Part shown: one piece after another, positions 1 through 64,000 of the stretch
How the letters are laid out: each line of letters opens with the position of its first letter
Numbering within the stretch: position 1 is the stretch's first letter
Origin: Bradyrhizobium sp. B124
GTDB lineage: Bacteria > Pseudomonadota > Alphaproteobacteria > Rhizobiales > Xanthobacteraceae
Length of the DNA: 64,000 bases
Direction: 5' to 3'
NCBI RefSeq assembly: GCF_038967635.1
Contig: NZ_CP152413.1
Coordinates: forward strand, 6,204,001-6,268,000
Program-made: the position numbers and the translations under genes
The notes under the pieces: generated by a model
What the model saw: only the letters and a program-made list of their open reading frames with translations
The model's database searches: none
What the model was told of the DNA's origin: nothing

Positions 1-689
1 TCAAGACCATTCAGCTGCTCGGCACCACGGTGTCGCGCGACGGCCCGACCTTCTACTATCTGTGTCTCGCGGTGCTGGTGCTGACCATCGTCGGCACGCT
101 CAACCTGCTGCGCTCGCCGACCGGGCGCGCCTTTGTCGCGATCCGCGACAGCGAGACCGCGGCGCGCAGCATGGGCATCAACGTCGCGCTCTACAAGGTG
201 AAGTCGTTCGCGATCTCGGCGGCGATCACCGGCTTTGCCGGCGTGCTGTTCGCCCACAAGCTGTCCTTCATCTCGCCCGAGATGTTCACTTTGCAGCTCT
301 CGATCGAGTTTATCATCGTGATCCTGATCGGCGGCACCTTCAGCCTGCACGGCGCGGTGCTGGGCGCGATCTTCCTGGTCATGATCGATCCGTTCCTGAC
401 CTATCTGAAGGACGACATGCCCGGCGTGATCAGCGGCGTCGCTGCCACGCTCGGCGCCGGCGCGGAACGCGTGGGCCACATCCAGGATGCGGTCGCGGCG
501 TTTGCCTCGGCCAACGGCCTGAAGGGCGCGATCTACGGCATCATCATCGTGGTGTTCGTGTTGTTCGAGCCACTCGGACTCTATGGCCGCTGGCTCAAGA
601 TCAAACTCTTCTTCCAGCTGTTCCCGCTGTACAAGCGCGCGACCTTCAAGCGGCAGAAGATCTACGTGAAATCGGAGCGGAACCGATGA
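1..689 (+). CDS. livM: Branched-chain-type ABC transporter permease (LivM family), 5'-truncated by window edge
   Basis: The reading frame is open from base 3, so the N-terminus lies outside the window; about 228 residues are visible. They are strongly hydrophobic with several membrane spans. The conserved cytoplasmic loop that contacts the ATPase is visible (GRAFVAIRDSETAARSMG, about residues 41-58 of the visible part), which identifies the LivM-type inner-membrane permease. The stop TGA overlaps the ATG of the next gene (ATGA), so the two are translationally coupled. The partner LivH-type permease is presumably upstream of the window. The substrate is not shown by the permease; the embedded acyl-CoA ligase downstream suggests a carboxylic acid rather than an amino acid (inference). 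Confidence 0.93.
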   Translation, partial: KTIQLLGTTVSRDGPTFYYLCLAVLVLTIVGTLNLLRSPTGRAFVAIRDSETAARSMGINVALYKVKSFAISAAITGFAGVLFAHKLSFISPEMFTLQLSIEFIIVILIGGTFSLHGAVLGAIFLVMIDPFLTYLKDDMPGVISGVAATLGAGAERVGHIQDAVAAFASANGLKGAIYGIIIVVFVLFEPLGLYGRWLKIKLFFQLFPLYKRATFKRQKIYVKSERNR

Positions 690-1444
690 GCTATTTCCGC
701 GCCGAGAACCTGTCCCTGCATTTCGGCGGCCTCAAGGCCGTCGATGCGGTCAGCTTCGCGGTCGAGAAGGGCGAGATCCTCTCGATCATCGGGCCCAATG
801 GCGCCGGCAAGAGCTCGATCTTCAACCTGATCTCGCGGATCTATCCGCCGACCTCGGGCAAGATCTTCTTCGAGGATCAGGACATCACCCAGCAGCCGGC
901 CTACGACATCGCCAGGCTCGGCATCGCGCGCACCTTCCAGAACATCGAGCTGTTCGAGAATGCGACCGTGCTGAGCAATCTCCTGGTCGGCCGCCATCGC
1001 CATTCCACCACCCGGCTCTGGCAGGAGCTGTTGTTCCTGCCGAGCGTCCGGGCCGGCGAGAAGGCGCATCGCCGCCGGGTCGAGCAGGTGATCGAATTCC
1101 TCGATCTCGAGCCCTACCGCGACAAGCTGATCTCGGGGCTGCCCTACGGCGTGCGCAAGGTGATCGAGCTGGCGCGGGCGCTGTGTTCGGAGCCGAAGCT
1201 GATCCTGCTCGACGAGCCGTCGTCCGGCCTCAACGTCGAGGAGACCGACGACATGTCGTTCTGGATCCGCGACATGAAGAGCGAGCTCGGCATCACCGTC
1301 TTGATGGTCGAGCACGACATGACGCTGGTCAACCGGGTCTCCGACCGCGTCATCGCGCTGAACTACGGCCGTGTGCTGGCGATGGGCTCGCCGTCCGAGG
1401 TGCAGCACCATCCCGACGTCGTCGCAGCGTATCTCGGCGCATGA
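686..1444 (+). CDS. livG: Branched-chain-type ABC transporter ATPase (LivG family)
   Basis: A 252-residue cytoplasmic ATPase. Walker A GPNGAGKSS lies near residue 38, Walker B LILLDEPSSGL near residue 172, and the H-loop EHD follows. The signature region reads SGLPYGVRKVIELARAL, so the usual LSxGQ form is altered, as often seen in LivG proteins. I chose the ATG at 686 because it overlaps the permease stop as ATGA; the frame is open further upstream, but that stretch lies within the permease gene in another frame. With LivF it would form the ATPase heterodimer that drives uptake through the LivH/LivM permeases. Confidence 0.95.
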   Translation: MSYFRAENLSLHFGGLKAVDAVSFAVEKGEILSIIGPNGAGKSSIFNLISRIYPPTSGKIFFEDQDITQQPAYDIARLGIARTFQNIELFENATVLSNLLVGRHRHSTTRLWQELLFLPSVRAGEKAHRRRVEQVIEFLDLEPYRDKLISGLPYGVRKVIELARALCSEPKLILLDEPSSGLNVEETDDMSFWIRDMKSELGITVLMVEHDMTLVNRVSDRVIALNYGRVLAMGSPSEVQHHPDVVAAYLGA

Positions 1445-1454
1445 GGATGATGCC

Positions 1455-2234
1455 ATGAGCGCAGCAGACATCATCCTGAAACTCTCCAACATCGAGAGCT
1501 ATTACGGGCCGATCATGGCGATCCGCGGCATCAGCCTCGAGGTGCCGCGCGGCCGGATCGTGACGCTGCTCGGTGCCAACGGCGCCGGCAAGACCACGGT
1601 GCTGAAGACGATCTCCGGCATCCTCGATCCGCAGAAAGGGTCGATCGAATTCCTGGGCAAGCCGATCCAGCGCATGGAGGCCGACCGGATTGTGCGGCTC
1701 GGCCTCAGCCACGTGCCGGAGGGACGCGAGGTGTTTCCGTTCCTGTCGGTGCGTGAAAACCTGATGATGGGCGCCTTTCTGCGCAAGGACCGCGACGGTG
1801 TGGCGCAGGACCTCGAACGCGTCTACGGCTATTTTCCACGGCTGAAGGAGCGGCTCGGCCAGCCGGCCGGACAGCTTTCGGGCGGCGAGCAGCAGATGCT
1901 TGCGATCGGGCGGGCGCTGATGAACCGGCCGACCTTGCTGCTGCTGGACGAGCCGTCGCTTGGACTGTCGCCGATCCTGGTGAAGGAGATATTCACGATC
2001 ATCCGACGCGTCAATGAGGAGCAGGGCATGTCGATCCTGCTGGTCGAGCAGAATGCCAAGATCGCGCTGGAGACGGCGCATTACGGCTATGTGCTGGAGA
2101 TCGGCCGCGTCGTCATGAACGACACCTGCGAACGGCTGTTGAATTCGCCCGATATCCAGGAGTTCTACCTCGGCGCCAAGGAAGCGGGTGCGCGGGGCGA
2201 GCGGCGCTGGAAAAAGAAGAAGACGTGGCGCTGA
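1455..2234 (+). CDS. livF: Branched-chain-type ABC transporter ATPase (LivF family)
   Basis: A 259-residue ATPase with Walker A GANGAGKTT, a canonical signature LSGGEQQMLAIGRAL and Walker B LLLLDEPSLGL. The HVPEGREVFPFLSV segment is typical of LivF. The start ATG at 1455 sits 10 bases after the livG stop. The C-terminus carries a basic tail (RRWKKKKTWR) beyond the usual end of LivF. It is the second ATPase of the uptake system and probably cotranscribed with livM, livG and the ligase downstream, although a 158-base gap follows. Confidence 0.95.
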   Translation: MSAADIILKLSNIESYYGPIMAIRGISLEVPRGRIVTLLGANGAGKTTVLKTISGILDPQKGSIEFLGKPIQRMEADRIVRLGLSHVPEGREVFPFLSVRENLMMGAFLRKDRDGVAQDLERVYGYFPRLKERLGQPAGQLSGGEQQMLAIGRALMNRPTLLLLDEPSLGLSPILVKEIFTIIRRVNEEQGMSILLVEQNAKIALETAHYGYVLEIGRVVMNDTCERLLNSPDIQEFYLGAKEAGARGERRWKKKKTWR

Positions 2235-2392
2235 GAGGTAAGGCTGCCGCAGACGAAGGTTGGCGTCGACTAAAGTTGGCCGAGGAAGGTTTGGCGCTGA
2301 GAGCGAGTTGGAGCTAGATTTCGGGCCTGCTTCGCGAACAAGACCGGCCTTCGAGCCGGCGGGTGAGGCAAGCGGCAGAGGAGGGAGCGCGC

Positions 2393-4231
2393 ATGGCAGG
2401 ACCAGCGGTGCTGACGGTTGCCGACACGATCGCGAGGAGCTTTCTGCTCGCGGTGCAGACGCGTGGCGAGCGGCCCGCGATCCGCGAAAAGAAGTTCGGC
2501 ATCTGGCAGCCGACCAGCTGGCGCGAATGGCTGCAGATATCCAGGGACATCGCCTTCGGCCTGCATGCGACCGGCTTCCGCCCCGGCGACGTCGCCTCGA
2601 TCATCGCCAACGCGGTGCCGGAGTGGGTTTATGCCGACATGGGCATCCTGTGCGCCGGCGGCGTGTCCTCTGGCATCTATCCGACCGATTCGGCGACGCA
2701 GGTCGAATACCTGGTCAATGATTCCCGGACGCGGGTGATGTTCGTCGAGGACGAGGAGCAGCTCGACAAGGTGCTGACCTGCCGGTCGCGCTGTCCGACG
2801 CTGGAAAAAATTGTCGTGTTCGACATGGAGGGCCTCTCCGGATTCTCCGATCCGATGGTGCTGTCGCTCGCCGAATTCACGGCGCTCGGCCGCAATCATG
2901 CGCAGGGCAATGATGCCTTGTGGGATGAGATGACCGGCAGCCGCACCGCCTCCGATCTCGCGATCCTGGTCTACACCTCGGGCACCACAGGCCCGCCCAA
3001 GGGCGCGATGCATTCCAACCGCAGCGTCACGCACCAGATGCGCCACGCCAATGATCTCTACCCCTCGACCGACAGCGAGGAGCGGCTGGTGTTCCTGCCG
3101 CTCTGCCATGTCGCCGAGCGGGTCGGCGGCTACTACATCTCGCTGGCGCTGGGTTCGGTGATGAATTTTGCCGAGAGCCCGGAGACGGTGCCGGACAATC
3201 TGCGCGAGGTGCAGCCGACTGCATTCCTTGCGGTGCCCAGGATCTGGGAGAAGTTCTACTCCGGGATTACCATCGCGCTGAAGGACGCGACCCCGTTCCA
3301 GAACTGGATGTATGCCCGCGCGCTTGCGATCGGTAACCGGATGACCGAGTGCCGGCTGCAGGGCGAGACGCCGCCGCTGTCGCTGCGGCTCGCCAACCGC
3401 GCCGCCTACTGGCTGGTGTTCCGCAACATCCGCCGCATGCTCGGGCTCGACCGCTGCCGGATCGCACTCACAGGCGCGGCGCCGATCTCGCCGGATCTGA
3501 TCCGCTGGTATCTCGCGCTCGGCATCGACATGCGCGAGGTCTATGGCCAGACCGAGAATTGCGGCGTCGCGACCATGATGCCGGCGGAGCGCATCAAGCT
3601 CGGCTCGGTCGGCAAGGCCGCGCCCTGGGGCGAGGTCATGATCTGCCCGAAGGGCGAGATCCTGATCAAGGGCGACTTCCTGTTCATGGGCTATCTCAAC
3701 CAGCCGGAGAAGACCGCCGAGACGATCGACGCCAAAGGCTGGCTGCACACCGGCGACGTCGGTGCGATCGACAATGAAGGCTATGTGAAGATCACCGACC
3801 GGATGAAGGACATCATCATCACCTCCGGCGGCAAGAACATCACCCCGTCCGAGATCGAGAACCAGCTGAAATTCTCGCCTTACGTTTCCGATGCGGTCGT
3901 GATCGGCGACAAGCGGCCGTATCTCACGTGCCTGATCATGATCGATCAGGAGAACGTCGAGAAATACGCCCAGGACCAGGACATCCCCTTCACCAACTAC
4001 GCGAGCCTGTGCCGTGCCCGCGAGATCCAGGACCTGATCCAGCGCGAGGTCGAGGCGGTCAACGCCAAGTTCGCGCGCGTCGAGACCATCAAGAGATTCT
4101 ACCTGATCGAGCGCCAGCTCACGCCCGAGGACGAGGAACTGACGCCGACCATGAAGCTGAAGCGCAATTTCGTGAACAAGCGCTACGCGGCCGAGATCGA
4201 CGCCATGTATGGCGCGCGGGCGGTGGCATAG
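2393..4231 (+). CDS. AMP-forming long-chain-type acyl-CoA ligase
   Basis: A 612-residue adenylate-forming enzyme, expected to activate a carboxylic acid to its CoA thioester with ATP. The P-loop-like motif YTSGTTGPPKG (about residue 195), the GQTENCG adenine-binding motif, WLHTGDVG and ITDRMKD hinge region are all present in order, and the length matches the large FAA1-type ligases. The ATG at 2393 is preceded by a strong ribosome site GGAGGGAG at 2380-2387. It lies between livF and the periplasmic binding protein, all in the same direction, which suggests that the transported compound is a fatty or aromatic acid trapped as CoA ester on entry (inference). The substrate cannot be read from sequence. 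Confidence 0.92.
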   Translation: MAGPAVLTVADTIARSFLLAVQTRGERPAIREKKFGIWQPTSWREWLQISRDIAFGLHATGFRPGDVASIIANAVPEWVYADMGILCAGGVSSGIYPTDSATQVEYLVNDSRTRVMFVEDEEQLDKVLTCRSRCPTLEKIVVFDMEGLSGFSDPMVLSLAEFTALGRNHAQGNDALWDEMTGSRTASDLAILVYTSGTTGPPKGAMHSNRSVTHQMRHANDLYPSTDSEERLVFLPLCHVAERVGGYYISLALGSVMNFAESPETVPDNLREVQPTAFLAVPRIWEKFYSGITIALKDATPFQNWMYARALAIGNRMTECRLQGETPPLSLRLANRAAYWLVFRNIRRMLGLDRCRIALTGAAPISPDLIRWYLALGIDMREVYGQTENCGVATMMPAERIKLGSVGKAAPWGEVMICPKGEILIKGDFLFMGYLNQPEKTAETIDAKGWLHTGDVGAIDNEGYVKITDRMKDIIITSGGKNITPSEIENQLKFSPYVSDAVVIGDKRPYLTCLIMIDQENVEKYAQDQDIPFTNYASLCRAREIQDLIQREVEAVNAKFARVETIKRFYLIERQLTPEDEELTPTMKLKRNFVNKRYAAEIDAMYGARAVA

Positions 4232-4310
4232 CCAACGACGAGGAAATTGGCGAAGGAGCGAGCAGGCCCGACCCTTCGCTCAACATGGGCCATGTAAGGA
4301 GGAGACTGCA

Positions 4311-5510
4311 ATGTCGAAATCGCTGAAGGCGCTGGGCCTTGCGGTGAGCGCGCTGGCGCTGACCTGTCTGCCGGCCGCAGCCCAGACCAAGGTCACCAAT
4401 GAAGGCATCTCGCCGACCGAGATCGTGATCGGAACGCATCAGGATTTGTCCGGCCCGATCAAGGTCTGGGGCGTTCCGGTGTCCAACGGCATGAAGATGG
4501 CCGTTGAGGAAATCAACGCCAGCGGCGGCATCAACGGCCGCAAGATCAAGATGATCCTGGAGGACAACGGCTACGACCCGAAGAAGGCCGTGCTGGCCTC
4601 GCAAAAGATGGTCGAGCGCGACAAGGTCTTCGCGATGATCGGTCCGATGGGCTCGCCGACCGTGCTCGCCGCGCAGGACATCCTGTTCGATGCCGGCGTG
4701 CTGCAGCTGTTCCCGCTGACCGCCGCCGAATTCACCTTCAAGTTCGATCCCGCCAAGCCGCAGGAGCGGCTGAAGTTCAACAACCTGCTGCCCTATGTCG
4801 AGAGCACGCGCGCCGCGATCAAATACATGATGGAGTGGAAGAACTTCAAGAAGCCCTGCATCATGCACCAGGACGACGAGTACGGTAAGAACGTGCTCGA
4901 CGGCTTCACCCAGCAGCTCGGCGCGATGAAGGTGCAGCCGGCCTCGGTCACGAGCTACAAGCGCGGCGCCTCCGACTTCTCGGCGCAGGTCGCCAAGATG
5001 AAGTCCGACGGCTGCGATCTCGTCGTGCTCGGCACCGTGATCCGCGAGACCATCGGCGCGATGAACGAGGCGAAGAAGCTCGGCTGGGACGTCACCTTCC
5101 TCGGCGCCACGCCGACCAACGTGCTCGAAGTGCCGGCGCTCGGCAAGGAAGCCGTCGAAGGCCTCTACGCAGCGTCGGGCTTCGAGATTCCCTACGAGGA
5201 CACGGCCAAGGGCAAGGTGAAGGACTGGCTGGTCAACTACAAGAAGATGTTCAACAGCGAGGCCAACACGCAGGCGATCATCGGCTACAACGCGGTGATG
5301 ACCTTCGCGTTCTACGCGCAGAAGGCGGGCAAGGATCTCACCGGCCAGAAGATGCTCGACGCGCTGGAGTCAGGCGACAAGTTCCTCGACATCTTCAGCT
5401 CGCCGCCGACCAAGTTCTCCAAGACCGATCATCTCGCCAACACCATCACCCAGGTGCAGCAGGTCAAGGGCGGTCGCTGGGTGCTGGTGAAGGACAATTT
5501 GATGTTCTGA
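4311..5510 (+). CDS. Periplasmic substrate-binding protein of branched-chain-type ABC transporter (LivJ/LivK-like)
   Basis: A 399-residue periplasmic binding protein. A signal peptide is clear (residues 1-24, hydrophobic core ALGLAVSALALTCLPAAAQ, cleavage after AAA/Q). The mature protein starts with the family hallmark PTEIVIGTHQDLSGP, and continues with the type I periplasmic-binding fold pattern (NGRKIKMILEDNGYDPKKAV; MIGPMGSPT). The start ATG at 4311 follows AAGGAGGAG. It is the ligand receptor of the preceding Liv-type system. Relatives next to acyl-CoA ligases often bind aromatic or fatty acids; this is inference. Confidence 0.95.
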   Translation: MSKSLKALGLAVSALALTCLPAAAQTKVTNEGISPTEIVIGTHQDLSGPIKVWGVPVSNGMKMAVEEINASGGINGRKIKMILEDNGYDPKKAVLASQKMVERDKVFAMIGPMGSPTVLAAQDILFDAGVLQLFPLTAAEFTFKFDPAKPQERLKFNNLLPYVESTRAAIKYMMEWKNFKKPCIMHQDDEYGKNVLDGFTQQLGAMKVQPASVTSYKRGASDFSAQVAKMKSDGCDLVVLGTVIRETIGAMNEAKKLGWDVTFLGATPTNVLEVPALGKEAVEGLYAASGFEIPYEDTAKGKVKDWLVNYKKMFNSEANTQAIIGYNAVMTFAFYAQKAGKDLTGQKMLDALESGDKFLDIFSSPPTKFSKTDHLANTITQVQQVKGGRWVLVKDNLMF

Positions 5511-5535
5511 GGGTAGGCGCTCCTCTCGATTCAGT

Positions 5536-5615
5536 CGTCATTGCGAGGAGCGAAGCGACAAAGCAATCCACCTTTCCGCGGAAGGATGGATTGCTTCGCT
5601 TCGCTCGCAATGACG
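5536..5615. repeat. Palindromic intergenic repeat, family A (CGTCATTGCGAG)
   Basis: Inverted arms CGTCATTGCGAG...GCAATCCA and TGGATTGC...CTCGCAATGACG flank a short centre. The same sequence recurs at 38820-38903 and 43167-43252. It lies in the convergent gap between the binding protein and the BTLCP gene and could fold as a transcript end. Confidence 0.9.
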
Positions 5616-5636
5616 GAAACTATGTCTGGCGATCTC

Positions 5637-6389
5637 TCAGTTCACCGCCGCCGTCGGCCGCCACGCGGCCTCGATGACGAGCGGCGCATCGACATAACGG
5701 CTGACACCGTTGTGGTCGATCACGAAGGTCGGCCGAAAGCGCCTGATGTCGGCATCCTCGATCATCGCCATGCGGCGGTTGTCGAGCGTCAGCCAGTGGC
5801 CGTCGAGCCGCGCCGCGACCACGGCATGATCCTCGCCACCGAGCAGGTCATGCATGACGACGATGCGCAAATCTTCCGGCGCGACGCCGGCCTTGCCGAG
5901 CGCCACGAATTTCGCGATCGCATAGTCTTCGCAATCGCCGCTTCCTCGAGCAAACGTGGCGAGCGGCGTGGCCCAGACGTCGGGCTCGCCATAAGTCGCG
6001 AGATCGCTGCCCGGGCGGATCGCCAGATTGATCGCGCGGTTGATCTCGCCGAGACGGGCGCGGCCGGTGCGCGCGCGTCCGGCATCGACGATCGCCAGGA
6101 ATCGCAACGCCTCCGGCGACGCACACCCCGCGCGGTCGCTCTCGCAGGCTGCGAGCTGCACCAATTCGTCGGCAAGCTGGCGCTGCACGCCGAGCCATTT
6201 GTCGCGCAGGCCGCCGTCGGCAAGCAGGCTGGTCGACAGGCCGAACGGCTCGGTCGACTTTCTGAGCAGTGTCGCCGGGCCGGGCGAAAGCACCGAGGCG
6301 GCATTGAGCTCGGCAATTGGCCCGGCCAAGGCCAAGCCGAAGCCCAGCATGATGGCGCGCAGCGCAAACGAGCGAAGCGAGTTACCCAT
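5637..6389 (-). CDS. Bacterial transglutaminase-like cysteine protease (BTLCP, LapG-like), periplasmic
   Basis: A 250-residue secreted protein with an N-terminal signal sequence (hydrophobic residues 11-27). The catalytic triad of the BTLCP/LapG family is readable: Cys153 in GSGDCEDYA, His188 in GEDHAVV and Asp203 in LTLDNRRM. In Pseudomonas, LapG is a calcium-dependent periplasmic protease that releases the large adhesin LapA; in Bradyrhizobium relatives the role is less known. It is divergent from a large FecR/VCBS repeat protein that is a natural candidate substrate. The GTGTCAC leader in front of the ATG carries a GGGGGTG ribosome site. No inhibitory c-di-GMP receptor (LapD) is seen nearby. 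Confidence 0.9.
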   Translation of the reverse strand: MGNSLRSFALRAIMLGFGLALAGPIAELNAASVLSPGPATLLRKSTEPFGLSTSLLADGGLRDKWLGVQRQLADELVQLAACESDRAGCASPEALRFLAIVDAGRARTGRARLGEINRAINLAIRPGSDLATYGEPDVWATPLATFARGSGDCEDYAIAKFVALGKAGVAPEDLRIVVMHDLLGGEDHAVVAARLDGHWLTLDNRRMAMIEDADIRRFRPTFVIDHNGVSRYVDAPLVIEAAWRPTAAVN

Positions 6390-6982
6390 GTGACACCCCC
6401 TGTCCGCTCATCGACCGGTGGATACTGCACCGCGCACGCGACCGGATCGTTTCATGCCGACAGCATGGCAACGATCCCTTCGAATCGACTTAAGATGTGG
6501 GGAAACCGGGCAGGAGGCTAAAGGGCGTCTGCTCCGGGTCCCGAAAACTTTACTGGTTTGTGAAACGAACCGGCGAACCTTTTTCCACCGCAAAACGCCT
6601 CATCCTTGCCTTCTGGTTAACCCGGCCGGTCCGCGCACGGGATAGCTGCGATTTGTAAGCCAGGTCACAGCTTTAGCCGGAAAATTGGGGTCAAATGCCC
6701 TCTCGGGGCTCCGGGGAAATAAAGGCAAGTAGAGAAATGCCAGTCAATACCACGAATACGTGGCGCAGTACCCATCTTGGCTCGAATCCCATCTCATGGT
6801 ACCGTCAGATCAGTCTGAACTACACGACTCATGACAGCGTGAGCCAAGTCACACCCAGTCAAACCGCGCGATCAGAGCACCTTGCGAAAGCACAGGATGG
6901 TTTCGCGAAGCTTTATCCGATGATATGCAGGCGTAATCATCTGGATATTCTACCAATATTAACCTTCGTGCGGTGATCCGCA
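6390..6982. other. 593-base intergenic region between the protease and the repeat protein; probable divergent promoter region
   Basis: No convincing gene. The part from about 6700 to 6980 is visibly richer in A and T than the surroundings, and contains an open frame of 93 codons (6695-6976, plus strand) without a good ribosome site or recognisable product. Both neighbours are transcribed away from this region, so their promoters should lie here. I could not pick a confident promoter motif. Confidence 0.5.
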
Positions 6983-9900
6983 GTGAACTTTGTCGAGAAA
7001 TTCGACGGCTATTTGCCGAACACGGACGCTTATGCCCGTGGATCGGTGCATGTCGACAGCGTTTCCACGCACGCTCCGCCCGGCGCGATCACCGTCGACG
7101 ACGGGCAATTGCTGTTCACCGGCGACTTCAAGCGGGCCGGGCTCGATCTCGTCATCTCGAAGGACGACCGGGAACTCGTCCTGCACGACTACTTCAAGGG
7201 CGAGAAACACGCGGCCCTGGCGTCGCCTGAAGGCGCGCATCTCACCGGCGACCTCGTCAAGGCGCTCACCGGCCACACCCAATATGCCCAGGCCGGCGGC
7301 GCGGTGGAACCGGCGAAGGTCATCGGCCATGTCACCAAGCTGGCGGGCAACGCCACCGCAATCCGCAACGGCGTCTCGATGGTCCTGAACCAGGGCGACA
7401 ACGTCAACAAGGGTGACGTGGTTCAGTCCGGCAGCGACTCGACGCTCGGCATCACCTTCATCGACGGCACCGTGTTCGGTCTCGGGCCGAACGCCAAGAT
7501 GGTGCTGAACGAGATGATCTACGACCCGAACGGGTCGAGCAATTCGTCGTTGATGAGCCTCGTCTCGGGCACCATCTCGTTCGTTGCCGGCGCGACTGCC
7601 AAGCATGGCGACATGAAGGTCGATACGCCGGTCGCGACCATGGGCATCCGCGGCACCGCGGTGCTGGTCGAGATCGATTTCGACGTCCAGGGCACGGGTG
7701 GTGTGCCGCCGGCCAAATTTCAGGTGCTGGTCGAGCCCGACGGCGCCACCGGCTCCTACATCCTGTTCGACAAGACGACGCTCAATCCGATCGCAACCGT
7801 CGATCAGGCCGGCACCCAGACCATCGTCAACGGCCAGGGCAGCGTCAGCTTCGTCTCGTCGGCGCAACTGTCGACCGATGCGCAGAAGCTGATCTCCGAC
7901 GTCTTCGCGCTGAAGTTCACCGACAATTCGAATCCCAACACCAAGCTCACGACGAACTTCACGGACAGCGTCGTCCCGGTCACGATCGGCCTGAAGCTCG
8001 CGACCGGCGACGCCTTCGTGCCGATCAACTTTCTGCTGGGGTTGACCAACAATTCCGGATCGCAGGCCGCTGCCCCCAAGTCCGACCACATCGCCGGGGC
8101 GCCGCATGTCGTGACACAGAATGCGGCGTTCAGCGAACAGGCCGGGCAGACCCATAGCGGACTGCCCGACACGGTGAGCGGCCAGATCACGTGGGTGGAT
8201 GTCAACCTCGGCGACAAGCCGACTGCAACGATCAACTTCAGCTCGTTCAGCTACCACGACGCCAGCGGCAACGACGTCACCTCGTCGCTGACGGCGGCGG
8301 AACAGGCGGCCATCGCGGCCGTCGAGGTCCCGGTGCTGCTCGACCCCAATCCGCTGAACAACAACATCGGCTCGGCGACCTGGACCTACAGCCTTGCCGA
8401 CGGCGCCTTCGACTTCCTCGCCGCCGGCGAAACGCTGACGCTCACCTATATGGTGCGTGTCGATAACAACTACGCGCTGAGCAACGAGACCGCGTTCAAG
8501 ACCATCACCATCACGATCACCGGCACCAACGACACGCCGGTCGTGACGTCCTCGGCACAGGTCGGTTCGATCACCGAACTGCCATGGACGACGAATTCCG
8601 CCGTGCACGATACGGCGCATGGCACGGTGACGTTTACCGATGCGGATTTGACCGACACGCACACGGTCGCCATCACCGGCGTCGCGGCGACCGGCTTCAC
8701 TGGCGGAATTCCCAACCCGGCCACCATGCTGAGCTGGCTGTCGCTGGGCGCACTGACCGATTCGACCGACGGCATGACGGGATCGCGCTCCTGGACGTTC
8801 TCGGCCGCCGACAAGAGTTTCGATTATCTCGCCGCCGGCGAGACGCTGACGCTGATCTACACGGTCCAGATCGACGACCATCATGGTGGCGTCGTCACGG
8901 TCCCGATCACGATCACGATCGTCGGCACCGACGACAGGCCGGTGATCACCTCGCCGACCCAGGCAGCCGCCATCACCGAGGCCGAGGGCGTAACCGGTTC
9001 GGCGAATTCCGATACCGCGTTCGGCACCGTGACCTTCACCGATGCCGATCTCAGCGACACCCACAGCATCACCGTGGCCAGTGTCACCGAAACGGGCGTG
9101 ACCACCGGGCTCCCCGATCAGGCGACGATCCTGAGCTGGCTCTCGCTCGGCACGCTGAAGGACACGACCGGCGGCGTGGCCGGATCCAATGCCTGGACGT
9201 TCTCGGCCGCCGACAAGAATTTCGACTATCTGGCGGCCGGCGAGAAGCTGACGCTGACCTACCTGATCCAGGTCGACGACCACCATGGCGGCGTCGTCAC
9301 CCAGCCGGTCACGATCACCATCACCGGCACCAATGACACCCCGACATTCGCGTCGGAGCCGTCGACCACCTCGGTGCCCGAGGCGATCGGCGAGACCGGC
9401 TCGACCAAGCCGGACGTGGCTCAAGGCGTGGTGGCGTTTGCCGACGTCGATCTCAGCGACACCCATACCGTGTCCATCACCGGTGTCGCGGAATCCGGCA
9501 CGACCAGCGGCCTGCCGGAGGACCAGTCCACGGTGCTGAACTGGCTCTCGCTGGGGGCGCTGACGGATTCGACCGGCCGTGTGAACGGATCGCAGGCCTG
9601 GACCTTCTCGGCCGCGGACCAGAATTTCGACTATCTCGCCGCCGGCGAGACGCTGACGCTGACCTACACAGTCAAGATCGACGACCATCATGGCGGCGTG
9701 ATCAGCCAACCGGTGACGATCACGATCGTCGGCAGCAATGACGCACCCACCGTCACGTCGGCGCCGCAGACCGCCACCATTCCCGAGCAGCCCGACACGA
9801 CGGGTTCATCCAAGCCGGACGTCGCATCGGGCGTGGTGGGATTTGCCGATGTCGATCTCAGCGATAATCACACCGTATCCATCACCGGCGTGATCGAATC

Positions 9901-11146
9901 CGGGGCGACCGCGGGCCTGCCCGAGGACCAGTCCACGATCCTGAACTGGCTTTCGCTGGGGACGCTGACGGATTCGACCGGTCATGTGAACGGATCACAG
10001 GCCTGGACCTTCTCGGCCGCGGACCAGAATTTCGACTATCTCGCCGCAGGCGAGACGCTGACGCTGACCTACACGATCCAGATCGACGACCATCATGGCG
10101 GCGTCATCACCCAGCCCGTGACGATCACGATCAACGGCGCCAACGACGCACCCACGCTCGCCGACGTCAATGCCGGCACGCTCACCGACACCGCTGCTAA
10201 CGACACGTTCAGCCCGCTCACCGGCGCGCTGCACGGCCATGACGTTGACGACGGCGAGACGGCGACGCTGACCTATGCCGCCCTCAATTCGGACCACGTC
10301 GCGGTCAACTCCTCGATCGCGGGCCTCTACGGCTCGCTTACGGTCAACGCCGACGGCACCTACAGCTATGTTCCCGACGCCGCCGCGATCAACGCGCTGG
10401 CCAAGGGCACCTATGCCGACACGTTCACCGTCGAGACCATCGATGCCCATGGCGCGACCGGGACTGCGACGCTGACGGTCGATGTCGTCGGCGCCAACGA
10501 CGCGCCGGTGATCCATGCTGACAACATCAGCATCACCGATAATCCCAACGGGACCGAAACGATCTCCGGCTTGACGGTCACGGATGTGGATGCCGGCGCC
10601 AACGAGAACTTCACCCTGGCGGCCGCGACCAACCCCGGATCGGGCAGCAGCGTCGCGCCGCCAGCGTTGGTCGGCCATCTCCCGGATATCAACACCGCGC
10701 TCGGGTCGCCCGGCCTTGTCTACAATCCGGGCCAGACCCCGCCGGCGACCGACAAGATCGCGCTCTCCGTGACCGACGGCCACGGCGCGAGCGATACGGT
10801 CAACCTGATCTTCAACGTCCAGCAAAATCCGCCCCAGCCGGTGACGCTGACGGGCACCAGCGACAAGGACGTGTTCTTCGGATCGGGCTATCAGGACAAG
10901 TTCGTGTTTGCGCCGAACTTCAATCACGACACGATCCTGAACTTTACGCCGGGCCAGGACCAGATCGACCTGTCCACGGTCGTCTCGACAAGCACCTTCA
11001 GCAGCTGGTTCGATCAGCATGCGACGACGTCGCCGACGAATTCGGCGGATACGCTGATCACGGTCGACAGTGCAGACACGATCACGTTGCACAATGTCTC
11101 GAAGGCGAGTTTGCATCAGAGCGATTTCATCATTCATTATACCTGA
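6983..11146 (+). CDS. Large FecR-domain, VCBS-repeat surface/secreted protein with type I secretion C-terminus
   Basis: A 1387-residue protein without an N-terminal signal peptide. Order of parts: an N-terminal segment; a FecR-like domain at about residues 115-235 (ending PVATMGIRGTAVLVE); five copies of a cadherin/VCBS-type repeat at about 393-1056, each 134-137 residues with the motif FDYLAAGETLTLTY and ending TITITGTND; a classical VCBS repeat (GSLTVNADGTYSYVPD) to about 1176; another Ig-like stretch; and a C-terminal region FVFAPNFNHDTILNFTPGQD...ADTITLHNV typical of RTX/VCBS type I secretion substrates. It is therefore probably exported by a type I system. The GTG at 6983 is the first start after an in-frame TGA at 6974; its ribosome site is weak. 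It could be an adhesin or biofilm protein; the family is known but this protein's role is not. Confidence 0.9.
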   Translation: MNFVEKFDGYLPNTDAYARGSVHVDSVSTHAPPGAITVDDGQLLFTGDFKRAGLDLVISKDDRELVLHDYFKGEKHAALASPEGAHLTGDLVKALTGHTQYAQAGGAVEPAKVIGHVTKLAGNATAIRNGVSMVLNQGDNVNKGDVVQSGSDSTLGITFIDGTVFGLGPNAKMVLNEMIYDPNGSSNSSLMSLVSGTISFVAGATAKHGDMKVDTPVATMGIRGTAVLVEIDFDVQGTGGVPPAKFQVLVEPDGATGSYILFDKTTLNPIATVDQAGTQTIVNGQGSVSFVSSAQLSTDAQKLISDVFALKFTDNSNPNTKLTTNFTDSVVPVTIGLKLATGDAFVPINFLLGLTNNSGSQAAAPKSDHIAGAPHVVTQNAAFSEQAGQTHSGLPDTVSGQITWVDVNLGDKPTATINFSSFSYHDASGNDVTSSLTAAEQAAIAAVEVPVLLDPNPLNNNIGSATWTYSLADGAFDFLAAGETLTLTYMVRVDNNYALSNETAFKTITITITGTNDTPVVTSSAQVGSITELPWTTNSAVHDTAHGTVTFTDADLTDTHTVAITGVAATGFTGGIPNPATMLSWLSLGALTDSTDGMTGSRSWTFSAADKSFDYLAAGETLTLIYTVQIDDHHGGVVTVPITITIVGTDDRPVITSPTQAAAITEAEGVTGSANSDTAFGTVTFTDADLSDTHSITVASVTETGVTTGLPDQATILSWLSLGTLKDTTGGVAGSNAWTFSAADKNFDYLAAGEKLTLTYLIQVDDHHGGVVTQPVTITITGTNDTPTFASEPSTTSVPEAIGETGSTKPDVAQGVVAFADVDLSDTHTVSITGVAESGTTSGLPEDQSTVLNWLSLGALTDSTGRVNGSQAWTFSAADQNFDYLAAGETLTLTYTVKIDDHHGGVISQPVTITIVGSNDAPTVTSAPQTATIPEQPDTTGSSKPDVASGVVGFADVDLSDNHTVSITGVIESGATAGLPEDQSTILNWLSLGTLTDSTGHVNGSQAWTFSAADQNFDYLAAGETLTLTYTIQIDDHHGGVITQPVTITINGANDAPTLADVNAGTLTDTAANDTFSPLTGALHGHDVDDGETATLTYAALNSDHVAVNSSIAGLYGSLTVNADGTYSYVPDAAAINALAKGTYADTFTVETIDAHGATGTATLTVDVVGANDAPVIHADNISITDNPNGTETISGLTVTDVDAGANENFTLAAATNPGSGSSVAPPALVGHLPDINTALGSPGLVYNPGQTPPATDKIALSVTDGHGASDTVNLIFNVQQNPPQPVTLTGTSDKDVFFGSGYQDKFVFAPNFNHDTILNFTPGQDQIDLSTVVSTSTFSSWFDQHATTSPTNSADTLITVDSADTITLHNVSKASLHQSDFIIHYT
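8150..10140 (+). repeat. Five in-frame tandem repeats of about 405 bases inside the VCBS protein gene
   Basis: The codons for the AAG of the LAAGE motif begin at 8420, 8831, 9233, 9638 and 10043, giving periods of 411, 402, 405 and 405 bases, all multiples of three. The last copies are nearly the same at the DNA level, including long shared stretches around GAGGACCAGTCCACG, whereas the first copy is more diverged (FDFLAAGETLTLTYMVRVDN). Confidence 0.9.
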
Positions 11147-11240
11147 TGGGCGTCGGCCTCCTGAAAAAGGCCGGCTGGATCCTGCATTGCGCAACGTCTG
11201 CTCGATTGGAACAACTCTCCGCGCGTGATATCCAGACGGT

Positions 11241-13475
11241 ATGAGACGGCTGAAGGCGATACGAAGGTGGTTCGGACGGCGCTTCGGCTATGCGCGGCTG
11301 GCCTGCGTGGCGCTGTTGATCGGCATTGCCGCGCTGCGGATCGCGGATCCGGCTCCGATTCAGGAGCTTCGCGTCAGGACGTTCGACACATTCCAGGTGA
11401 TCGAACCCCGCCAGAAGACCGCGCGGCCCGTCACCATCGTCGATATCGACGAAAAGAGCCTCGCCGATCCCCGGCTCGGGCAATGGCCGTGGCCGCGGAC
11501 GCGGCTCGCCGACATCGTCATCAATCTCACCCGGCTCGGCGCCGTGGTGATCGCGTTCGACGCGGTGTTCTCCGAGCCCGACCGTCTCAACCCCGATATC
11601 GCGGCCGATACGTTCAGCAGCCTCGACGAGGAGATGCGCGCCAGGCTGCGGCAGCTGCCGAGCAACGACAGCATCCTGGCCGACGCCATCAAGAACTCGC
11701 GTGTGGTGCTCGGCGAGTCCGGCGGCCCCAACGTGCGCGCCGACCTCAACGAAAAGCTGCCGGTCACCGGGCTTGCGATGCTCGGCGAGGAGCCGCAGAG
11801 CTTCATGTTCCAGTTTCCGGGATTGTTGCGCAACGTTCCGGTGCTCGAGGAGGCCGCGGCCGGGCGAGGCCTGTTCACGATCAGGCCGGAACGCGACGGC
11901 ATCGTCAGGCGGGTGCCGATGATGATGGTCGCGCAGGGCATCACCATGCCGTCGCTGACCTTCGAAATGCTGCGGGTGGCGGGCGGTTCGGGCACCATCC
12001 TGATCAAGGCCGACAAGGCCGGCATCAAGAGCCTCGGTATCAAGGGCTTTGCGATCCCGACCGACCTCTATGGCCAGCTCTGGATCCACTACGCACGCCG
12101 TGACCCCTCGATCTACGTCTCGGCCGTCGACGTGCTGGACGGGCGGGTGCCGCCCGACAGGATCGCCGGCAAGCTGATCCTGATCGGCACCTCCTCGGTC
12201 GGGCTCAACGACATCAAGACCACGCCGGTGACACCGGCGATGCCCGGGGTCGAGGTTCACGCCCAGGTGCTGGAGAGCGCGCTGACCGGCGACGTGGTTT
12301 CGCAACCGAACTACGGCATCGGCATCGAGTTCTTCGCCGCGCTGATCATGGGGCTGCTGGTCATCGCCTTCGCGCCGAAGTTCGGTCCGATCACGCTGGT
12401 CGTCGTTGGCGGGATGTTCGCCTCGGTGCTGACCGGCACATCCTGGTATTTCTATTCCCAGCATCGGCTCCTGATCGATTTTACCTATCCGCTGATGTCG
12501 ACCACGGCGATCTACCTCACGCTGATCTTCTCCGCCTTCGTGCGCGAACAGCAGCAGCGCCGGCAGATCAGATCGCAATTCGTGCAGTACATGTCGCCCG
12601 CGCTGGTCGAGCAGCTGGCGCAGTCGCCGGAGCGGCTCGTGCTCGGCGGCGAAGAGCGCGAGATGACCATCATGTTCTCGGACATGCGCGGCTTCACCTC
12701 GATCTCGGAAACCTACAAGCGCGATCCGCAGGGCCTCACGGCGCTGATGAACCGTTTCCTCACGCCGCTCACCAACGCGATCCTCGCCCGCAAAGGCTAT
12801 ATCGACAAATATATGGGCGACGCCATCATGGCGTTCTGGAACGCGCCGCTCGACGACAAGCAGCACCAGCTCAACGCCTGCGACGCCGCGCTTGACATGC
12901 TGGAGCACGTCGGCGACCTCAACCGCAAGCGCGAACAGGAAGCGCAGGACGGTGGCCACGTCTATGTGCCGCTCAACATCGGCGTCGGCCTCAACACCGG
13001 CACCTGCGTGGTCGGCAATATGGGGTCTGATCTCAAGTTCAATTATTCGGTGCTCGGCGACAGCGTCAATCTGGCGGCGCGGCTGGAGGGGCAGTCCAAG
13101 GAATACGGCTTCCCGATCATCGTGGGATCGAAGACCGCGCTCGCGGTGAAGGAGAAGTTCGCGATCCTCGAACTCGACTTCATCATGGTGAAGGGCAAGA
13201 AGGAGCCCGAGGTGATCTATGCGATCGCCGGCCGCGAGGACGTGGCCGGTTCTGGCCGCTTCCAGCGGCTGCGCAACCTGACCATCGAGATGCTCGCCTG
13301 CTACCGCGGCCGCGACTGGGACGGCGCGCTCGCCGCGATAGAGCGTGGCCGCAAGACCGACGAGGCGCAGACGCTGCAATATCTCTACCGCCTCTATGAG
13401 GCGCGCATCCGCGCCTTCCAGAACGAGCCCCCGCCGGACGATTGGGACGGCGCCTTTGCGTTGACGACGAAATAG
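11241..13475 (+). CDS. CHASE2-domain membrane adenylate/guanylate cyclase
   Basis: A 744-residue membrane protein. An N-terminal span (about 19-34) is followed by an extracytoplasmic CHASE2 sensor (about 40-350, with VTIVDIDEKSL and FDAVFSEPD). Three spans follow (about 360-435), then a class III nucleotide cyclase domain with metal ligands Asp481 (MFSDMRGFTSIS) and Asp527 (DKYMGDAIMAFW), and the GDSVNLAARLEG transition-state segment. Lys523 in DKYMGD favours ATP over GTP (known of class III enzymes). It starts 94 bases after the FecR/VCBS gene, on the same strand, suggesting that a signal sensed outside, possibly linked to the surface protein, sets cAMP inside the cell (inference). The stop lies inside a 41-base tandem duplication. 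Confidence 0.93.
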   Translation: MRRLKAIRRWFGRRFGYARLACVALLIGIAALRIADPAPIQELRVRTFDTFQVIEPRQKTARPVTIVDIDEKSLADPRLGQWPWPRTRLADIVINLTRLGAVVIAFDAVFSEPDRLNPDIAADTFSSLDEEMRARLRQLPSNDSILADAIKNSRVVLGESGGPNVRADLNEKLPVTGLAMLGEEPQSFMFQFPGLLRNVPVLEEAAAGRGLFTIRPERDGIVRRVPMMMVAQGITMPSLTFEMLRVAGGSGTILIKADKAGIKSLGIKGFAIPTDLYGQLWIHYARRDPSIYVSAVDVLDGRVPPDRIAGKLILIGTSSVGLNDIKTTPVTPAMPGVEVHAQVLESALTGDVVSQPNYGIGIEFFAALIMGLLVIAFAPKFGPITLVVVGGMFASVLTGTSWYFYSQHRLLIDFTYPLMSTTAIYLTLIFSAFVREQQQRRQIRSQFVQYMSPALVEQLAQSPERLVLGGEEREMTIMFSDMRGFTSISETYKRDPQGLTALMNRFLTPLTNAILARKGYIDKYMGDAIMAFWNAPLDDKQHQLNACDAALDMLEHVGDLNRKREQEAQDGGHVYVPLNIGVGLNTGTCVVGNMGSDLKFNYSVLGDSVNLAARLEGQSKEYGFPIIVGSKTALAVKEKFAILELDFIMVKGKKEPEVIYAIAGREDVAGSGRFQRLRNLTIEMLACYRGRDWDGALAAIERGRKTDEAQTLQYLYRLYEARIRAFQNEPPPDDWDGAFALTTK

Positions 13476-13543
13476 GCGCCGCAAACGCAGTGTCGTCCCG
13501 GCTGACGACGAAATGGGCGCCACAAATCCGGTGTCGTCCCGGC
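13462..13543 (+). repeat. Tandem 41-base duplication over the cyclase stop codon
   Basis: Copy 1 (13462-13502) and copy 2 (13503-13543) both read TGACGACGAAATxGGCGCC...GTGTCGTCCCGGC with a few differences. Copy 1 contains the last codons and the TAG stop of the cyclase gene; in copy 2 the stop has become TGG. The second copy runs into a palindromic repeat. Confidence 0.85.
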
Positions 13544-13649
13544 GAAGGCCGGGACTCATATGCCGTGGCCGGCGTAGTGGGCAAGCGGCCAGACGGCTTT
13601 CTAACAACACCCATTCGTGGTTATGGGTCCCGGCCTTCGCCGGGACGAC
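13533..13649. repeat. Palindromic intergenic repeat, family B (GTCGTCCCGGC)
   Basis: Left arm GTCGTCCCGGCGAAGGCC and right arm GGCCTTCGCCGGGACGAC are exact inverses, separated by about 80 bases. Related copies occur at 28021, 42653, 51827 and 54919. It lies between convergent genes. Confidence 0.9.
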
Positions 13650-13656
13650 GAGAGAC

Positions 13657-15264
13657 CTACTCCAGACCGATCTGCGTCAGATCCTGGAACCAGTGCTGCG
13701 CCTGCACGAAGGTTTTCACCTTCGGCGACAGCGCGTGCGGATTGGTGTCGTGCACCACCCACACCAGCGCAGCATCGTCGACGATCAGCGCGTGCGCCTG
13801 CGCCAGCAGCGCATCCTGTTTCGCGCTGTCGAAGGTCTGTTTGGCCTCGTCGATCAGCGCGTCGACCTTCGGATTCTTGTAGCCGCCCCAGTTAACGCCT
13901 GTCGGCGCCACCTGGCCGGAATGGAAGAACCGCACGATGGCGTAGAGCGGATCCGAGGTGACATAGGCGATGTTGTTGGCGGTGATGCCGGCGTTCATCT
14001 CGTCGGCCGCGCCCTTGCGCCAGTGCGAATAGAGTGTCTCGAGCTCGACGACCTTGAAGTCAATATCGATGCCGATCTCCTTGAAACTCTGCTGCAGGAA
14101 TTCGTTCATCGGCAGCGACAGCATCTGCCCGGTGCCACCCTGGGCGATGATGAAGGTGGTCTTCAGCGGCTTGTCCTTTGAATAGCCGGCTTCCTCCACC
14201 AGCTTTTTGGCGGCCGCGAGGTCGTATTTCAGTTCGAAGCTCGGCTTGCCGAACCACGGGCTCGACGGGTCGACCTGGCCCTTGGCCGGCTTGGCCAGGC
14301 CGTTCATCAGGCCAACCACCGCATCGCGGTCGATCGCGAGGTTGAGTGCCTTGCGCAGGCGGATGTCGGTCCAGGGCGAACCCGGCAGCACGCTCAAGTG
14401 ATAATTCCAGACATGCGGCGTCACGTTGTCGACGATCCTCATGCCGGCGGCCTTCAGCTGCGGCACGGCGTCGGGCGCCGGTGTTTCGATCAGGTCGACC
14501 TGGCCGGCCAGCAGCGCGTTGGTGCGGGTCAGCGCCTCCGGCATCGGGATCAGGATCATCTTGTCGACCTTCGCCAGCCGCTTCTTGTCCCAATAGTCCG
14601 GGTTCTTGGTCAGCTCGGCGAGCTCGCGCGGCACCAGCTTGGTCAGCTTGAACGGGCCGGTGCCGGAGGGCTGGCTGGCGAACTTGTCCCAGTCCCTGCC
14701 GAGCTTCTCATATTGCGCGGGGCTCGAGACCAGGAACCAGAGCATCTGGTAGGGGAAAAAGGAGTCGACCGTCTTGGTGGTGATCTCGATGGTCTGGTCG
14801 TCGATCTTGGCGTAGCTCGCGACCGAGGGCAGTCGGGTCTTGACCTGCGCGCTTTGCCGCTTGTCGAATTGCGGTGCCTTGTCGTTCAGCACCTTGTCGA
14901 GATTCCAGATCACCGCGTCGGCGTTGAAGTCGCTGCCGTCGTGGAATTTCACGCCCTTGCGCAGGGTGAAGCGCCACTTGGTCTTGTCGTTGTCATCGAC
15001 CTTCCATTCGGTCGCAAGCCCGGGCACCAGTTTTCCCGGCCGGTCGGCCACGTCCATCTCCCAGGCCACCAGCGGATCGTAGATCGTGTAGGCCGTGAAC
15101 TGATAGGCGCCGGCGCCGCGATCGGGCTGGCCGGTCGTCAGCGGAATGTCGGCCATCGAAATGCCGTAGCGCACAATGGACTCTGCTCGCGCCGAGGTGG
15201 CCGGCCAGCCCGCGGTCAGGGCGAGCGCCATTGCCGCCGTCAGGATCGAATTGCGCGCGCGCAT
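13657..15264 (-). CDS. Periplasmic solute-binding protein, family 5 (peptide/nickel ABC transport)
   Basis: A 535-residue DppA/OppA-type receptor. The signal peptide (about residues 1-27, ILTAAMALALTAGWPATSARA) and family motifs (LVPGLATEWKVDD, FTLRKGVKFHDGS, FNADAVIWNLDKVL) are plain. I chose the ATG at 15264, which follows GGAG and begins directly before the signal sequence, rather than an ATG 63 bases upstream that would add a non-signal extension. It is divergent from a second binding protein of the same subfamily (15474-17126), sharing ADIPxTxGQPD near the mature N-terminus, GSPWxDIR and the C-terminal ALSPKVKTFV-like segment. No permease follows it, so it probably feeds the transporter encoded at 17325-22816. 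Confidence 0.93.
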   Translation of the reverse strand: MRARNSILTAAMALALTAGWPATSARAESIVRYGISMADIPLTTGQPDRGAGAYQFTAYTIYDPLVAWEMDVADRPGKLVPGLATEWKVDDNDKTKWRFTLRKGVKFHDGSDFNADAVIWNLDKVLNDKAPQFDKRQSAQVKTRLPSVASYAKIDDQTIEITTKTVDSFFPYQMLWFLVSSPAQYEKLGRDWDKFASQPSGTGPFKLTKLVPRELAELTKNPDYWDKKRLAKVDKMILIPMPEALTRTNALLAGQVDLIETPAPDAVPQLKAAGMRIVDNVTPHVWNYHLSVLPGSPWTDIRLRKALNLAIDRDAVVGLMNGLAKPAKGQVDPSSPWFGKPSFELKYDLAAAKKLVEEAGYSKDKPLKTTFIIAQGGTGQMLSLPMNEFLQQSFKEIGIDIDFKVVELETLYSHWRKGAADEMNAGITANNIAYVTSDPLYAIVRFFHSGQVAPTGVNWGGYKNPKVDALIDEAKQTFDSAKQDALLAQAHALIVDDAALVWVVHDTNPHALSPKVKTFVQAQHWFQDLTQIGLE

Positions 15265-15473
15265 ATGAAGGCTCCGTTGGTGGGAAGTCGGGGCCAAATC
15301 CTGCAAGCATGATGCCAGAATAGGCATCTTCGCACGGTTGGGGCGCGAGGTGGGAAGAAATGACGCGCCCAGCGGTTATTTGCTGAAGAACTATTCCTCT
15401 TGGCACAGGCATTGCATACGCTTGCCCAAGAAATAATCACTAAAACGTCACCAGACTTCGAAGGGTTGCTCAG
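15265..15473. promoter_or_regulatory. Divergent promoter region between the two binding-protein genes
   Basis: 209 bases separate two divergent starts. The right half carries a sigma-54-type promoter (listed separately). I did not find a convincing NtrC dyad or a sigma-70 promoter for the leftward gene by eye. Confidence 0.55.
15401..15416 (+). promoter_or_regulatory. Predicted sigma-54 (RpoN) promoter of the amide uptake operon
   Basis: TGGCACAGGCATTGCA matches the -24/-12 consensus TGGCACR-N4-TTGCW, with exactly 10 bases between the GG (15402-15403) and the GC (15414-15415), the invariant spacing. The predicted start point is near 15427, and the ATG of the binding-protein gene is at 15474. 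Sigma-54 promoters need an enhancer-binding activator such as NtrC, which fits a nitrogen-source transporter. Confidence 0.72.
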
Positions 15474-17126
15474 ATGCGTAACAGGAAGACCAATGCGACG
15501 GCGATCATGCTGGCGCTTGCGATCGCCAACTGTGTGCCGGCGATCGCCAGCGCCGAGACCGTGCTGCGCATTGGCATGACGGCTGCCGATATTCCGCGCA
15601 CGCTCGGGCAGCCCGACCAGGGTTTTGAGGGCAACCGTTTCACCGGGCTCACGATGTACGACGCGCTGACGATGTGGGACCTGTCGTCGTCGGACAAGGC
15701 GAGCGCGATGATCCCGGGCCTCGCCACCGAGTGGAAGGTTGACGATGCCGACAAGACCAAGTGGGTCTTCAAGCTGCGTCCCGGCGTCAGCTTTCACGAC
15801 GGCTCACCGTTCAATGCTGACGCCGTGGTCTGGAACGTCGACAAGGTGCTGAAGCAGGACGCGCCGCAATACGATGCGAGCCAGGTCGGCGTTACCGCCT
15901 CGCGCATGCCGACCTTGGTCTCCGCGCGCAAGATCGACGACATGACGGTGGAGCTGACCACCAAGGAGCCGGACAGCTTCCTGCCGATCAACCTCACCAA
16001 TATGTTCATGGCGAGCCCGGCCAAGTGGCAACAATTCTACGACAAGGCCGAAGGTGCCGACGCCAAGGCGAAGTCGCAGGCCGCATGGGCCGCGTTCGCC
16101 AAGGACGCTTCGGGCACCGGCCCCTGGAAGATGTCGAGCTTCACCCCGCGCGAGCGGCTTGAGCTCGTGAAGAACGAGAACTACTGGGACAAGGCCCGCG
16201 TGCCGAAGACCGACAAGATGGTGCTGTTGCCGATGCCCGAGGCCAACGCGCGCACTGCGGCGCTGCTGTCGGGGCAGGTGAACTGGATCGAGGCGCCGGC
16301 GCCCGACGCGCTGCCCGAAATCAAGCAGCGTGGCTTCAATCTCTATTCCAATGAGGAGCCGCATGTCTGGCCGTGGCAGTTCTCCCGCGTCGAGGGCTCG
16401 CCGTGGAATGACATCCGCGTCCGCAAGGCCGCCAATCTCTGTGTTGATCGCGAAGGGCTGCGTGACGGCCTGCTCGCGGGGCTGATGGTGCCGGCCACCG
16501 GCACGTTCGAGCCCGGCCATCCCTGGCGCGGCAACCCGACCTTCCAGATCAAATACGACAAGCCGGCCGCGCAGAAGCTGATGCAGGAGGCCGGCTTCGG
16601 TCCGAACAAGAAGCTGACGGTCAAGATCCAGACCTCGGCGTCGGGTTCGGGCCAGATGCTGCCGCTGCCGATGAACGAGTATCTGCAACAGGCTCTGGCC
16701 GAGTGCTACTTCGATGTGCAGCTCGACGTCATTGAGTGGAATACGCTGTTCACCAACTGGCGGCGCGGCGCCAAGGATCCGTCGGCCAACGGATCGAACG
16801 CGACCAACGTCACCTATGCGGCGATGGATCCGTTCTTCGCGCTGGTGCGCTTCCTGCAATCGGGCATGGCGCCGCCGGTCTCGAACAATTGGGGTTTCAT
16901 CAACAATCCGAAGTTCGACGAACTGGTGAAGAAGGCCCGCCAGACCTTCGAACCGGCGGCGCGCGATGCTGCGCTCGCCGAACTGCACGCCGCCTCGGTC
17001 GATGATGCGGCGTTCCTGTACGTCGCTCACGACGTTGCGCCGCGTGCGATGAGCCCGAAGGTCAAGGGCTTTGTGCAGCCGAAGAGCTGGTTCGTCGACT
17101 TCTCGCCGGTCTCGGTTGTGCCGTGA
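15474..17126 (+). CDS. Periplasmic solute-binding protein, family 5, first gene of the amide uptake cluster
   Basis: A 550-residue receptor with a signal peptide (about 1-27, cleavage near ASAETV) and family 5 motifs (MIPGLATEWKVDD, FKLRPGVSFHDGS, FNADAVVWNVDKVL). It is clearly a paralogue of the divergent protein at 13657-15264. It reads toward the permease genes, from which it is separated by a family F repeat. A sigma-54 promoter lies 58 bases upstream of the ATG. Family members bind oligopeptides, nickel complexes, glutathione or opine-like compounds; the ligand here is unknown, but the amidase in the same cluster suggests an amide or peptide-like molecule (inference). Confidence 0.94.
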   Translation: MRNRKTNATAIMLALAIANCVPAIASAETVLRIGMTAADIPRTLGQPDQGFEGNRFTGLTMYDALTMWDLSSSDKASAMIPGLATEWKVDDADKTKWVFKLRPGVSFHDGSPFNADAVVWNVDKVLKQDAPQYDASQVGVTASRMPTLVSARKIDDMTVELTTKEPDSFLPINLTNMFMASPAKWQQFYDKAEGADAKAKSQAAWAAFAKDASGTGPWKMSSFTPRERLELVKNENYWDKARVPKTDKMVLLPMPEANARTAALLSGQVNWIEAPAPDALPEIKQRGFNLYSNEEPHVWPWQFSRVEGSPWNDIRVRKAANLCVDREGLRDGLLAGLMVPATGTFEPGHPWRGNPTFQIKYDKPAAQKLMQEAGFGPNKKLTVKIQTSASGSGQMLPLPMNEYLQQALAECYFDVQLDVIEWNTLFTNWRRGAKDPSANGSNATNVTYAAMDPFFALVRFLQSGMAPPVSNNWGFINNPKFDELVKKARQTFEPAARDAALAELHAASVDDAAFLYVAHDVAPRAMSPKVKGFVQPKSWFVDFSPVSVVP

Positions 17127-17148
17127 GATAACCCGCGGCGCTCTTGGG

Positions 17149-17310
17149 TACCCTCTCCCCTTGTGGGAGAGGGTGGCTTCGCGAGAGCAAAGCCGAGTGA
17201 GGGGTTGTCTCCGCGGGCACTCCTCGCTGAAATGAAATGACTGTATCCGCGGATAGAACCCCTCATCCGGCGCGCTCTGCGCGCCACCTTCTCCCACAAG
17301 GGGAGAAGGA
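17149..17310. repeat. Palindromic intergenic repeat, family F (CCCTCTCCCCTTGTGGGAG)
   Basis: Left arm CCCTCTCCCCTTGTGGGAGA and right arm TTCTCCCACAAGGGGAGAAG face each other, with internal arms GAGTGAGGGGTT and AACCCCTCAT. It fills the gap between the binding protein and the first permease and may process or attenuate the transcript, giving more binding protein than permease (inference). Relatives are at 37831 and 50088. Confidence 0.85.
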
Positions 17311-17324
17311 AGAAAGAACCCAAC

Positions 17325-18278
17325 GTGCTCGCCTATACGTCCAGACGGATCGTCTACGTCATTCCGATCGTGCTCAGCGTTGCGCTGGTGTGCTTCCTCT
17401 TGGTGCACATCACGCCCGGCGATCCTCTGGTCGCGGTGCTGCCGGCTGACGCCTCGCAGGAGCTCGCCGCGCAATTGCGCAGCGCTTACGGCTTCGATCG
17501 CCCATTGCCGGTGCAATTCGGTCTGTGGCTATGGCGCGCGATCCATGGCGATCTCGGCAATTCGATCGCCACGGGACGGCCGGTGCTGTCGGAAGTGATG
17601 CGCGCGGTCGGCAACACCGTGATGCTGGCGATTGCGGCCGCGATGATCGGCTTCACGCTCGGCCTGCTGTTCGGGCTGATCGCCGGCTATTTCCGCGACA
17701 CCTGGGTCGACAAGGTCGCGACGTCAGTTGCCATCGCCGGCGTCTCGCTGCCGCATTACTGGCTCGGCATGGTGCTGGTCATTATCTTCTCGGTGCAGCT
17801 CAACTGGCTGCCCGCGGTCGGCGCAGGTCCCGGCGGCTCCGGCGCCTGGGCATGGGACTGGGAGCATCTGCGCTATCTGGTGCTGCCCGCGATCACCACC
17901 TCGGTGATCCCGATGGGTATCGTCACCCGCACGGTGCGCGCGCTGACCGGCGATATCCTGAGCCAGGATTTTGTCGAGGCGCTGCGCGCCAAGGGCCTGC
18001 GCGAGACCGGGGTGTTCCGCCACGTCATCAAGAACGCGGCGCCGACCGCGCTTGCGGTGATGGGTCTGCAACTCGGCTACATGCTCGGCGGCTCGATCCT
18101 GATCGAGACCGTGTTCTCCTGGCCGGGCTCGGGGCTCCTGCTGAACTCGGCGATCTTCCAGCGCGATCTTCCGCTGCTGCAGGGCACGATCCTGGTGCTG
18201 GCGCTGTTCTTCGTGCTGCTCAATCTCCTGGTCGATATCGCGCAGGCCGCGATCGATCCGCGCATCAAGCGGAGCTAG
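17325..18278 (+). CDS. ABC transporter permease (DppB/OppB family)
   Basis: A 317-residue inner-membrane permease. It starts with the typical N-terminal span and HITPGDPLVAVLP segment of DppB proteins, and carries the EAA-type loop VEALRAKGLRETGVFRHVIKNAAP near residue 210 that docks on the ATPase. The end LLVDIAQAAIDPRIK is also characteristic. The start is GTG at 17325, with GAAAGAA-type purines upstream. It is followed after two bases by the second permease, and all later genes of the operon overlap by ATGA, so the transporter is a single translational unit. Confidence 0.95.
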   Translation: MLAYTSRRIVYVIPIVLSVALVCFLLVHITPGDPLVAVLPADASQELAAQLRSAYGFDRPLPVQFGLWLWRAIHGDLGNSIATGRPVLSEVMRAVGNTVMLAIAAAMIGFTLGLLFGLIAGYFRDTWVDKVATSVAIAGVSLPHYWLGMVLVIIFSVQLNWLPAVGAGPGGSGAWAWDWEHLRYLVLPAITTSVIPMGIVTRTVRALTGDILSQDFVEALRAKGLRETGVFRHVIKNAAPTALAVMGLQLGYMLGGSILIETVFSWPGSGLLLNSAIFQRDLPLLQGTILVLALFFVLLNLLVDIAQAAIDPRIKRS

Positions 18279-18280
18279 CC

Positions 18281-19168
18281 ATGAGTGCGATGTCAGATAC
18301 TGCATTGCAGGCCGCCCCCGTGACCAAGGCACGCGGCTACTGGGCGACGGTTGGGCGCCGCATCAGGCGCGACAAGGTCAGCATGGCCTGCGCCACCATC
18401 CTGGTGCTGATTTTCGCCTCCGCGCTGCTGGCGCCATGGCTGCATCTCGCCGATCCCTATCAGGGCTCGATGATCCGCCGTCTCCGCCATATCGGCACGC
18501 CGGGCTATCCGCTCGGCACCGACGAACTCGGCCGCGACATGCTGGCGCGGCTGATCTATGGCGGACGGCTGTCGCTGGTGATCGGCATTCTGCCGGTGAT
18601 CCTCGCCTTCATGATCGGCACCTCGCTCGGCCTCGTCGCCGGTTACGTCGGCGGCAAGCTCAACACCGCGATCATGCGCACCGTCGACGTGTTCTACGCA
18701 TTTCCGTCGGTGCTGCTGGCGATCGCGATCTCGGGAGCGCTCGGCGCCGGCATCACCAATTCGATCGTATCGCTGACCATCGTGTTCGTGCCGCAGATCA
18801 CCCGCGTGGCCGAAAGCGTCACCACCGGTGTCCGCAACATGGATTTCGTCGAGGCGGCGCGCGCGTCTGGCGCCGGTCCTTTCACCATCATGCGCGTGCA
18901 CATGCTCGGCAATGTGCTCGGCCCGATCTTCGTCTACGCCACCGGCCTGATCTCGGTGTCGATGATCCTCGCGGCCGGTCTCTCCTTCCTCGGGCTCGGC
19001 ACCAAGCCGCCGGAGCCGGAATGGGGCTTGATGCTGAACACGCTGCGTACCGCGATCTATGTCAATCCATGGGTCGCGGCGCTGCCGGGTGCGATGATCT
19101 TCGCGGTCTCGATCTGCTTCAATCTGCTCAGCGACGGCATGCGCAGCGCCATGGACATCAGGAACTAA
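18281..19168 (+). CDS. ABC transporter permease (DppC/OppC family)
   Basis: A 295-residue permease. The N-terminal cytoplasmic tail and first span are followed by HLADPYQGS and the conserved [22 protein letters not shown] segment. The EAA loop ([21 protein letters not shown]) and the [14 protein letters not shown] motif confirm the DppC type. The ATG at 18281 is two bases after the preceding stop; the frame is open upstream, but that part is antisense-free shadow of the first permease. It pairs with the DppB-type permease. Confidence 0.95.
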
Positions 19169-19171
19169 GGC

Positions 19172-20245
19172 ATGAGCGAGGCAAATATCCCCGTCGATAT
19201 GCTGGAGCCGGTCGCCGATATCGGCGGCGCCGCGCAGCCGCTGCTGCAGGTCAAGGGGTTGACCAAGCACTTCCCGGTGCGCGGCGGGCTGTTCAGCCCG
19301 CGCAAGACCGTGCGTGCCGTCGACGACGTCAATTTCGCGGTCATGAAGGGTGAGACCGTCGGCATCGTCGGCGAATCCGGCTGCGGCAAGTCGACCACCG
19401 CGCGGCTGCTGATGCACCTGATGGCGCGCGATGCCGGCGACATCATCTTTGACGGCCGGCAGGTCGGCCCGGCGCTCTCGCTGCGCGATTTGCGGCGCGG
19501 CGTGCAGATGGTGTTCCAGGACAGCTACGCCTCGCTCAACCCGCGCCTCACCATCGAGGAGTCGATCGCCTTCGGACCCAAAGTCCACGGCATGGCCGAC
19601 GACACGGCGCGGACGCTGGCGCGCGAGCTGCTCGGCAAGGTGGGCCTGCGGCCAGAGATCTTCGCCAACCGCTATCCGCACGAAGTGTCCGGCGGCCAGC
19701 GCCAGCGCGTCAACATCGCCCGCGCGCTAGCGCTGTCGCCGCGGCTCGTGATTCTCGACGAGGCGGTTTCTGCGCTCGACAAATCGGTCGAGGCGCAGGT
19801 GCTCAATCTGCTCGCCGACTTGAAGCGCGAATTCGGCCTGACTTATCTGTTCATCAGCCACGATCTCAACGTGGTCCGCTACATCTCCGATCGCGTGCTT
19901 GTGATGTATCTCGGCGAAGTCGTCGAGCTCGGCCCGGTCGGCGCGGTCTGGGACGCGCCGGCGCATCCCTATACCCGCGCGTTGCTGGCGGCGATGCCGT
20001 CATCCGATCCCGACAGGCGCACCGAGGTGCCCCCGATCTCGGGCGATCCGCCCAATCCGATCGATCCGCCGGCCGGCTGCCGGTTTCACACCCGTTGTCC
20101 GTTTGCGGAGCCGCTCTGCGCAAACGACACGCCAAAACTCAGCGATCTCGATACAATGGGCCATCAAGCGGCGTGCTACATGGCCATTCCTGGCTCGGGG
20201 CACAGCCGCGCGCCGGCAAAAGCAAAAGGAGAAAACGCGGCATGA
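19172..20245 (+). CDS. ABC transporter ATPase (DppF/OppF family)
   Basis: A 357-residue ATPase with Walker [10 protein letters not shown] (about residue 71), signature [15 protein letters not shown], Walker [13 protein letters not shown] and the C-terminal oligopeptide/dipeptide domain with [14 protein letters not shown] cysteine pattern that in some relatives binds an iron-sulphur cluster. Its stop overlaps the ATG of the small AtzG-like gene. Usually DppD and DppF genes are adjacent; here they are separated by the small protein and the amidase. Confidence 0.95.
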
Positions 20246-20433
20246 CCAGACCAACTCCCAAAGACGTCAAGGTGATCGCGCACGTCGCCGACGTGCCTGC
20301 CGATGACGATGTCGCCACCCGCATCGCCAACTCGATCGGCCCCGCATTCGACGGCTTCGCACCGATCTCGGGCACGCTGCCGTTCGATCTCGAACCCGCG
20401 AGCTTCCTGCTGGCGCAGAAGGTGTCGAAATGA
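20242..20433 (+). CDS. AtzG/GatC-like small amidase partner
   Basis: A 63-residue protein whose ATG overlaps the preceding ATPase stop (ATGA) and whose stop overlaps the start of the amidase (ATGA). The C-terminal segment PFDLEPASFLLA resembles the end of AtzG-like proteins (known as DUF4089), which wrap around amidase partners such as AtzE much as GatC does around GatA. The N-terminal helix (ADVPADDDVATRIANSIGPAFDGFAP) also fits this pattern. The match is by eye and the protein is short, but its position directly before an amidase is what the family predicts. Confidence 0.7.
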   Translation: MTRPTPKDVKVIAHVADVPADDDVATRIANSIGPAFDGFAPISGTLPFDLEPASFLLAQKVSK

Positions 20434-21842
20434 GCACCGAGCCAGCCCTGATGACGCTGACCGCGGTCGCTAAGGCGATTGCCGACAGGAAAGTCTCCTC
20501 GCATGAGGTGACGCGCGCCGTGCTGCATCGCGTTGCGGAATGGCAGCCGCGCCTCAACGCCTATATGGCAATCGAATCCGAACAGGCGCTTGCGGCCGCC
20601 ACGGAGGCCGATGCCGCGCTCGCCAAGGGCAACAGCCGCGGCGCACTGCACGGCGTGCCGCTGGCGCACAAGGACATGTATTACGAGGCCGGCAAGGTCG
20701 TGACCTGCGGCTCGCTGATCCGCCGCGACTTCGTGCCGAAGACGACCGCGACGGCGTTGCAGCGGCTGAAGGATGCCGGGCAGGTCCGGCTCGGCTCGCT
20801 GCAGATGGTCGAGTTCGCCTATGGGCCGACCGGCCACAACGTGCATTACGGCGCGGTGCGCAATCCCTGGAATGTCGAGCACATCACCGGCGGTTCGTCG
20901 TCGGGCTCGGGCTCGGCGGTCGCCGCGCGGCTCACCTTTGCCGCGCTCGGCTCCGACACCGGCGGCTCGGTCCGCATGCCCGCGCATTTCTGCGGCGTCA
21001 CCGGCCTCAAGACGACGGTCGGCCGCGTCAGCCGCGCCGGCGCGATGCCGCTGTCGCAGTCGCTCGATACCGTCGGCCCGCTGGCGCAGACCGCGGAGGA
21101 CTGCGCGCTGCTGCTCGGCCTGATGGCCGGCGCCGACCCAGAGGATCTGACGGCGTCGACGCAGCCGGTGCCGGACTATCTGGCGGCGACAAGGCAGTCG
21201 CTGAAAGGTCTCAAGATCGGCGTCCCGACGGCGTTCTATGTCGACGACCTCGATCCTGAGGTGGCGCGCATCCTCGATGAGACGGTGGCCACCTTGAAGA
21301 AGGAAGGCGCCGAGATCGTCAAGGTCGAGCTGCCCGATCAGCGCCAGCTCAGCGCCTCGTCGCAACTCGTGCTCGCGGCCGAGGCCGCGGCCTACCACAA
21401 GCGCTGGATGATCGAGCGGCCGCAGGATTACGGCGCGCAGGTCCTGATGCGGCTGCAGAATGGTCTCACCATTCCCGCGGTCACCTACCTTGAGGCGATG
21501 CGCTGGCGCGGCCCCGCACTCGCCGCGCACAATGCGGCGGTCAGCGGTGTCGATGCGGTGATCGCGCCGTCGGCCCCGGTGCCGGCCCCGACGATCGCCG
21601 AGAGCGACGTCGGCAATGGCCCGGGCGCGGAAGCGGTGATCCAGCGGCTGACGCGGTTCACCCGCCCGGTCAACTATCTCGGCCTGCCGTCGCTCTCGAT
21701 CCCTTCGGGCTTCACCAAGGCGGGTCTGCCGGTCGGCATGCAGCTGATCGGCCGCTCGTTCGAGGAAGCGGTGTTGCTCCGGATCGGCGCCGCCTTCCAG
21801 CGCGCGACCGACTTCCACGCCAGGGTGCCCAAGCTCGCATGA
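20430..21842 (+). CDS. Amidase signature enzyme (GatA/AtzE-like)
   Basis: A 470-residue hydrolase of the amidase signature family, which cleaves carboxylic amides by a Ser-cisSer-Lys triad. The catalytic Lys lies in GVPLAHKDMYY (about residue 82) and the serine-rich signature reads GGSSSGSGSAVAARL, followed by GSDTGGSVRMPAHFCG. It is embedded in the ABC operon, overlapping its neighbours at both ends, and has a small AtzG-like partner just upstream. It lacks a signal peptide, so it would act on the imported compound in the cytoplasm and release ammonia or an amine (inference). It is not the tRNA-dependent amidotransferase GatA, since no gatB is near. Confidence 0.93.
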   Translation: MSTEPALMTLTAVAKAIADRKVSSHEVTRAVLHRVAEWQPRLNAYMAIESEQALAAATEADAALAKGNSRGALHGVPLAHKDMYYEAGKVVTCGSLIRRDFVPKTTATALQRLKDAGQVRLGSLQMVEFAYGPTGHNVHYGAVRNPWNVEHITGGSSSGSGSAVAARLTFAALGSDTGGSVRMPAHFCGVTGLKTTVGRVSRAGAMPLSQSLDTVGPLAQTAEDCALLLGLMAGADPEDLTASTQPVPDYLAATRQSLKGLKIGVPTAFYVDDLDPEVARILDETVATLKKEGAEIVKVELPDQRQLSASSQLVLAAEAAAYHKRWMIERPQDYGAQVLMRLQNGLTIPAVTYLEAMRWRGPALAAHNAAVSGVDAVIAPSAPVPAPTIAESDVGNGPGAEAVIQRLTRFTRPVNYLGLPSLSIPSGFTKAGLPVGMQLIGRSFEEAVLLRIGAAFQRATDFHARVPKLA

Positions 21843-22816
21843 CCAATCTCGTCGAGATCAACAACCTCAACATCCGCTTCACCGGAGATCGCACGGTCCA
21901 TGCCGTGAACGACCTCAGCCTACTGCTCGGCGAGGGCGAGGTGTTGGGGCTGCTCGGCGAGTCCGGCTCGGGCAAGAGCGTGACGCTGCGCGCGCTGATG
22001 CGGCTGTTGCCGAAGAAGCGCACGCAGATCACCGGCAGCGTCAGTGTGCTCGGCCGGGACGTGCTGGCGATGGATGACGAGGCGCTGTCCGCATTCCGCG
22101 GACAGACCGTCTCGATGATCTTCCAGGAGCCGGCGCTGGCACTCGACCCGGTCTACACCATCGGCCGCCAGATCGCTGAAACGGTGATGCGTCACGAGGG
22201 CAAGAGCGAGCGCGACGCCACAGCGCGCGCGCTCGAGATGCTCGAAGTGGTGCGGATCCCCTCCGCGAAACGACGGCTCGACTCCTATCCGCACGAGATG
22301 TCGGGCGGCATGCGCCAGCGTGCGATGATCGCGCTGGCGCTGGCGTGCAAGCCGAAGATTCTGCTCGCGGACGAGCCGACCACGGCGCTCGATGCCACCG
22401 TGCAGATTCAGATCCTGCTGCTGCTGCGCGAGCTGCAGCGCGAGTTCGGGATGTCGGTCATCTTCGTCACTCACGACATCGGCGTTGCCATCGAGATCTG
22501 CGACCGGGTCGCGGTGATGTATGCCGGCCAGATCGTGGAGCAGGGCGCCTTGCGCGATATCGTGCGCACGCCGGTTCATCCCTATGCGAAGGGCCTGCTG
22601 GCCTCGACCATTCACAGCGCGATGCGCGGCCAGCGGCTCGAGACCATTCCGGGCACGCCGCCCTCGCTCGATCACGCGCCGGCCAGTTGCTCGTTTGCGC
22701 CGCGCTGCAAGTTCGCCGAGCCGCGCTGCAGTGAACAATTGCCGCCCAGCGTGCAAACCGCGCCCGGGCATCTGGCGCGCTGCGTTCTCGCAGAACCGGC
22801 AGTCGCCGCGGTTTAG
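21839..22816 (+). CDS. ABC transporter ATPase (DppD/OppD family)
   Basis: A 325-residue ATPase: Walker [10 protein letters not shown], signature [15 protein letters not shown], Walker [14 protein letters not shown], and the C-terminal oligopeptide-transport domain with [14 protein letters not shown]. The ATG overlaps the amidase stop. It completes a full set of two permeases and two ATPases. Its 3' end overlaps the 3' end of the convergent LysR gene by four bases (22813-22816). Confidence 0.95.
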
Positions 22817-23766
22817 CTTGCCCGCTCCACCGCGTCGGCGATCCAGCGCCGCACCGCCGCGATCCGCCGGTCTCGTGCCTGCTCGGTGCGGGAGATCAGG
22901 TAGATCGTCTCGTGATGCGCGGCCTCGAACGCAAACGGCGCCACCAGCCGCTTGCCGAAGCCCGGCCGGGCCTTGATCAGGGGCGCCATAGCGAGCGCCA
23001 CGCCGAGCCCGTGTTCGGCGGCCTCCAGCATCGCCGGCACGCTGTCGAGCCACAGATGCCCGCGCGGGGCGAGATGCGGCAGCCCGGCCTCCTTCAGCCA
23101 GGCCGGCCACGCCCGCGGTTGCGTCGTGACATGGATCAGCACCTCGCGCGACAAGTCCGCGGGGCTCCGAAGCCCCGCCTTGACCATCGCCGGCGTGCAG
23201 ACCGGCAATCCCTTGACCTGGACCAGCGGTTCGACCTTCAGCCCGGCGGCATGTTCCCGCCCGTAGCGGATCGCGACGTCGACGCGCGAGCCGTTGAAGT
23301 CGGCATATTGGTGCGTGGCCTCGATCCGCAGCGTCAGTTGTGGATGGCGCTGCTTGAACTCTGGCAGCGCCGGCAGCAGCACGGCGCTGGTGAAGAACGG
23401 CAGTGAGCTGATCCACAGCTCACCGCTGGTCTCGCCGCGTTGCCGCAGCATGTCGCGGCTCGCCTCCTGCAGCGTCGCCAGCGCGGCCGACACCTTTGCA
23501 AGATAGCGCTCGCCGTCCGCGGTCAGCCGCACCGAGCGCGCGCCGCGGACGAACAGCTTGGTGCCGAACTGCTGCTCCAGTCCGCGGATCTGATGGCTGA
23601 TCGCCGACGGGCTCAGCGACAGGTCGCGCGCGGCGCGGCGAAAGCTGAGCTGGGTTGCCGCGCGCTCGAAGGCGAGCAGCGCCGGCAGCGGTGGGATGGC
23701 CCGTGGATCCGGGGCATCCAATGGGTGAATTCTGTTCACCTGAAGTGATGGATGGCCTTTTGTCAT
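22813..23766 (-). CDS. LysR-family transcriptional regulator (GcvA-like)
   Basis: A regulator of up to 317 residues. The winged helix-turn-helix (LLAFERAATQLSFRRAARDLSLSPSAISHQIRGLE) begins near residue 28 of the longest frame, followed by a substrate-binding co-inducer domain. Most relatives have only about 8-12 residues before LxAFE, so the true start may be the GTG at 23739 or the TTG at 23721. The ATG at 23766 overlaps the longest start of the divergent thioesterase gene, which also argues for a shorter protein. It is convergent with the amide uptake operon and may control that operon or its divergent neighbour. Confidence 0.9.
   Translation of the reverse strand: MTKGHPSLQVNRIHPLDAPDPRAIPPLPALLAFERAATQLSFRRAARDLSLSPSAISHQIRGLEQQFGTKLFVRGARSVRLTADGERYLAKVSAALATLQEASRDMLRQRGETSGELWISSLPFFTSAVLLPALPEFKQRHPQLTLRIEATHQYADFNGSRVDVAIRYGREHAAGLKVEPLVQVKGLPVCTPAMVKAGLRSPADLSREVLIHVTTQPRAWPAWLKEAGLPHLAPRGHLWLDSVPAMLEAAEHGLGVALAMAPLIKARPGFGKRLVAPFAFEAAHHETIYLISRTEQARDRRIAAVRRWIADAVERAS
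23724..23740. promoter_or_regulatory. Inverted repeat with LysR-type T-N11-A core
   Basis: GGTGAATTCTGTTCACC is a perfect six-base inverted repeat with a five-base centre. It contains T-N11-A at 23726-23738, the usual LysR box. If the LysR gene starts at 23721 the dyad lies just upstream of it, in a position suited to autoregulation. Confidence 0.5.
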
Positions 23767-23833
23767 GGTCGCTATTCTTGGATCAGATTGCTCCCACGCT
23801 CAATCCTGCTCACCTCAGGAGATATCATCCGCC

Positions 23834-24628
23834 TTGGCCATCTTCGAACCGCTCGCCACGCCGCATCACTGGAAGCCCGCCGCGCTGGCGGCGGGGCCGT
23901 TCGCTGGCCTCCAGGGCGGAGCGGTCGCAAGCCTCTTGACCGCCGAGGTCGAGGCGATGGCAGGTCCGCGCAACTGGGGCACCGCGATATCGGCGTCAGC
24001 CTGGTTCCTGCGGCCGACGCCGATGGCGGAATTGCGCACGCAAGTCGCCGTCGTGACCGAGGGCGGCCGGGTCAGCGTCGTCGACAACACGCTGTGGCCG
24101 GCCGGCGAGGAGCAGCCCTGTGCGACGGTGCGCGTGACGCTGTCGCGCGAACGTGCGGTCGAGGTCCCCGGTTTTCACGGCAGCGCAGCCGACCCGGTGG
24201 ATCCCACGGTCTTTCCGTTGCGCAGCCCGCACGCCGTCCACGGCCGCAGCTGGTTCATGGACGCGATGGAAGCCCGTGCCGGCGGCGACGTCGCCTGGTT
24301 TCGTATGCATCATAGCGTGATCGCGGATGCCGGCCCGCTGGCGCGCGTGCTCGGTCCGGCCGACTGGACCCACGGCATCGCGCGCCCAGTGCAGAACGTG
24401 GTGGCCGACCCCAATCCGAACCTCGCGGTGCAGCTGTTCAGGCCGCCACGGGGCGCGTGGATCGGTATTCGCGCCGAGGCCCGCTGGCGCCCGGAGGCCG
24501 GGCTTGGCGTCGGCAGCGGGGTATTGCTCGATGTGGATGGCGAGATCGGCCGGGTCTCAATGTCGGTCATTCTCGTGCCCTTTCCAGGAAGCGCACCTGC
24601 CTCAAGCCCGGGTTCCGCGGCGGGCTAA
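23834..24628 (+). CDS. Thioesterase-like protein, double hot-dog (4HBT_3/TesB-like)
   Basis: A 264-residue protein resembling acyl-CoA thioesterase II-like, double hot-dog proteins: an N-terminal repeat with GPFAGLQGGAVASLL (helix of the first hot-dog) and strands SAWFLRPTPMAELRTQVAVVTEGGRVSVVD, and a second half with IRAEARWRPEAGLGVGSGVLLDVDGEIGR. I chose the TTG at 23834, which follows AGGAGA at 23817-23822; an ATG at 23765 would overlap the LysR start and add a stretch unlike the family. The expected activity is acyl-CoA hydrolysis, substrate unknown. The first 150 bases after it hold no gene. Confidence 0.75.
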   Translation: MAIFEPLATPHHWKPAALAAGPFAGLQGGAVASLLTAEVEAMAGPRNWGTAISASAWFLRPTPMAELRTQVAVVTEGGRVSVVDNTLWPAGEEQPCATVRVTLSRERAVEVPGFHGSAADPVDPTVFPLRSPHAVHGRSWFMDAMEARAGGDVAWFRMHHSVIADAGPLARVLGPADWTHGIARPVQNVVADPNPNLAVQLFRPPRGAWIGIRAEARWRPEAGLGVGSGVLLDVDGEIGRVSMSVILVPFPGSAPASSPGSAAG

Positions 24629-24777
24629 CGCTAATTATTCCTTCAACTGTCTGTGGCATCACAAAAATAGGCCGCGAACCATGCTTTGGTCGGCGCGACT
24701 TGAATTGGACGGTGGTCGCAAACGTCTATACAACGTGGTGATCACGTAGCCCTTTTGATTTGCAGAGATCGGTTTTT

Positions 24778-26529
24778 ATGGCAGTCGCGCCCGCTGTCCG
24801 GCGTTCCGAACTGGCTGAGGCGCTGCGCGCATGCCGCAGTGCCTTTATCGGCGTCGGCCTTATCAGCTGCATGATCAACCTGCTCTATCTGACAGGTTCG
24901 ATGTTCATGCTGCAGGTCTACGACCGCGTGCTGCCGAGCCGCAGCGTTCCGACCCTGGTCGGCCTCGTCGTCATCGCCGCGGTCCTCTACATGGCCCAGG
25001 GCGTGCTCGATCTGTTGCGCGGACGGATCCTCGGCCGCGTCGGCACCTCGCTCGACGAAGCGCTCAATGCGCGGGTGTTCGACACCATCGTGCGGCTGCC
25101 GCTGATGGCCGGCAATCGCAGCGAGGGCCTGCAGCCGCTGCGCGACCTCGACAATGTGCGTTCCTTCCTCGGCAGCATGGGTCCCGGCGCGTTCTTCGAC
25201 CTGCCCTGGCTGCCGTTCTACATGCTGATCTGCTTCGCGTTCCATTGGCTGCTCGGCGTCACGGCGCTGGTCGGCGCCGTCATCCTGGTGACGCTGACGC
25301 TGATCACCGAATACATGTCGCGCACGCCGGCCAGGGAAGCGATGTCGCTCGCGGCGCGGCGCAACGATCTCGCCGCCTCCAGTCGCCGCAACGCCGAAGT
25401 GCTCGTGGCGATGGGCATGGCCGGGCGGATGAACAAGCGCTGGAACGAAGCCAACGAGGAGTATCTGTCCGGCAACCAGCATGCGAGCGACGTGAGCGGC
25501 GGGCTCGGTGCGGTCGCCAAGGTGCTGCGCATGATGCTGCAGTCGGCGGTGCTCGCGGTCGGTGCCTATCTCGTGATCCATCAGGAGGCCACCGGCGGCA
25601 TCATCATCGCCGGCTCGATCCTGAGCGCGCGGGCGCTGGCGCCGGTCGATCTCGCGATCGCGCATTGGAAGAGCTTCGTCGCCGCGCGGCAGAGCTGGCA
25701 GCGCCTCAACCGCCTGCTGCAGCAGATTCCGGCGCGGCCGGAGCAGACGCTGCTGCAGGCGCCGCAGAAGAAGCTCTCGGTCGAGGCGGTGACCATGGTT
25801 GCGCCGGGCGACCAGCGCCCGATCGTGCAGGATGTCACCTTCGCCGTCGAAGCCGGCAGCGGCGTCGGCGTGATCGGCCCGAGCGGTTCCGGCAAATCGT
25901 CACTGATCCGGGCGCTGGTCGGCGTCTGGGTGCCGGCGCGCGGCAAGGTACGGCTCGACGGAGCCGCGCTGGATCAGTGGTCGTCGGACCAACTCGGCCG
26001 CCATGTCGGCTATTTGCCGCAGGACGTCGAACTGTTCGCCGGCACGGTCGCGCAGAACATCTGCCGGTTCGATCCCGACGCCAAGTCCGACGGCATCATC
26101 GCGGCGGCCAAGGAGGCCGGCGTGCATGAGATGATCATCAAGATGCGCGAGGGCTACGACACCCAGGTCGGCGAGCAGGGCACTGCGCTTTCCGCAGGTC
26201 AAGCGCAGCGCGTCGCGCTGGCGCGCGCGCTCTACGGCAATCCGTTCCTGATCGTGCTGGACGAGCCGAACTCCAATCTCGACAGCGAAGGCGACGAGGC
26301 GCTGACCCGCGCGGTGCGTGGCGCCCGCGAGCGCGGCGCCGTCGTCATCGTGGTCGCACACCGGCCGATCGGCATCGAGGGCGTCGACCAGCTGCTGGTG
26401 CTCAAGGACGGCCGCATGCAGACCTTCGGGCCGAAGGAGACCGTGCTCGCGCAGGTGCTGCAGCGCGTCGCGCCGCCAGCGCCCACACCGATCAAGATCG
26501 TCGCCGATGCGGGGGCGACCAAGTCATGA
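24778..26529 (+). CDS. Type I secretion system permease/ATPase (PrtD family)
   Basis: A 583-residue fused ABC exporter. The N-terminal half has about six membrane spans (FIGVGLISCMINLLYLTG; VLYMAQGVLDLLRG; LPWLPFYMLICFAFHW). The C-terminal ATPase has Walker A GPSGSGKSS, signature LSAGQAQRVALARAL and Walker B LIVLDEPNSNLD. The PrtD hallmark MFMLQVYDRVLPSRSVPTL is present, and no C39 peptidase domain. The ATG at 24778 lies just after GAGATCGG; a TTG 18 bases upstream is possible. It should energise export of a protein with a C-terminal signal, such as the VCBS protein 13 kb upstream. The stop overlaps the adaptor gene start (ATGA). Confidence 0.95.
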   Translation: MAVAPAVRRSELAEALRACRSAFIGVGLISCMINLLYLTGSMFMLQVYDRVLPSRSVPTLVGLVVIAAVLYMAQGVLDLLRGRILGRVGTSLDEALNARVFDTIVRLPLMAGNRSEGLQPLRDLDNVRSFLGSMGPGAFFDLPWLPFYMLICFAFHWLLGVTALVGAVILVTLTLITEYMSRTPAREAMSLAARRNDLAASSRRNAEVLVAMGMAGRMNKRWNEANEEYLSGNQHASDVSGGLGAVAKVLRMMLQSAVLAVGAYLVIHQEATGGIIIAGSILSARALAPVDLAIAHWKSFVAARQSWQRLNRLLQQIPARPEQTLLQAPQKKLSVEAVTMVAPGDQRPIVQDVTFAVEAGSGVGVIGPSGSGKSSLIRALVGVWVPARGKVRLDGAALDQWSSDQLGRHVGYLPQDVELFAGTVAQNICRFDPDAKSDGIIAAAKEAGVHEMIIKMREGYDTQVGEQGTALSAGQAQRVALARALYGNPFLIVLDEPNSNLDSEGDEALTRAVRGARERGAVVIVVAHRPIGIEGVDQLLVLKDGRMQTFGPKETVLAQVLQRVAPPAPTPIKIVADAGATKS

Positions 26530-27848
26530 GCGACCGCATGACCGATCAGCCGCGCAACGCACATGCTTCGATCAGAAAGCACCTCGTGGTCGGCCTCGTC
26601 GTGGTCCTGGTTCTGGGCGGCGGCGTCGGTGGCTGGGCCGCGACGGTGCCGATTTCGGGCGCGCTGATCGCGCCGGGCTCGGTGGTGGTCGATACCAACG
26701 TCAAGAAGGTGCAGCATCCGACCGGCGGCGTCGTGGGTGAAATCCTGGCGCGCGACGGCGACACGGTCAAGGCGGGCGACGTCGTCGTGCGTCTCGACGA
26801 GACCGTCGTGAAGGCGAGCCTTGCGATCGTGGTCAAGACGCTGAACGGTCTCTATGCGCGTGCGGCCCGGCTCCAGGCCGAGCAGCAGGGCCTCGACAAG
26901 ATTGCGTATCCGCCGCAGCTCACCGAGCAGGCGCGGGATCCCGACGTCCGCGATATCATGGCGAACGAAACCAAGCTGTTCGAGGTCCGGGTCAACGGCC
27001 GCGCCGGCCAGAAGGCGCAGCTGCGCGAACGCGTCACCCAGCTCAACGAGGAAATCGCCGGCCTGCAGGCGCAGGAAACCTCCAAGGACAAGGAGATCGC
27101 GCTGGTGCAGCAGGAGCTGGTCGGCGTCCGCCAGCTGTATGAGCAGCATCTGGTGCAGCTCACCCGCCTCACCACGCTGGAGCGCGACGCGGCGCGGCTC
27201 TCCGGCGAGCGCGCGCAGTACATTGCGTCGCGCGCCCAGGCCAAGGGCAAGATCACCGAGACCGAGCTGCAGATCATCCAGGTCGACAAGGACATGCTCT
27301 CGGAGGTCTCCAAGGACCTGCGCGAGGCCAACGACAAGATCGGCGAGTTCGTCGAGCGCAAGGTCACCGCCGAAGACCAGCTCCGCCGCATCGACATCCG
27401 CGCGCCGCAGGACGGCGTGGTGCTGCAATCCACCGTCCACACGGTCGGCGGCGTCGTCACCGCGGGCGATGCCATCATGATGATCGTACCGAGGGCCGAT
27501 GACCTGTCGGTCGAAGCCAAGGTCAATCCGCAGGACATCGACAAGCTCCAGGTCGGACAGAAGACCGTGCTGCGGCTCTCCGCCTTCAACCAGCGCACCA
27601 CGCCGGAGCTGAACGGCGTCGTCACCCGCGTCTCCGCCGACGTCAACACCGACCAGCGCACCGGGCAGAGCTATTACACGATCCGCGTCTCGATGCCGCC
27701 GGAAGAAGTCGCGCGCCTCGGCAGCGAGGTGAAGATCATCCCCGGCATGCCGGTGGAAGCCTTCGTCCAGACCGGCGACCGCACCATGATGTCGTACCTG
27801 ATGAAGCCGCTGAGCGACCAGTTCATGCGCTCGTTCCGCGAGAAGTAG
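26526..27848 (+). CDS. Type I secretion membrane fusion protein (HlyD family)
   Basis: A 440-residue periplasmic adaptor. A short cytoplasmic N-terminus precedes one span (about 19-38, VGLVVVLVLGGGVGGWAA). The lipoyl/barrel-sandwich halves follow (VVVDTNVKKVQHPTGGVVGEIL near 55-78, and IRAPQDGVVLQSTVHTVGG), separated by a long coiled-coil hairpin (about 150-280). The C-terminus has the AprE/HlyD motif VTRVSADVNTDQRTGQSYYTIRV. It couples the inner-membrane exporter to an outer-membrane channel, but no TolC gene lies in the window. Confidence 0.95.
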   Translation: MSDRMTDQPRNAHASIRKHLVVGLVVVLVLGGGVGGWAATVPISGALIAPGSVVVDTNVKKVQHPTGGVVGEILARDGDTVKAGDVVVRLDETVVKASLAIVVKTLNGLYARAARLQAEQQGLDKIAYPPQLTEQARDPDVRDIMANETKLFEVRVNGRAGQKAQLRERVTQLNEEIAGLQAQETSKDKEIALVQQELVGVRQLYEQHLVQLTRLTTLERDAARLSGERAQYIASRAQAKGKITETELQIIQVDKDMLSEVSKDLREANDKIGEFVERKVTAEDQLRRIDIRAPQDGVVLQSTVHTVGGVVTAGDAIMMIVPRADDLSVEAKVNPQDIDKLQVGQKTVLRLSAFNQRTTPELNGVVTRVSADVNTDQRTGQSYYTIRVSMPPEEVARLGSEVKIIPGMPVEAFVQTGDRTMMSYLMKPLSDQFMRSFREK

Positions 27849-27864
27849 GTTCTCGCGAGTCTTC

Positions 27865-27987
27865 GTAGCCCGGATGAAGCCAACGGGTCGCGCGAACGCG
27901 CGCCCGATGACAGGCTCCGCGAAATCCGGGGACGGTTACGCGGCGGATGCAGCTGCCCCGGATTGCGCTTCGCTCCATCCGGGCTAC
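27865..27987. repeat. Palindromic intergenic repeat, family E (GTAGCCCGGATGAAGC)
   Basis: Left arm GTAGCCCGGATGAAGC is answered by right arm GCTCCATCCGGGCTAC, with inner arms around CCGGGG/CCCCGG. A second copy is at 37716-37803. Confidence 0.88.
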
Positions 27988-28020
27988 GGCCCCTTAACCC
28001 AGAGCGGGCTCTTTCCCCAC

Positions 28021-28150
28021 GTCGTCCCTGCGAAAGCAGGGACCCATAACCACCGTCGATCATTGCTGCGCAACGCTGTGGCCGCAGCGTTCTTGAACGA
28101 TGGCATCGTGGTTATGGGGCCCGGGTCGCGCTGCGCTTGCCCGGGACGAC
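28021..28150. repeat. Palindromic intergenic repeat, family B
   Basis: Starts GTCGTCCCTGCGAAAGCAGG and ends CCCGGGACGAC, with CCATAACCACC and its inverse GTGGTTATGG inside. The outer arms have diverged slightly from each other. Confidence 0.85.
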
Positions 28151-28159
28151 GGCGGAAAA

Positions 28160-28642
28160 CTATTGCGCCAGATTCTTCAGCAGCAGCTCCAGCGCCGCCT
28201 TCGCGAACGCCTGCATGTTGGCCTGTCGGTCGCCGCTGGCAGTCTCCAGCGTGATCACCTGTTGCCGGGGACCTGCGACCGCCATGCAGCTATGGCCGGC
28301 GGCATCGCCGTAGCGGTTGCCGGTCGGGCCGGCGGCGCCGGTTTCGGACAATCCCCAATCGGTCGAAAGGCGTTCGCGGATCTGGCGTGCCAGCAGTTGC
28401 GCGTAGGGTTCCGACGACGAGCGGAGGCCGCGCATGGCGTCGTCGGGAATGTCCATCAGCGCGCGCCGCGCATCGCGGGTGTAGATCACGCCGCCGCCGA
28501 GGAAATAGGCCGACGCGCCGGGCACGGCGAGCAGCGACGCCGAGATCAGCCCGCCGGTGGACGATTCCGCGACCGCAATCGTCTGCTTGTTCGCGATCAG
28601 CTTCGCGGCGACCTGCTCGGCGATGGATATGAGTGCGTTCAT
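28160..28642 (-). CDS. pncC: CinA C-terminal family protein, probable NMN deamidase
   Basis: A 160-residue stand-alone CinA C-terminal domain. The family motif is clear: AVAESSTGGLISASL near residue 24 and the GYGAxTP-like core region GGGVIYTRDARRALM, followed by GLSETGAAGPTGN. Stand-alone members of this family (PncC) convert nicotinamide mononucleotide to nicotinic acid mononucleotide. I used the ATG at 28642, preceded by AGAAAGAG, because the 42 residues that a further upstream start would add are not related to the family. It is a housekeeping-type gene unrelated to its neighbours. Confidence 0.85.
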   Translation of the reverse strand: MNALISIAEQVAAKLIANKQTIAVAESSTGGLISASLLAVPGASAYFLGGGVIYTRDARRALMDIPDDAMRGLRSSSEPYAQLLARQIRERLSTDWGLSETGAAGPTGNRYGDAAGHSCMAVAGPRQQVITLETASGDRQANMQAFAKAALELLLKNLAQ

Positions 28643-28815
28643 CGGCGCTCTTTCTCGTTGCTTGCCATGAAAATCCCGTGGGGCGTTCTGCCTTCCTAGC
28701 ACACCACACCGGCCCCTGCCGAGTTGCGGACCGCAGCCCGGCCTGATTGAATATCGGACAACAACCAAGCGGCGCCCGACAAGTTGTTGTGAGAGCGTGC
28801 GCCGGAGGAAACACC

Positions 28816-29892
28816 ATGACGTTGCCGATCGCGGGTGGCGTGGATTGCGATCTGCATCCCGCCGTGCCTCACCTCACCAGCCTGCTGCCGTACATGAACG
28901 ACTACTGGCGCGACCAGGTGACGACGCGCGGCATGACCGACCTGATCTCGCAATCCTATCCAACCAATTCGCCGATCGCCTCGCGGCCGGACTGGCGTCC
29001 CGCCCAGGGCAAGCCGGGTTCGAGCCTTGCCGACATGCAGCGCCAGGCGCTCGACCGGTTCGGCACCGCCACCGGCATCTGCAATCCGCTCTATGGCGTG
29101 CAGATGGTGTTCTCCGAGGACATGGCCGATGCCTTCTGCCGCGCGCTGAACGACTGGCTGGTCAGGGAATGGCTCGACAAGGACGATCGTCTGCGCGGCT
29201 CGATCGTGATCCCCGTACAGAGCATCGAGAAGGCGGTCGCCGAAATCGAGCGCTGTGCGCAGGACAAGCGCTTCGTGCAGGTGCTGATGCTCGTGATGGG
29301 CGACATGCCACTCGGCAAACGTCATTATTGGCCGATCTACGCCGCGGCCGAACGGCTCGGCCTGCCGGTCGGCATCCATGCCGGCAGCGCCTATCACAAC
29401 CCGCCGACCTCGGTCGGCTGGGGTTCCTACCACATCGAGGATTATGTCGCGCAGGCGCAGGCGTTCCAGACCCAGCTCACCAGCCTGATCGTCGAGGGCG
29501 TGTTCGCGCGCCATCCGAACCTGAAAATGGTGATGCTGGAGTCCGGCTTCACCTGGCTGCCGCCGTTCTTGTGGCGGCTGCATAAGTTCTGGCGCGGCGT
29601 GCGCATGGAGACGCCGTGGGTCGACCGCGCACCGCTGGAGATTGTGCGTAGCAACATCCGTTTCTCGCTGCAGCCGGTCGATGCGCCGCCGGACGGCGAC
29701 ACCCTGAACCGGCTGTTCGACCATATGCAGTCGGACGAATTGATCCTATTCTCGACCGACTACCCGCATTGGCAGTTCGACGGTGACGAGGTGCTGCCGA
29801 AGGGGCTGTCGCAGGATCTGGTCCGCAAGATCATGATCGACAATCCGCACGCGACCTATGGCCGGTTGAGGGTGATGGAGACGACGCCATGA
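28816..29892 (+). CDS. Amidohydrolase_2 family metal-dependent hydrolase/decarboxylase, first of a pair
   Basis: A 358-residue TIM-barrel enzyme of the amidohydrolase_2 family (relatives include ACMSD and gamma-resorcylate decarboxylase). The metal-site motif at the N-terminus is DxH (Asp12, His14 in VDCDLHP) rather than HxH. A second ligand histidine lies in PVGIHAG and an aspartate in FSTDYPHW near the C-terminus. Start ATG 28816 follows GGAGGA. It overlaps the second amidohydrolase gene by ATGA. The two are related but not close, so a heteromeric enzyme or consecutive steps are both possible. The substrate is unknown. Confidence 0.88.
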   Translation: MTLPIAGGVDCDLHPAVPHLTSLLPYMNDYWRDQVTTRGMTDLISQSYPTNSPIASRPDWRPAQGKPGSSLADMQRQALDRFGTATGICNPLYGVQMVFSEDMADAFCRALNDWLVREWLDKDDRLRGSIVIPVQSIEKAVAEIERCAQDKRFVQVLMLVMGDMPLGKRHYWPIYAAAERLGLPVGIHAGSAYHNPPTSVGWGSYHIEDYVAQAQAFQTQLTSLIVEGVFARHPNLKMVMLESGFTWLPPFLWRLHKFWRGVRMETPWVDRAPLEIVRSNIRFSLQPVDAPPDGDTLNRLFDHMQSDELILFSTDYPHWQFDGDEVLPKGLSQDLVRKIMIDNPHATYGRLRVMETTP

Positions 29893-30998
29893 ACATCCAG
29901 ATTCGGGAACGTCCCGACGCGGCTGCGTCAGCCGGCATCAAGACCGCGATCGCCGATTGCGACATCCATCCCGCACGCGCGACCAAGGACGAGCTGTATC
30001 CTTATCTGCCCAAGCGCTGGCACAGCCATCTCGAGACCTTCGGCGTCCATCCCTATCAGGGCATGATGGAAGGCCCGCCCTATCCGAAGGCGCAGCCCAA
30101 TGCCTCGCGCCGCGATGCCTATCCGCCGGAAGGCGGCCCGCAGGGCTCGTCGCTGTCCTTCATGCAGAAGCAGCATCTCGATCCCAACAATGTCGCGCTC
30201 GGCGTGCTCAACCCGCTCAACACCGGGCAGGGCATCCGCAACCAGGATCTCGCGGCCGCGATCTGCTCTGCGATCAACGACTGGCAGATCGAGAAATGGA
30301 CAGCTAAGGACTCGCGCCTGAAGGCCTCGGTCGTCGTCGCCAATGAGGACGGCGTGTCGGCCGCGGCCGAAATCCGCAGGCGCGCAGGCGATACGAATTT
30401 CGTCCAGGTGCTGCTGCTGAGCCGCAATGTCGAGCCGCTCGGCCAGCGCCGTTACTGGCCGATCTATGAGGCGGCGCAGGAGGCCGGTCTTCCGATCGGC
30501 GTGCACGCCTTCGGCTTCGGCGGCAACCCGATCACCGCGTCGGGCTGGCCGAGCTATTACATCGAGGAGATGGTCGGGCATTCGCAATGCCAGCAGACCG
30601 CGCTGGCGAGCCTCGTGCTCGAGGGCGTGTTCGAGCGTTTCCCGAAACTGAAGATGGTGATGGTCGAGGCCGGGTTCGGTTGGGCGCCGTCGTTGGCGTG
30701 GCGGCTCGACAAGGTGTTTGCGCGGCTGCACGCCGAGGTGCCGCATCTGAAGCGCAAGCCGTCGGAGTATATCCGCGATCACATCTGGTGGACGACGCAG
30801 CCGATGGAGGATCCGGAGAGCCGCGACCATCTGTTCCAGACCATCGAGTGGATCGGCTGGGACAAGCTGCTGTTTGCGACCGATTACCCGCACTGGGACT
30901 ATGACGAGCCGTCGCGTGTGCTGCCGGCCGGCGTCAGCGACGCCAATCGCCAGGCATTCTATCTCGACAATGCGAAGCAGCTTTACGGTATCTCATAG
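29889..30998 (+). CDS. Amidohydrolase_2 family metal-dependent hydrolase/decarboxylase, second of a pair
   Basis: A 369-residue relative of the preceding protein. The N-terminal metal motif is DCDIHP (Asp25, His27), the middle histidine is in PIGVHAFG and the C-terminal aspartate in FATDYPHWDYD. The shared segments QRRYWPIYEAA / KRHYWPIYAAA and LKMVMVEAGF / LKMVMLESGF show common descent. Its stop is followed immediately by the ATG of the Rieske protein (30999). Confidence 0.88.
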   Translation: MNIQIRERPDAAASAGIKTAIADCDIHPARATKDELYPYLPKRWHSHLETFGVHPYQGMMEGPPYPKAQPNASRRDAYPPEGGPQGSSLSFMQKQHLDPNNVALGVLNPLNTGQGIRNQDLAAAICSAINDWQIEKWTAKDSRLKASVVVANEDGVSAAAEIRRRAGDTNFVQVLLLSRNVEPLGQRRYWPIYEAAQEAGLPIGVHAFGFGGNPITASGWPSYYIEEMVGHSQCQQTALASLVLEGVFERFPKLKMVMVEAGFGWAPSLAWRLDKVFARLHAEVPHLKRKPSEYIRDHIWWTTQPMEDPESRDHLFQTIEWIGWDKLLFATDYPHWDYDEPSRVLPAGVSDANRQAFYLDNAKQLYGIS

Positions 30999-31412
30999 AT
31001 GGCCCGTCATGTGATCGCCCCGGTGGACGAGCTGCCGCCGGGGTCGCGAAAGTTCCTCGAGATCGACGGGCGGCCGATCGCCGTCTTCAACGTCAAGGGC
31101 GAGTTCTTCGGCTTGCTGAACCGCTGCCCGCATCAGGGCGCGGCGTTGTGCGAGGGGCCGCTGATCGGGCTTGCGTCGTCGTCTGACCCCGGCGAGATCG
31201 AATACACCAAGCTCGGTGAGATCCTGCGCTGTCCCTGGCACGGCTGGGAGTTCGATATCCGCACCGGCCAGTCCTATTGCGACCCGCGCCGCTTCCGCGT
31301 GCGCGCCTATCCTGTGAGCGTCGAGCCGGGCACCAATGTGGTGAAGGGGCCGTATGTCGCCGAGACCATCAAGGTCGCGGTGGAAAGCGACTACGTGGTG
31401 GTGGATCTCTGA
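30999..31412 (+). CDS. Rieske [2Fe-2S] ferredoxin-like protein
   Basis: A 137-residue protein with the Rieske cluster ligands Cys43 and His45 (CPHQGA) and Cys78 and His81 (CPWHGWEFD). It has no signal peptide or membrane anchor. An insertion between the two ligand pairs (GLASSSDPGEIEYTKLGEI) makes it longer than small Rieske ferredoxins. It starts directly after the second amidohydrolase stop. It could donate electrons to an oxygenase, but no oxygenase alpha subunit or reductase gene is in the operon; a regulatory or electron-carrier role for the amidohydrolases is only a guess. Confidence 0.92.
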   Translation: MARHVIAPVDELPPGSRKFLEIDGRPIAVFNVKGEFFGLLNRCPHQGAALCEGPLIGLASSSDPGEIEYTKLGEILRCPWHGWEFDIRTGQSYCDPRRFRVRAYPVSVEPGTNVVKGPYVAETIKVAVESDYVVVDL

Positions 31413-31417
31413 CCACC

Positions 31418-31523
31418 CGTCATTCCGGGGCGCTGCGAAGCGGCGAGCCCGGAATCCATTCCACCGCCTGTTCGGTGGCCCGATGGATTCCGGGCCTGCG
31501 CCTTCGGCGCATCCCGGAATGAC
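31418..31523. repeat. Palindromic intergenic repeat, family C (CGTCATTCCGGGGCGC)
   Basis: Arms CGTCATTCCGGGGCGC / GCGCATCCCGGAATGAC and inner CCCGGAATCCAT / ATGGATTCCGGG. Other copies: 57822-57947 and 59117-59216. Confidence 0.9.
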
Positions 31524-31530
31524 AGGATGC

Positions 31531-31562
31531 GGGTGAGCCGGCGTAGCGCAACCCACCCTACA
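31531..31562. repeat. Half copy of family D repeat
   Basis: GGGTGAGCCGGCGTAGCGCA and CAACCCACCCTACA match one arm of the family D palindromes at 60486 and 61845. It directly abuts a family C element. Confidence 0.65.
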
Positions 31563-31569
31563 TCCTTAC

Positions 31570-32703
31570 TCATTCCGCCATCATCTGCCGTTCGCGCGCG
31601 TAGCGCACCAGCGCGACGAAGCGGTAGATGCCGTGCACGAATTTTCCGTAAGGCATGGTGATGAACAGCGCGAACACCACGCCGAGATGCAACGCCAGCA
31701 GCGGGCCCATCGCGGCGCTCTCGCGCCACAGCAACAGGGCAAGACCGGTGACGCTGGTCAGGAACAGCATCAGGATGAACGCGGTGTCCATGCCCATCTG
31801 CTGTTCGTCAACCAGCACGCGGTCGCGTTTCCATTTTTCTGACAAGAGCCCGATCGGGCCGACCACGAGGCCGATGCCGCCGAGTGTACCGAGCACCACC
31901 GGCAGGTCCCACCACGCATAGGGCGCTTCGCGCGCCAGCAGATAGTGGTACAGCGTGCCGACGCAGGTCGCGGCGAAGCACAGCACGAAGCCGTAGAAGG
32001 TGAAGTGGTGATACAGCTTGCGGCGGTCGGTCGGGTGGTCGTCCTCGTTGAAGCAGCCGACACCGCCGCCGTCGAGATAGCGCAGCTCGCCGGCGTCGCG
32101 GACCGCCTGCAACAGCGACTTCGCGTCCGTTTTCATGCCGACGGGCTCGCCGATCGCGCGCCAGAATGCGCGCACGCCCATCACCAGCGCGAGGATCGCA
32201 TAGAGCAGGGCGGCGCCGAACAGCAGCGCCATCGCATTATGCGGCATCAGTTTGTAGAACGCGCCGGGGCCGGTGTGGATGCCATAAAGCACGCCGCGGT
32301 CGTTGATCGCGGCGAAGCCGAAGATGAACGCGGCGACGCTGAGTGCGGCGATCAGGCTGATGACGAGGCCGTTGCGCGCAAACGCGCCGGCAAATGCGCG
32401 CGGCCAGGCATAGGCGGCGTAGGACTCGGCGCGCGCCACCGCCAGCGTCTTCGGGACATTGACGTTGAATTCGTGCGGTGGCGAGAACTGGCAGTCGGTG
32501 TAGCAGGCGCCGCAGGCATGGCAGAGATTGGCGAGATAGTTGAGGTCGCCGTCGGAGAAGGCGCGGCGCATCTCCATCGCGGGAAACACCGCGCACAGGC
32601 CCTCGCAATAGCGGCAGGAATTGCACACCGTCATCAGACGGTCGGCTTCCTGCAAGATCCTCGTCCCGTGCATCTCGCCAGCCTTGTCCTCAGTTCCGCG
32701 CAT
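31570..32703 (-). CDS. tcuB: TcuB-like membrane iron-sulphur/haem electron-transfer protein
   Basis: A 377-residue protein of the TcuB (CitB/CobZ-like) type. An N-terminal ferredoxin-like part has two cysteine clusters (CNSCRYCEGLCAVFP and CHACGACYTDCQFSPP), followed by about six membrane spans with histidines suited to haem binding (KLYHHFTFYGFVLCF, LYHYLL). In Salmonella TcuB reoxidises the FAD of TcuA and passes electrons to the quinone pool. The gene overlaps the end of the tcuA-like gene by 14 bases if the ATG at 32703 is used; an ATG at 32673 is an alternative. Confidence 0.9.
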   Translation of the reverse strand: MRGTEDKAGEMHGTRILQEADRLMTVCNSCRYCEGLCAVFPAMEMRRAFSDGDLNYLANLCHACGACYTDCQFSPPHEFNVNVPKTLAVARAESYAAYAWPRAFAGAFARNGLVISLIAALSVAAFIFGFAAINDRGVLYGIHTGPGAFYKLMPHNAMALLFGAALLYAILALVMGVRAFWRAIGEPVGMKTDAKSLLQAVRDAGELRYLDGGGVGCFNEDDHPTDRRKLYHHFTFYGFVLCFAATCVGTLYHYLLAREAPYAWWDLPVVLGTLGGIGLVVGPIGLLSEKWKRDRVLVDEQQMGMDTAFILMLFLTSVTGLALLLWRESAAMGPLLALHLGVVFALFITMPYGKFVHGIYRFVALVRYARERQMMAE

Positions 32704-34090
32704 TCTTCGCCGCTTCCCGCCCGGCGACGCGGCCGAACACGCTGCCGATCGTCATGCCGATGCCGGCGGCGTAGCCCTTGCCGAGCACGTTGCCGGCCAT
32801 GATCTCGCCGGCCGCGAACATGTTGGCCGACGGCTTACCGTCCTTCATCAGCATCCGCGACTGCTTGTTCACACGGGTGCCGAGATAGGTGAAGGTGATG
32901 CCGGGCCGCACCGGATAGGCGAGATAGGGCGGCGTCTCGATCTTGCGCGCCCAATGTGTCTTCGCCGGCGTGATGCCTTGGGTAGCGCAGTCGTCGAGGA
33001 TGGTGTGGTCGAACGTGCCGGGCTGCACCGCGGCGTTGAAATCGGTGATGGTCTTTTCCAGCGCTGGCGCATCGAGCTCGAGTTTGCCGGCGAGTTCGGC
33101 GATCGTTGCGCCCGCGATCGGCGGAAACAGCGTCGGCATGAAGCTCGTCACGACGGTCGAATCGAAGATGATGTAGGCGATCTGGTCCGGCTGCGCGGCG
33201 ACCAGGCGGCCCCAGATCGCGTAGCGCTTCGGCCAGATGTCCTCGCCCTCGTCGTAGAACCGCTCGGCGTGCTTGTTGACGACGATGCCGAACACGACCG
33301 AGTCGTGGCGGGTGATGATGCCGCCGTCGAATTTCGGCGCACGCGCATCGATCGCCACCGCATGGCATTGCGTGGGATCGCCGATCTCCTGCACGCCCTT
33401 GGCGAGCAGCATCTTCAGGATCGCGCCGCGATTATAGGGTGTGCCGCGGATCAGGAAATTGTCGGCGGCCTCGCCCCAATATTGTTTCAGCCATTCGATA
33501 TTGGCCTCGAAGCCGCCGGCCGCCGCGACCAGCGTCGAGGCGCGCACCTCGGTCCTGCCGCCGACCGGCTGCTTCAGCTGCGCCGACAGGAACATGCCGT
33601 TCTCGATCACGAGATCGATCACCTCGGCATCGTAAAGGACGTCGACGCCGAGCTCCTCGGCGGTGCGATAGAGCGCGTTCAGCATCGCGCGGCCGCCGCC
33701 GAGGAAGAACGAGTTGGTGCGGCCGAGGCTGAGCGTACCGCCGAGCGAGGGCTGCCAGCGTACGCCCTGTTCGACGATCCAGTTCAGGATGTCCTTGGAC
33801 TCGCGGATCATGAAGCGGGCCAGTTCCTCGTCGGTCTGGCCGCCGGTCACCAGCAGCAAATCCTTCCAGAACTCCTCCTCGGTGTAGGGACCGGTGAGGA
33901 TCTCGGTCGCCGCGTCATGGGCGCAGCGCATGTTGCGGGTGTGGCGGGTGTTGCCGCCGCGGTAGAATTTCGGGGCGCCCTCCAGCACCAGCACGGAGGC
34001 GCCGGCGCGCCGTGCACTGATTGCGGCGCAGAGGGCGGCGTTGCCGCCGCCGATCACCAGCACGTCGAACCTGCGCGTCAGATCAGCCAT
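32690..34090 (-). CDS. tcuA: TcuA-like FAD-dependent tricarballylate dehydrogenase
   Basis: A 466-residue flavoprotein of the fumarate reductase/succinate dehydrogenase fold. The FAD motif VLVIGGGNAALCAAISARRAG starts near residue 10 and the C-terminal FAD segment MFAAGEIMAGNVLGKGYAAG is intact. Salmonella TcuA oxidises tricarballylate to cis-aconitate. The LysR, MFS and TcuB-like neighbours support the assignment; the natural substrate could also be citrate or another tricarboxylate (inference). Confidence 0.9.
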   Translation of the reverse strand: MADLTRRFDVLVIGGGNAALCAAISARRAGASVLVLEGAPKFYRGGNTRHTRNMRCAHDAATEILTGPYTEEEFWKDLLLVTGGQTDEELARFMIRESKDILNWIVEQGVRWQPSLGGTLSLGRTNSFFLGGGRAMLNALYRTAEELGVDVLYDAEVIDLVIENGMFLSAQLKQPVGGRTEVRASTLVAAAGGFEANIEWLKQYWGEAADNFLIRGTPYNRGAILKMLLAKGVQEIGDPTQCHAVAIDARAPKFDGGIITRHDSVVFGIVVNKHAERFYDEGEDIWPKRYAIWGRLVAAQPDQIAYIIFDSTVVTSFMPTLFPPIAGATIAELAGKLELDAPALEKTITDFNAAVQPGTFDHTILDDCATQGITPAKTHWARKIETPPYLAYPVRPGITFTYLGTRVNKQSRMLMKDGKPSANMFAAGEIMAGNVLGKGYAAGIGMTIGSVFGRVAGREAAKNARN

Positions 34091-34168
34091 GCGCTCTTGT
34101 TATCGTTGTTGGCATGGAAAGCAACATGTCGGGGCAGGCGATCGGCCTGCCCCGAATGCATATGCCAA

Positions 34169-35497
34169 TTACGCCGCAACCGTCTCGCGCTGCTCGATGG
34201 TCTGGCCGCCACGGTAGACGATCAGCGCGGCGATGATGCCGAGAACAGCGCCGAACATCAGCCAGTAGGCCGGCGAGGCCTTGTCCTGCCCGGTCATGGC
34301 GATCAGCTTGGTCGCGACGAAGGGAGTCGACGTGCCGAATATGCCCGCCGCCAACGCGAACGCGATCGAGAAGCAGGTGGTGCGGACATGCGCCGGCACG
34401 ATCTCGACCAGGCATCCCAGCATCGTGCCGCTGTAGACGCCGAAGTAGAACGAGAACATCATCTGCACGGCCAGCAGTTTTCCTAGCGTGGGCTCATGTG
34501 CGAGCCACGACAGTGCCGGGTAGGCGGTCACGAATGACAGGCTCGCGATCGCGATCAGCACCGGCTTGCGGCCGATCCGGTCCGACAGCGCGCCGCCGAC
34601 CGGATTCCAGATGAAATTCGTCACCGCAACGAGCAGGGTCACCAGCAGCGTCCCGGAGGCCGAAAGGTGCAGCTCCTTGCCGAAGCCGGGCGCATACACG
34701 GTGATGAAATAGAACGTCGTGGTGGTCAGAACCGCGATCATCATGCCCAGGATCACGATGCGCCAGTTCTCCAGCGCCGAGGCGAACACTTCGCTTGGCG
34801 TCGGATGCTTCTTCATGGCCAGGAAGGCCGGCGTTTCCTCGAGCGAACGCCGCAGCATGAAGATCACGGGAATGATGAGGCATCCAATGAAGAACGGGAT
34901 GCGCCATTTGGCGACGCCGCCGCCGATCGCATCCAGGAAGGTGTCGCCCGGGATCACTTCTCTCAAGACGAAGCCGATCACGGCTGCGACGAAGATCGCG
35001 ACCTGCTGGCTGGAGGATTGAAACGAGGTGTAGAAGCCGCGGTTGCCGGGCGTCGCGATCTCGGAGAGATAAACGGAGACGCCGCCCAATTCGACGCCGG
35101 CTGAGAAGCCCTGTATCAGCCGGCCAATCAGCACGATGATCGTTGCGGCAATGCCGATCGATGCATAGGACGGGCAGAACGCAATCACCACCGTGCCCAG
35201 CGCCATCAGCGCGAGCGTCACGATCAGGCCCTGGCGGCGGCCGATGCGATCGATATAGGAGCCGAGCACGACCGCGCCCACGGGACGCATCAGCGCGCCG
35301 AGCCAGAACACGCCATACGCATTGAGCAGCGCCGCGGTCTCATTCTGGGCGGGGAAGAATGCTTTCGCGATGTCCTGCGCATAGAAGCCGAACAGGAAGA
35401 AGTCGAATTGCTCGAGGAAATTGCCGCTGGTCGCGCGCAGGATGGCGCCGAGACGCGACTTGATCTGCGGGACTTGCGATGAACTCGACTGCGACAT
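34169..35497 (-). CDS. tcuC: MFS transporter, TcuC/CitA-like tricarballylate or citrate proton symporter
   Basis: A 442-residue MFS permease with about 12 spans and the loop signatures GSYIDRIGRRQGL and GALSDRIGRKPVL. It follows the metabolite:H+ symporter pattern (NFLEQFDFFLFGFYA; GFSAGVELGGVSVYLSEIATPGNRGFYTS). I used the ATG at 35497, which follows GGGAGGAAA, rather than one 24 bases upstream. It lies between the LysR gene and tcuA, all on the same strand. Confidence 0.92.
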   Translation of the reverse strand: MSQSSSSQVPQIKSRLGAILRATSGNFLEQFDFFLFGFYAQDIAKAFFPAQNETAALLNAYGVFWLGALMRPVGAVVLGSYIDRIGRRQGLIVTLALMALGTVVIAFCPSYASIGIAATIIVLIGRLIQGFSAGVELGGVSVYLSEIATPGNRGFYTSFQSSSQQVAIFVAAVIGFVLREVIPGDTFLDAIGGGVAKWRIPFFIGCLIIPVIFMLRRSLEETPAFLAMKKHPTPSEVFASALENWRIVILGMMIAVLTTTTFYFITVYAPGFGKELHLSASGTLLVTLLVAVTNFIWNPVGGALSDRIGRKPVLIAIASLSFVTAYPALSWLAHEPTLGKLLAVQMMFSFYFGVYSGTMLGCLVEIVPAHVRTTCFSIAFALAAGIFGTSTPFVATKLIAMTGQDKASPAYWLMFGAVLGIIAALIVYRGGQTIEQRETVAA

Positions 35498-35736
35498 AAC
35501 GCCCTTTCCTCCCCGTGACAAAACGGCCGGCGCAAATTGTGTCGCCGGCCAAGGCAGTTAACTGCCATATGCGGCAATTTGGCACGGCTGTCCGGCGCGA
35601 CCAACCCGAAATCGCGCCGCCGCTATGGGAAAAAAGCCGTAGGTGGAATTTGATGAGAGCGTTTTCGAGCGAAGTGGGCACCGGTTCGCGTGAAGAAAAC
35701 GCGTCAGAACAATAATCTCGTGCGGCGTGCGCCGCA
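35498..35736. promoter_or_regulatory. Leader and promoter region of the tcuC-tcuA-tcuB genes
   Basis: It contains a hairpin (GGCCGGCG at 35525-35532 and CGCCGGCC at 35543-35550) close to the tcuC start, a perfect 14-base palindrome GGCAGTTAACTGCC at 35553-35566, and a family G repeat at 35657-35712. The LysR gene product may bind here; the exact operator is not settled. Confidence 0.5.
35657..35712. repeat. Family G repeat, left module (GCGTTTTCGAGCGAAG)
   Basis: Arms GCGTTTTC (35659-35666) and GAAAACGC (35695-35702) enclose GTGGGCACCGGTTCGCGTG. The right-hand part of the same family appears at 48229-48301. Confidence 0.75.
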
Positions 35737-36636
35737 TCAAGGCGTCGTATGCGCCGCAGCGCCGAGCCAGGAGCGGAATGCAGAGAGCTTCGGGGAATCG
35801 GCGCGTCCCTGCGGCGTGACCAGATAGAAGCCGGCGTCGGCGGGCAGCGCGATCTTGAAGGGAACCACGAGGCGGCCCTTGGCGATGTCGTCCTGCACAT
35901 AGGAGGTGCGGCCCATCGCAATGCCGATGCCGTCGATCGCAGCCTGGATCGTCACGAACAGCAGGTCGAAGGTTACCCCCGGCTGCTTGGAGATGTCGGT
36001 CGCAAGGCCCGCAGCGGTCAGCCACAGCCGCCAGTCGTCGCTGTTGGCGTTGCTGGTGTGCAGTAGCACATGGTCCCTGAGGTCTTCGGGGCATTTCAGC
36101 GGCCTGGTTCCATCCAGCAGCGACGGACTGCACACCGGAAACAGTTCGTCCGCCATCAGCCAGTCCGAGCGCAGGCCGGCCCATTGTCCGCGGCCGTAGC
36201 GGATCGCCGCATCGACCTTGTCGCGCTGGAAGTCGACCAGGCTGGTCGAGGTGGTGATGCGGACGTCGATGCCGGAATGCGCCTCCTGGAACGCCGACAG
36301 TCGCGGCAGCAGCCATTTGGCGGCGAGCGATGCCAGCGTCGAGACGGTCAGCACATGATCGTCGTCCCGGCGCAGCAGGCGGTCGGTCGCGAGCCTGAGG
36401 TCATTGAAGGCCGCGCGGACGCCGGGAAGGTATTCGGCGGCCTCCGGCGTCAGGCTCAGTGAGCGGTTCTGGCGGACGAACAGACGAACGCCGAGCTCTT
36501 CCTCGAGGCGCCGGATCTGATGGCTGATCGCGGTCTGCGTCACGTTCAATTCGGACGCTGCGACCGTGAAGCTCATATGCCGCGCGGCGGCCTCGAACGC
36601 CCTCAGGCCGTTCAACGAAGGCAGGCGGCTGGTCAT
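35737..36636 (-). CDS. LysR-family transcriptional regulator (GcvA-like), probable tcu regulator
   Basis: A 299-residue regulator starting with the typical PSLNGLRAFEAAARHMSFTVAASELNVTQTAISHQIRRLEEELG winged helix. The C-terminal co-inducer domain is complete. It is upstream of tcuC on the same strand, so it may regulate tricarballylate genes as TcuR does in Salmonella (inference). A dyad with a T-N11-A core lies 19 bases upstream of its ATG. The divergent neighbour is a DUF1127 gene. Confidence 0.9.
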   Translation of the reverse strand: MTSRLPSLNGLRAFEAAARHMSFTVAASELNVTQTAISHQIRRLEEELGVRLFVRQNRSLSLTPEAAEYLPGVRAAFNDLRLATDRLLRRDDDHVLTVSTLASLAAKWLLPRLSAFQEAHSGIDVRITTSTSLVDFQRDKVDAAIRYGRGQWAGLRSDWLMADELFPVCSPSLLDGTRPLKCPEDLRDHVLLHTSNANSDDWRLWLTAAGLATDISKQPGVTFDLLFVTIQAAIDGIGIAMGRTSYVQDDIAKGRLVVPFKIALPADAGFYLVTPQGRADSPKLSAFRSWLGAAAHTTP

Positions 36637-36654
36637 GTCAGATGGTCTCCAAAT

Positions 36655-36673
36655 GCATGATTTTAATTCATGC
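36655..36673. promoter_or_regulatory. Inverted repeat GCATGA-N7-TCATGC with LysR-type T-N11-A core
   Basis: GCATGATTTTAATTCATGC is a perfect six-base inverted repeat. T36658 and A36670 are 11 bases apart, as in LysR operators. It lies between the divergent LysR and DUF1127 genes and is likely used for autoregulation. Confidence 0.55.
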
Positions 36674-36753
36674 GAAGCGGTACAAAGTGTCGTTTGTGAA
36701 CAGGCCGAATAGCTCCGATATTACCGCCAACAGATTACCGATAGGAGCCGCAG

Positions 36754-36957
36754 ATGTCCATTTTCACCCATGAATCGATGACAAATCATCATACGCTTGG
36801 GTTGCTGAACCAGGTCGGCGAGACCCTGCACGTCTGGTGGGATCGCTACGAGCGCCGCCGCGAGCTGTCGCAGTGGACCGAGCGCGACCTGCACGACATC
36901 GGCATGTCCCGCAGCGACATCGTTTTCGAGACCGACAAGCCGTTCTGGCGGGCCTGA
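36754..36957 (+). CDS. DUF1127 small protein
   Basis: A 67-residue protein. The C-terminal half WWDRYERRRELSQWTERDLHDIGMSRSDI is the DUF1127 domain, an arginine-rich motif found in many alphaproteobacterial small proteins; a few have roles in phosphate or carbon metabolism through RNA turnover. The ATG at 36754 is preceded by GGAGCC. A stress-linked or regulatory role is likely but unspecified. Confidence 0.9.
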   Translation: MSIFTHESMTNHHTLGLLNQVGETLHVWWDRYERRRELSQWTERDLHDIGMSRSDIVFETDKPFWRA

Positions 36958-37026
36958 GAAGGACGCCATCGCCGGCGCCGCCTCGATCGAGGGGTGTCGG
37001 CTAATTCTTCACCCGAGGAGCGTGTC

Positions 37027-37650
37027 ATGACTGCGCTGCATCTCGACGATCTCAAGCAATACTCTGACGTGCTGCGCGCCAAGAACGGCAGCGAGATCAA
37101 GGTGCGCTTCGTCGAGCCGCGCGATCGTGAAGAGCTGCAGAATTACATCCGCTCGCTCTCCGCCGGGTCCCGTTACAACCGCTTCCTGGGTGCACTGAGC
37201 GAGCTGCCGAAGATGGAGCTCGAGCGCTTTATTCACGTCGGCGAGGCTGACCGGTTCACGGTGGTCGCGACGATGGTGGTCGATGGTTTTGAGACCATCG
37301 TCGGCGAAGCCCGCTACGCCTTCCATGCCGGTACGTCGAGCGTCGAGTTCGGCCTGTCGATCGATGACCGGTGGCAGGGCCACGGCATTGGCAAGGCGCT
37401 GCTGAAGAATCTCGAATGCCGCGCGGCGTCTTTCGGAGCCGAGCGCATCTTCGGCGACACGCTGCGGTCCAACGCCACGATGATCGGTCTCGCCCGCAAG
37501 TCCGGCTATGCCTTCACTGCAAGCCCCGGCGATTGGAAGCTGGTGCGCTTTGCGAAAGAGATCTACGTCGAACCACAAGACATTCCCTGTGCCAGCTGGC
37601 GGCTTGCCGCTACTTCCCGCTCGGCCACGATGTCCTCGCTTGCGGTTTGA
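37027..37650 (+). CDS. GNAT-family N-acetyltransferase
   Basis: A 207-residue acetyltransferase. The GNAT fold elements are visible: KVRFVEPRDREELQNYIRSLS at the N-terminus, the acetyl-CoA loop DDRWQGHGIGKALLKNLE (Q/RxxGxG/A pattern) and TLRSNATMIGLARKSGY at the C-terminal part. The ATG at 37027 follows GAGGAG. The target is unknown; relatives act on small molecules or protein N-termini. A strong intrinsic terminator follows the stop after 7 bases. Confidence 0.9.
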   Translation: MTALHLDDLKQYSDVLRAKNGSEIKVRFVEPRDREELQNYIRSLSAGSRYNRFLGALSELPKMELERFIHVGEADRFTVVATMVVDGFETIVGEARYAFHAGTSSVEFGLSIDDRWQGHGIGKALLKNLECRAASFGAERIFGDTLRSNATMIGLARKSGYAFTASPGDWKLVRFAKEIYVEPQDIPCASWRLAATSRSATMSSLAV

Positions 37651-37657
37651 CTGACTA

Positions 37658-37700
37658 GGCCCGGTTCTGGCCCCTCCAGAACCGGGCCCTTTTCTTTTTT
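37658..37700 (+). terminator. Intrinsic terminator of the acetyltransferase gene
   Basis: Stem GGCCCGGTTCTGG (37658-37670), loop CCCCT, inverse CCAGAACCGGGCC (37676-37688), then CTTTTCTTTTTT. This is the clearest rho-independent terminator in the window. Confidence 0.93.
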
Positions 37701-37715
37701 GCTTGCTCGGAACCT

Positions 37716-37803
37716 GTAGCCCGGATGAAGCGCAGCGCAATCCGGGACAAGTCTCGCCGCGGTAAGGGCTGCCCCGGATTGCGCTGCGCTGCATCCGGGC
37801 TAC
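37716..37803. repeat. Palindromic intergenic repeat, family E
   Basis: GTAGCCCGGATGAAGCGCAG and its inverse CTGCGCTGCATCCGGGCTAC; second copy of the element at 27865. Confidence 0.9.
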
Positions 37804-37830
37804 ATTTCTTCAACCAGAGTTGCCGGGTTA

Positions 37831-37960
37831 CCTTCCCTTGAAAAGGGGAGGTCGCTTTGCTCGTCAGAGCAAAGCGGGTGGGGATCTGCTCTCTCCACGA
37901 GCAATGGTGCGTGTGGCTGGACCCCCATCCCGACCTTCCCCCTTTCAGGGGGAAGGAGAA
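37831..37960. repeat. Palindromic intergenic repeat, family F
   Basis: CCTTCCCTTGAAAAGGGGAG at one end and CCTTCCCCCTTTCAGGGGGA at the other, with GCTTTGCTC/GAGCAAAGC between. Related to 17149 and 50088. The whole region 37651-37967 between convergent genes holds only the terminator and these repeats. Confidence 0.8.
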
Positions 37961-37967
37961 GACGCGC

Positions 37968-38798
37968 CTAATTGCCCCGGAACACCGGCTTGCGCTTCTC
38001 GATGAAGGCCTGCACCGCCTCCTTGTGATCCGCCGTCGCGGTGAGGCGGATCAGCCGCTCGGCCTCGTGGTCGCGCGCGGTGGCGAAGTCGAATTGCAGC
38101 GCCTCGTCGAGATTGTCCTTCATGTAGCGCAGCGCCAGGGTCGGGCCTTCGGCCATCGACTTCGCCAGCGCGAACGCCTCGTCCTGCAGCGTCTCGTCCG
38201 GCACCACGCGGTTGACGAGACCGATCTGCTCGCATCTGGTGGCATCGACCTTCTCGGACGTGAACATCAGCTCGCGGGCGCGCGAGGTGCCGACCAGGCG
38301 CGTCAGCAGCCAGGCCATGCCGTAGTCGCCACTCAGCGCCACGCGCAGATAACCGGTCGAGATGAAGGCGGATTGCGCCGCGATCCGGATGTCGCAGGCC
38401 ATCGCGATCGCAAGGCCGGCGCCGACCGCCGGGCCGGGCAGCGCGGCAATGGTCGGCTTGCGTACCGAGGCGAGCGCGCCGGTCAGCAGGCGCTGGCGCT
38501 CCTGCAGGTCGGCGACCTTGTCCTCATAGGACATTTCGAGCTTCTTTGGATCGCGATTGGCGCCCATGCCCTTGACGTTGCCGCCGGCGCAGAACGCCTT
38601 GCCGGCGCCGGTGACGAGCAGCACGCCGACCTCGGGGTTCTCGCCGCAGGTCCGGATCATCGTGCGCAGCGCCGGCGTCAGCGTGTCCGACAGCGAGTTG
38701 CGGGCGTCCGGGCGGTTCAACGTGATGACGGCGACGCGGTCGCGGATCACGCAGAGCAGTTCGTCGGTGCCGGTCTCGATCTTGATTTCAGCGGTCAT
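37968..38798 (-). CDS. Enoyl-CoA hydratase/isomerase family protein
   Basis: A 276-residue crotonase-fold protein. The oxyanion-hole segments are visible: VTGAGKAFCAGGNVKGMG and PAVGAGLAIAMACDIRIAA. The ATG at 38798 follows GGGGAAGGA; an ATG further upstream lies in the adjacent palindromic repeat and is not used. Expected to hydrate or isomerise an enoyl-CoA in a beta-oxidation-like pathway. It lies downstream of an SDR gene on the same strand, separated by a repeat. Confidence 0.9.
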   Translation of the reverse strand: MTAEIKIETGTDELLCVIRDRVAVITLNRPDARNSLSDTLTPALRTMIRTCGENPEVGVLLVTGAGKAFCAGGNVKGMGANRDPKKLEMSYEDKVADLQERQRLLTGALASVRKPTIAALPGPAVGAGLAIAMACDIRIAAQSAFISTGYLRVALSGDYGMAWLLTRLVGTSRARELMFTSEKVDATRCEQIGLVNRVVPDETLQDEAFALAKSMAEGPTLALRYMKDNLDEALQFDFATARDHEAERLIRLTATADHKEAVQAFIEKRKPVFRGN

Positions 38799-38819
38799 GA
38801 TTCCTTCCCCTGTTTCCTT

Positions 38820-38903
38820 CGTCATTGCGAGCGCAGCGAAGCAATCCATGCTGCCACGCGTGGAGAAATGGATTGCTTCGTCGCTTCGCTCCTCGCAATG
38901 ACG
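38820..38903. repeat. Palindromic intergenic repeat, family A
   Basis: CGTCATTGCGAGCGCAGCGA and its inverse TCGCTCCTCGCAATGACG with inner GCAATCCA/TGGATTGC. It sits in the leader of the enoyl-CoA hydratase gene, 22 bases from its ATG. Confidence 0.9.
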
Positions 38904-38949
38904 GACGGCGCTCGAGCCAGCCTACGCCGCTTGCATGATCTCCGTCATC

Positions 38950-39651
38950 TCAAAACTTCTCAACCCAGGGCCGCAATTCCAGCTCCCAGGTCCAGGCGTT
39001 GCGCGGCTGCTGCAGCACGTTCCAGTAGCTCAACGCGATCGCGTCGGGATCGAGCATCGAATCCGGGCGGTCGGCGGGCTCGGCGCGCGCGGAGCTGCGG
39101 ATGCCGCCGTCGATCACGAAATGCGCGACATGGATGCCCTGCGGCGACAATTCGCGCGCCATGCTCTGCGCCAGCCCGCGCAATGCGAACTTGCCCATCG
39201 CGAACGGCGCCGATTGCGCATAGCCCTTGACGCTGGCGGAGGCGCCGGTGAACAGGATCGCGCCCTTCTTGCTGGGCAGCATGCGCTTCGCCGCCTCCTG
39301 CGCCACCAGAAAGCCGCCGAACGCCGAGATCGCGATCGCCTGCTCGACCTCGGAGGGGACGAGTTCAACGAAGGGCCCGCGCGAGCGGCCGGAGGCGTTA
39401 TAGACCACGAGATCAGGTGTTCCGATCTCGCGCTCGACCAAACCGAACAGACGTTCGACGTCCTCGGCCTTGGTGGCGTCGCAGGCATAGGCGCGCGCGC
39501 CGGTCTCCGTGCAGAGCGCGCCGAGCTTCTCGATGCTGCGCGCGCCCAGCGCGACGCGAATTCCCTCCCGCGAAAATAGCCGCGTCAACGAGGCGCTGAG
39601 GCCCTCGCCGGCGCCGACGATCAGGGCGATCTTGTACTTCGGAATATCCAT
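38950..39651 (-). CDS. SDR-family oxidoreductase with Phe in place of the catalytic Tyr
   Basis: A 233-residue Rossmann-fold protein. The nucleotide motif is VGAGEGLSASL and the NNAG-like segment is YNASGRS. The catalytic serine is in GASASVKG, but where family members have YxxxK this protein reads PFAMGKFAL, so the tyrosine is Phe while the lysine is kept. The start ATG at 39651 follows AGGAAAG. It is divergent from the AidB-like acyl-CoA dehydrogenase. The missing tyrosine suggests altered or lost oxidoreductase chemistry; a whole subfamily with this variation may exist. Confidence 0.88.
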   Translation of the reverse strand: MDIPKYKIALIVGAGEGLSASLTRLFSREGIRVALGARSIEKLGALCTETGARAYACDATKAEDVERLFGLVEREIGTPDLVVYNASGRSRGPFVELVPSEVEQAIAISAFGGFLVAQEAAKRMLPSKKGAILFTGASASVKGYAQSAPFAMGKFALRGLAQSMARELSPQGIHVAHFVIDGGIRSSARAEPADRPDSMLDPDAIALSYWNVLQQPRNAWTWELELRPWVEKF

Positions 39652-39686
39652 TGGGCTTTCCTTTGCTCGGCCGGAGGAGGATAGTC

Positions 39687-41504
39687 GTGCCCAAACAAAT
39701 GAGCACCGCAGCCGGGAATTCAATGCAGCCGCACAAGCAGGATCTGAAAACGTCGTCCGCCAGCCAGCCGGGCCTTTTGGCGCCTGACACGACGGGAATG
39801 AATTTCTACCGGGCCGATCCCGCGCTGACCGATCTTCTGAAACTGCATCTGCCCGAGGCGTTGTTCCGCCACATCGAGCCGCATCTCGACCGGCTCGGCG
39901 GATTGGCCGGCGGCTATCTCGACGAATGCGCGCGGCTTGCCGACCGGCATACGCCGGTGCTGCACCAGCGCGACAAGTTCGGCCGCGACGTGCAGCACAT
40001 CGAATATCATCCCGCCTATCGCGAGATCGAGAAGGCCGCGTTCGGCGAGTTTGGCATTCACGCGCTGTCGATCCGCAAGGGCATCATGGGCTGGCCCGAC
40101 AAATATCCCGTGGTGGCCAAGCACGCCTTCACCTTCCTGTTCAACCAGACCGAATTCGGCATGGGCTGCCCGATCAACGTCACCGATGGTTGCGCAAAAC
40201 TGCTGGCGAATTTCGGCAGCGAGGCATTGAAGGCGAAATATCTCGACGGCCTGACCCAGACCGACATGAGCAAGCTGACGCAGGGCGGCCAGTTCATGAC
40301 CGAGAAGGAGGGCGGCTCCGACGTCGGCACGCTGACCACGCGCGCGGTGCAGGAGGGCGACCACTGGCGGCTCTATGGCGAGAAGTGGTTCTGCTCGAAC
40401 GCCGATGCCAAGGTGGTGATGCTGCTGGCGCGCCCCGAGGGCGCGGGGCCGGGCACCAAAGGCGTCGGCCTGTTCCTGATGCCGCGTTTCCTCGATGACG
40501 GCTCGCAGAACCACTACCGGATCGTGCGCCTGAAGGACAAGCTCGGCACCCGCTCGATGGCCTCGGGCGAAATCAAGTTCGACGGCGCGATCGCGTATGC
40601 CGTCGGCAAGCTCGATCGCGGCTTCGTGCAGATGGCCGAGATGGTGAACTCGTCGCGGTTGTCCAACGGCGTGAAGTCGACCGCGCTGATGCGCCGTGCC
40701 TGGCACGACGCGATCACGGTCGCGAAGGGCCGCGTGGTGTTCGGCCAACGGATCATCGACCTGCCGCTGGCGCGGCGCCAGCTGATGAAGATCATGCTGC
40801 CGACCGAGCAGGCGCTGTCGATGAGCTTCCTGACCGCCGACGCGCTCGACCGCGCCGAGGCCGGCAGCCAGGACGCCGCGGCGCTGCTCCGCATCCTCAC
40901 GCCGACCCTGAAATTCCGCGCCACCCGCGATGCCCGCAAGGTCTGCGGCGACGCCATGGAGATGCGCGGCGGCATCGGCTACATCGAGGAATTCGTCACG
41001 CCGCGGCTGCTGCGCGATGCGCATCTCGGCTCGATCTGGGAGGGCACCGGCAACATCGTCGCGATCGATACGCTGAAGCGCGCGGTCGGACGCCATGGTG
41101 CCGACAACGCGCTCGCCGCCGATCTGCATGCGCGGCTCGATGACAGCCCGAATGTGCCGCAAGCCTGGCGCAACCGGCTGCGTGATCTCAGCGATCGTGC
41201 GATCGGATTTGCCCGCGAGATCGCAGGCCGCATCGACAATGAAGGAGATGCGCGGCGCGCCACCAGCCTGCTCTATCACGTCGCGAGCGCCGTGGCGCTG
41301 GCGTGGGAGGGCGGACGCATCTACGAGATGCGCGGCGATGCGCGCCGGCTGCTGCTGTCGCGGATGGTGATCGATCACCGCGTGACGCCGGGCGATCCGT
41401 TCCGGCTAACGGAAAATACCGTTCAGCGCAGGATGACCGAGCACCTGCTCGGCGATCGCGCCGTCGGCATGGTCGAGGTTGGCGAATTGCTATCGGCAGC
41501 GTAG
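39687..41504 (+). CDS. Acyl-CoA dehydrogenase family protein, AidB-like
   Basis: A 605-residue flavoprotein, longer than normal acyl-CoA dehydrogenases. The N-terminal extension (about residues 30-120, including IEYHPAYREIEKAAFGEFG) resembles the AidB-type N-terminal domain. The FAD/substrate motif MTEKEGGSDVG and the C-terminal GGIGYIEEF...GSIWEGTGNIVAID motif with a glutamate in the catalytic position are intact. I chose the GTG at 39687, six bases after GGAGGAGG; ATG at 39699 is an alternative. AidB-like proteins protect DNA from alkylation in E. coli; others are plain dehydrogenases. Confidence 0.88.
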   Translation: MPKQMSTAAGNSMQPHKQDLKTSSASQPGLLAPDTTGMNFYRADPALTDLLKLHLPEALFRHIEPHLDRLGGLAGGYLDECARLADRHTPVLHQRDKFGRDVQHIEYHPAYREIEKAAFGEFGIHALSIRKGIMGWPDKYPVVAKHAFTFLFNQTEFGMGCPINVTDGCAKLLANFGSEALKAKYLDGLTQTDMSKLTQGGQFMTEKEGGSDVGTLTTRAVQEGDHWRLYGEKWFCSNADAKVVMLLARPEGAGPGTKGVGLFLMPRFLDDGSQNHYRIVRLKDKLGTRSMASGEIKFDGAIAYAVGKLDRGFVQMAEMVNSSRLSNGVKSTALMRRAWHDAITVAKGRVVFGQRIIDLPLARRQLMKIMLPTEQALSMSFLTADALDRAEAGSQDAAALLRILTPTLKFRATRDARKVCGDAMEMRGGIGYIEEFVTPRLLRDAHLGSIWEGTGNIVAIDTLKRAVGRHGADNALAADLHARLDDSPNVPQAWRNRLRDLSDRAIGFAREIAGRIDNEGDARRATSLLYHVASAVALAWEGGRIYEMRGDARRLLLSRMVIDHRVTPGDPFRLTENTVQRRMTEHLLGDRAVGMVEVGELLSAA

Positions 41505-41557
41505 TCTGCCGCGCGAGCGCACCGTTCAAACAATCAAAAACGCCAAGGGAGACCCCG

Positions 41558-42646
41558 ATGAAGGCCGCCGTCCTGCATGAAGTCAATCAGCCGCTGGTGA
41601 TCGAGGATGTCAGCGTGCCCAATCCGGGGCCGCGCGAGGTCCTGATCCGCACCGCGGTTGCGGGCCTCTGCCATTCCGACCTGCACTTCATGGAAGGCCT
41701 CTATCCGCATCCGCTGCCGGCGGTGCTCGGCCATGAATCGGCCGGTGTGGTCGAGAAGGTCGGCTCCGACGTCAATTACGTGAAGCCCGGCGATCACGTC
41801 GTCACCTGCCTGTCGGTGTTCTGCGGCACCTGCGACAATTGCACCACCGGCCGCACCGTGCTGTGCACCGACACCACGGTGAAGATGCTGCCCGGCGCCT
41901 CCAACCGCCTGTCCTGGGGCCGGAAGGAGAAGCTCAACCAGTTCCTCAATCTGTCGTCCTTCGCCGAGCAGATGCTGGTGCACGAGAACGCCATCGTGAA
42001 GATCAAGAAGGAGATGCCGCTCGATCTCGCCGCGCTGATCGGCTGCGGCGTCATCACCGGCTATGGCGCCGTGGTCAACACCGCGAAGGTCACCGCCGGC
42101 GAGACCGTGGCTGTGATCGGCTGCGGCGGCGTCGGCATGGCCGCGATCAACGGCGCGCAGATCGCCGGCGCCGGCCGCATCATCGCGATCGACACCAATC
42201 CGGCGAAACTGCAACTCGCGACCAAGCTCGGGGCCACCGACATCGTTGATCCCGCGCGCGGCGACGTCGTCCAGCAGGTGCGCGAGCTCACCGGCGGCGG
42301 CGTGCATCACTCCTTCGAGGTGCTCGGCCGCAAGGAGACCGCCGAGCAGGCCTTCGCCATGCTGGCGGCAGGCGGCACCGCGACCATCGTCGGCATGATC
42401 CCGTTCGGCCAGAAGATCGAGCTGCACGGCTTCGACTTCCTGCGCGAGCGCCGCATCCAGGGCTCGTCGATGGGCTCCAACCACTTCCGCGTCGACATGC
42501 CGCGCCTCGTCGACTTCTACATGCGCGGCAAGCTGCATCTCGAGGACTGGATCTCGGCCAAGCTCAAGCTCTCCGAGATCAACGAGGGCTTTGCCAACAT
42601 GAAGGCCGGCAAGACGCTGCGCAGCGTGATCATGTTCGACAGCTGA
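41558..42646 (+). CDS. Zinc-dependent alcohol dehydrogenase (MDR family)
   Basis: A 362-residue medium-chain dehydrogenase. The catalytic zinc ligands (GLCHSD, GHES), the structural-zinc cysteines CGTCDNC...LC and the NAD motif VIGCGGVGMAAING are complete. It belongs near the class III/NDMA-dependent alcohol dehydrogenases. ATG 41558 follows AAGGGAGA. It lies 53 bases after the AidB-like gene and is likely cotranscribed. Confidence 0.93.
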   Translation: MKAAVLHEVNQPLVIEDVSVPNPGPREVLIRTAVAGLCHSDLHFMEGLYPHPLPAVLGHESAGVVEKVGSDVNYVKPGDHVVTCLSVFCGTCDNCTTGRTVLCTDTTVKMLPGASNRLSWGRKEKLNQFLNLSSFAEQMLVHENAIVKIKKEMPLDLAALIGCGVITGYGAVVNTAKVTAGETVAVIGCGGVGMAAINGAQIAGAGRIIAIDTNPAKLQLATKLGATDIVDPARGDVVQQVRELTGGGVHHSFEVLGRKETAEQAFAMLAAGGTATIVGMIPFGQKIELHGFDFLRERRIQGSSMGSNHFRVDMPRLVDFYMRGKLHLEDWISAKLKLSEINEGFANMKAGKTLRSVIMFDS

Positions 42647-42652
42647 AGCGCC

Positions 42653-42783
42653 GTCGTCCCGGCCAAGCGAAGCGCGAGCCGGGACCCATACGCCGCGGCT
42701 CCGCTTTGGGCACGAAGGTGGACGACTTTCTTTACTCGCCACAGATGGCGGTGGTTATGGGTCCCGGCCTGCGCCGGGACGAC
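42653..42783. repeat. Palindromic intergenic repeat, family B
   Basis: GTCGTCCCGGCCAAGCGAAG at the left and GGCCTGCGCCGGGACGAC at the right, with GGGACCCATA / TATGGGTCCC inside. It lies between convergent genes. Confidence 0.9.
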
Positions 42784-42794
42784 ACCTGAATCGT

Positions 42795-43148
42795 TCACCG
42801 TGCGACGTGCGCAGACACCGCGAGCCATTTCCCGTTCTGCCGTGCCCAGCAATCGGTGTAGCGGCCGTGCGCGGGCTCACCGTCCGCGCCGGTGTAGCTG
42901 GTCTGGGCGTGGATGATGGCGAAATCGCCGAGGATGCGGATCTTGACGTCCTCGGCCTTCAGTCCCTTGATCTTCACCGGGATCGCCGTCTGCTTCAGGA
43001 AGGCGGCGCGATCGACCAGGCTCTTGTCGGGATTGGTGCAGTAGAAGTCCTGCGCCAGGATTTCATCGAAACGCTTGACGTCGCAGTTCTGAACTGAGTC
43101 GACGTAATCCTTGTTGAGCTTTGTCAGCTCTTCGAGGTCCTTGCTCAT
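42795..43148 (-). CDS. NTF2-like/SnoaL-like protein (DUF4440 type)
   Basis: A 117-residue cone-fold protein. The helix-rich N-terminus (LTKLNKDYVDSVQNCDVKRFDEIL) and the strands (DFYCTNPDKS, FAIIHAQTSYTGADGEP, YTDCWARQNGKWLAVSAHV) follow the SnoaL-like pattern. ATG 43148 follows GGGAGAA. The function is unknown; family members bind small hydrophobic ligands or catalyse isomerisations. Confidence 0.85.
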   Translation of the reverse strand: MSKDLEELTKLNKDYVDSVQNCDVKRFDEILAQDFYCTNPDKSLVDRAAFLKQTAIPVKIKGLKAEDVKIRILGDFAIIHAQTSYTGADGEPAHGRYTDCWARQNGKWLAVSAHVAR

Positions 43149-43166
43149 TGGTGTTCTCCCTGTTGT

Positions 43167-43252
43167 CGTCATTGCGAGGAGCGGAGCGACGAAGCAATCC
43201 ATCGTTCCGCGTACGTTGCTATATGGATTGCCTCGCTTCGCTCGCAATGACG
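43167..43252. repeat. Palindromic intergenic repeat, family A
   Basis: CGTCATTGCGAGGAGCGGAG and the inverse CGCTTCGCTCGCAATGACG, with GCAATCCAT/ATGGATTGC inside. It is between the NTF2-like gene and the amidase gene, which run in the same direction. Confidence 0.9.
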
Positions 43253-43264
43253 GCAGCAACCCAC

Positions 43265-44737
43265 CTAATCGTCGAACATCTTCGGCGGCACGAAGCCGCC
43301 AAACTCGCGCTCGATCAGCTCTGCGAGCTTCAGCGGCGTGCGGTCTTCCAGCATGGGACCGACGATCTGCACGCCGACCGGCAGTCCGTCGGGCGCAAAG
43401 CCGGTCGGGATCGCAGTCGAAGGCAGGCCGGGCAGCGTTGCGATGCCGGGCCAGGCGAGCTGGTCGGTGTAGACGTGCGGTTCACCGTCGATCAGGATTC
43501 GCCGCTGCTCCTGGTCCGGCGAATGATCGTGCGGATAGGCCGGCGTCGGCATGATCGGACAGATCACGGCGTCGAACGATTTGAACAGCTCGCGCCATTG
43601 CGCGCGCAGCCGCGCGCGGGCGTAGGTTGACTGCACCCAGTCGCGATGGCTGAGCGCGATGCCGCGCAACCGCTCGGCACCCAGGCTGTTATCGCTGGCC
43701 GGCAGCGCCGCCGCAGCTGCGCAGGCGCCGGCATAGACCTCCGGCGGGAAGCTAGCTGCGAGGAACGATAGCAGCATCCGCATATAGAGTCGCGAGGAGG
43801 ACGCGAAATCGGGCAGCAGCGGGCTCGAACGCGATATCTTCGCGCCGGCCTTGTCGAGATTGCTGGCGAGCTTGTCGATGCTGCCGCGAACTGCCCTGTC
43901 GGTCGGCAGCACCGGATCGGTGTCGATGACGAGGATGTGGAAATCCTTCAGGCTCGTGTGGCGCGCCGCGGGCAGCTCGAGACGATAGGCCTTACCGGTA
44001 TCGAGCGGGTCGGGGCCGGCCATCACATCGAGCAGCAGCGCGAGGTCGGCCGCGCCGCGCGCCATCGGGCCGATCACCGCAAGGTCACGCTCGTAGATCA
44101 GCGGCGGCGCCGGCGGCGCGGTGTGGCCGCGAGACGCCAGCAGATCGAAGGTCGGCTTGTGCGCATAGATACCGCAGTGGAATCCCGGCACGCGCAGCGA
44201 GCCGCCGATGTCGGAGCCGAGCGACAATGCGCCGTAGCCCGCGGCAAGCGCCGCCGACGATCCGCCGGAGGAGCCGCCCGGCGTGCGGCCGAGGTCGTAG
44301 GGGTTGTTGGTGGTGCCGTAGATCTCGTTGTAGCTCTGCCAGTCGGCGAGGGCGACCGGCACGTTGGTCTTGCCGAGGATGACGCCGCCGGCGTCCTTCA
44401 CCCGCGTGATCGCGAGCGCGTCTTCCGCCGGCACGAAATCCTTTTGCGGCGGGAAGCCCCAGGTGGTCGGCAATCCGGCGACGTTGAAGGATTCCTTCAC
44501 CGTCATGGGAATGCCGAGCAACGGCTTGTGCTCGCCGCGCGCGATCGCGGCATCGGCAGCGCGGGCCGCAGCGAGGCCGCGCTCGAAATCGCGCACGCAA
44601 ACCGCGTTGACCTTGCCGTCATGGCGCTCGATGCGGCCGATCGCGTCTTCTGCGAGCTCGACGGCGGAGACCTGCTTGTTGTGCAGGGCTTTCGACAGTT
44701 CGACGGCGGTCTTGAAACTGTATTGCGATTTGGCCAC
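43265..44737 (-). CDS. Amidase signature enzyme
   Basis: A 490-residue amidase. The catalytic Lys is in GIPMTVKESFN, and the signature reads GGSSGGSSAALAAG followed by GSDIGGSLRVPGFHCG. I chose the GTG at 44737, with GGGAG seven bases upstream, because the encoded AKSQYSFKTAVELSKAL is a typical start of the family; an ATG at 44767 is possible. Unlike the amidase at 20430 it has no small partner gene and no transporter nearby. Substrate unknown. Confidence 0.92.
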   Translation of the reverse strand: MAKSQYSFKTAVELSKALHNKQVSAVELAEDAIGRIERHDGKVNAVCVRDFERGLAAARAADAAIARGEHKPLLGIPMTVKESFNVAGLPTTWGFPPQKDFVPAEDALAITRVKDAGGVILGKTNVPVALADWQSYNEIYGTTNNPYDLGRTPGGSSGGSSAALAAGYGALSLGSDIGGSLRVPGFHCGIYAHKPTFDLLASRGHTAPPAPPLIYERDLAVIGPMARGAADLALLLDVMAGPDPLDTGKAYRLELPAARHTSLKDFHILVIDTDPVLPTDRAVRGSIDKLASNLDKAGAKISRSSPLLPDFASSSRLYMRMLLSFLAASFPPEVYAGACAAAAALPASDNSLGAERLRGIALSHRDWVQSTYARARLRAQWRELFKSFDAVICPIMPTPAYPHDHSPDQEQRRILIDGEPHVYTDQLAWPGIATLPGLPSTAIPTGFAPDGLPVGVQIVGPMLEDRTPLKLAELIEREFGGFVPPKMFDD

Positions 44738-44889
44738 GGCGTGCTCCCTGATTTTGGCGGCGATCATGCGCAGAATGGAGCGGGCGGGCAAGACCGGCTT
44801 GATCGCAATTGCGCTGGCGCGGCGCGTCGACGTCACACATCGCCTAACGCGATCGTGATCATCGGGCTCTGCCGGATGCTGACGCGCGC

Positions 44890-45756
44890 CTAATAAGGCG
44901 TGCTGCGCGCGGACAGATGCGCCATTGGATTGATGGGGCCGCTCGCGCTGGCGCGCTCGCTGCTCTCCTTGGTCCCGGGCACCGGGAAGGCGTATCCGAT
45001 GATGGTCTTGACGACGAGCCGGTCGGATGCCCGCGTCAGGCCGTAGCCGACGCCGAAGTCGATGTCGACGTCGCCCACCTTGAAGTCGGTCACCGCGAAC
45101 AATGTGTGCTGCTGCTCGGCGAGCGGGCTGAAGGCGCCGATCTTGCCGAAATCGGCGTAGTATTCGAGGCCGACATACACATCATTGTTGAGCTTGCGCG
45201 CCACACGAGCGGCGGGAGCGAAGTCCGCCTCGCCGTATTTGCCGAAACCGACGTCGACAATCGGATTGACGATGAATTCATAGTCCGCGTTGCGCACGCC
45301 GATGATCGGCCGGATCTCAAGGCCCCAGCGGGTCTGTGCGAATTTCGGCATCTGGTAGCTCAGCTCGAAATTGATGCCGTAGAACAAATTGCGCTTGTCG
45401 GCGTTCGGCGAGACGAACAGCGTGCGTAGCTTGAATGCGTCGGACAGGAATTGCCGGTCCTGCACGGCAAACGGCAGATAGAGCCCGAGCTCCCACCAAT
45501 CGGTCATGCCATAGGCAAACTCCGGCGTGCCGTTGAGGCTGCCCTTGGAGGGAAAGCCGCCGGGGAAGGGCGGATCCTTCTGCCCGATGCCGACATAGTT
45601 GAGATGCTGCTGGATGGTGAACTGGCCGACCGCCGCGATGCCGGCATTGTAGACTTGGATCTCGTCGGTCGCCTGCGCGCGACCGCTGCATCCGAGCGCG
45701 CCCAGCATGGTCAATGCTGTGCCGGCCAGAACGCGATGTTTGCGGAGACGGGACAT
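44890..45756 (-). CDS. Outer-membrane beta-barrel-like protein, uncharacterised
   Basis: A 288-residue secreted protein with a signal peptide (about 1-29, ending GRAQA). The mature part alternates aromatic and polar residues in amphipathic strands (PEFAYGMTDWWELGLYLPF; KRNLFYGINFELSYQ; NDVYVGLEYYADFGKIG; VDIDFGVGYGLTRASDRLVVKTIIGYAF), as in small outer-membrane barrels such as the phenol-degradation MetA-like group. The cysteine in LGCSGR gives a weak lipobox, so a lipoprotein cannot be ruled out. It precedes nothing on its own strand. Confidence 0.75.
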   Translation of the reverse strand: MSRLRKHRVLAGTALTMLGALGCSGRAQATDEIQVYNAGIAAVGQFTIQQHLNYVGIGQKDPPFPGGFPSKGSLNGTPEFAYGMTDWWELGLYLPFAVQDRQFLSDAFKLRTLFVSPNADKRNLFYGINFELSYQMPKFAQTRWGLEIRPIIGVRNADYEFIVNPIVDVGFGKYGEADFAPAARVARKLNNDVYVGLEYYADFGKIGAFSPLAEQQHTLFAVTDFKVGDVDIDFGVGYGLTRASDRLVVKTIIGYAFPVPGTKESSERASASGPINPMAHLSARSTPY

Positions 45757-45775
45757 CGGATACCTCGATTCCGCG

Positions 45776-46747
45776 CTACGCCGCGCCGATCAATATGCCG
45801 ACCGCGAGCACGATCGCGCCGCCGAGCACGATCTGGAACACCGCCTGCAGGAACGGCGTATCCATGTAGCGCGAGCGGATGAAGGCGATCGCCCACAACT
45901 CGAAGAACACCACGATGCCGGCGATCGCAGTCGCGATCCAGAATGCGTTCGGCCAGGCGTCGGGCACCAGATAGGGAATGGTGTGGCCGAGACCTCCGAG
46001 CGTCGTCATCAATCCGCAGGTGATGCCCCGCAGCCAGGGCGAGCCGCGGCCGGTCAGCGAGCCGTCGTCGGACAGCGCTTCCGCAAAGCCCATGCTAATG
46101 CCGGCGCCGATCGAGGCCGCAAGGCCGACCAGAAAGGTCTGCCAGTTGTGATGCGTGGCGAAGGCGGCGGCGAACAGCGGCGCCAAGGTCGAGACCGAGC
46201 CGTCCATCAGTCCGGCGAGGCCCGGCTGCACATATTGCAGCACGAACATTCGCCGCCGCGTGCGGTCTTCCTCCGCGCGCACGTCGGGCTTGAGGATCTC
46301 GCCGGTCAGGCGGACGGCGAGCTTCTCGTGGCCCTTCTCCTCCTCGGCGAGATCGCCGAGCAGCCGGCGCACGCCGACATCTTCGGCCCTTTCGGCGGCG
46401 CGGGCATAGAAGCGCTCGGCCTCCAGCTCCATGGTCTCGACTTCCTTGCGGATGGTGTCTAGCGGCAGGTTCTTGGTCAGCCAGATCGGGCGCCGGCGCA
46501 GAAAGCCTTTGACGTCCTCGCGCCGGATCGGTGGCAGATGCGGGCCGAAGCGCTGCTCGTAGGTTTCGAGCAGACGGTGGCGATGGCCGCGCTCTTCCTC
46601 CGCCATCTCCTCGAAGATCTTTGCGGTATCTGGATAGCGTTCGGTGAGGTCCTCGGCGAAGGACATATAGATGCGGCTGTCCTCCTCCTCGGAGGCAATC
46701 GCGACCGCCAGCACCTCGCGTTCGGTCAAATCGGCGAAATTCTTCAC
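45776..46747 (-). CDS. mbfA: MbfA-like membrane-bound ferritin/VIT1 iron exporter
   Basis: A 323-residue protein with an N-terminal erythrin/rubrerythrin-like four-helix domain (metal ligands in ASEEEDSRIYM, EEMAEEERGHRH, ETMELEAERFY and LAEEEKGHEKL) and a C-terminal VIT1-type membrane domain (GLMDGSVSTLAPLFAAAF, five predicted spans). Bradyrhizobium and Agrobacterium MbfA export iron and protect against peroxide, and are repressed by Irr when iron is scarce. The GTG start at 46747 has an AAGG site upstream. An ICE-type operator is present 23-43 bases upstream. Confidence 0.93.
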   Translation of the reverse strand: MKNFADLTEREVLAVAIASEEEDSRIYMSFAEDLTERYPDTAKIFEEMAEEERGHRHRLLETYEQRFGPHLPPIRREDVKGFLRRRPIWLTKNLPLDTIRKEVETMELEAERFYARAAERAEDVGVRRLLGDLAEEEKGHEKLAVRLTGEILKPDVRAEEDRTRRRMFVLQYVQPGLAGLMDGSVSTLAPLFAAAFATHHNWQTFLVGLAASIGAGISMGFAEALSDDGSLTGRGSPWLRGITCGLMTTLGGLGHTIPYLVPDAWPNAFWIATAIAGIVVFFELWAIAFIRSRYMDTPFLQAVFQIVLGGAIVLAVGILIGAA

Positions 46748-46769
46748 GGCAACGCCTTGTTTACGGAGT

Positions 46770-46790
46770 TTAGAATTAGAATAATTCTAA
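46770..46790 (-). promoter_or_regulatory. Iron control element (Irr-binding ICE motif) of mbfA
   Basis: The perfect palindrome TTAGAATAATTCTAA (46776-46790; TTAGAA-N3-TTCTAA) is preceded by a further TTAGAAT in the same direction. ICE motifs of rhizobia read TTTAGAA-N3-TTCTAAA. It is directly upstream of mbfA, whose Irr control is established in relatives. Confidence 0.82.
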
Positions 46791-46912
46791 TATTTGCTCG
46801 TCAGGCCGAGGTCAATCCTGGATGGGTGCGTCTCTGCCCGTTCGTGATCAAGATCAGGGGAACTAGGCTGTGCTACGTCCGTTCGAGTTCCTGCTGTGCA
46901 CGAGAGGATGCC

Positions 46913-47635
46913 ATGGACACCGTCAAATTCCGTCTGAATGATGCGCGACTGGCGCCGCGGCGGACGAAACTCGAGATTCCGGGCTGGGCCGGCAACCGTG
47001 AGCCGCGCAGCGATGGTTCGCGCGAGCAGGTCTGGCATTGCGTGCCGTTCTCGGAAGGCGCGCAATACGGGATCGAGCTGTTCTATCCCTATGATTTCGA
47101 GCTGCACGTCACCACGAAGGACGGAAGGTTACAACTCGACGCCGACTGGGGTGAGCCGCCGGACAGCGGCGTGCAGTGGCCGCCGTTCCGGAATTTCGGC
47201 GACGCGTTCTACACCTATCAGATATTGCTCGATCTCAAGGTCGAGAAGGGCATGGCGATCCGTACCGAACCGCATCCGCGCTTCTACACCGATCGCTCCG
47301 ACACCGTGCCGATCGCCGTTCCTGCGCTCGTGCGCAATTGGTGGCCGATGATGTTCTTCACGGTGTTCAAGGCGCCGGCGGAAGGGCGCACCCACATTTT
47401 CCGGCCGAACGAGCCGTTCGCCCAGATCATCGTGATTCCCGAGGAAGCGAACTTTCAGCTCGAGCAGATGGGCGAGGAGGAGGCCGCCGAACGCGAATTG
47501 CAGGCGCGCCGCATCTACAACAATCGGCCCAAACTGGCCGCCGGAACGGAATGGACGTCGTCATCGGACACGGTGTTCGACGGCACATATCGCCATCTGC
47601 ACCGCGCCGCAAAGGAGAAGGCGCGCAACGATTGA
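46913..47635 (+). CDS. Uncharacterised cytoplasmic protein
   Basis: A 240-residue protein of unknown family with no signal peptide or membrane span. It has conserved-looking aromatic clusters (GIELFYPYDFELHV, PFRNFGDAFYTYQILLDL, RNWWPMMFFTVFKAP) and a charged helical tail (EEEAAERELQARRIYNN). I cannot assign a function; it shows a general resemblance to a group of plant-associated proteins of unknown function. ATG 46913 follows AGAGGAT. It is divergent from mbfA, so the ICE box between them might also affect it. Confidence 0.8.
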   Translation: MDTVKFRLNDARLAPRRTKLEIPGWAGNREPRSDGSREQVWHCVPFSEGAQYGIELFYPYDFELHVTTKDGRLQLDADWGEPPDSGVQWPPFRNFGDAFYTYQILLDLKVEKGMAIRTEPHPRFYTDRSDTVPIAVPALVRNWWPMMFFTVFKAPAEGRTHIFRPNEPFAQIIVIPEEANFQLEQMGEEEAAERELQARRIYNNRPKLAAGTEWTSSSDTVFDGTYRHLHRAAKEKARND

Positions 47636-47662
47636 GCGAGATGCCGCATCATGGTTGACAAA

Positions 47663-47688
47663 ACAACGGGGCCCGCGGGCCCCGTTGT
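47663..47688 (-). terminator. 26-base perfect palindrome, probable terminator
   Basis: ACAACGGGGCCC-GC-GGGCCCCGTTGT is perfectly self-complementary. Read on the minus strand it is followed by TTTTGTC, so it may end the poly-histidine gene; it also lies 28 bases after the plus-strand gene and could serve both. Confidence 0.75.
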
Positions 47689-47713
47689 GGTATCGCCGAT
47701 CGGTCGCCATCGC

Positions 47714-48085
47714 TCAGTAATCGCGACGGTAGAAGCTGTGATGGTGATGGTGGTGATGATGGTGATGGTGGTAGCGCCGATAGCGCGGCACCACGATGAC
47801 CGGGCGGTCGTAGTAGTCGCGGCGATAGTAGCCGTGATGATGGTGGTGGTGGTGATGGTGGTGGTGGTAGTACTGCGCAAGCTGCACGTTCTCGCGGACC
47901 GGAGCGGGCGCAGCCTCGTCGAGCGCCTGCAGCTTTGCGGAGGCGTTCGAGATCGGCTCCAGCAGGTCCGCGTATGAGTTCGCCTGCAGAACGTCGGCCG
48001 GGTTCGGCCCAGGCGCAGCTTCGGCGGCACCGACCGCGCCGAACGCGGCCACCGCTCCCAGAAGTCCAGCGATTTTCCTATCCAT
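47714..48085 (-). CDS. Secreted poly-histidine protein, probable metal binding
   Basis: A 123-residue protein with a signal peptide (about 1-23, cleavage after AEA). The mature part is rich in Ala/Gln up to residue 72, then carries two runs of exactly 11 histidines (residues 74-84 and 106-116) joined by GYYRRDYYDRPVIVV and followed by SFYRRDY. CAC and CAT codons are mixed within the runs. Such proteins can bind nickel, zinc or copper in the periplasm. ATG 48085 follows GAGGAGAG. Family unknown. Confidence 0.8.
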   Translation of the reverse strand: MDRKIAGLLGAVAAFGAVGAAEAAPGPNPADVLQANSYADLLEPISNASAKLQALDEAAPAPVRENVQLAQYYHHHHHHHHHHHGYYRRDYYDRPVIVVPRYRRYHHHHHHHHHHHSFYRRDY

Positions 48086-48228
48086 CTTTGCTCTCCTCAA
48101 AAAGTCGCCGGACCGAGCGCCGGTTTGTAGCAACGCCAATCATTGCCCAATGTTTCGTGAACCGCGCATTAACGCCCTGTGACGGGATCGTGGCGGCAGG
48201 CACCCGCATCTGACACGGGACGGATGCC

Positions 48229-48301
48229 GATTCGCGCAAAGAAAACCTGCCAAAACAAGAATCTAGAGCGACTGATTCGATCAGAACCGAAGTGGCTCTA
48301 G
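48229..48301. repeat. Family G repeat, right module, with terminator-like stem
   Basis: GATTCGCGCAAAGAAAACC is followed by the stem CTAGAGC (48263-48269)/GCTCTAG (48295-48301) with inner arms CTGAT-TCG-ATCAG. Read on the minus strand the stem is followed by ATTCTTGTTTT, and it overlaps the TAG stop of the hydrolase gene, so it may end that transcript. Confidence 0.7.
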
Positions 48302-49443
48302 CTTGCACGCGCGAGGAACTGAAGCAGCAGCCGGCTCACTTCGTCCGGCTGCTCCTGCTGCACCCAGTGGCCGGCGCCGTCGACCAGATGGCAGCCGATC
48401 ATTTTGGTACAGGCCCTGGTCTGCATCGTCTCGAACACGCCGGGCCGCTGATAGGTGCCCCAATCCTGCTTGCCCGAGATGAATGCGGACGGCTGGTCGA
48501 TGCTGCGGCCGCTCCAGGTTTGCAATTCCGGAGTGAACGCGCCTGACGTCCCGCAGCGATACCATTGCAGCCCGCCCTGGAATCCCGTGCGCTGATACTC
48601 CGCGCTGTAATAGGCGAGGTCGCGGTCCGGCAGCCATGCGTTGGCGGCGATCGCCTCGCGCGACGGCATCTCCTCGGCCACCGTCGCAGCCATGTCCTTG
48701 GCGAGGTCCATCACATAGTAGGTCGGCAGTTTGGCCAGCTCCCCCGCCGACCAGGATTGCAGCGGATAAGGCTTGTTGTCTTTCCAGTCCGCGCTCTTGT
48801 GATGGTAGTAGGCGCGCAGGAAGTCGTGCACGCCCTGTGGGGCGCGATGCATGTCGGCATTGGCCGGACGTGTCGAATAGTACCATTGGTAGTGCTTGCG
48901 CGGACGCGGCAGCACCGCCAGCTCGCGATGCACGGGGTCCTCGCTCACGGGGTTCGCGGGCTCACTTGCGGTGTTGAACGGCAGCGACGGCGTTCCTCCG
49001 AACGGCGCGCTCATCATGACGACAGCGCGGAACACGTCGGGGCGGATCAGCGCGCACCATGCCGCGACCGACGAGCCGAAATCGTGCCCGATCACGGCAT
49101 CGACGTGCGTGTAGCCGAACGCTGCGACCAGCCCGAGCGCATCGCGCACCAGATTGGGCAGGCGGAATGATGTGAGGTCGCCGTCATAATCCGCGCTCCA
49201 GCCTGTGGTGCGGCCATAGCCGCGCTGGTCCGGCGCGATCACGTGATAGCCGGCCGCGGCGAGCTTCGGCATCACCTTGCGCCAGGAAAACGCCAGCTCC
49301 GGAAAGCCGTGCAGCAGCAACAGGCAGGGCCGGCCGGCTGTTTCGAAGCCCGCCTCCAGCACATGCATCCGCAGGCCGTTGATCCCGTCGACATAACGTG
49401 AGCGGATGGTGGCGGGGAGCGGGACGTCGGGGAGCGTTTCCAT
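48298..49443 (-). CDS. Alpha/beta hydrolase, epoxide-hydrolase-like
   Basis: A 381-residue hydrolase. The oxyanion motif LLLHGFPE, the nucleophile elbow VIGHDFGSSVAA (Asp nucleophile, as in epoxide hydrolases and dehalogenases) and a late histidine in VDGAGHWVQQEQPDEV are in order. A lid domain (about 200-290) is inserted. ATG 49443 is chosen before METLPDVPLPA; starts further upstream would add a non-family extension. Substrate unknown. Confidence 0.9.
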   Translation of the reverse strand: METLPDVPLPATIRSRYVDGINGLRMHVLEAGFETAGRPCLLLLHGFPELAFSWRKVMPKLAAAGYHVIAPDQRGYGRTTGWSADYDGDLTSFRLPNLVRDALGLVAAFGYTHVDAVIGHDFGSSVAAWCALIRPDVFRAVVMMSAPFGGTPSLPFNTASEPANPVSEDPVHRELAVLPRPRKHYQWYYSTRPANADMHRAPQGVHDFLRAYYHHKSADWKDNKPYPLQSWSAGELAKLPTYYVMDLAKDMAATVAEEMPSREAIAANAWLPDRDLAYYSAEYQRTGFQGGLQWYRCGTSGAFTPELQTWSGRSIDQPSAFISGKQDWGTYQRPGVFETMQTRACTKMIGCHLVDGAGHWVQQEQPDEVSRLLLQFLARAS

Positions 49444-49547
49444 CGTGCAGATCACCTGTTGGGCATCGCCGCAGAACCAGCGCATTTTGCTGTATGCTGG
49501 CGGCCATTGATTCACGATAGCAACTTTGGCCACGGGATGCATACCGC

Positions 49548-50054
49548 ATGCGCCACGCGAGGATTGCAGAGCTGCCCGGCTGGATGTCGCGTCTCGGCCT
49601 GATGATCGTAGCCGCCGGCCTGGTGCTGATGCCTGCGGTCCGTGCGGCCGACATCAAGGAGCTCACCGAAAAATTGCCGCGCGCCTATATCGGCGAATTC
49701 CTGTGGGATGGCGACAACACGGTGCAGAACGTCGTCATCACCTTCGACAAGGTGCAGGCCCTGAACGAGCAGAATGCGGAGGCACGCGGCTGCGGTTCAT
49801 ATGAGGTCGGCCGTCACGTGACCAGGATCGGCGTGCAGATGTTCATCCGGCTGTCCGATCTCGAGGTCGAGATCTTTGAACAATCGCCCGATGGCAATGG
49901 AGCGTTCGAGACCGACGGCAGCCATCGCGGCAAGCTGTCGGAAGATTTTCAGCAGATCGACGCGCAATGGACCAGCACGGCATCAGGCAAGCACGGCCAA
50001 CTGCACCTGCGTGCTGCGGCGTCGGTGGCATGCGGACCGGCGGAGGACTTGTAG
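49548..50054 (+). CDS. Small secreted protein, uncharacterised
   Basis: A 168-residue protein. The N-terminus is a signal peptide (hydrophobic LGLMIVAAGLVLMPAVRA, about 16-33). The mature part has two cysteines (GCGSYEV, VACGPAED) that may form a disulphide, and beta-rich strands (VEIFEQSPDGNGAFETDG). I do not recognise the family. It is divergent from the epoxide-hydrolase-like gene. Confidence 0.75.
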   Translation: MRHARIAELPGWMSRLGLMIVAAGLVLMPAVRAADIKELTEKLPRAYIGEFLWDGDNTVQNVVITFDKVQALNEQNAEARGCGSYEVGRHVTRIGVQMFIRLSDLEVEIFEQSPDGNGAFETDGSHRGKLSEDFQQIDAQWTSTASGKHGQLHLRAAASVACGPAEDL

Positions 50055-50087
50055 TGCTGCATAACGCTAGAAGCGTTGTCCATCCTT

Positions 50088-50248
50088 CACCCTCCCCTGG
50101 AGGGGGAGGGTCGGCTCACAGCGAGCGAAGCGAGATGTGAGGCGGGGTGGGGTGATCTCTCAACACGGCAAGTCACCGATACGAGGGACTTTCATCCCAC
50201 CTCGGTTCGCATTCCATGCGAACCGATCCTCCCCTCCAGGGGAGGATA
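50088..50248. repeat. Palindromic intergenic repeat, family F
   Basis: Left arm CCCTCCCCTGGAGGGGGAGG, right arm CCTCCCCTCCAGGGGAGG, with GGGGTGGGGTG and its partial inverse CATCCCACCTC inside. It fills the gap between convergent genes. Confidence 0.82.
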
Positions 50249-50255
50249 AGAGGAA

Positions 50256-51800
50256 TCACGCCTTGGCTGACGCCTTCGGCCAATAGCGGTCACGCAGATG
50301 CCGCTTCACCAGCTTGCCCGTCGGGGTGCGCGGCAGCTCTTGCTCGAAATCGATGCTCTTCGGGCATTTGATCGGCGACAGATGCTGGCGGCAGAATGCG
50401 ATCAGCTCGGCCTCGAGCTCCTTGCCGGCCCTGGTGATGTCGTGCGGCTGCACCACGGCCTTGACCTCTTCGCCCATCTCCTCGTTCGGCACGCCGAACA
50501 CCGCGACGTCGGAGACCGCGGGATGCGTGATCAGCACGTCCTCGGTCTCCTGCGGATAGATGTTCACGCCGCCGGAGATGATCATGTAGCTCTTGCGGTC
50601 GGTGAGATAGAGGAAGCCCTCTTCGTCGAGGTAGCCGACGTCGCCGAGCGTCGACCAGCCCTTGGCGTTGTAGGCCTTCTTCGTCTTCTCGGGATCGTTG
50701 TGATAGGTGAACGCGGGCGCGTCGGCGAAATAGACCTGGCCGATCTGCCCGGTCGGCGCCTCCTCGTCGTTCTCGTCCAGAATCTTGACCTTGCCGACCA
50801 CGGCGCGGCCGACCGTGCCGCGGTGGGTGAGCCATTGCTGCGAGGTCGAGACCGTGACGCCGTTGCCTTCGGAGCCGGCGTAATACTCGATCAGGATCGG
50901 CCCCCACCACTCGATCATCTTCGCCTTGACGTCGACCGGGCAGGGCGCCGCGGCGTGGATCGCGCCCTTCAGCGATGAGATCTTGTAGCGGGCGCGTACC
51001 TCGTCGGGCAGCTTCAGCATGCGCACGAACATGGTCGGCACCAGCTGCGACTGCGTCACCTTGTGCTTCTCGACCTGCTTCAGAAATTCCTCGGCGTCGA
51101 AATGCTCCATGATGACGGAGGTGCCGCCCAGCACCGTTGCCATCATGTTGAAGCGCAGGGGGGCCGCGTGATAGAGCGGCGCCGGCGACAGATAGATGCT
51201 GTCGGCATTCATGCCGCACATGTCGGCGGTGAGAATCCGCAGGAACGGGCTCGGCACGTCAATCCGGTTGCCCTCGAACTCCCTCTTGATGCCCTTGGGC
51301 CGGCCGGTGGTGCCGGAGGAATACAGCATGTCGTAGCCGGCGACCTCGTCGGCAACCGGCGTGTTCGGCTGCGCGGCGGCCTCCTTGTCGTAGGAGCGGA
51401 AGCCAGGGGCCGGCTCGTCCATCATGTAGAACAGCGGCTCGCCCGCCTCGCCCTTGATCAGGCCCTTCACCTTGTCGGCGCACTGCGGCGTGGTGATGAA
51501 TACCTTGGCTCCGCAGTCTTTGATGATGTAGGCGATCTCCTCTTCGGTCAGGTAGCGGCTGATCGCGGTGTAATAGAGCCCCGAGCGCTGCGCCGCCCAG
51601 CAGATCTCCATGAAGGCGAGGCGGTTTTCCATCAGTAGCGCGATGTGGTCACCGGCCTTCAGGCCGAGCGAGCGGAACAGATGCGCGCCCTGGTTCGAGA
51701 GCTCGTCGAGCTCGCGATAGGTGATCGCCTTGCCGGACGCCGCCATCCGATAGGCGATCTTGTTCGGATGGTTGCGCGCGTGGATGGACGGATGAGTCAT
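50256..51800 (-). CDS. AMP-forming fatty-acid-type acyl-CoA ligase
   Basis: A 514-residue ligase with YSSGTTGRPKG (about residue 160), YAGSEGNG, WSTLGDVGYLDEEGFLYLTDR and the catalytic lysine in RTPTGKLVKR near the C-terminus. ATG 51800 follows AGGAAACA; a frame reaching further upstream runs into a palindromic repeat and is rejected. It is downstream of the thiolase gene on the same strand and likely feeds the same CoA pathway. Confidence 0.93.
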   Translation of the reverse strand: MTHPSIHARNHPNKIAYRMAASGKAITYRELDELSNQGAHLFRSLGLKAGDHIALLMENRLAFMEICWAAQRSGLYYTAISRYLTEEEIAYIIKDCGAKVFITTPQCADKVKGLIKGEAGEPLFYMMDEPAPGFRSYDKEAAAQPNTPVADEVAGYDMLYSSGTTGRPKGIKREFEGNRIDVPSPFLRILTADMCGMNADSIYLSPAPLYHAAPLRFNMMATVLGGTSVIMEHFDAEEFLKQVEKHKVTQSQLVPTMFVRMLKLPDEVRARYKISSLKGAIHAAAPCPVDVKAKMIEWWGPILIEYYAGSEGNGVTVSTSQQWLTHRGTVGRAVVGKVKILDENDEEAPTGQIGQVYFADAPAFTYHNDPEKTKKAYNAKGWSTLGDVGYLDEEGFLYLTDRKSYMIISGGVNIYPQETEDVLITHPAVSDVAVFGVPNEEMGEEVKAVVQPHDITRAGKELEAELIAFCRQHLSPIKCPKSIDFEQELPRTPTGKLVKRHLRDRYWPKASAKA

Positions 51801-51826
51801 TGTGTTTCCTCGGAGCATCAATAGTG

Positions 51827-51986
51827 GTCGTCCCGGCCTAGTGCGCAATTGCGCACGGGAGCCGGGACCCATAACCACCGATTTTTGTTGTTGGACTGGG
51901 TTGTGGCCCCAGCCGGGCCTAACCACAAACGGCTGTGGTTATGGGTCCCGGCTCCCGTGCGCAATTGCGCACTAGGCCGGGACGAC
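51827..51986. repeat. Palindromic intergenic repeat, family B, long near-perfect form
   Basis: More than 50 bases at each end are exact inverses, beginning GTCGTCCCGGCCTAGTGCGC. Each arm contains the palindrome TGCGCAATTGCGCA and the block GGGACCCATAACCAC. It lies between the thiolase and ligase genes. Confidence 0.95.
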
Positions 51987-52027
51987 ACTTTTTTCGTGGA
52001 GGCCCTTCGGACCTAATCGAACGCTTC

Positions 52028-53200
<1,173 letters not shown>

Positions 53201-53311
53201 GTCTGATCTCCCTGGTGTTTCTGGATTGGGCGGTTTCAAAGCTGGGCCGGATTTAAGGGGCGGCTCAGCATTTAGTCAATCAATCAATTAACTCTTGAGT
53301 GCAGCCCCGCC

Positions 53312-54049
53312 ATGGGCTTATGTGCGGCCTCGATTTACCGGCGAGCCAAGAAACAGCCGGGGACACAGAGCGGGACCAGAGCGCAGTTGAACACCAGCGT
53401 ACCGACGAAACTTCCGGCCGGCAAAAATGCCACTGCCGACAAGCTATTGGTCGCAGCCAGCGAGCTGATGATCGAGCGCGCCTCGATCGAGGTTTCGCTG
53501 TCCGACATCGCCCAGAAGTCGGGCGTCAACGCCGCGCTCGTGAAATATCATTTCGGCAACAAGGACGGGCTGTTGCTGGCGCTGCTCGCGCGCGACGCCG
53601 CCACCGAGATATCGCAACTCGAATATCTCCTGGCGCAGCCGATCACGCCGTCCGCGAAACTGCGGCTGCATATCGGCGGCATCATCCGCGCCTATCACCA
53701 GTTCCCCTATATGAACCGGCTGATCCATTATCTCCTGCACGAGAGCTCGACTGCCGCCGCGAACGAGGTGTCGAAATTCTTCGTCGCGCCGCTTTTGGAT
53801 TTTCACCGCCGGCTGCTCGCCGAGGGCATCAAGGCCGGCGAATTCCGCAAGATCGATCCGGTGCTGTTCTACACCAGCCTGATCGGCGCCTGCGATCACC
53901 TGTTCTTCGGCCGCCACGCGATGTCGCGCGCGGTCGGTGTCGGTCCGGTCACCGACGAGGTCTGCCGCGAATACATCAGGCACATGGAAGCCTTGATCTT
54001 CGGCGGCGTGCTGGAAGCGAAGGAATCGCGGATGGCGAATAGCGAGTAG
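53312..54049 (+). CDS. TetR-family transcriptional regulator
   Basis: Up to 245 residues. The HTH is ADKLLVAASELMIERASIEVSLSDIAQKSGVNAALVKYHFGNKDGLLLALL, about residues 42-92 of the longest form, typical of the TetR family; the rest is the helical ligand-binding domain. The first 25 residues are atypical for the family, and a TTG at 53387 is a plausible shorter start. It is divergent from the thiolase gene, and an SDR and an enoyl-CoA hydratase gene follow, so it is probably an acyl-CoA-responsive repressor of the cluster (inference). Confidence 0.88.
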   Translation: MGLCAASIYRRAKKQPGTQSGTRAQLNTSVPTKLPAGKNATADKLLVAASELMIERASIEVSLSDIAQKSGVNAALVKYHFGNKDGLLLALLARDAATEISQLEYLLAQPITPSAKLRLHIGGIIRAYHQFPYMNRLIHYLLHESSTAAANEVSKFFVAPLLDFHRRLLAEGIKAGEFRKIDPVLFYTSLIGACDHLFFGRHAMSRAVGVGPVTDEVCREYIRHMEALIFGGVLEAKESRMANSE

Positions 54050-54145
54050 CGGATTGGGAGAGGTCATCTTTTCCACTCGCCATTCGCTGCTCACCATTCG
54101 CCATAACAAGTCTAGAGAAGAAACGCCCAAGGAAAGGTTGTTCCC

Positions 54146-54904
54146 ATGCAGTTGAAAGACGTTGCCGTTCTCATCACCGGCGGTGGCTCCGGCCTCGGTG
54201 CCGCCACCGCGCGCGCCATGGCCGCCAAGGGCGCCAAGATCGGCGTGATCGACCAGAACAAGGAAAACGCCGAGAAGGTCGCCGCCGAAGTGAAGGGCGT
54301 TGCCCTGCACGCCGACGTCACCGACGAGGAAGCGATCAAGGCGGCGATCGCCAAGGCCGAGGCCGCGCACGGCATCGCGCGCGTGCTGATGAACTGCGCC
54401 GGCATCGGCGGCTCGCAGCGCATCGTCGGCAAGGACGGCGTCTATCCGCTGGCAAAGTTCGTCCGCATCATCAACGTCAATTTGATCGGCACCTTCAACG
54501 TGCTGCGCCTGTTCGCCGAGCGCCTCGCCACCGAAGCCCCGATCGGCGAGGAGCGCGGCGTCGCGATCAACACCGCGTCGGTCGCGGCCTATGAAGGCCA
54601 GATCGGCCAGATCGCCTATTCGGCCTCGAAGGGCGGTGTCGTCGGCCTCACGCTGCCGGCCGCGCGCGACCTCGCCAGCCTGAAGATCCGCGTCAACACC
54701 ATTGCACCCGGCCTGTTCCTGACGCCGCTGCTGATGGGTCTCAACGAGGAAGCCCGCAAGAGCCTGGGTGCCCAGGTGCCGCATCCGGCCCGCCTCGGCG
54801 ATGCTTCCGAATACGGCAACCTCGCCGTCCATATCGTCGAGAACCCGATGCTCAACGGCGAAACCATCCGCCTCGACGGCGCCATCCGCATGGCCCCGCG
54901 CTAG
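54146..54904 (+). CDS. SDR-family 3-hydroxyacyl-CoA dehydrogenase (type II-like)
   Basis: A 252-residue short-chain dehydrogenase: nucleotide motif TGGGSGLG, NCAG, catalytic Ser in NTASVAA, Tyr/Lys in YSASKGG, and the C-terminal ETIRLDGAIRMAPR. The sequence is close to HSD10-type 3-hydroxyacyl-CoA dehydrogenases. It would oxidise the 3-hydroxyacyl-CoA of the pathway. ATG 54146 follows AAGGAAAGG. Confidence 0.93.
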   Translation: MQLKDVAVLITGGGSGLGAATARAMAAKGAKIGVIDQNKENAEKVAAEVKGVALHADVTDEEAIKAAIAKAEAAHGIARVLMNCAGIGGSQRIVGKDGVYPLAKFVRIINVNLIGTFNVLRLFAERLATEAPIGEERGVAINTASVAAYEGQIGQIAYSASKGGVVGLTLPAARDLASLKIRVNTIAPGLFLTPLLMGLNEEARKSLGAQVPHPARLGDASEYGNLAVHIVENPMLNGETIRLDGAIRMAPR

Positions 54905-54918
54905 CGGCGAGTTCCACT

Positions 54919-55066
54919 GTCGTCCCTGCCTTGCGCGCAATTGCGCGCTGGAGCAGGGACCCATACTCCGCGGCGTCTGTAACAGGCAAACCTGGCAGAC
55001 GTCGCGCAAAACAACAAAAGCCTGTGGTTATGGGTCCCGGCTCGCGCTTCGCTTGGCTGGGACGAC
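54919..55066. repeat. Palindromic intergenic repeat, family B, diverged
   Basis: Starts GTCGTCCCTGCCTTGCGCGC and ends TTGGCTGGGACGAC; carries GCGCGCAATTGCGCGC like the 51827 copy. Confidence 0.8.
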
Positions 55067-55085
55067 GGTCGGGAGGACCAAGCGC

Positions 55086-55892
55086 GTGTCTCAGCCGCTG
55101 CTGATCGAACATCACGATGGAGTCGATTGGGTCACGCTCAATCGTCCCGAAAGCCTGAACGCGCTCGATCCCGCGCTGATCGATGCGCTCAATACCTATT
55201 TCCAGGGCCTGCAGCGCAATCGCGACACCCGCGTCGTGGTGTTGAAGGGCGCTGGCGCGAATTTCTGCGCCGGGCTCGACCTCAAGCACGCGATGGCGCG
55301 CCGCGGCGGCCAGGCCGAGCCGCCTGGTGTCACGGAGTCGCTCGACTCGCAGCGCCGCATTGCCGACATCGTGATGCTGATGCGGCGCTGTCCGCAGCCG
55401 ATCATCGCGCTGGTGCAGGGCGCGGCCGCCGGCGGCGGCTTCGCGCTGGCGCTCGCGGCCGACATCCGCATCGCGGCCAAGAACGCGCGGATGAACTGCG
55501 CCTTCATCAAGCTCGGCCTGGGCGGTTGCGACATCGGCACCAGCTACTTCCTGCCGCGCCTCGTCGGCGTGTCGGTCGCCTCCGAATTGATCCTCACCGG
55601 GCGCTTCATCCATGCCGACCGCGCGCTTGCGGTTGGCCTGGTGTCCGAGGTGGTCGAGGCGGCCGATCTCGACGTCGCGGCCAATCCTTACGTCGAGGCG
55701 ATGATGACGGCCTCGCCGACCGGTCTCCGCCTGTCGAAGGAATGCCTCAACATGAGCGTCGATGCCGGCTCGATCGAGGCCGTGATCGCGATGGAGGATC
55801 GCAATCAGGTGCTGTGCAGCCGCTCGGAAGATTTCCAGGAAGGCATCAAGGCCTTTCTCGAGAAACGAAAGCCTGTCTATATCAGGCGCTGA
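55086..55892 (+). CDS. Enoyl-CoA hydratase/isomerase family protein
   Basis: A 268-residue crotonase. The oxyanion segments are KGAGANFCAGLDLKHAM and QGAAAGGGFALALAADIRIA. The start is GTG at 55086, eight bases after GGGAGGA (55071-55077). It is followed 41 bases later by the feruloyl-CoA-synthase-like gene, suggesting an operon for hydroxycinnamate-like or other unsaturated acyl-CoAs. Confidence 0.92.
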   Translation: MSQPLLIEHHDGVDWVTLNRPESLNALDPALIDALNTYFQGLQRNRDTRVVVLKGAGANFCAGLDLKHAMARRGGQAEPPGVTESLDSQRRIADIVMLMRRCPQPIIALVQGAAAGGGFALALAADIRIAAKNARMNCAFIKLGLGGCDIGTSYFLPRLVGVSVASELILTGRFIHADRALAVGLVSEVVEAADLDVAANPYVEAMMTASPTGLRLSKECLNMSVDAGSIEAVIAMEDRNQVLCSRSEDFQEGIKAFLEKRKPVYIRR

Positions 55893-55933
55893 GAACAGAT
55901 CCTCAAAAGGACAAGAATTCCGGGAGACGCAAA

Positions 55934-57799
55934 ATGGATGGAGACGCGGCGATGCTGACGAAGCTTGCCTTTCGCAAGGTGGACTGGCTCGCACGTGACA
56001 TCGCGGTCGAGCGGCGCGCTGACGGTACCGTCGTGCTGAAGTCGCGGATTCCGCTGCAGGCCTACGAACCGCATATCCCGGCCTATCTCGCCAAATGGGC
56101 CGCGCAGGCGCCGGAGCGGATCTGGCTGGCGCAACGCGGCGGTCCCGACCGGCAATGGCGCAAGGTCTCCTACGGTGAAGCCAAGCGCACCGTCGATGCG
56201 CTGACGCAAGGCCTGCTCGATCTCGGCATTGGCGATGGCCGGCCCGTCGCGATCCTTTCAGGCAATTCGATCGAGCACGCGCTGATGACGCAGGCCGCGA
56301 TGCAGGCACGGCTGCCGGCGGCGCCGGTGTCGCCCGCCTATTCGCTGATGAGCCAGGATCACCTCAAGCTCAAATATCTGTTCAATCTGATCAAGCCCGC
56401 CGTCGTCATGGTGCAGGACGGCCCGACCTTCGAGAAGGCGCTGAAGGCGATCGACCTCAGCGGCATCACCGTCGTTCACGTGCTGCGTCCCTGCGAAGGC
56501 ATCAAGAGCGTGGGCTTCGCCGAGCTCGCGGCGACGAGGGTAACGGCCGATGTCGGCGCGTCGATTGCGAAGATCACGCCCGAAACCGTCGGCAAGCTGC
56601 TGTTCACCTCGGGCTCGACCGGCATGCCCAAGGCCGTCATCAACACCCAGCAGATGATGTGCGCCAATGCGGCGATGATGATGCAGGTACGCCCGCGTGA
56701 AACGGCGGGTCCGATCCCGACCGTGCTCGACTGGATGCCGTGGAATCACACCATGGGCGGCAACGCCGCCTTCAATCCGGTGCTTGTCGACGGCGGCACG
56801 CTCTATATCGACGACGGCCGGCCGATGCCGGGCCAGCTCGAGGAGACCATCAGGAACCTGCGCGAGGTGTCGCCGACCTATTACGCCAACGTGCCGGCAG
56901 GCTATGCGGCGCTCGCGGCCGCGATGGAGAAGGACGCGGCGCTGTGCGCGAGCTTCTTCAAGAACCTCTCGATCATGGCCTATGGCGGCGCCCGGCTGCC
57001 CGACGATCTCTATGACCGGATGCAGGCGCTGGCGGTGAAGACCACGGGCGAGCGCATCGTGTTCTACACCGGCTGGGGCTCGACCGAGACCGCGCCGACC
57101 TCGACCGGCACCTATTGGGACACCGAGCGCGTCGGCCTGATCGGCCTGCCGTTCCCCGGCGTCGAGCTGAAGATGGTGCCGTGCGGTTCGAAATATGAAT
57201 TGCGGCTGCGCGGCGTCAACGTCACGCCGGGCTATTTCGGCCAGGCGGACCTCACGGCCAAGATGTTCGACGAGGAAGGCTTCTACTGCATCGGCGATGC
57301 CGGCGTGTTCGTCGATCCCGATGATCCGCTGCAGGGCATCATCTTTGCCGGCCGCGTGGTCGAGGATTTCAAGCTGACGACCGGCACCTTCGTCCATGTC
57401 GGCTCACTGCGCACCGATGCTATATCAGCTGCGACGCCGGTCGTGCATGACGCGCTGGTCGCGGGGCAGGATCGTGAGTTCATCGGCCTGCTGTGCTGGC
57501 CCAACCTGCATGCCTGCCGCCAGCTCGTCGGCAATGCGGATGCGAGCTACGAGGACGTGGTCCGGCATCCCGAGGTGGTCGATTGCCTCAGGAAGGGCTT
57601 GCAGGCGCACAATGCATCTTGCACCGGCAGCAGCATGCGCATCGCGCGTGCGATGCTGATGGCCGAGCCGCCGTCGATCGACGGCAATGAGCTCACCGAC
57701 AAGGGCTACATCAACCAGCGCGCCGGCCTCGAACGCCGCGCCGCGCTGGTGGAGAAGCTCTATGCCGACAAGCCCGGTGATGAGGTGATCGTGCTGTGA
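55934..57799 (+). CDS. Feruloyl-CoA synthase-like AMP-forming ligase
   Basis: A 621-residue ligase of the feruloyl-CoA synthase type (longer than the usual 520): motif LLFTSGSTGMPKAV, WMPWNHTMGGN, YTGWGSTETAPTS and FKLTTGTFVHVGSLR, which is the C-terminal pattern of this group. ATG 55934 follows GGGAGA. The preceding crotonase would complete hydroxycinnamate chain shortening, but three downstream acyl-CoA dehydrogenases suggest a full beta-oxidation route. Exact substrate unknown. Confidence 0.88.
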   Translation: MDGDAAMLTKLAFRKVDWLARDIAVERRADGTVVLKSRIPLQAYEPHIPAYLAKWAAQAPERIWLAQRGGPDRQWRKVSYGEAKRTVDALTQGLLDLGIGDGRPVAILSGNSIEHALMTQAAMQARLPAAPVSPAYSLMSQDHLKLKYLFNLIKPAVVMVQDGPTFEKALKAIDLSGITVVHVLRPCEGIKSVGFAELAATRVTADVGASIAKITPETVGKLLFTSGSTGMPKAVINTQQMMCANAAMMMQVRPRETAGPIPTVLDWMPWNHTMGGNAAFNPVLVDGGTLYIDDGRPMPGQLEETIRNLREVSPTYYANVPAGYAALAAAMEKDAALCASFFKNLSIMAYGGARLPDDLYDRMQALAVKTTGERIVFYTGWGSTETAPTSTGTYWDTERVGLIGLPFPGVELKMVPCGSKYELRLRGVNVTPGYFGQADLTAKMFDEEGFYCIGDAGVFVDPDDPLQGIIFAGRVVEDFKLTTGTFVHVGSLRTDAISAATPVVHDALVAGQDREFIGLLCWPNLHACRQLVGNADASYEDVVRHPEVVDCLRKGLQAHNASCTGSSMRIARAMLMAEPPSIDGNELTDKGYINQRAGLERRAALVEKLYADKPGDEVIVL

Positions 57800-57821
57800 T
57801 GAAGCTGATGCTCTCTCAACA

Positions 57822-57947
57822 CGTCATTCCGGGGCGCGCGAAGCGCGAACCCGGAATCCATTTTGCAGCGAGTCCGGAGCCCGATGGATTCCGGGCTCGC
57901 GACTTCGTCGCGCCCTCAGATGCGCAATTGCGCATCGGGGAATAACG
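57822..57947. repeat. Palindromic intergenic repeat, family C
   Basis: CGTCATTCCGGGGCGCGCGA on the left and GCGCATCGGGGAATAACG on the right, with CCGGAATCCAT/ATGGATTCCGG and GCGCAATTGCGC inside. The right outer arm is diverged. Confidence 0.85.
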
Positions 57948-57981
57948 AAGAACAAGTGACCGCAAGAAAAAGGTAGCCGCC

Positions 57982-59109
57982 ATGAATTTCGATTTCTCCG
58001 ACGAACAGAAGCAGATGCGTGACGAGGCGCGGAAGTACCTCGCCGAGCAGTGCCCGCCCAAGGCTGTGCGCGAGGTGCTCGATGGCAAGGTGCCCTACGA
58101 CAAGGCGCTGTGGAAGGGCCTCGCCGAGATGGGCTTCCTCGGCGTCGCGATCCCGGAGAAGTTCGGCGGCGCGGGTGCCGGCCATCTCGAGCTCTGCGTG
58201 ATCGCGGAAGAAATGGGCCGCGCGCTGGCGCCAGTGCCGTTCTCCTCCACCGTGTATCTTGCGGCCGAGGCGATCCTGATCGCAGGCAGTGACATGCAGA
58301 AGCAGAAGTGGCTGCCGAAGATCGCCTCCGGCGATGCCATCGGCACGCTGGCGCTGTTCGAGGGCAAGGGCAACCCGTCGCCGAAGGCGGTCAAGGTCAC
58401 GGCCAATGGCGGCGTGCTCAATGGCGTCAAGAAGCCGGTTGCTGATGGTGCGATCGCCGATTTCGCCGTGGTGGCCGCGCGCGCCGGTTCGAGTGGGCGC
58501 GAGTCTGATATTTCCTTGTTCATCGTCGATCTCAAGGCCGGCGGTGTCGCGGTCAAGTCGCTGACCAACATCGATCTGACCCGCGGCCAGGCCGAGATCA
58601 CCTTCAAGGACGCGAAGGCCGAGCCGCTCGGCGCGGCCGGCGAGGGCTGGAGCGTCATCACCCAGGTGCTGGATCGTGCAGCCGTGTTGATGGCGTTCGA
58701 GCAGGTCGGTGGTGCCGACCGCGCGCTCGAAATGGGCCGCGACTATGCGCTCGACCGCATCGCGTTCGGCCGTCCGATCGGCTCGTTCCAGGCGGTCAAG
58801 CACATGCTGGCCGACATGTATGTGTCGGCGACGCTGGCGCGCTCGAACTGCTATTACGGCGCCTGGGCGCTCTCGACCAATGCCGGCGAACTGCCGGAAG
58901 CGGCCGCTGCCGCGCGCATCAGCGCGACGCAGGCGTTCCAGCACTGCGCCAAGAACAACATCCAGGTCCATGGCGGCATGGGCTTCACCTGGGAGTTCGA
59001 CTGCCACATGTACTATCGCCGCGCCAATGCGGTGGCACTCGGCCTCGGCAGCCTGTCCTATTGGGAAGACGCGCTGATCGACCGCATGCGCAAGAAGAAC
59101 GCGGCGTAA
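57982..59109 (+). CDS. Acyl-CoA dehydrogenase family protein, short form lacking the C-terminal catalytic Glu
   Basis: A 375-residue flavoprotein of the acyl-CoA dehydrogenase family: SDEQKQMRDEARKYL N-terminus, SxxxP-like AIPEKFGGAGAG, VGGADRALEMGRDYALDR, and C-terminal QVHGGMGFTWEFDCHMYYRRANA. The region where a catalytic Glu is found in medium-chain enzymes (EGTxxI) is absent; the end instead reads YYRRANAVALGLGS, as in the accessory subunits of heterotetrameric steroid or cyclic-acid acyl-CoA dehydrogenases. It may pair with one of the two following dehydrogenases. Confidence 0.92.
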   Translation: MNFDFSDEQKQMRDEARKYLAEQCPPKAVREVLDGKVPYDKALWKGLAEMGFLGVAIPEKFGGAGAGHLELCVIAEEMGRALAPVPFSSTVYLAAEAILIAGSDMQKQKWLPKIASGDAIGTLALFEGKGNPSPKAVKVTANGGVLNGVKKPVADGAIADFAVVAARAGSSGRESDISLFIVDLKAGGVAVKSLTNIDLTRGQAEITFKDAKAEPLGAAGEGWSVITQVLDRAAVLMAFEQVGGADRALEMGRDYALDRIAFGRPIGSFQAVKHMLADMYVSATLARSNCYYGAWALSTNAGELPEAAAAARISATQAFQHCAKNNIQVHGGMGFTWEFDCHMYYRRANAVALGLGSLSYWEDALIDRMRKKNAA

Positions 59110-59116
59110 CCTAGCG

Positions 59117-59216
59117 CGTCATTCCGGGGCGCGACGAAGTCGCGAACCCGGAATCTCGAGATGAGAAAATAGCCTCTAGATTCCGGGTTCGAAGCTCCGC
59201 TTCGCCCCGGAATGAC
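59117..59216. repeat. Palindromic intergenic repeat, family C
   Basis: CGTCATTCCGGGGCGCGACG and inverse CGCTTCGCCCCGGAATGAC with CCCGGAATCT/AGATTCCGGG inside. It separates two dehydrogenase genes on the same strand. Confidence 0.92.
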
Positions 59217-59231
59217 CGAAAGAGAACCGTC

Positions 59232-60479
59232 ATGAATTTCGACGACACCCCGCAGGAGGCCGCATTCCGCGCCGAGGCGAAAGCCTGGATCGCGGCCAAT
59301 GCGCCGAAGCAATATGAGGACGAGCTGCGCAAGGCCTCGCTCGGCCGCGTGCAGCTCAAGGGCGCCAACATTCTCGAGGTCGCCAAGGCCTGGCAGAAGA
59401 AGAAGGCCGATGCCGGCTGGGCCTGCCTGCACTGGCCGAAGGAGTATGGCGGCCGCGGTTCGTCACCGATCGAGCGCGTGATCTGGCAGCAGGAGGAGGG
59501 CCCGTTCGGCCGCCTCAGCTCGATGTTCATCATCGGCCACGGCATGTGCGGCCCGACCATGATGGCGTTCGCCGGCGAGGAGCAGAAGCGCAAATATCTG
59601 CCGCCGCTGGCCTCCGGCGAAAAGGTCTGGTGCCAGCTGTTCTCCGAACCGGCCGGCGGCTCCGACGTTGCAGGCCTGCGCACCCGCGCCGAGAAGCAGG
59701 GTGACGAATGGGTGATCAATGGCCAGAAGATCTGGACCTCGGGCGCGCATTATTCCGACTACGGCATCCTGTTGACTCGCACCGATCCCAATGTCGCGAA
59801 GCACAAGGGCCTCACCATGTTCTTCCTGGACATGAAGAGCCCGGGCGTCGAGGTCAGGCCGATCAAGCAGGCGAGCGGCGCCTCCGACTTCAACGAGGTC
59901 TATTTCACCGACGTGCGCATTCCGGACTCGCAGCGGCTTGGCAATGTCAATGACGGCTGGAACGTGTCGCTGACGACGCTGATGAACGAGCGCATGTCGA
60001 TCGGTGCGGGCGTTGCCACCGGCTTCCCCGAGCTGTTCGACTTCTGCAACAGCCTGATGCTGGAGGATGGCCCCGCGATCGAGAACCGCGCGGTGCGCGC
60101 GAAGCTCGCGAACTGGGCGGTGAAGGCGAGCGGGCTGAAATACACCAGCATGCGCGCGATCTCCGCGCTCTCCCGTGGTGAACGCCCGGGGCCCGAGAAC
60201 TCGATCGGCAAGCTGGTCGCCGGCTCGATGATCCAGGACGTCGCAACCTACGCGCTCGACCTGCAAGGCGCCGCCGGTGCGCTCAACGGGCCCGAGGATG
60301 CCGAGGTCGCCGGCAAGTTCCAGGCGATGCTGCTGCGCGCGCCGGGTACCCGCGTCGAGGGCGGCACCGACGAGATCATGCGCAACATCATCGCCGAGCG
60401 CGTGCTGGGCCTGCCCGGCGACATCCGGGTCGACAAGGACGTTCCCTTCAACAAGATCCCGACCAAGGGTCGAGCATAG
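59232..60479 (+). CDS. Acyl-CoA dehydrogenase family protein, long form (first paralogue)
   Basis: A 415-residue acyl-CoA dehydrogenase with AWQKKKADAGWACLHWPKEYGG, QLFSEPAGGSDVAGLRT and the C-terminal motif RVEGGTDEIMRNIIAERVLGLP. It retains Glu in front of GGTDEI, where medium-chain enzymes have the catalytic base. It is a close paralogue of the next gene (60594-61838), suggesting a tandem duplication in this cluster. Confidence 0.93.
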   Translation: MNFDDTPQEAAFRAEAKAWIAANAPKQYEDELRKASLGRVQLKGANILEVAKAWQKKKADAGWACLHWPKEYGGRGSSPIERVIWQQEEGPFGRLSSMFIIGHGMCGPTMMAFAGEEQKRKYLPPLASGEKVWCQLFSEPAGGSDVAGLRTRAEKQGDEWVINGQKIWTSGAHYSDYGILLTRTDPNVAKHKGLTMFFLDMKSPGVEVRPIKQASGASDFNEVYFTDVRIPDSQRLGNVNDGWNVSLTTLMNERMSIGAGVATGFPELFDFCNSLMLEDGPAIENRAVRAKLANWAVKASGLKYTSMRAISALSRGERPGPENSIGKLVAGSMIQDVATYALDLQGAAGALNGPEDAEVAGKFQAMLLRAPGTRVEGGTDEIMRNIIAERVLGLPGDIRVDKDVPFNKIPTKGRA

Positions 60480-60485
60480 AAAATC

Positions 60486-60574
60486 GTAGGGCGGGTTAGC
60501 GCAGCGTAACCCGCCATTTCGCAACAACGTTTCGATGGAATCGGTGGGTTACGCCTTCGGCTAACCCACCCTAC
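60486..60574. repeat. Palindromic intergenic repeat, family D (GTAGGGCGGGTTAGCGC)
   Basis: GTAGGGCGGGTTAGCGCAGC with inverse GGCTAACCCACCCTAC and inner GTAACCCGCC/GGTGGGTTAC. It separates the two paralogous dehydrogenase genes. Confidence 0.92.
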
Positions 60575-60593
60575 GCAAAAAAAGAGGTTCGCC

Positions 60594-61838
60594 ATGAATT
60601 TCGATGACACGCCGCAGGAAGCCGAATTCCGCAAGATCGCGCGCCAGTGGATCGCGGCCAATGCTCCGAAGGAGTTCGAGGAGGAGTTGTCAAAATCCTC
60701 GCTCGGCCGCATCAGGCTCGCCAAGCACGACATGGTCGAGGTCGGCAAGGCCTGGCAGAAGAAGAAGGCCGAGGGCGGCTGGGCCTGCCTGCACTGGCCG
60801 AAGGAATATGGCGGCCGCGGCGCCACCCCGATCGAGCGTGTGATCTGGCAGCAGGAAGAGGGCGTCTACGGCAAGCTGACCCAGCCGTTCCAGATCGGCG
60901 AGGGCATGTGCGGCCCGACCGTGATGGCCTGGGGCTCTGAAGACGCCAAGCGCCGTTATCTGCCAAGGCTCGCCTCCGGTGAGGAGATCTGGTGCCAGCT
61001 GTTCTCCGAGCCGTCGGCCGGCTCCGACGTCGCCGGCCTGCGCACCCGCGCCGAGAAGAAGGGCGACAACTGGGTCGTCAACGGCCAGAAGATCTGGACC
61101 TCCGGCGCGCATTACTCCGACTACGGCCTTCTGATCGCGCGCACCGATCCGAATGTGCCCAAGCACAAGGGCCTCACCATGTTCTTCCTCGACATGAAGA
61201 GCCCGGGCGTCGAGGTCAGGCCGATCAAGCAGGCCAACGGCATGCAGGAGTTCAATGAGGTCTATTTCACCGACGTCGTGATTCCGGACAGCCAGCGCCT
61301 CGGTACGGTCGGCGAGGGCTGGAGCGTGTCGCTGACCACGCTGATGAACGAGCGCATGTCGATCGGATCGCGGCTCGCGACCGGTGTCCCTGAAATGTTC
61401 GAGTTCTGCTCCAATCTGATGCTGGAGGATGGCCTCGCGATCGACGATCCGGCGGTGCGCTCCAAGCTTGCGAGCTGGGCAGTGAAGGCGAGCGGGCTGA
61501 AATACACCAGCTACCGCGCGATCTCGGCGCTGTCGAAGGGCGAGCGTCCGGGCCCAGAGAACTCCATCGGCAAGCTCGTCTCCGGCCTGATGCTGCAGGA
61601 CATCGCGACCTACGCGATGGACCTCGAGGGCGCCGCGGGCAGCCTCACCGGCACCGATGAGGAGCAGGCCAACGGCCAGTTCCAGCAGATGCTGCTGTCG
61701 TCGCCCTCAATGCGTATCGCCGGCGGCACCGACGAGATCCTGCGCAACATCATCGCCGAGCGCGTGCTCGGCCTGCCGGGCGATATCCGCGTCGACAAGG
61801 ACGTGCCCTACAACAAGATCCCGACCAAGGGGCGTTAG
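60594..61838 (+). CDS. Acyl-CoA dehydrogenase family protein, long form (second paralogue, Ala at catalytic position)
   Basis: A 414-residue protein closely similar to its neighbour over the full length (same start MNFDDTPQEA; GAHYSDYG; HKGLTMFFLDMKSPGVEVRPIKQA). The C-terminal motif is RIAGGTDEILRNIIAERVLGLP, with Ala where the paralogue has Glu. The two may form different heteromers or have divided roles. It could use a base elsewhere, as in long-chain or isovaleryl types. ATG 60594 follows AAAAAGAGG. Confidence 0.93.
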   Translation: MNFDDTPQEAEFRKIARQWIAANAPKEFEEELSKSSLGRIRLAKHDMVEVGKAWQKKKAEGGWACLHWPKEYGGRGATPIERVIWQQEEGVYGKLTQPFQIGEGMCGPTVMAWGSEDAKRRYLPRLASGEEIWCQLFSEPSAGSDVAGLRTRAEKKGDNWVVNGQKIWTSGAHYSDYGLLIARTDPNVPKHKGLTMFFLDMKSPGVEVRPIKQANGMQEFNEVYFTDVVIPDSQRLGTVGEGWSVSLTTLMNERMSIGSRLATGVPEMFEFCSNLMLEDGLAIDDPAVRSKLASWAVKASGLKYTSYRAISALSKGERPGPENSIGKLVSGLMLQDIATYAMDLEGAAGSLTGTDEEQANGQFQQMLLSSPSMRIAGGTDEILRNIIAERVLGLPGDIRVDKDVPYNKIPTKGR

Positions 61839-61844
61839 GGGAAC

Positions 61845-61935
61845 GTAGGGTGGGTTAGCGAAGCGTAACCCACCATTGGCTATCAACCACGTGCGATAGA
61901 GGCGGTGGGTTACGCCTTTGGCTAACCCACCCTAC
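61845..61935. repeat. Palindromic intergenic repeat, family D
   Basis: GTAGGGTGGGTTAGCGAAGC with inverse GGCTAACCCACCCTAC and inner GTAACCCACC/GGTGGGTTAC. Same element as 60486-60574. Confidence 0.92.
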
Positions 61936-61954
61936 GCAGACAATGGGATGCGCA

Positions 61955-62653
61955 ATGGACGCTGCAGTGAACCAACAAGAACGCATTGACGTACTCCAAA
62001 GCCTGCTCAACGAGCGCTACTCGGTGCGCGCGTTCCAGCCGCGCGAGGTGCCGCGCGACGTCATCGAGCACATCCTGACGACCGCACAGCGCACCGCGTC
62101 GTGGTGCAACAGTCAGCCCTGGGAGGTCCTGATCGTCTCCGGCGAGGCCAAGGAGCGCTTTCGCAAGGCGATCTATGCCGAGGCTTCGCGCGGCCTCGGC
62201 GAGGACTACGACTTCACGCCGCCGCGCGAATATGTCGGGGTCTATCTGGAGCGCCGCCGCGAGAGCGGGTTCCAGCTCTACAACACGCTCGGCATCGCGC
62301 GCGGCGACAGGGTCGCTTACGCCAAACAGGCGCTGGAGAACTACAATTTCTTCGGCGCCCCGCACATTGCCGTGATCCATACCAACGAGCCGCTCGGCAT
62401 CTACGGTGCGATCGATTGCGGCGGCTATGTCTCGAACTTCATGCTCGCCGCCCAGGCGCTCGGGCTCGGCACCATCCCGCAGGCCGCGATCGCGCGCCAT
62501 TCCGGCCTGATCCGCCGCCATTTCAACCTGGCTGGGGATCGCCGGGTTGTCTGCGGTATCTCGTTCGGCTATGCGGATCATGCGCACAAGGTGAACAGCT
62601 ACCGCACGTCGCGCGCAACTGTGGCGGATACTGTCACATTTGTGGATGTATAG
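61955..62653 (+). CDS. Nitroreductase family protein
   Basis: A 232-residue FMN-dependent nitroreductase-like protein: YSVRAFQPREVPRDVIEHIL, TASWCNSQPWEVLIVSG (FMN phosphate loop), DCGGYVSNFMLAAQALGLGT and the terminal GISFGYADHAHKVNSYR. ATG 61955 is chosen after GGGAT; ATG 61943 is an alternative. It may act as a flavin reductase or on nitro/quinone compounds, or support the dehydrogenases; this is not shown. Confidence 0.9.
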   Translation: MDAAVNQQERIDVLQSLLNERYSVRAFQPREVPRDVIEHILTTAQRTASWCNSQPWEVLIVSGEAKERFRKAIYAEASRGLGEDYDFTPPREYVGVYLERRRESGFQLYNTLGIARGDRVAYAKQALENYNFFGAPHIAVIHTNEPLGIYGAIDCGGYVSNFMLAAQALGLGTIPQAAIARHSGLIRRHFNLAGDRRVVCGISFGYADHAHKVNSYRTSRATVADTVTFVDV

Positions 62654-62662
62654 TTTCCTCAA

Positions 62663-62690
62663 GGCGGGAAGGTCGGTTCACCCTCCCGCC
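62663..62690 (+). terminator. Stem-loop after the nitroreductase gene, possible terminator
   Basis: GGCGGGA (62663-62669) and TCCCGCC (62684-62690) form a seven-base stem with a 14-base loop. There is no T run, so termination is uncertain. Confidence 0.4.
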
Positions 62691-62731
62691 GAGGACAAGA
62701 AGAAACGACAAGAAGAACGACTAGAACAACA

Positions 62732-63142
62732 ATGGCGAATAACGCCTCCCTGACGCCGGCGGAGATCAGCTGGCAACTGCACCGTCTGCCTGCGCTTGAG
62801 CGCGACGCGTTCATCGCCGCGCATTACTTGGGACAGCCCGTCGCCTGGCAGACCCGCTTCTTCGATGCGATCGACTGGGGCGCGGGCTCCGTGCTGCAAT
62901 TCAGCTTCCTGCAACGCGGCTGGCATCGCCATTCCCGGCTCGACAACCCGATCTATGCCTATATCGACATCGAGCAACATCCGGAAACACGCGGCCTGCG
63001 CCGCGGCCGGCGGATCGACCTCGAGGGCACGATCAAGGGCGTCGACTTCGTGACCGGGATTACGCTCACGCTCGACCGGTTCGAGATCTTGCCCGTCAAC
63101 TTTCTCGATCGCTTCGTCATCAACTCCGACAGCCGCTATTAA
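62732..63142 (+). CDS. Uncharacterised small protein
   Basis: A 136-residue protein. The N-terminal part is helical (SLTPAEISWQLHRLPALERDAFIAAHYLG) and the rest beta-rich with many charged residues (GVDFVTGITLTLDRFEILPVNFLDRFV). I cannot place it in a family. It overlaps the convergent WYL regulator gene by four bases. Confidence 0.7.
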   Translation: MANNASLTPAEISWQLHRLPALERDAFIAAHYLGQPVAWQTRFFDAIDWGAGSVLQFSFLQRGWHRHSRLDNPIYAYIDIEQHPETRGLRRGRRIDLEGTIKGVDFVTGITLTLDRFEILPVNFLDRFVINSDSRY

Positions 63143-64000
63143 CGCCGGGCCGCGCGGCGCGACGGCGCGTCCACATAGCGCGCGGCCATCGCGCCCGCCA
63201 GCTCCGCCATCTTCTCGCGCAACTCCGCGGGCGCGATCACCTCGGCCTCGGCGCCGAGCCGCAGCAATTCGGAGGCGGCGTGCCACACCGTCTTACCGAC
63301 CGGCATGGTGGCGATCCGCCAGCCGTCGGTGTCGGCGGCTTCAGCAAGCCGCATCCGCGCCTTCACGTAAGGGTGGGCCAGCGCATCGAACAGTTGCAGC
63401 CCCAACGGCGACAGCCGCACCGTGGCCTCGTTCGGATGCAGCTCGGCCTCGAGCCGCGCGATCGAGGCGCGCCAGTAGGTGGCGAGATCGAACTCCCCCG
63501 GCCGCGCGAACGGCGTCTCCAGTGCGGTGCAATCCAGCACCCGCGCGACCCGGTAGGTGCGCACATTGCCGTCGACGAGGCCGGCGAGATACCAGCTGCC
63601 GCCCTTCAGCACGAGGCCGAGCGGCGCCACGCGCCGCCGCTTCTCGGCCTTCCAGCTCTGGTAGCGGATCTCGATCAGGGTCTCGCGCAGCACCGAGGCT
63701 GCAATGGCGCGCAGATGCTTCGGCTCCTCGGTCTCGCCGAACCAACCCGGCGCGTCGAGATGGAAGCGCTGCTGCATGCCCCGCGCGTTGGGGCGAAGAT
63801 TCTCCGGCAGCGCCGCCATCAGCTTGGTCTGCGCCGCCGCCATCGCGACATCGAGGCCGAGTGCGGCGGCGGGGCCGGGCAGGCCGGCCATGAACAGCGC
63901 CTCGGCCTCGCCCTGCGACAGCCCGTTGAGCCGCACCCGATAGCCGTCGAGCAGGCGATAGCCGCCCTCGGCGCCGCGGTCGGCATAGACGGGGACGCCG
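63139..64000 (-). CDS. WYL-domain transcriptional regulator, N-terminus outside the window
   Basis: The frame is open to the right edge of the window, and the residues beyond the nearest start (VYADRGAEGGYRLLDGYRV) match the HTH_11-linked region of WYL regulators, so the protein is truncated by the window. The WYL domain is visible around IRYQSWKAEKRRRVAPLGLVLKGGSWYLAGLVDG and the WCX region continues to the end. WYL regulators sense nucleic-acid or small ligands and are often linked with stress, phage defence or metabolism. Target unknown. Confidence 0.9.
   Translation of the reverse strand, partial: GVPVYADRGAEGGYRLLDGYRVRLNGLSQGEAEALFMAGLPGPAAALGLDVAMAAAQTKLMAALPENLRPNARGMQQRFHLDAPGWFGETEEPKHLRAIAASVLRETLIEIRYQSWKAEKRRRVAPLGLVLKGGSWYLAGLVDGNVRTYRVARVLDCTALETPFARPGEFDLATYWRASIARLEAELHPNEATVRLSPLGLQLFDALAHPYVKARMRLAEAADTDGWRIATMPVGKTVWHAASELLRLGAEAEVIAPAELREKMAELAGAMAARYVDAPSRRAARR

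Follow-up and report, generated by a model that had tools for sequence, protein, structure and literature searches.

Organization of the Locus

The window, i.e., the whole 64,000-nucleotide stretch of Bradyrhizobium sp. B124 DNA that was analyzed, carries a LapG-type protease gene, a gene for a giant FecR/VCBS-repeat protein that is divergent from it, and a CHASE2-adenylate cyclase gene on the same strand as the giant. The features, in window coordinates, are as follows.

5637..6389, minus strand: BTLCP/Peptidase C93 (LapG-fold) cysteine protease, P0001, 250 aa (profile and triad; signal-peptide-like start by eye)
6390..6982: divergent intergenic region, 593 bases
6654..6669: palindrome TGTAAGCCAGGTCACA of the CRP type (TGTNA-N6-TNACA), a candidate operator at which a cAMP receptor could act on the two divergent genes
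6983..11146, plus strand: FecR/VCBS-cadherin repeat giant, P0002, 1387 aa (profiles)
7070..7297, plus strand: N-terminal domain preceding FecR, residues about 30-105 (conserved in alignment)
7319..7534, plus strand: segment resembling Marinomonas antifreeze protein chain 5ix9, residues about 113-184 (profile, E 6.3e-6)
7415..7672, plus strand: FecR domain, residues 145-230 (profile)
8150..10528, plus strand: VCBS/cadherin-like repeats, residues about 390-1182 (profiles)
10853..11137, plus strand: serralysin-like C-terminal region, residues 1291-1385 (weak Peptidase_M10_C match)
11147..11240: gap of 94 bases between giant and cyclase
11241..13475, plus strand: CHASE2-class III adenylate cyclase, P0003, 744 aa (profiles and catalytic residues)
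11322..12356, plus strand: CHASE2 domain, residues 28-372, expected to be periplasmic (profile)
12657..13223, plus strand: cyclase catalytic domain, residues 473-661 (profile)

A re-check of the open reading frames in the window sequence placed the three genes where the initial annotation had put them, and together with profile searches it confirmed the 94-base gap, the divergent orientation, and the three domain architectures. An Rfam scan of window positions 1-20000 gave no match reaching the gathering threshold.

Protease and Cyclase

The protease matched Peptidase_C93 with an E value of 2e-16 (60.6 bits, against a Pfam cut-off of 27) and has the fold of LapG. Its proposed catalytic triad, Cys153/His188/Asp203, was borne out by an alignment of 19 BTLCPs, in which all three residues are invariant. 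The NCBIfam equivalog model CystProtLapG scored 62.7 bits, far under its cut-off of 320. Paralogous BTLCPs were found inside TolC-ABC-HlyD operons at 6 of the 12 paralogue loci fetched, and at L047 and L043, which are unlinked, a BTLCP adjoins a FecR protein.

The cyclase matched CHASE2 (E 8.7e-56) and Guanylate_cyc (E 3.1e-21). Residues D481, K523, D527, D607, and R614, which we take to be the two metal-binding aspartates, the lysine/aspartate substrate pair, and the transition-state arginine of class III cyclases, are retained in 79 of 80 relatives, the remaining alignment stopping short of these residues; the membrane enzyme is predicted to make cAMP. A 3314-aa open frame that appeared to fuse the cyclase to an upstream protein in one genome (G295) was rejected, the upstream frame being open by chance in repeat DNA; the cyclase's neighbor there is a separate Gly-rich protein that looks autotransporter-like by eye.

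The Giant FecR/VCBS Protein

The FecR domain of the giant was recognized at E 6.5e-8, and its sequence TPVATMGIRGT is present in 70 of 72 relatives. The repeats matched the VCBS model TIGR01965 in 6 stretches (E 1.1e-49). The N-terminus has no signal peptide visible by eye, and the Peptidase_M10_C match at the C-terminus is weak, at 17.7 bits against a cut-off of 20.7. No outer membrane barrel family of the NsrA type was among the profile matches of the window giant. A structure model of its N-terminus had a pLDDT of 45.7 and was unusable for fold search.

In relatives from other families, the N-terminal domain gave weak, below-cut-off BapA-prefix matches in four of five proteins. The retention_LapA profile NF033682 scored 23.6 bits on the window giant (cut-off 50) and matched 32/32 relatives at E <= 0.01, the best at 2e-6; it exceeded its cut-off in no protein scanned. 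Giants from other families reached 25.5-38.2 bits, somewhat above small FecR controls, four of five of which also matched (18.4-28.1 bits; no match in the fifth), so that the profile does not discriminate a retention module cleanly. A conserved xAAG is absent from the linker, where [TPAR]AAG occurs in only 3 of 72 proteins; LAAGE lies within the first repeat in 55/72, and the same motif recurs further along the window giant.

Gene Order within the Genus

Of 80 genomes of the genus Bradyrhizobium, 73 have protease and cyclase on one contig, the protease being divergent every time; in the other seven, the two genes are split over contigs. The FecR giant sits between them at 72 of the 73 loci. 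G006 has no giant at the cyclase locus; its FecR giant lies elsewhere, adjoining another BTLCP. Where the assembled stretch left room, the right neighbor (556 aa) was present in 37/48 cases and the left neighbor in 11/22. These counts fall below those of the three genes, which means that the module is held more tightly than its flanks; nonetheless, the flanks are partly syntenic, and hence the genus-wide order is not independent evidence. No type I secretion genes adjoined the locus at any of the eight genus loci tested (of 73), and the stand-alone giants L192, L216, and L224 likewise have none alongside.

Divergent Promoter Region

In 72 genomes, the counterparts of the divergent intergenic region measure 464-698 bases. 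The pattern TGTNA-N6-TNACA was found in 55 of them, about -320 to -340 relative to the start of the giant, as against a mean of 0.23 and a maximum of 2 in 100 dinucleotide shuffles; this form of the pattern was picked after the aligned sites had been viewed, and it is therefore partly fitted to the data. A relaxed pattern, TGT[TG]-N8-[AC]ACA, occurs in 42/72 regions, and strict CRP, strict palindromic Clr, and FNR patterns in 0/72. The site was not found in 17 of the 72 genus regions, nor in G313, G006, L216, or L224, and it was present at one of seven loci from other families. By eye, the window site departs by one mismatch from the Clr core consensus, GTNNC-N4-GNNAC (PMC10127613). The genome contains 31 Crp-type HTH matches; in a rough motif scan of 30 of them, three proteins had both motifs, and only L283 appeared CRP-like by eye.

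The Module beyond the Genus

In another genus (G313), the order protease-giant-cyclase is retained; ABC and HlyD genes are interposed, and the four genus flanking genes are all missing. The conservation of the neighborhood, which the initial annotation had offered as a check, is seen in the genus (73/73 same-contig loci) and in a second genus, with flanks partly syntenic in the former. Among CHASE2 cyclases outside the genus, 17 of 33 have a FecR neighbor, where chance would give 0.26 at a 5-kb distance over the full set of 35 cyclases; the other 16 of 33 have none within the assembly. The FecR partners may be small (some about 210-430 aa), mid-sized, or giant. Outside the genus, FecR giants have type I secretion genes alongside at 12 of the 13 loci examined. 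From this genomic context of relatives, the giant is taken to be a type I secretion substrate; as linked genes are absent at the eight genus loci tested, the secretion link is seen in the relatives only.

These findings support the view that protease, giant, and cyclase belong together. The link between FecR protein and CHASE2 cyclase is well supported, and that between the protease and the giant as its substrate is plausible. The latter bears on an alternative in which the functional unit comprises just the FecR giant and the cyclase, and the protease, a neighbor kept by general synteny, acts on another type I secreted protein. No BTLCP match at E <= 1e-15 was present in any of the 11 other-family genomes having a FecR giant, so that the pair does not require the protease, and of the two partners of the cyclase the FecR protein is the older; the partly syntenic flanks of the locus and the paralogous BTLCPs in other type I secretion operons point the same way. 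However, the protease is retained in G313 despite different flanks, BTLCPs adjoin FecR proteins at the unlinked loci L047 and L043, and the operator-like site lies in a promoter region common to protease and giant. We consider the pair-only arrangement unlikely.

Comparison with Known Systems

FecR-CHASE2 adjacency has precedents. According to the portions of PMC9239204 consulted, most CHASE2 cyclases of Campylobacterota are encoded in a cluster with an outer membrane protein that has a FecR domain; phosphodiesterase and TPR genes belong to that cluster too. The shared element is the FecR-domain protein gene beside a CHASE2 class III cyclase gene; here, in contrast to what those portions describe, FecR lies near the N-terminus of a giant of the type I secretion kind and a LapG-type protease is added. 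Similarly, the Burkholderia BiofilmReg operon, as excerpted from PMC5192318, places a FecR-domain protein gene beside a CHASE2 signal transducer gene, but with a LysM-FecR protein and a histidine kinase rather than an adhesin and a cyclase.

In Sinorhizobium meliloti, the outer membrane receptor NsrA is described, in the consulted part of PMC7529298, as working upstream of CHASE2 cyclases, namely CyaK and CyaD1/CyaD2 (PMC7529298, PMC13001267, likewise in part). With the cAMP receptor Clr, this pathway resembles the present module in having a surface protein that acts via CHASE2 cyclases and a CRP-family receptor downstream (excerpts of PMC7529298, PMC13001267, and PMC5498481). NsrA differs from the giant in being described there as a beta-barrel outer membrane protein, and neither a FecR domain in NsrA nor a LapG-type protease in its pathway was seen in those excerpts; a literature search on NsrA and FecR together turned up one paper, which has NsrA in its reference list. 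The comparison bears on the possibility that information flows from inside to outside: the CHASE2 cyclase would respond to a different input, and cAMP and its receptor would do no more than set the expression of protease and giant. Conservation of the CRP-type site in most divergent promoters is consistent with this flow. Yet CHASE2 cyclases also pair with small FecR proteins that are not adhesins, so that adhesin expression alone does not explain the pairing, and the upstream position of NsrA also speaks against it. We regard inside-out flow as quite improbable relative to a module in which the FecR end signals to the cyclase.

The LapG-LapA-LapD system of Pseudomonas has a dialanine xAAG cleavage motif directly after the retention module. 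The present locus is like it in having a LapG-fold protease with a Cys-His-Asp triad, and like LapA and RTX adhesins with an N-terminal retention module in having a repeat giant of the type I secretion kind; the 5ix9 match in the FecR region and the below-cut-off retention_LapA match extend the likeness to RTX adhesins. It is unlike that system in its low CystProtLapG score (62.7 vs 320 bits), in lacking a conserved linker xAAG and a convincing LapD, and in including a CHASE2 cyclase. The description of the locus as Lap-like fits protease fold and secretion route; it is not borne out for the cleavage site, and the retention profile gives it no clear backing. At the Pfam level, the whole genome gave no convincing match to a LapD-type receptor, in agreement with the reported lack of a LapD-like gene, with the reservation of a sole LapD_MoxY_N match, which barely reaches the cut-off (25.0 bits, cut-off 25) and lies in an apparent sensor kinase (by eye). 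A plain Lap-type system, with protease and adhesin serving biofilm release and the cyclase unrelated, would suit the LapG fold and the type I secretion context but is very improbable, given that no convincing LapD was found and that FecR-CHASE2 adjacency recurs outside the genus with FecR partners of all sizes.

In the literature collection searched, no paper linked FecR and adenylate cyclase to type I secretion, CHASE2 and adenylate cyclase to an adhesin, LapG and FecR to a retention module, or BTLCPs to adhesins in alphaproteobacteria.

Proposed Model

We favor the reading, at a probability of about 0.48, that the locus is a surface-protein/second-messenger module in which the FecR end of the giant signals to the cyclase and the protease frees the giant. 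The initial proposal that the three genes act together is upheld insofar as they belong together, given the conserved order, its recurrence in a second genus, the FecR-CHASE2 pairing, the BTLCPs beside type I secretion operons, and the CRP-type site. Support is lacking for its suggestion that the cyclase stands in for LapD, since FecR giant and cyclase occur together in families without a BTLCP match (E <= 1e-15).

In the module as we envisage it, a type I channel whose genes lie elsewhere in the genome would export the giant with its C-terminus leading, so that the N-terminal and FecR domains are held in the periplasm and the repeats stand outside. The periplasmic FecR domain may then contact the CHASE2 domain of the cyclase encoded downstream and alter cAMP output. 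Cleavage of the giant near its N-terminus by the divergent protease would release the fibre and end or change the signal. The site at 6654-6669 in the divergent promoter could be a target of feedback by cAMP with a CRP/Clr-like receptor. A more specific version, which we hold to be doubtful, makes the giant adhesin a trans-envelope receptor: binding or pulling of the fibre would lead FecR, held in the periplasm at the place of the retention plug of Lap-type adhesins, to switch the CHASE2 cyclase, the protease would reset the system by severing the fibre, and cAMP with a CRP-type factor would rewrite the expression of both divergent genes.

Implications

The signals sensed by CHASE2 were stated in 2016 to be not known (PMC5192318, in the part consulted), and the genus-wide set of FecR giant and CHASE2 cyclase would provide a direct genetic test of CHASE2 sensing. 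The gene set is suggestive of a surface fibre coupled to signaling inside the cell. If this is true, adhesion of these root-associated soil bacteria would be linked to cAMP signaling, by a route other than c-di-GMP and LapD.

Gene order in Bradyrhizobium

The three genes considered here are arranged in the window as follows:
5637-6389, minus strand: protease of the BTLCP/LapG fold
6983-11146, plus strand: 1387-aa FecR/VCBS protein ("giant")
11241-13475, plus strand: CHASE2 cyclase

The best protease and cyclase matches lay on the same contig in 73 of 80 genomes assigned to Bradyrhizobium from their named near relatives and on separate contigs in the other 7, all of which are assemblies of 170-720 contigs. 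Pairing was first judged by eye, and a script then verified it for the 73 loci that had been fetched: protease and cyclase were divergent in 73/73, and a FecR giant of 1285-6074 aa lay between them, on the cyclase strand, in 72, which bears out across the genus the neighbourhood described in the initial annotation. The one exception, genome G006, lacks the giant alone and keeps all four flanking genes. In a second, partly overlapping set, the best 80 of 524 loci matching the giant's N-terminus, BTLCP was present in 76 (divergent upstream in 75) and the cyclase lay inside the fetched stretch in 67; the four loci without BTLCP were a contig edge (L167) and three giants (L192, L216, L224) whose fetched stretches contain no BTLCP and no cyclase.

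Synteny partly explains this conserved order. The right-hand neighbour of the module was present in 37 of 48 Bradyrhizobium stretches with room and the left-hand neighbour in 11 of 22; the region is therefore old, but the module is held more tightly than its flanks. G313, of another genus in the same family, has the row protease, FecR giant, ABC, HlyD, cyclase, and none of the four flanking genes was found within 17.5 kb.

Downstream of the module, window positions 13657-17126 hold two divergent genes: one codes for a solute-binding protein of family 5, and the product of the other is about 49% identical to that protein. The nearer of the two is the gene that adjoins the module in the 37 stretches. 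The ORF directly after the cyclase (13513-14181), whose translation contains a WVPAFAGTT-type signature typical of dispersed repeats, is probably not a gene.

FecR giants, type I secretion and CHASE2 cyclases in Rhizobiales

A profile of the giant's N-terminus matched 22 of 249 Rhizobiales genomes: 7 in Bradyrhizobium, 12 outside the genus with long FecR frames (743-6904 aa, the lower value from a frame interrupted by a contig end), and 3 in which every FecR frame was short. Type I secretion genes adjoin all 12 long giants (in G245, a TolC-like gene is the only one found) and were absent beside a thirteenth, in a Beijerinckiaceae MAG (L192), giving 12 of 13 loci examined outside the genus. They were not found beside the module in any of the 8 loci tested among the 73, nor alongside the Bradyrhizobium giants L216 and L224. 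Among the 12 genomes, the cyclase gene adjoins the giant or stands in its gene row in 6 (G313, G114, G085, G157, G139, G225), lies 83 kb away on the same contig in G108, and is on a different contig in 5.

Among the Rhizobiales genomes searched, BTLCP matches below E 1e-70 were restricted to Xanthobacteraceae, making the LapG-type protease seen here a trait of the family that includes Bradyrhizobium. None of 11 giant-bearing genomes of other families had BTLCP at E <= 1e-15; the wider unit is therefore FecR giant, type I secretion and CHASE2 cyclase. The suggestion that the cyclase takes the place of LapD was not supported, since this wider unit occurs without a BTLCP match.

In 61 Rhizobiales genomes for which all FecR matches were listed, 19 of 35 cyclase matches at E below 1e-90 (17 of 33 outside the genus) had either a FecR giant as neighbour or a FecR gene no more than 5 kb away. 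The chance expectation within 5 kb is 0.26 for all 35 together; the rule for giants, which allows any gap smaller than 3 x ORF length + 1500, is looser than this distance and contributes one further case, G085. The FecR partners vary, from small proteins through 830-946-aa proteins and a 1252-aa FecR-TPR protein to the secretion-linked giant, and the constant element is FecR adjoining CHASE2. The FecR-TPR protein (L266:2897-7501), which ends in Phe and is directly followed by the CHASE2 gene, is possibly NsrA-like. At L125:4868-14163, another surface protein adjoins a CHASE2 cyclase, which starts 75 bases past a 2336-aa Gly-rich protein, autotransporter-like by eye.

Parallels to the FecR/CHASE2 pairing appear in passages of published reports on Campylobacterota (PMC9239204), Burkholderia (PMC5192318) and S. 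meliloti (PMC7529298, PMC13001267). Against it, a passage of PMC5498481 describes the S. meliloti FecR-domain protein SMc02177 as not needed for signal perception. Coupling of FecR to the CHASE2 cyclase is well supported from gene context.

N-terminus of the giant

Chain 5ix9, the cell-surface anchoring part of a Marinomonas antifreeze protein, was matched by profile positions 113-184 of the giant (E 6.3e-6). The same positions scored 23.6 bits, below cut-off, against the retention_LapA profile, which gave 25.5-38.2 bits for giants of other families and 18.4-28.1 bits for 4 of 5 small FecR controls (no match in 1); because the controls also match, the result points to related FecR-like folds and not to retention. 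Most giants of other families carry a long linker rich in Gly, Glu, Pro and Asp after FecR; those of Bradyrhizobium have a conserved segment there, then a shorter linker. Such a layout would fit a folded periplasmic end tethered to an outside fibre. A conserved xAAG motif was not found in the linker (3 of 72).

CRP-type site in the divergent promoter

Of the 72 intergenic regions between protease and giant, 55 contain a TGTNA-N6-TNACA palindrome about 320-340 bases upstream of the giant, against a mean of 0.23 (maximum 2) in 100 dinucleotide shuffles; the form was picked after looking at an alignment of sites, from genomes that are related, and the count is therefore no probability. The palindrome was also present in 46 of 70 giant-N-terminus loci with a full upstream stretch, and absent in 17 of the 72 regions and in G313, G006, L216 and L224. 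Information per column was 1.91 bits in the half-sites (partly a product of selection by pattern), 1.05 in the spacer, 0.63 in the left flank and 1.15 in the right flank, where conservation is at least that of the spacer. Only 1 of 7 loci of other families carried it: at L274:5616-5832 a perfect palindrome, TGTGATCTAGATCACA, lies upstream of the FecR giant. The window site (6654-6669) has one mismatch to the Clr core consensus as given in a passage of PMC10127613.

Protease paralogues and the proposed module

Among 12 hand-picked, fetched loci with paralogous BTLCPs, 6 (L038, L039, L041, L045, L050, L051; BTLCPs 46-50% identical) have TolC-ABC-HlyD genes in line with BTLCP and an adjoining ORF of over 2200 aa. 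They represent a LapG-like secretion locus distinct from the module and present in several Bradyrhizobium genomes; in L038 the operon was confirmed by Pfam and the giant is a DUF5801/RTX protein. In L043, BTLCP is followed by a small FecR protein. In G006, a cluster (L047:3276-11998) away from the cyclase locus that is without its giant places a diverged 212-aa BTLCP between FecR-like proteins: on one side stands a FecR giant whose FecR region is 72% identical, and on the other a protein with a Pfam FecR match and an 829-aa protein whose likeness to FecR comes from BLAST alone. Neither a secretion operon nor a FecR neighbour was seen in the remaining 4 (L040, L042, L044, L046).

A role of the protease in the module is plausible, with cleavage as a proposal. 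The cAMP-coupled surface-protein module put forward in the initial annotation is a good working hypothesis, in which cleavage, the direction of signalling and the part of cAMP are proposals drawn from sequence.
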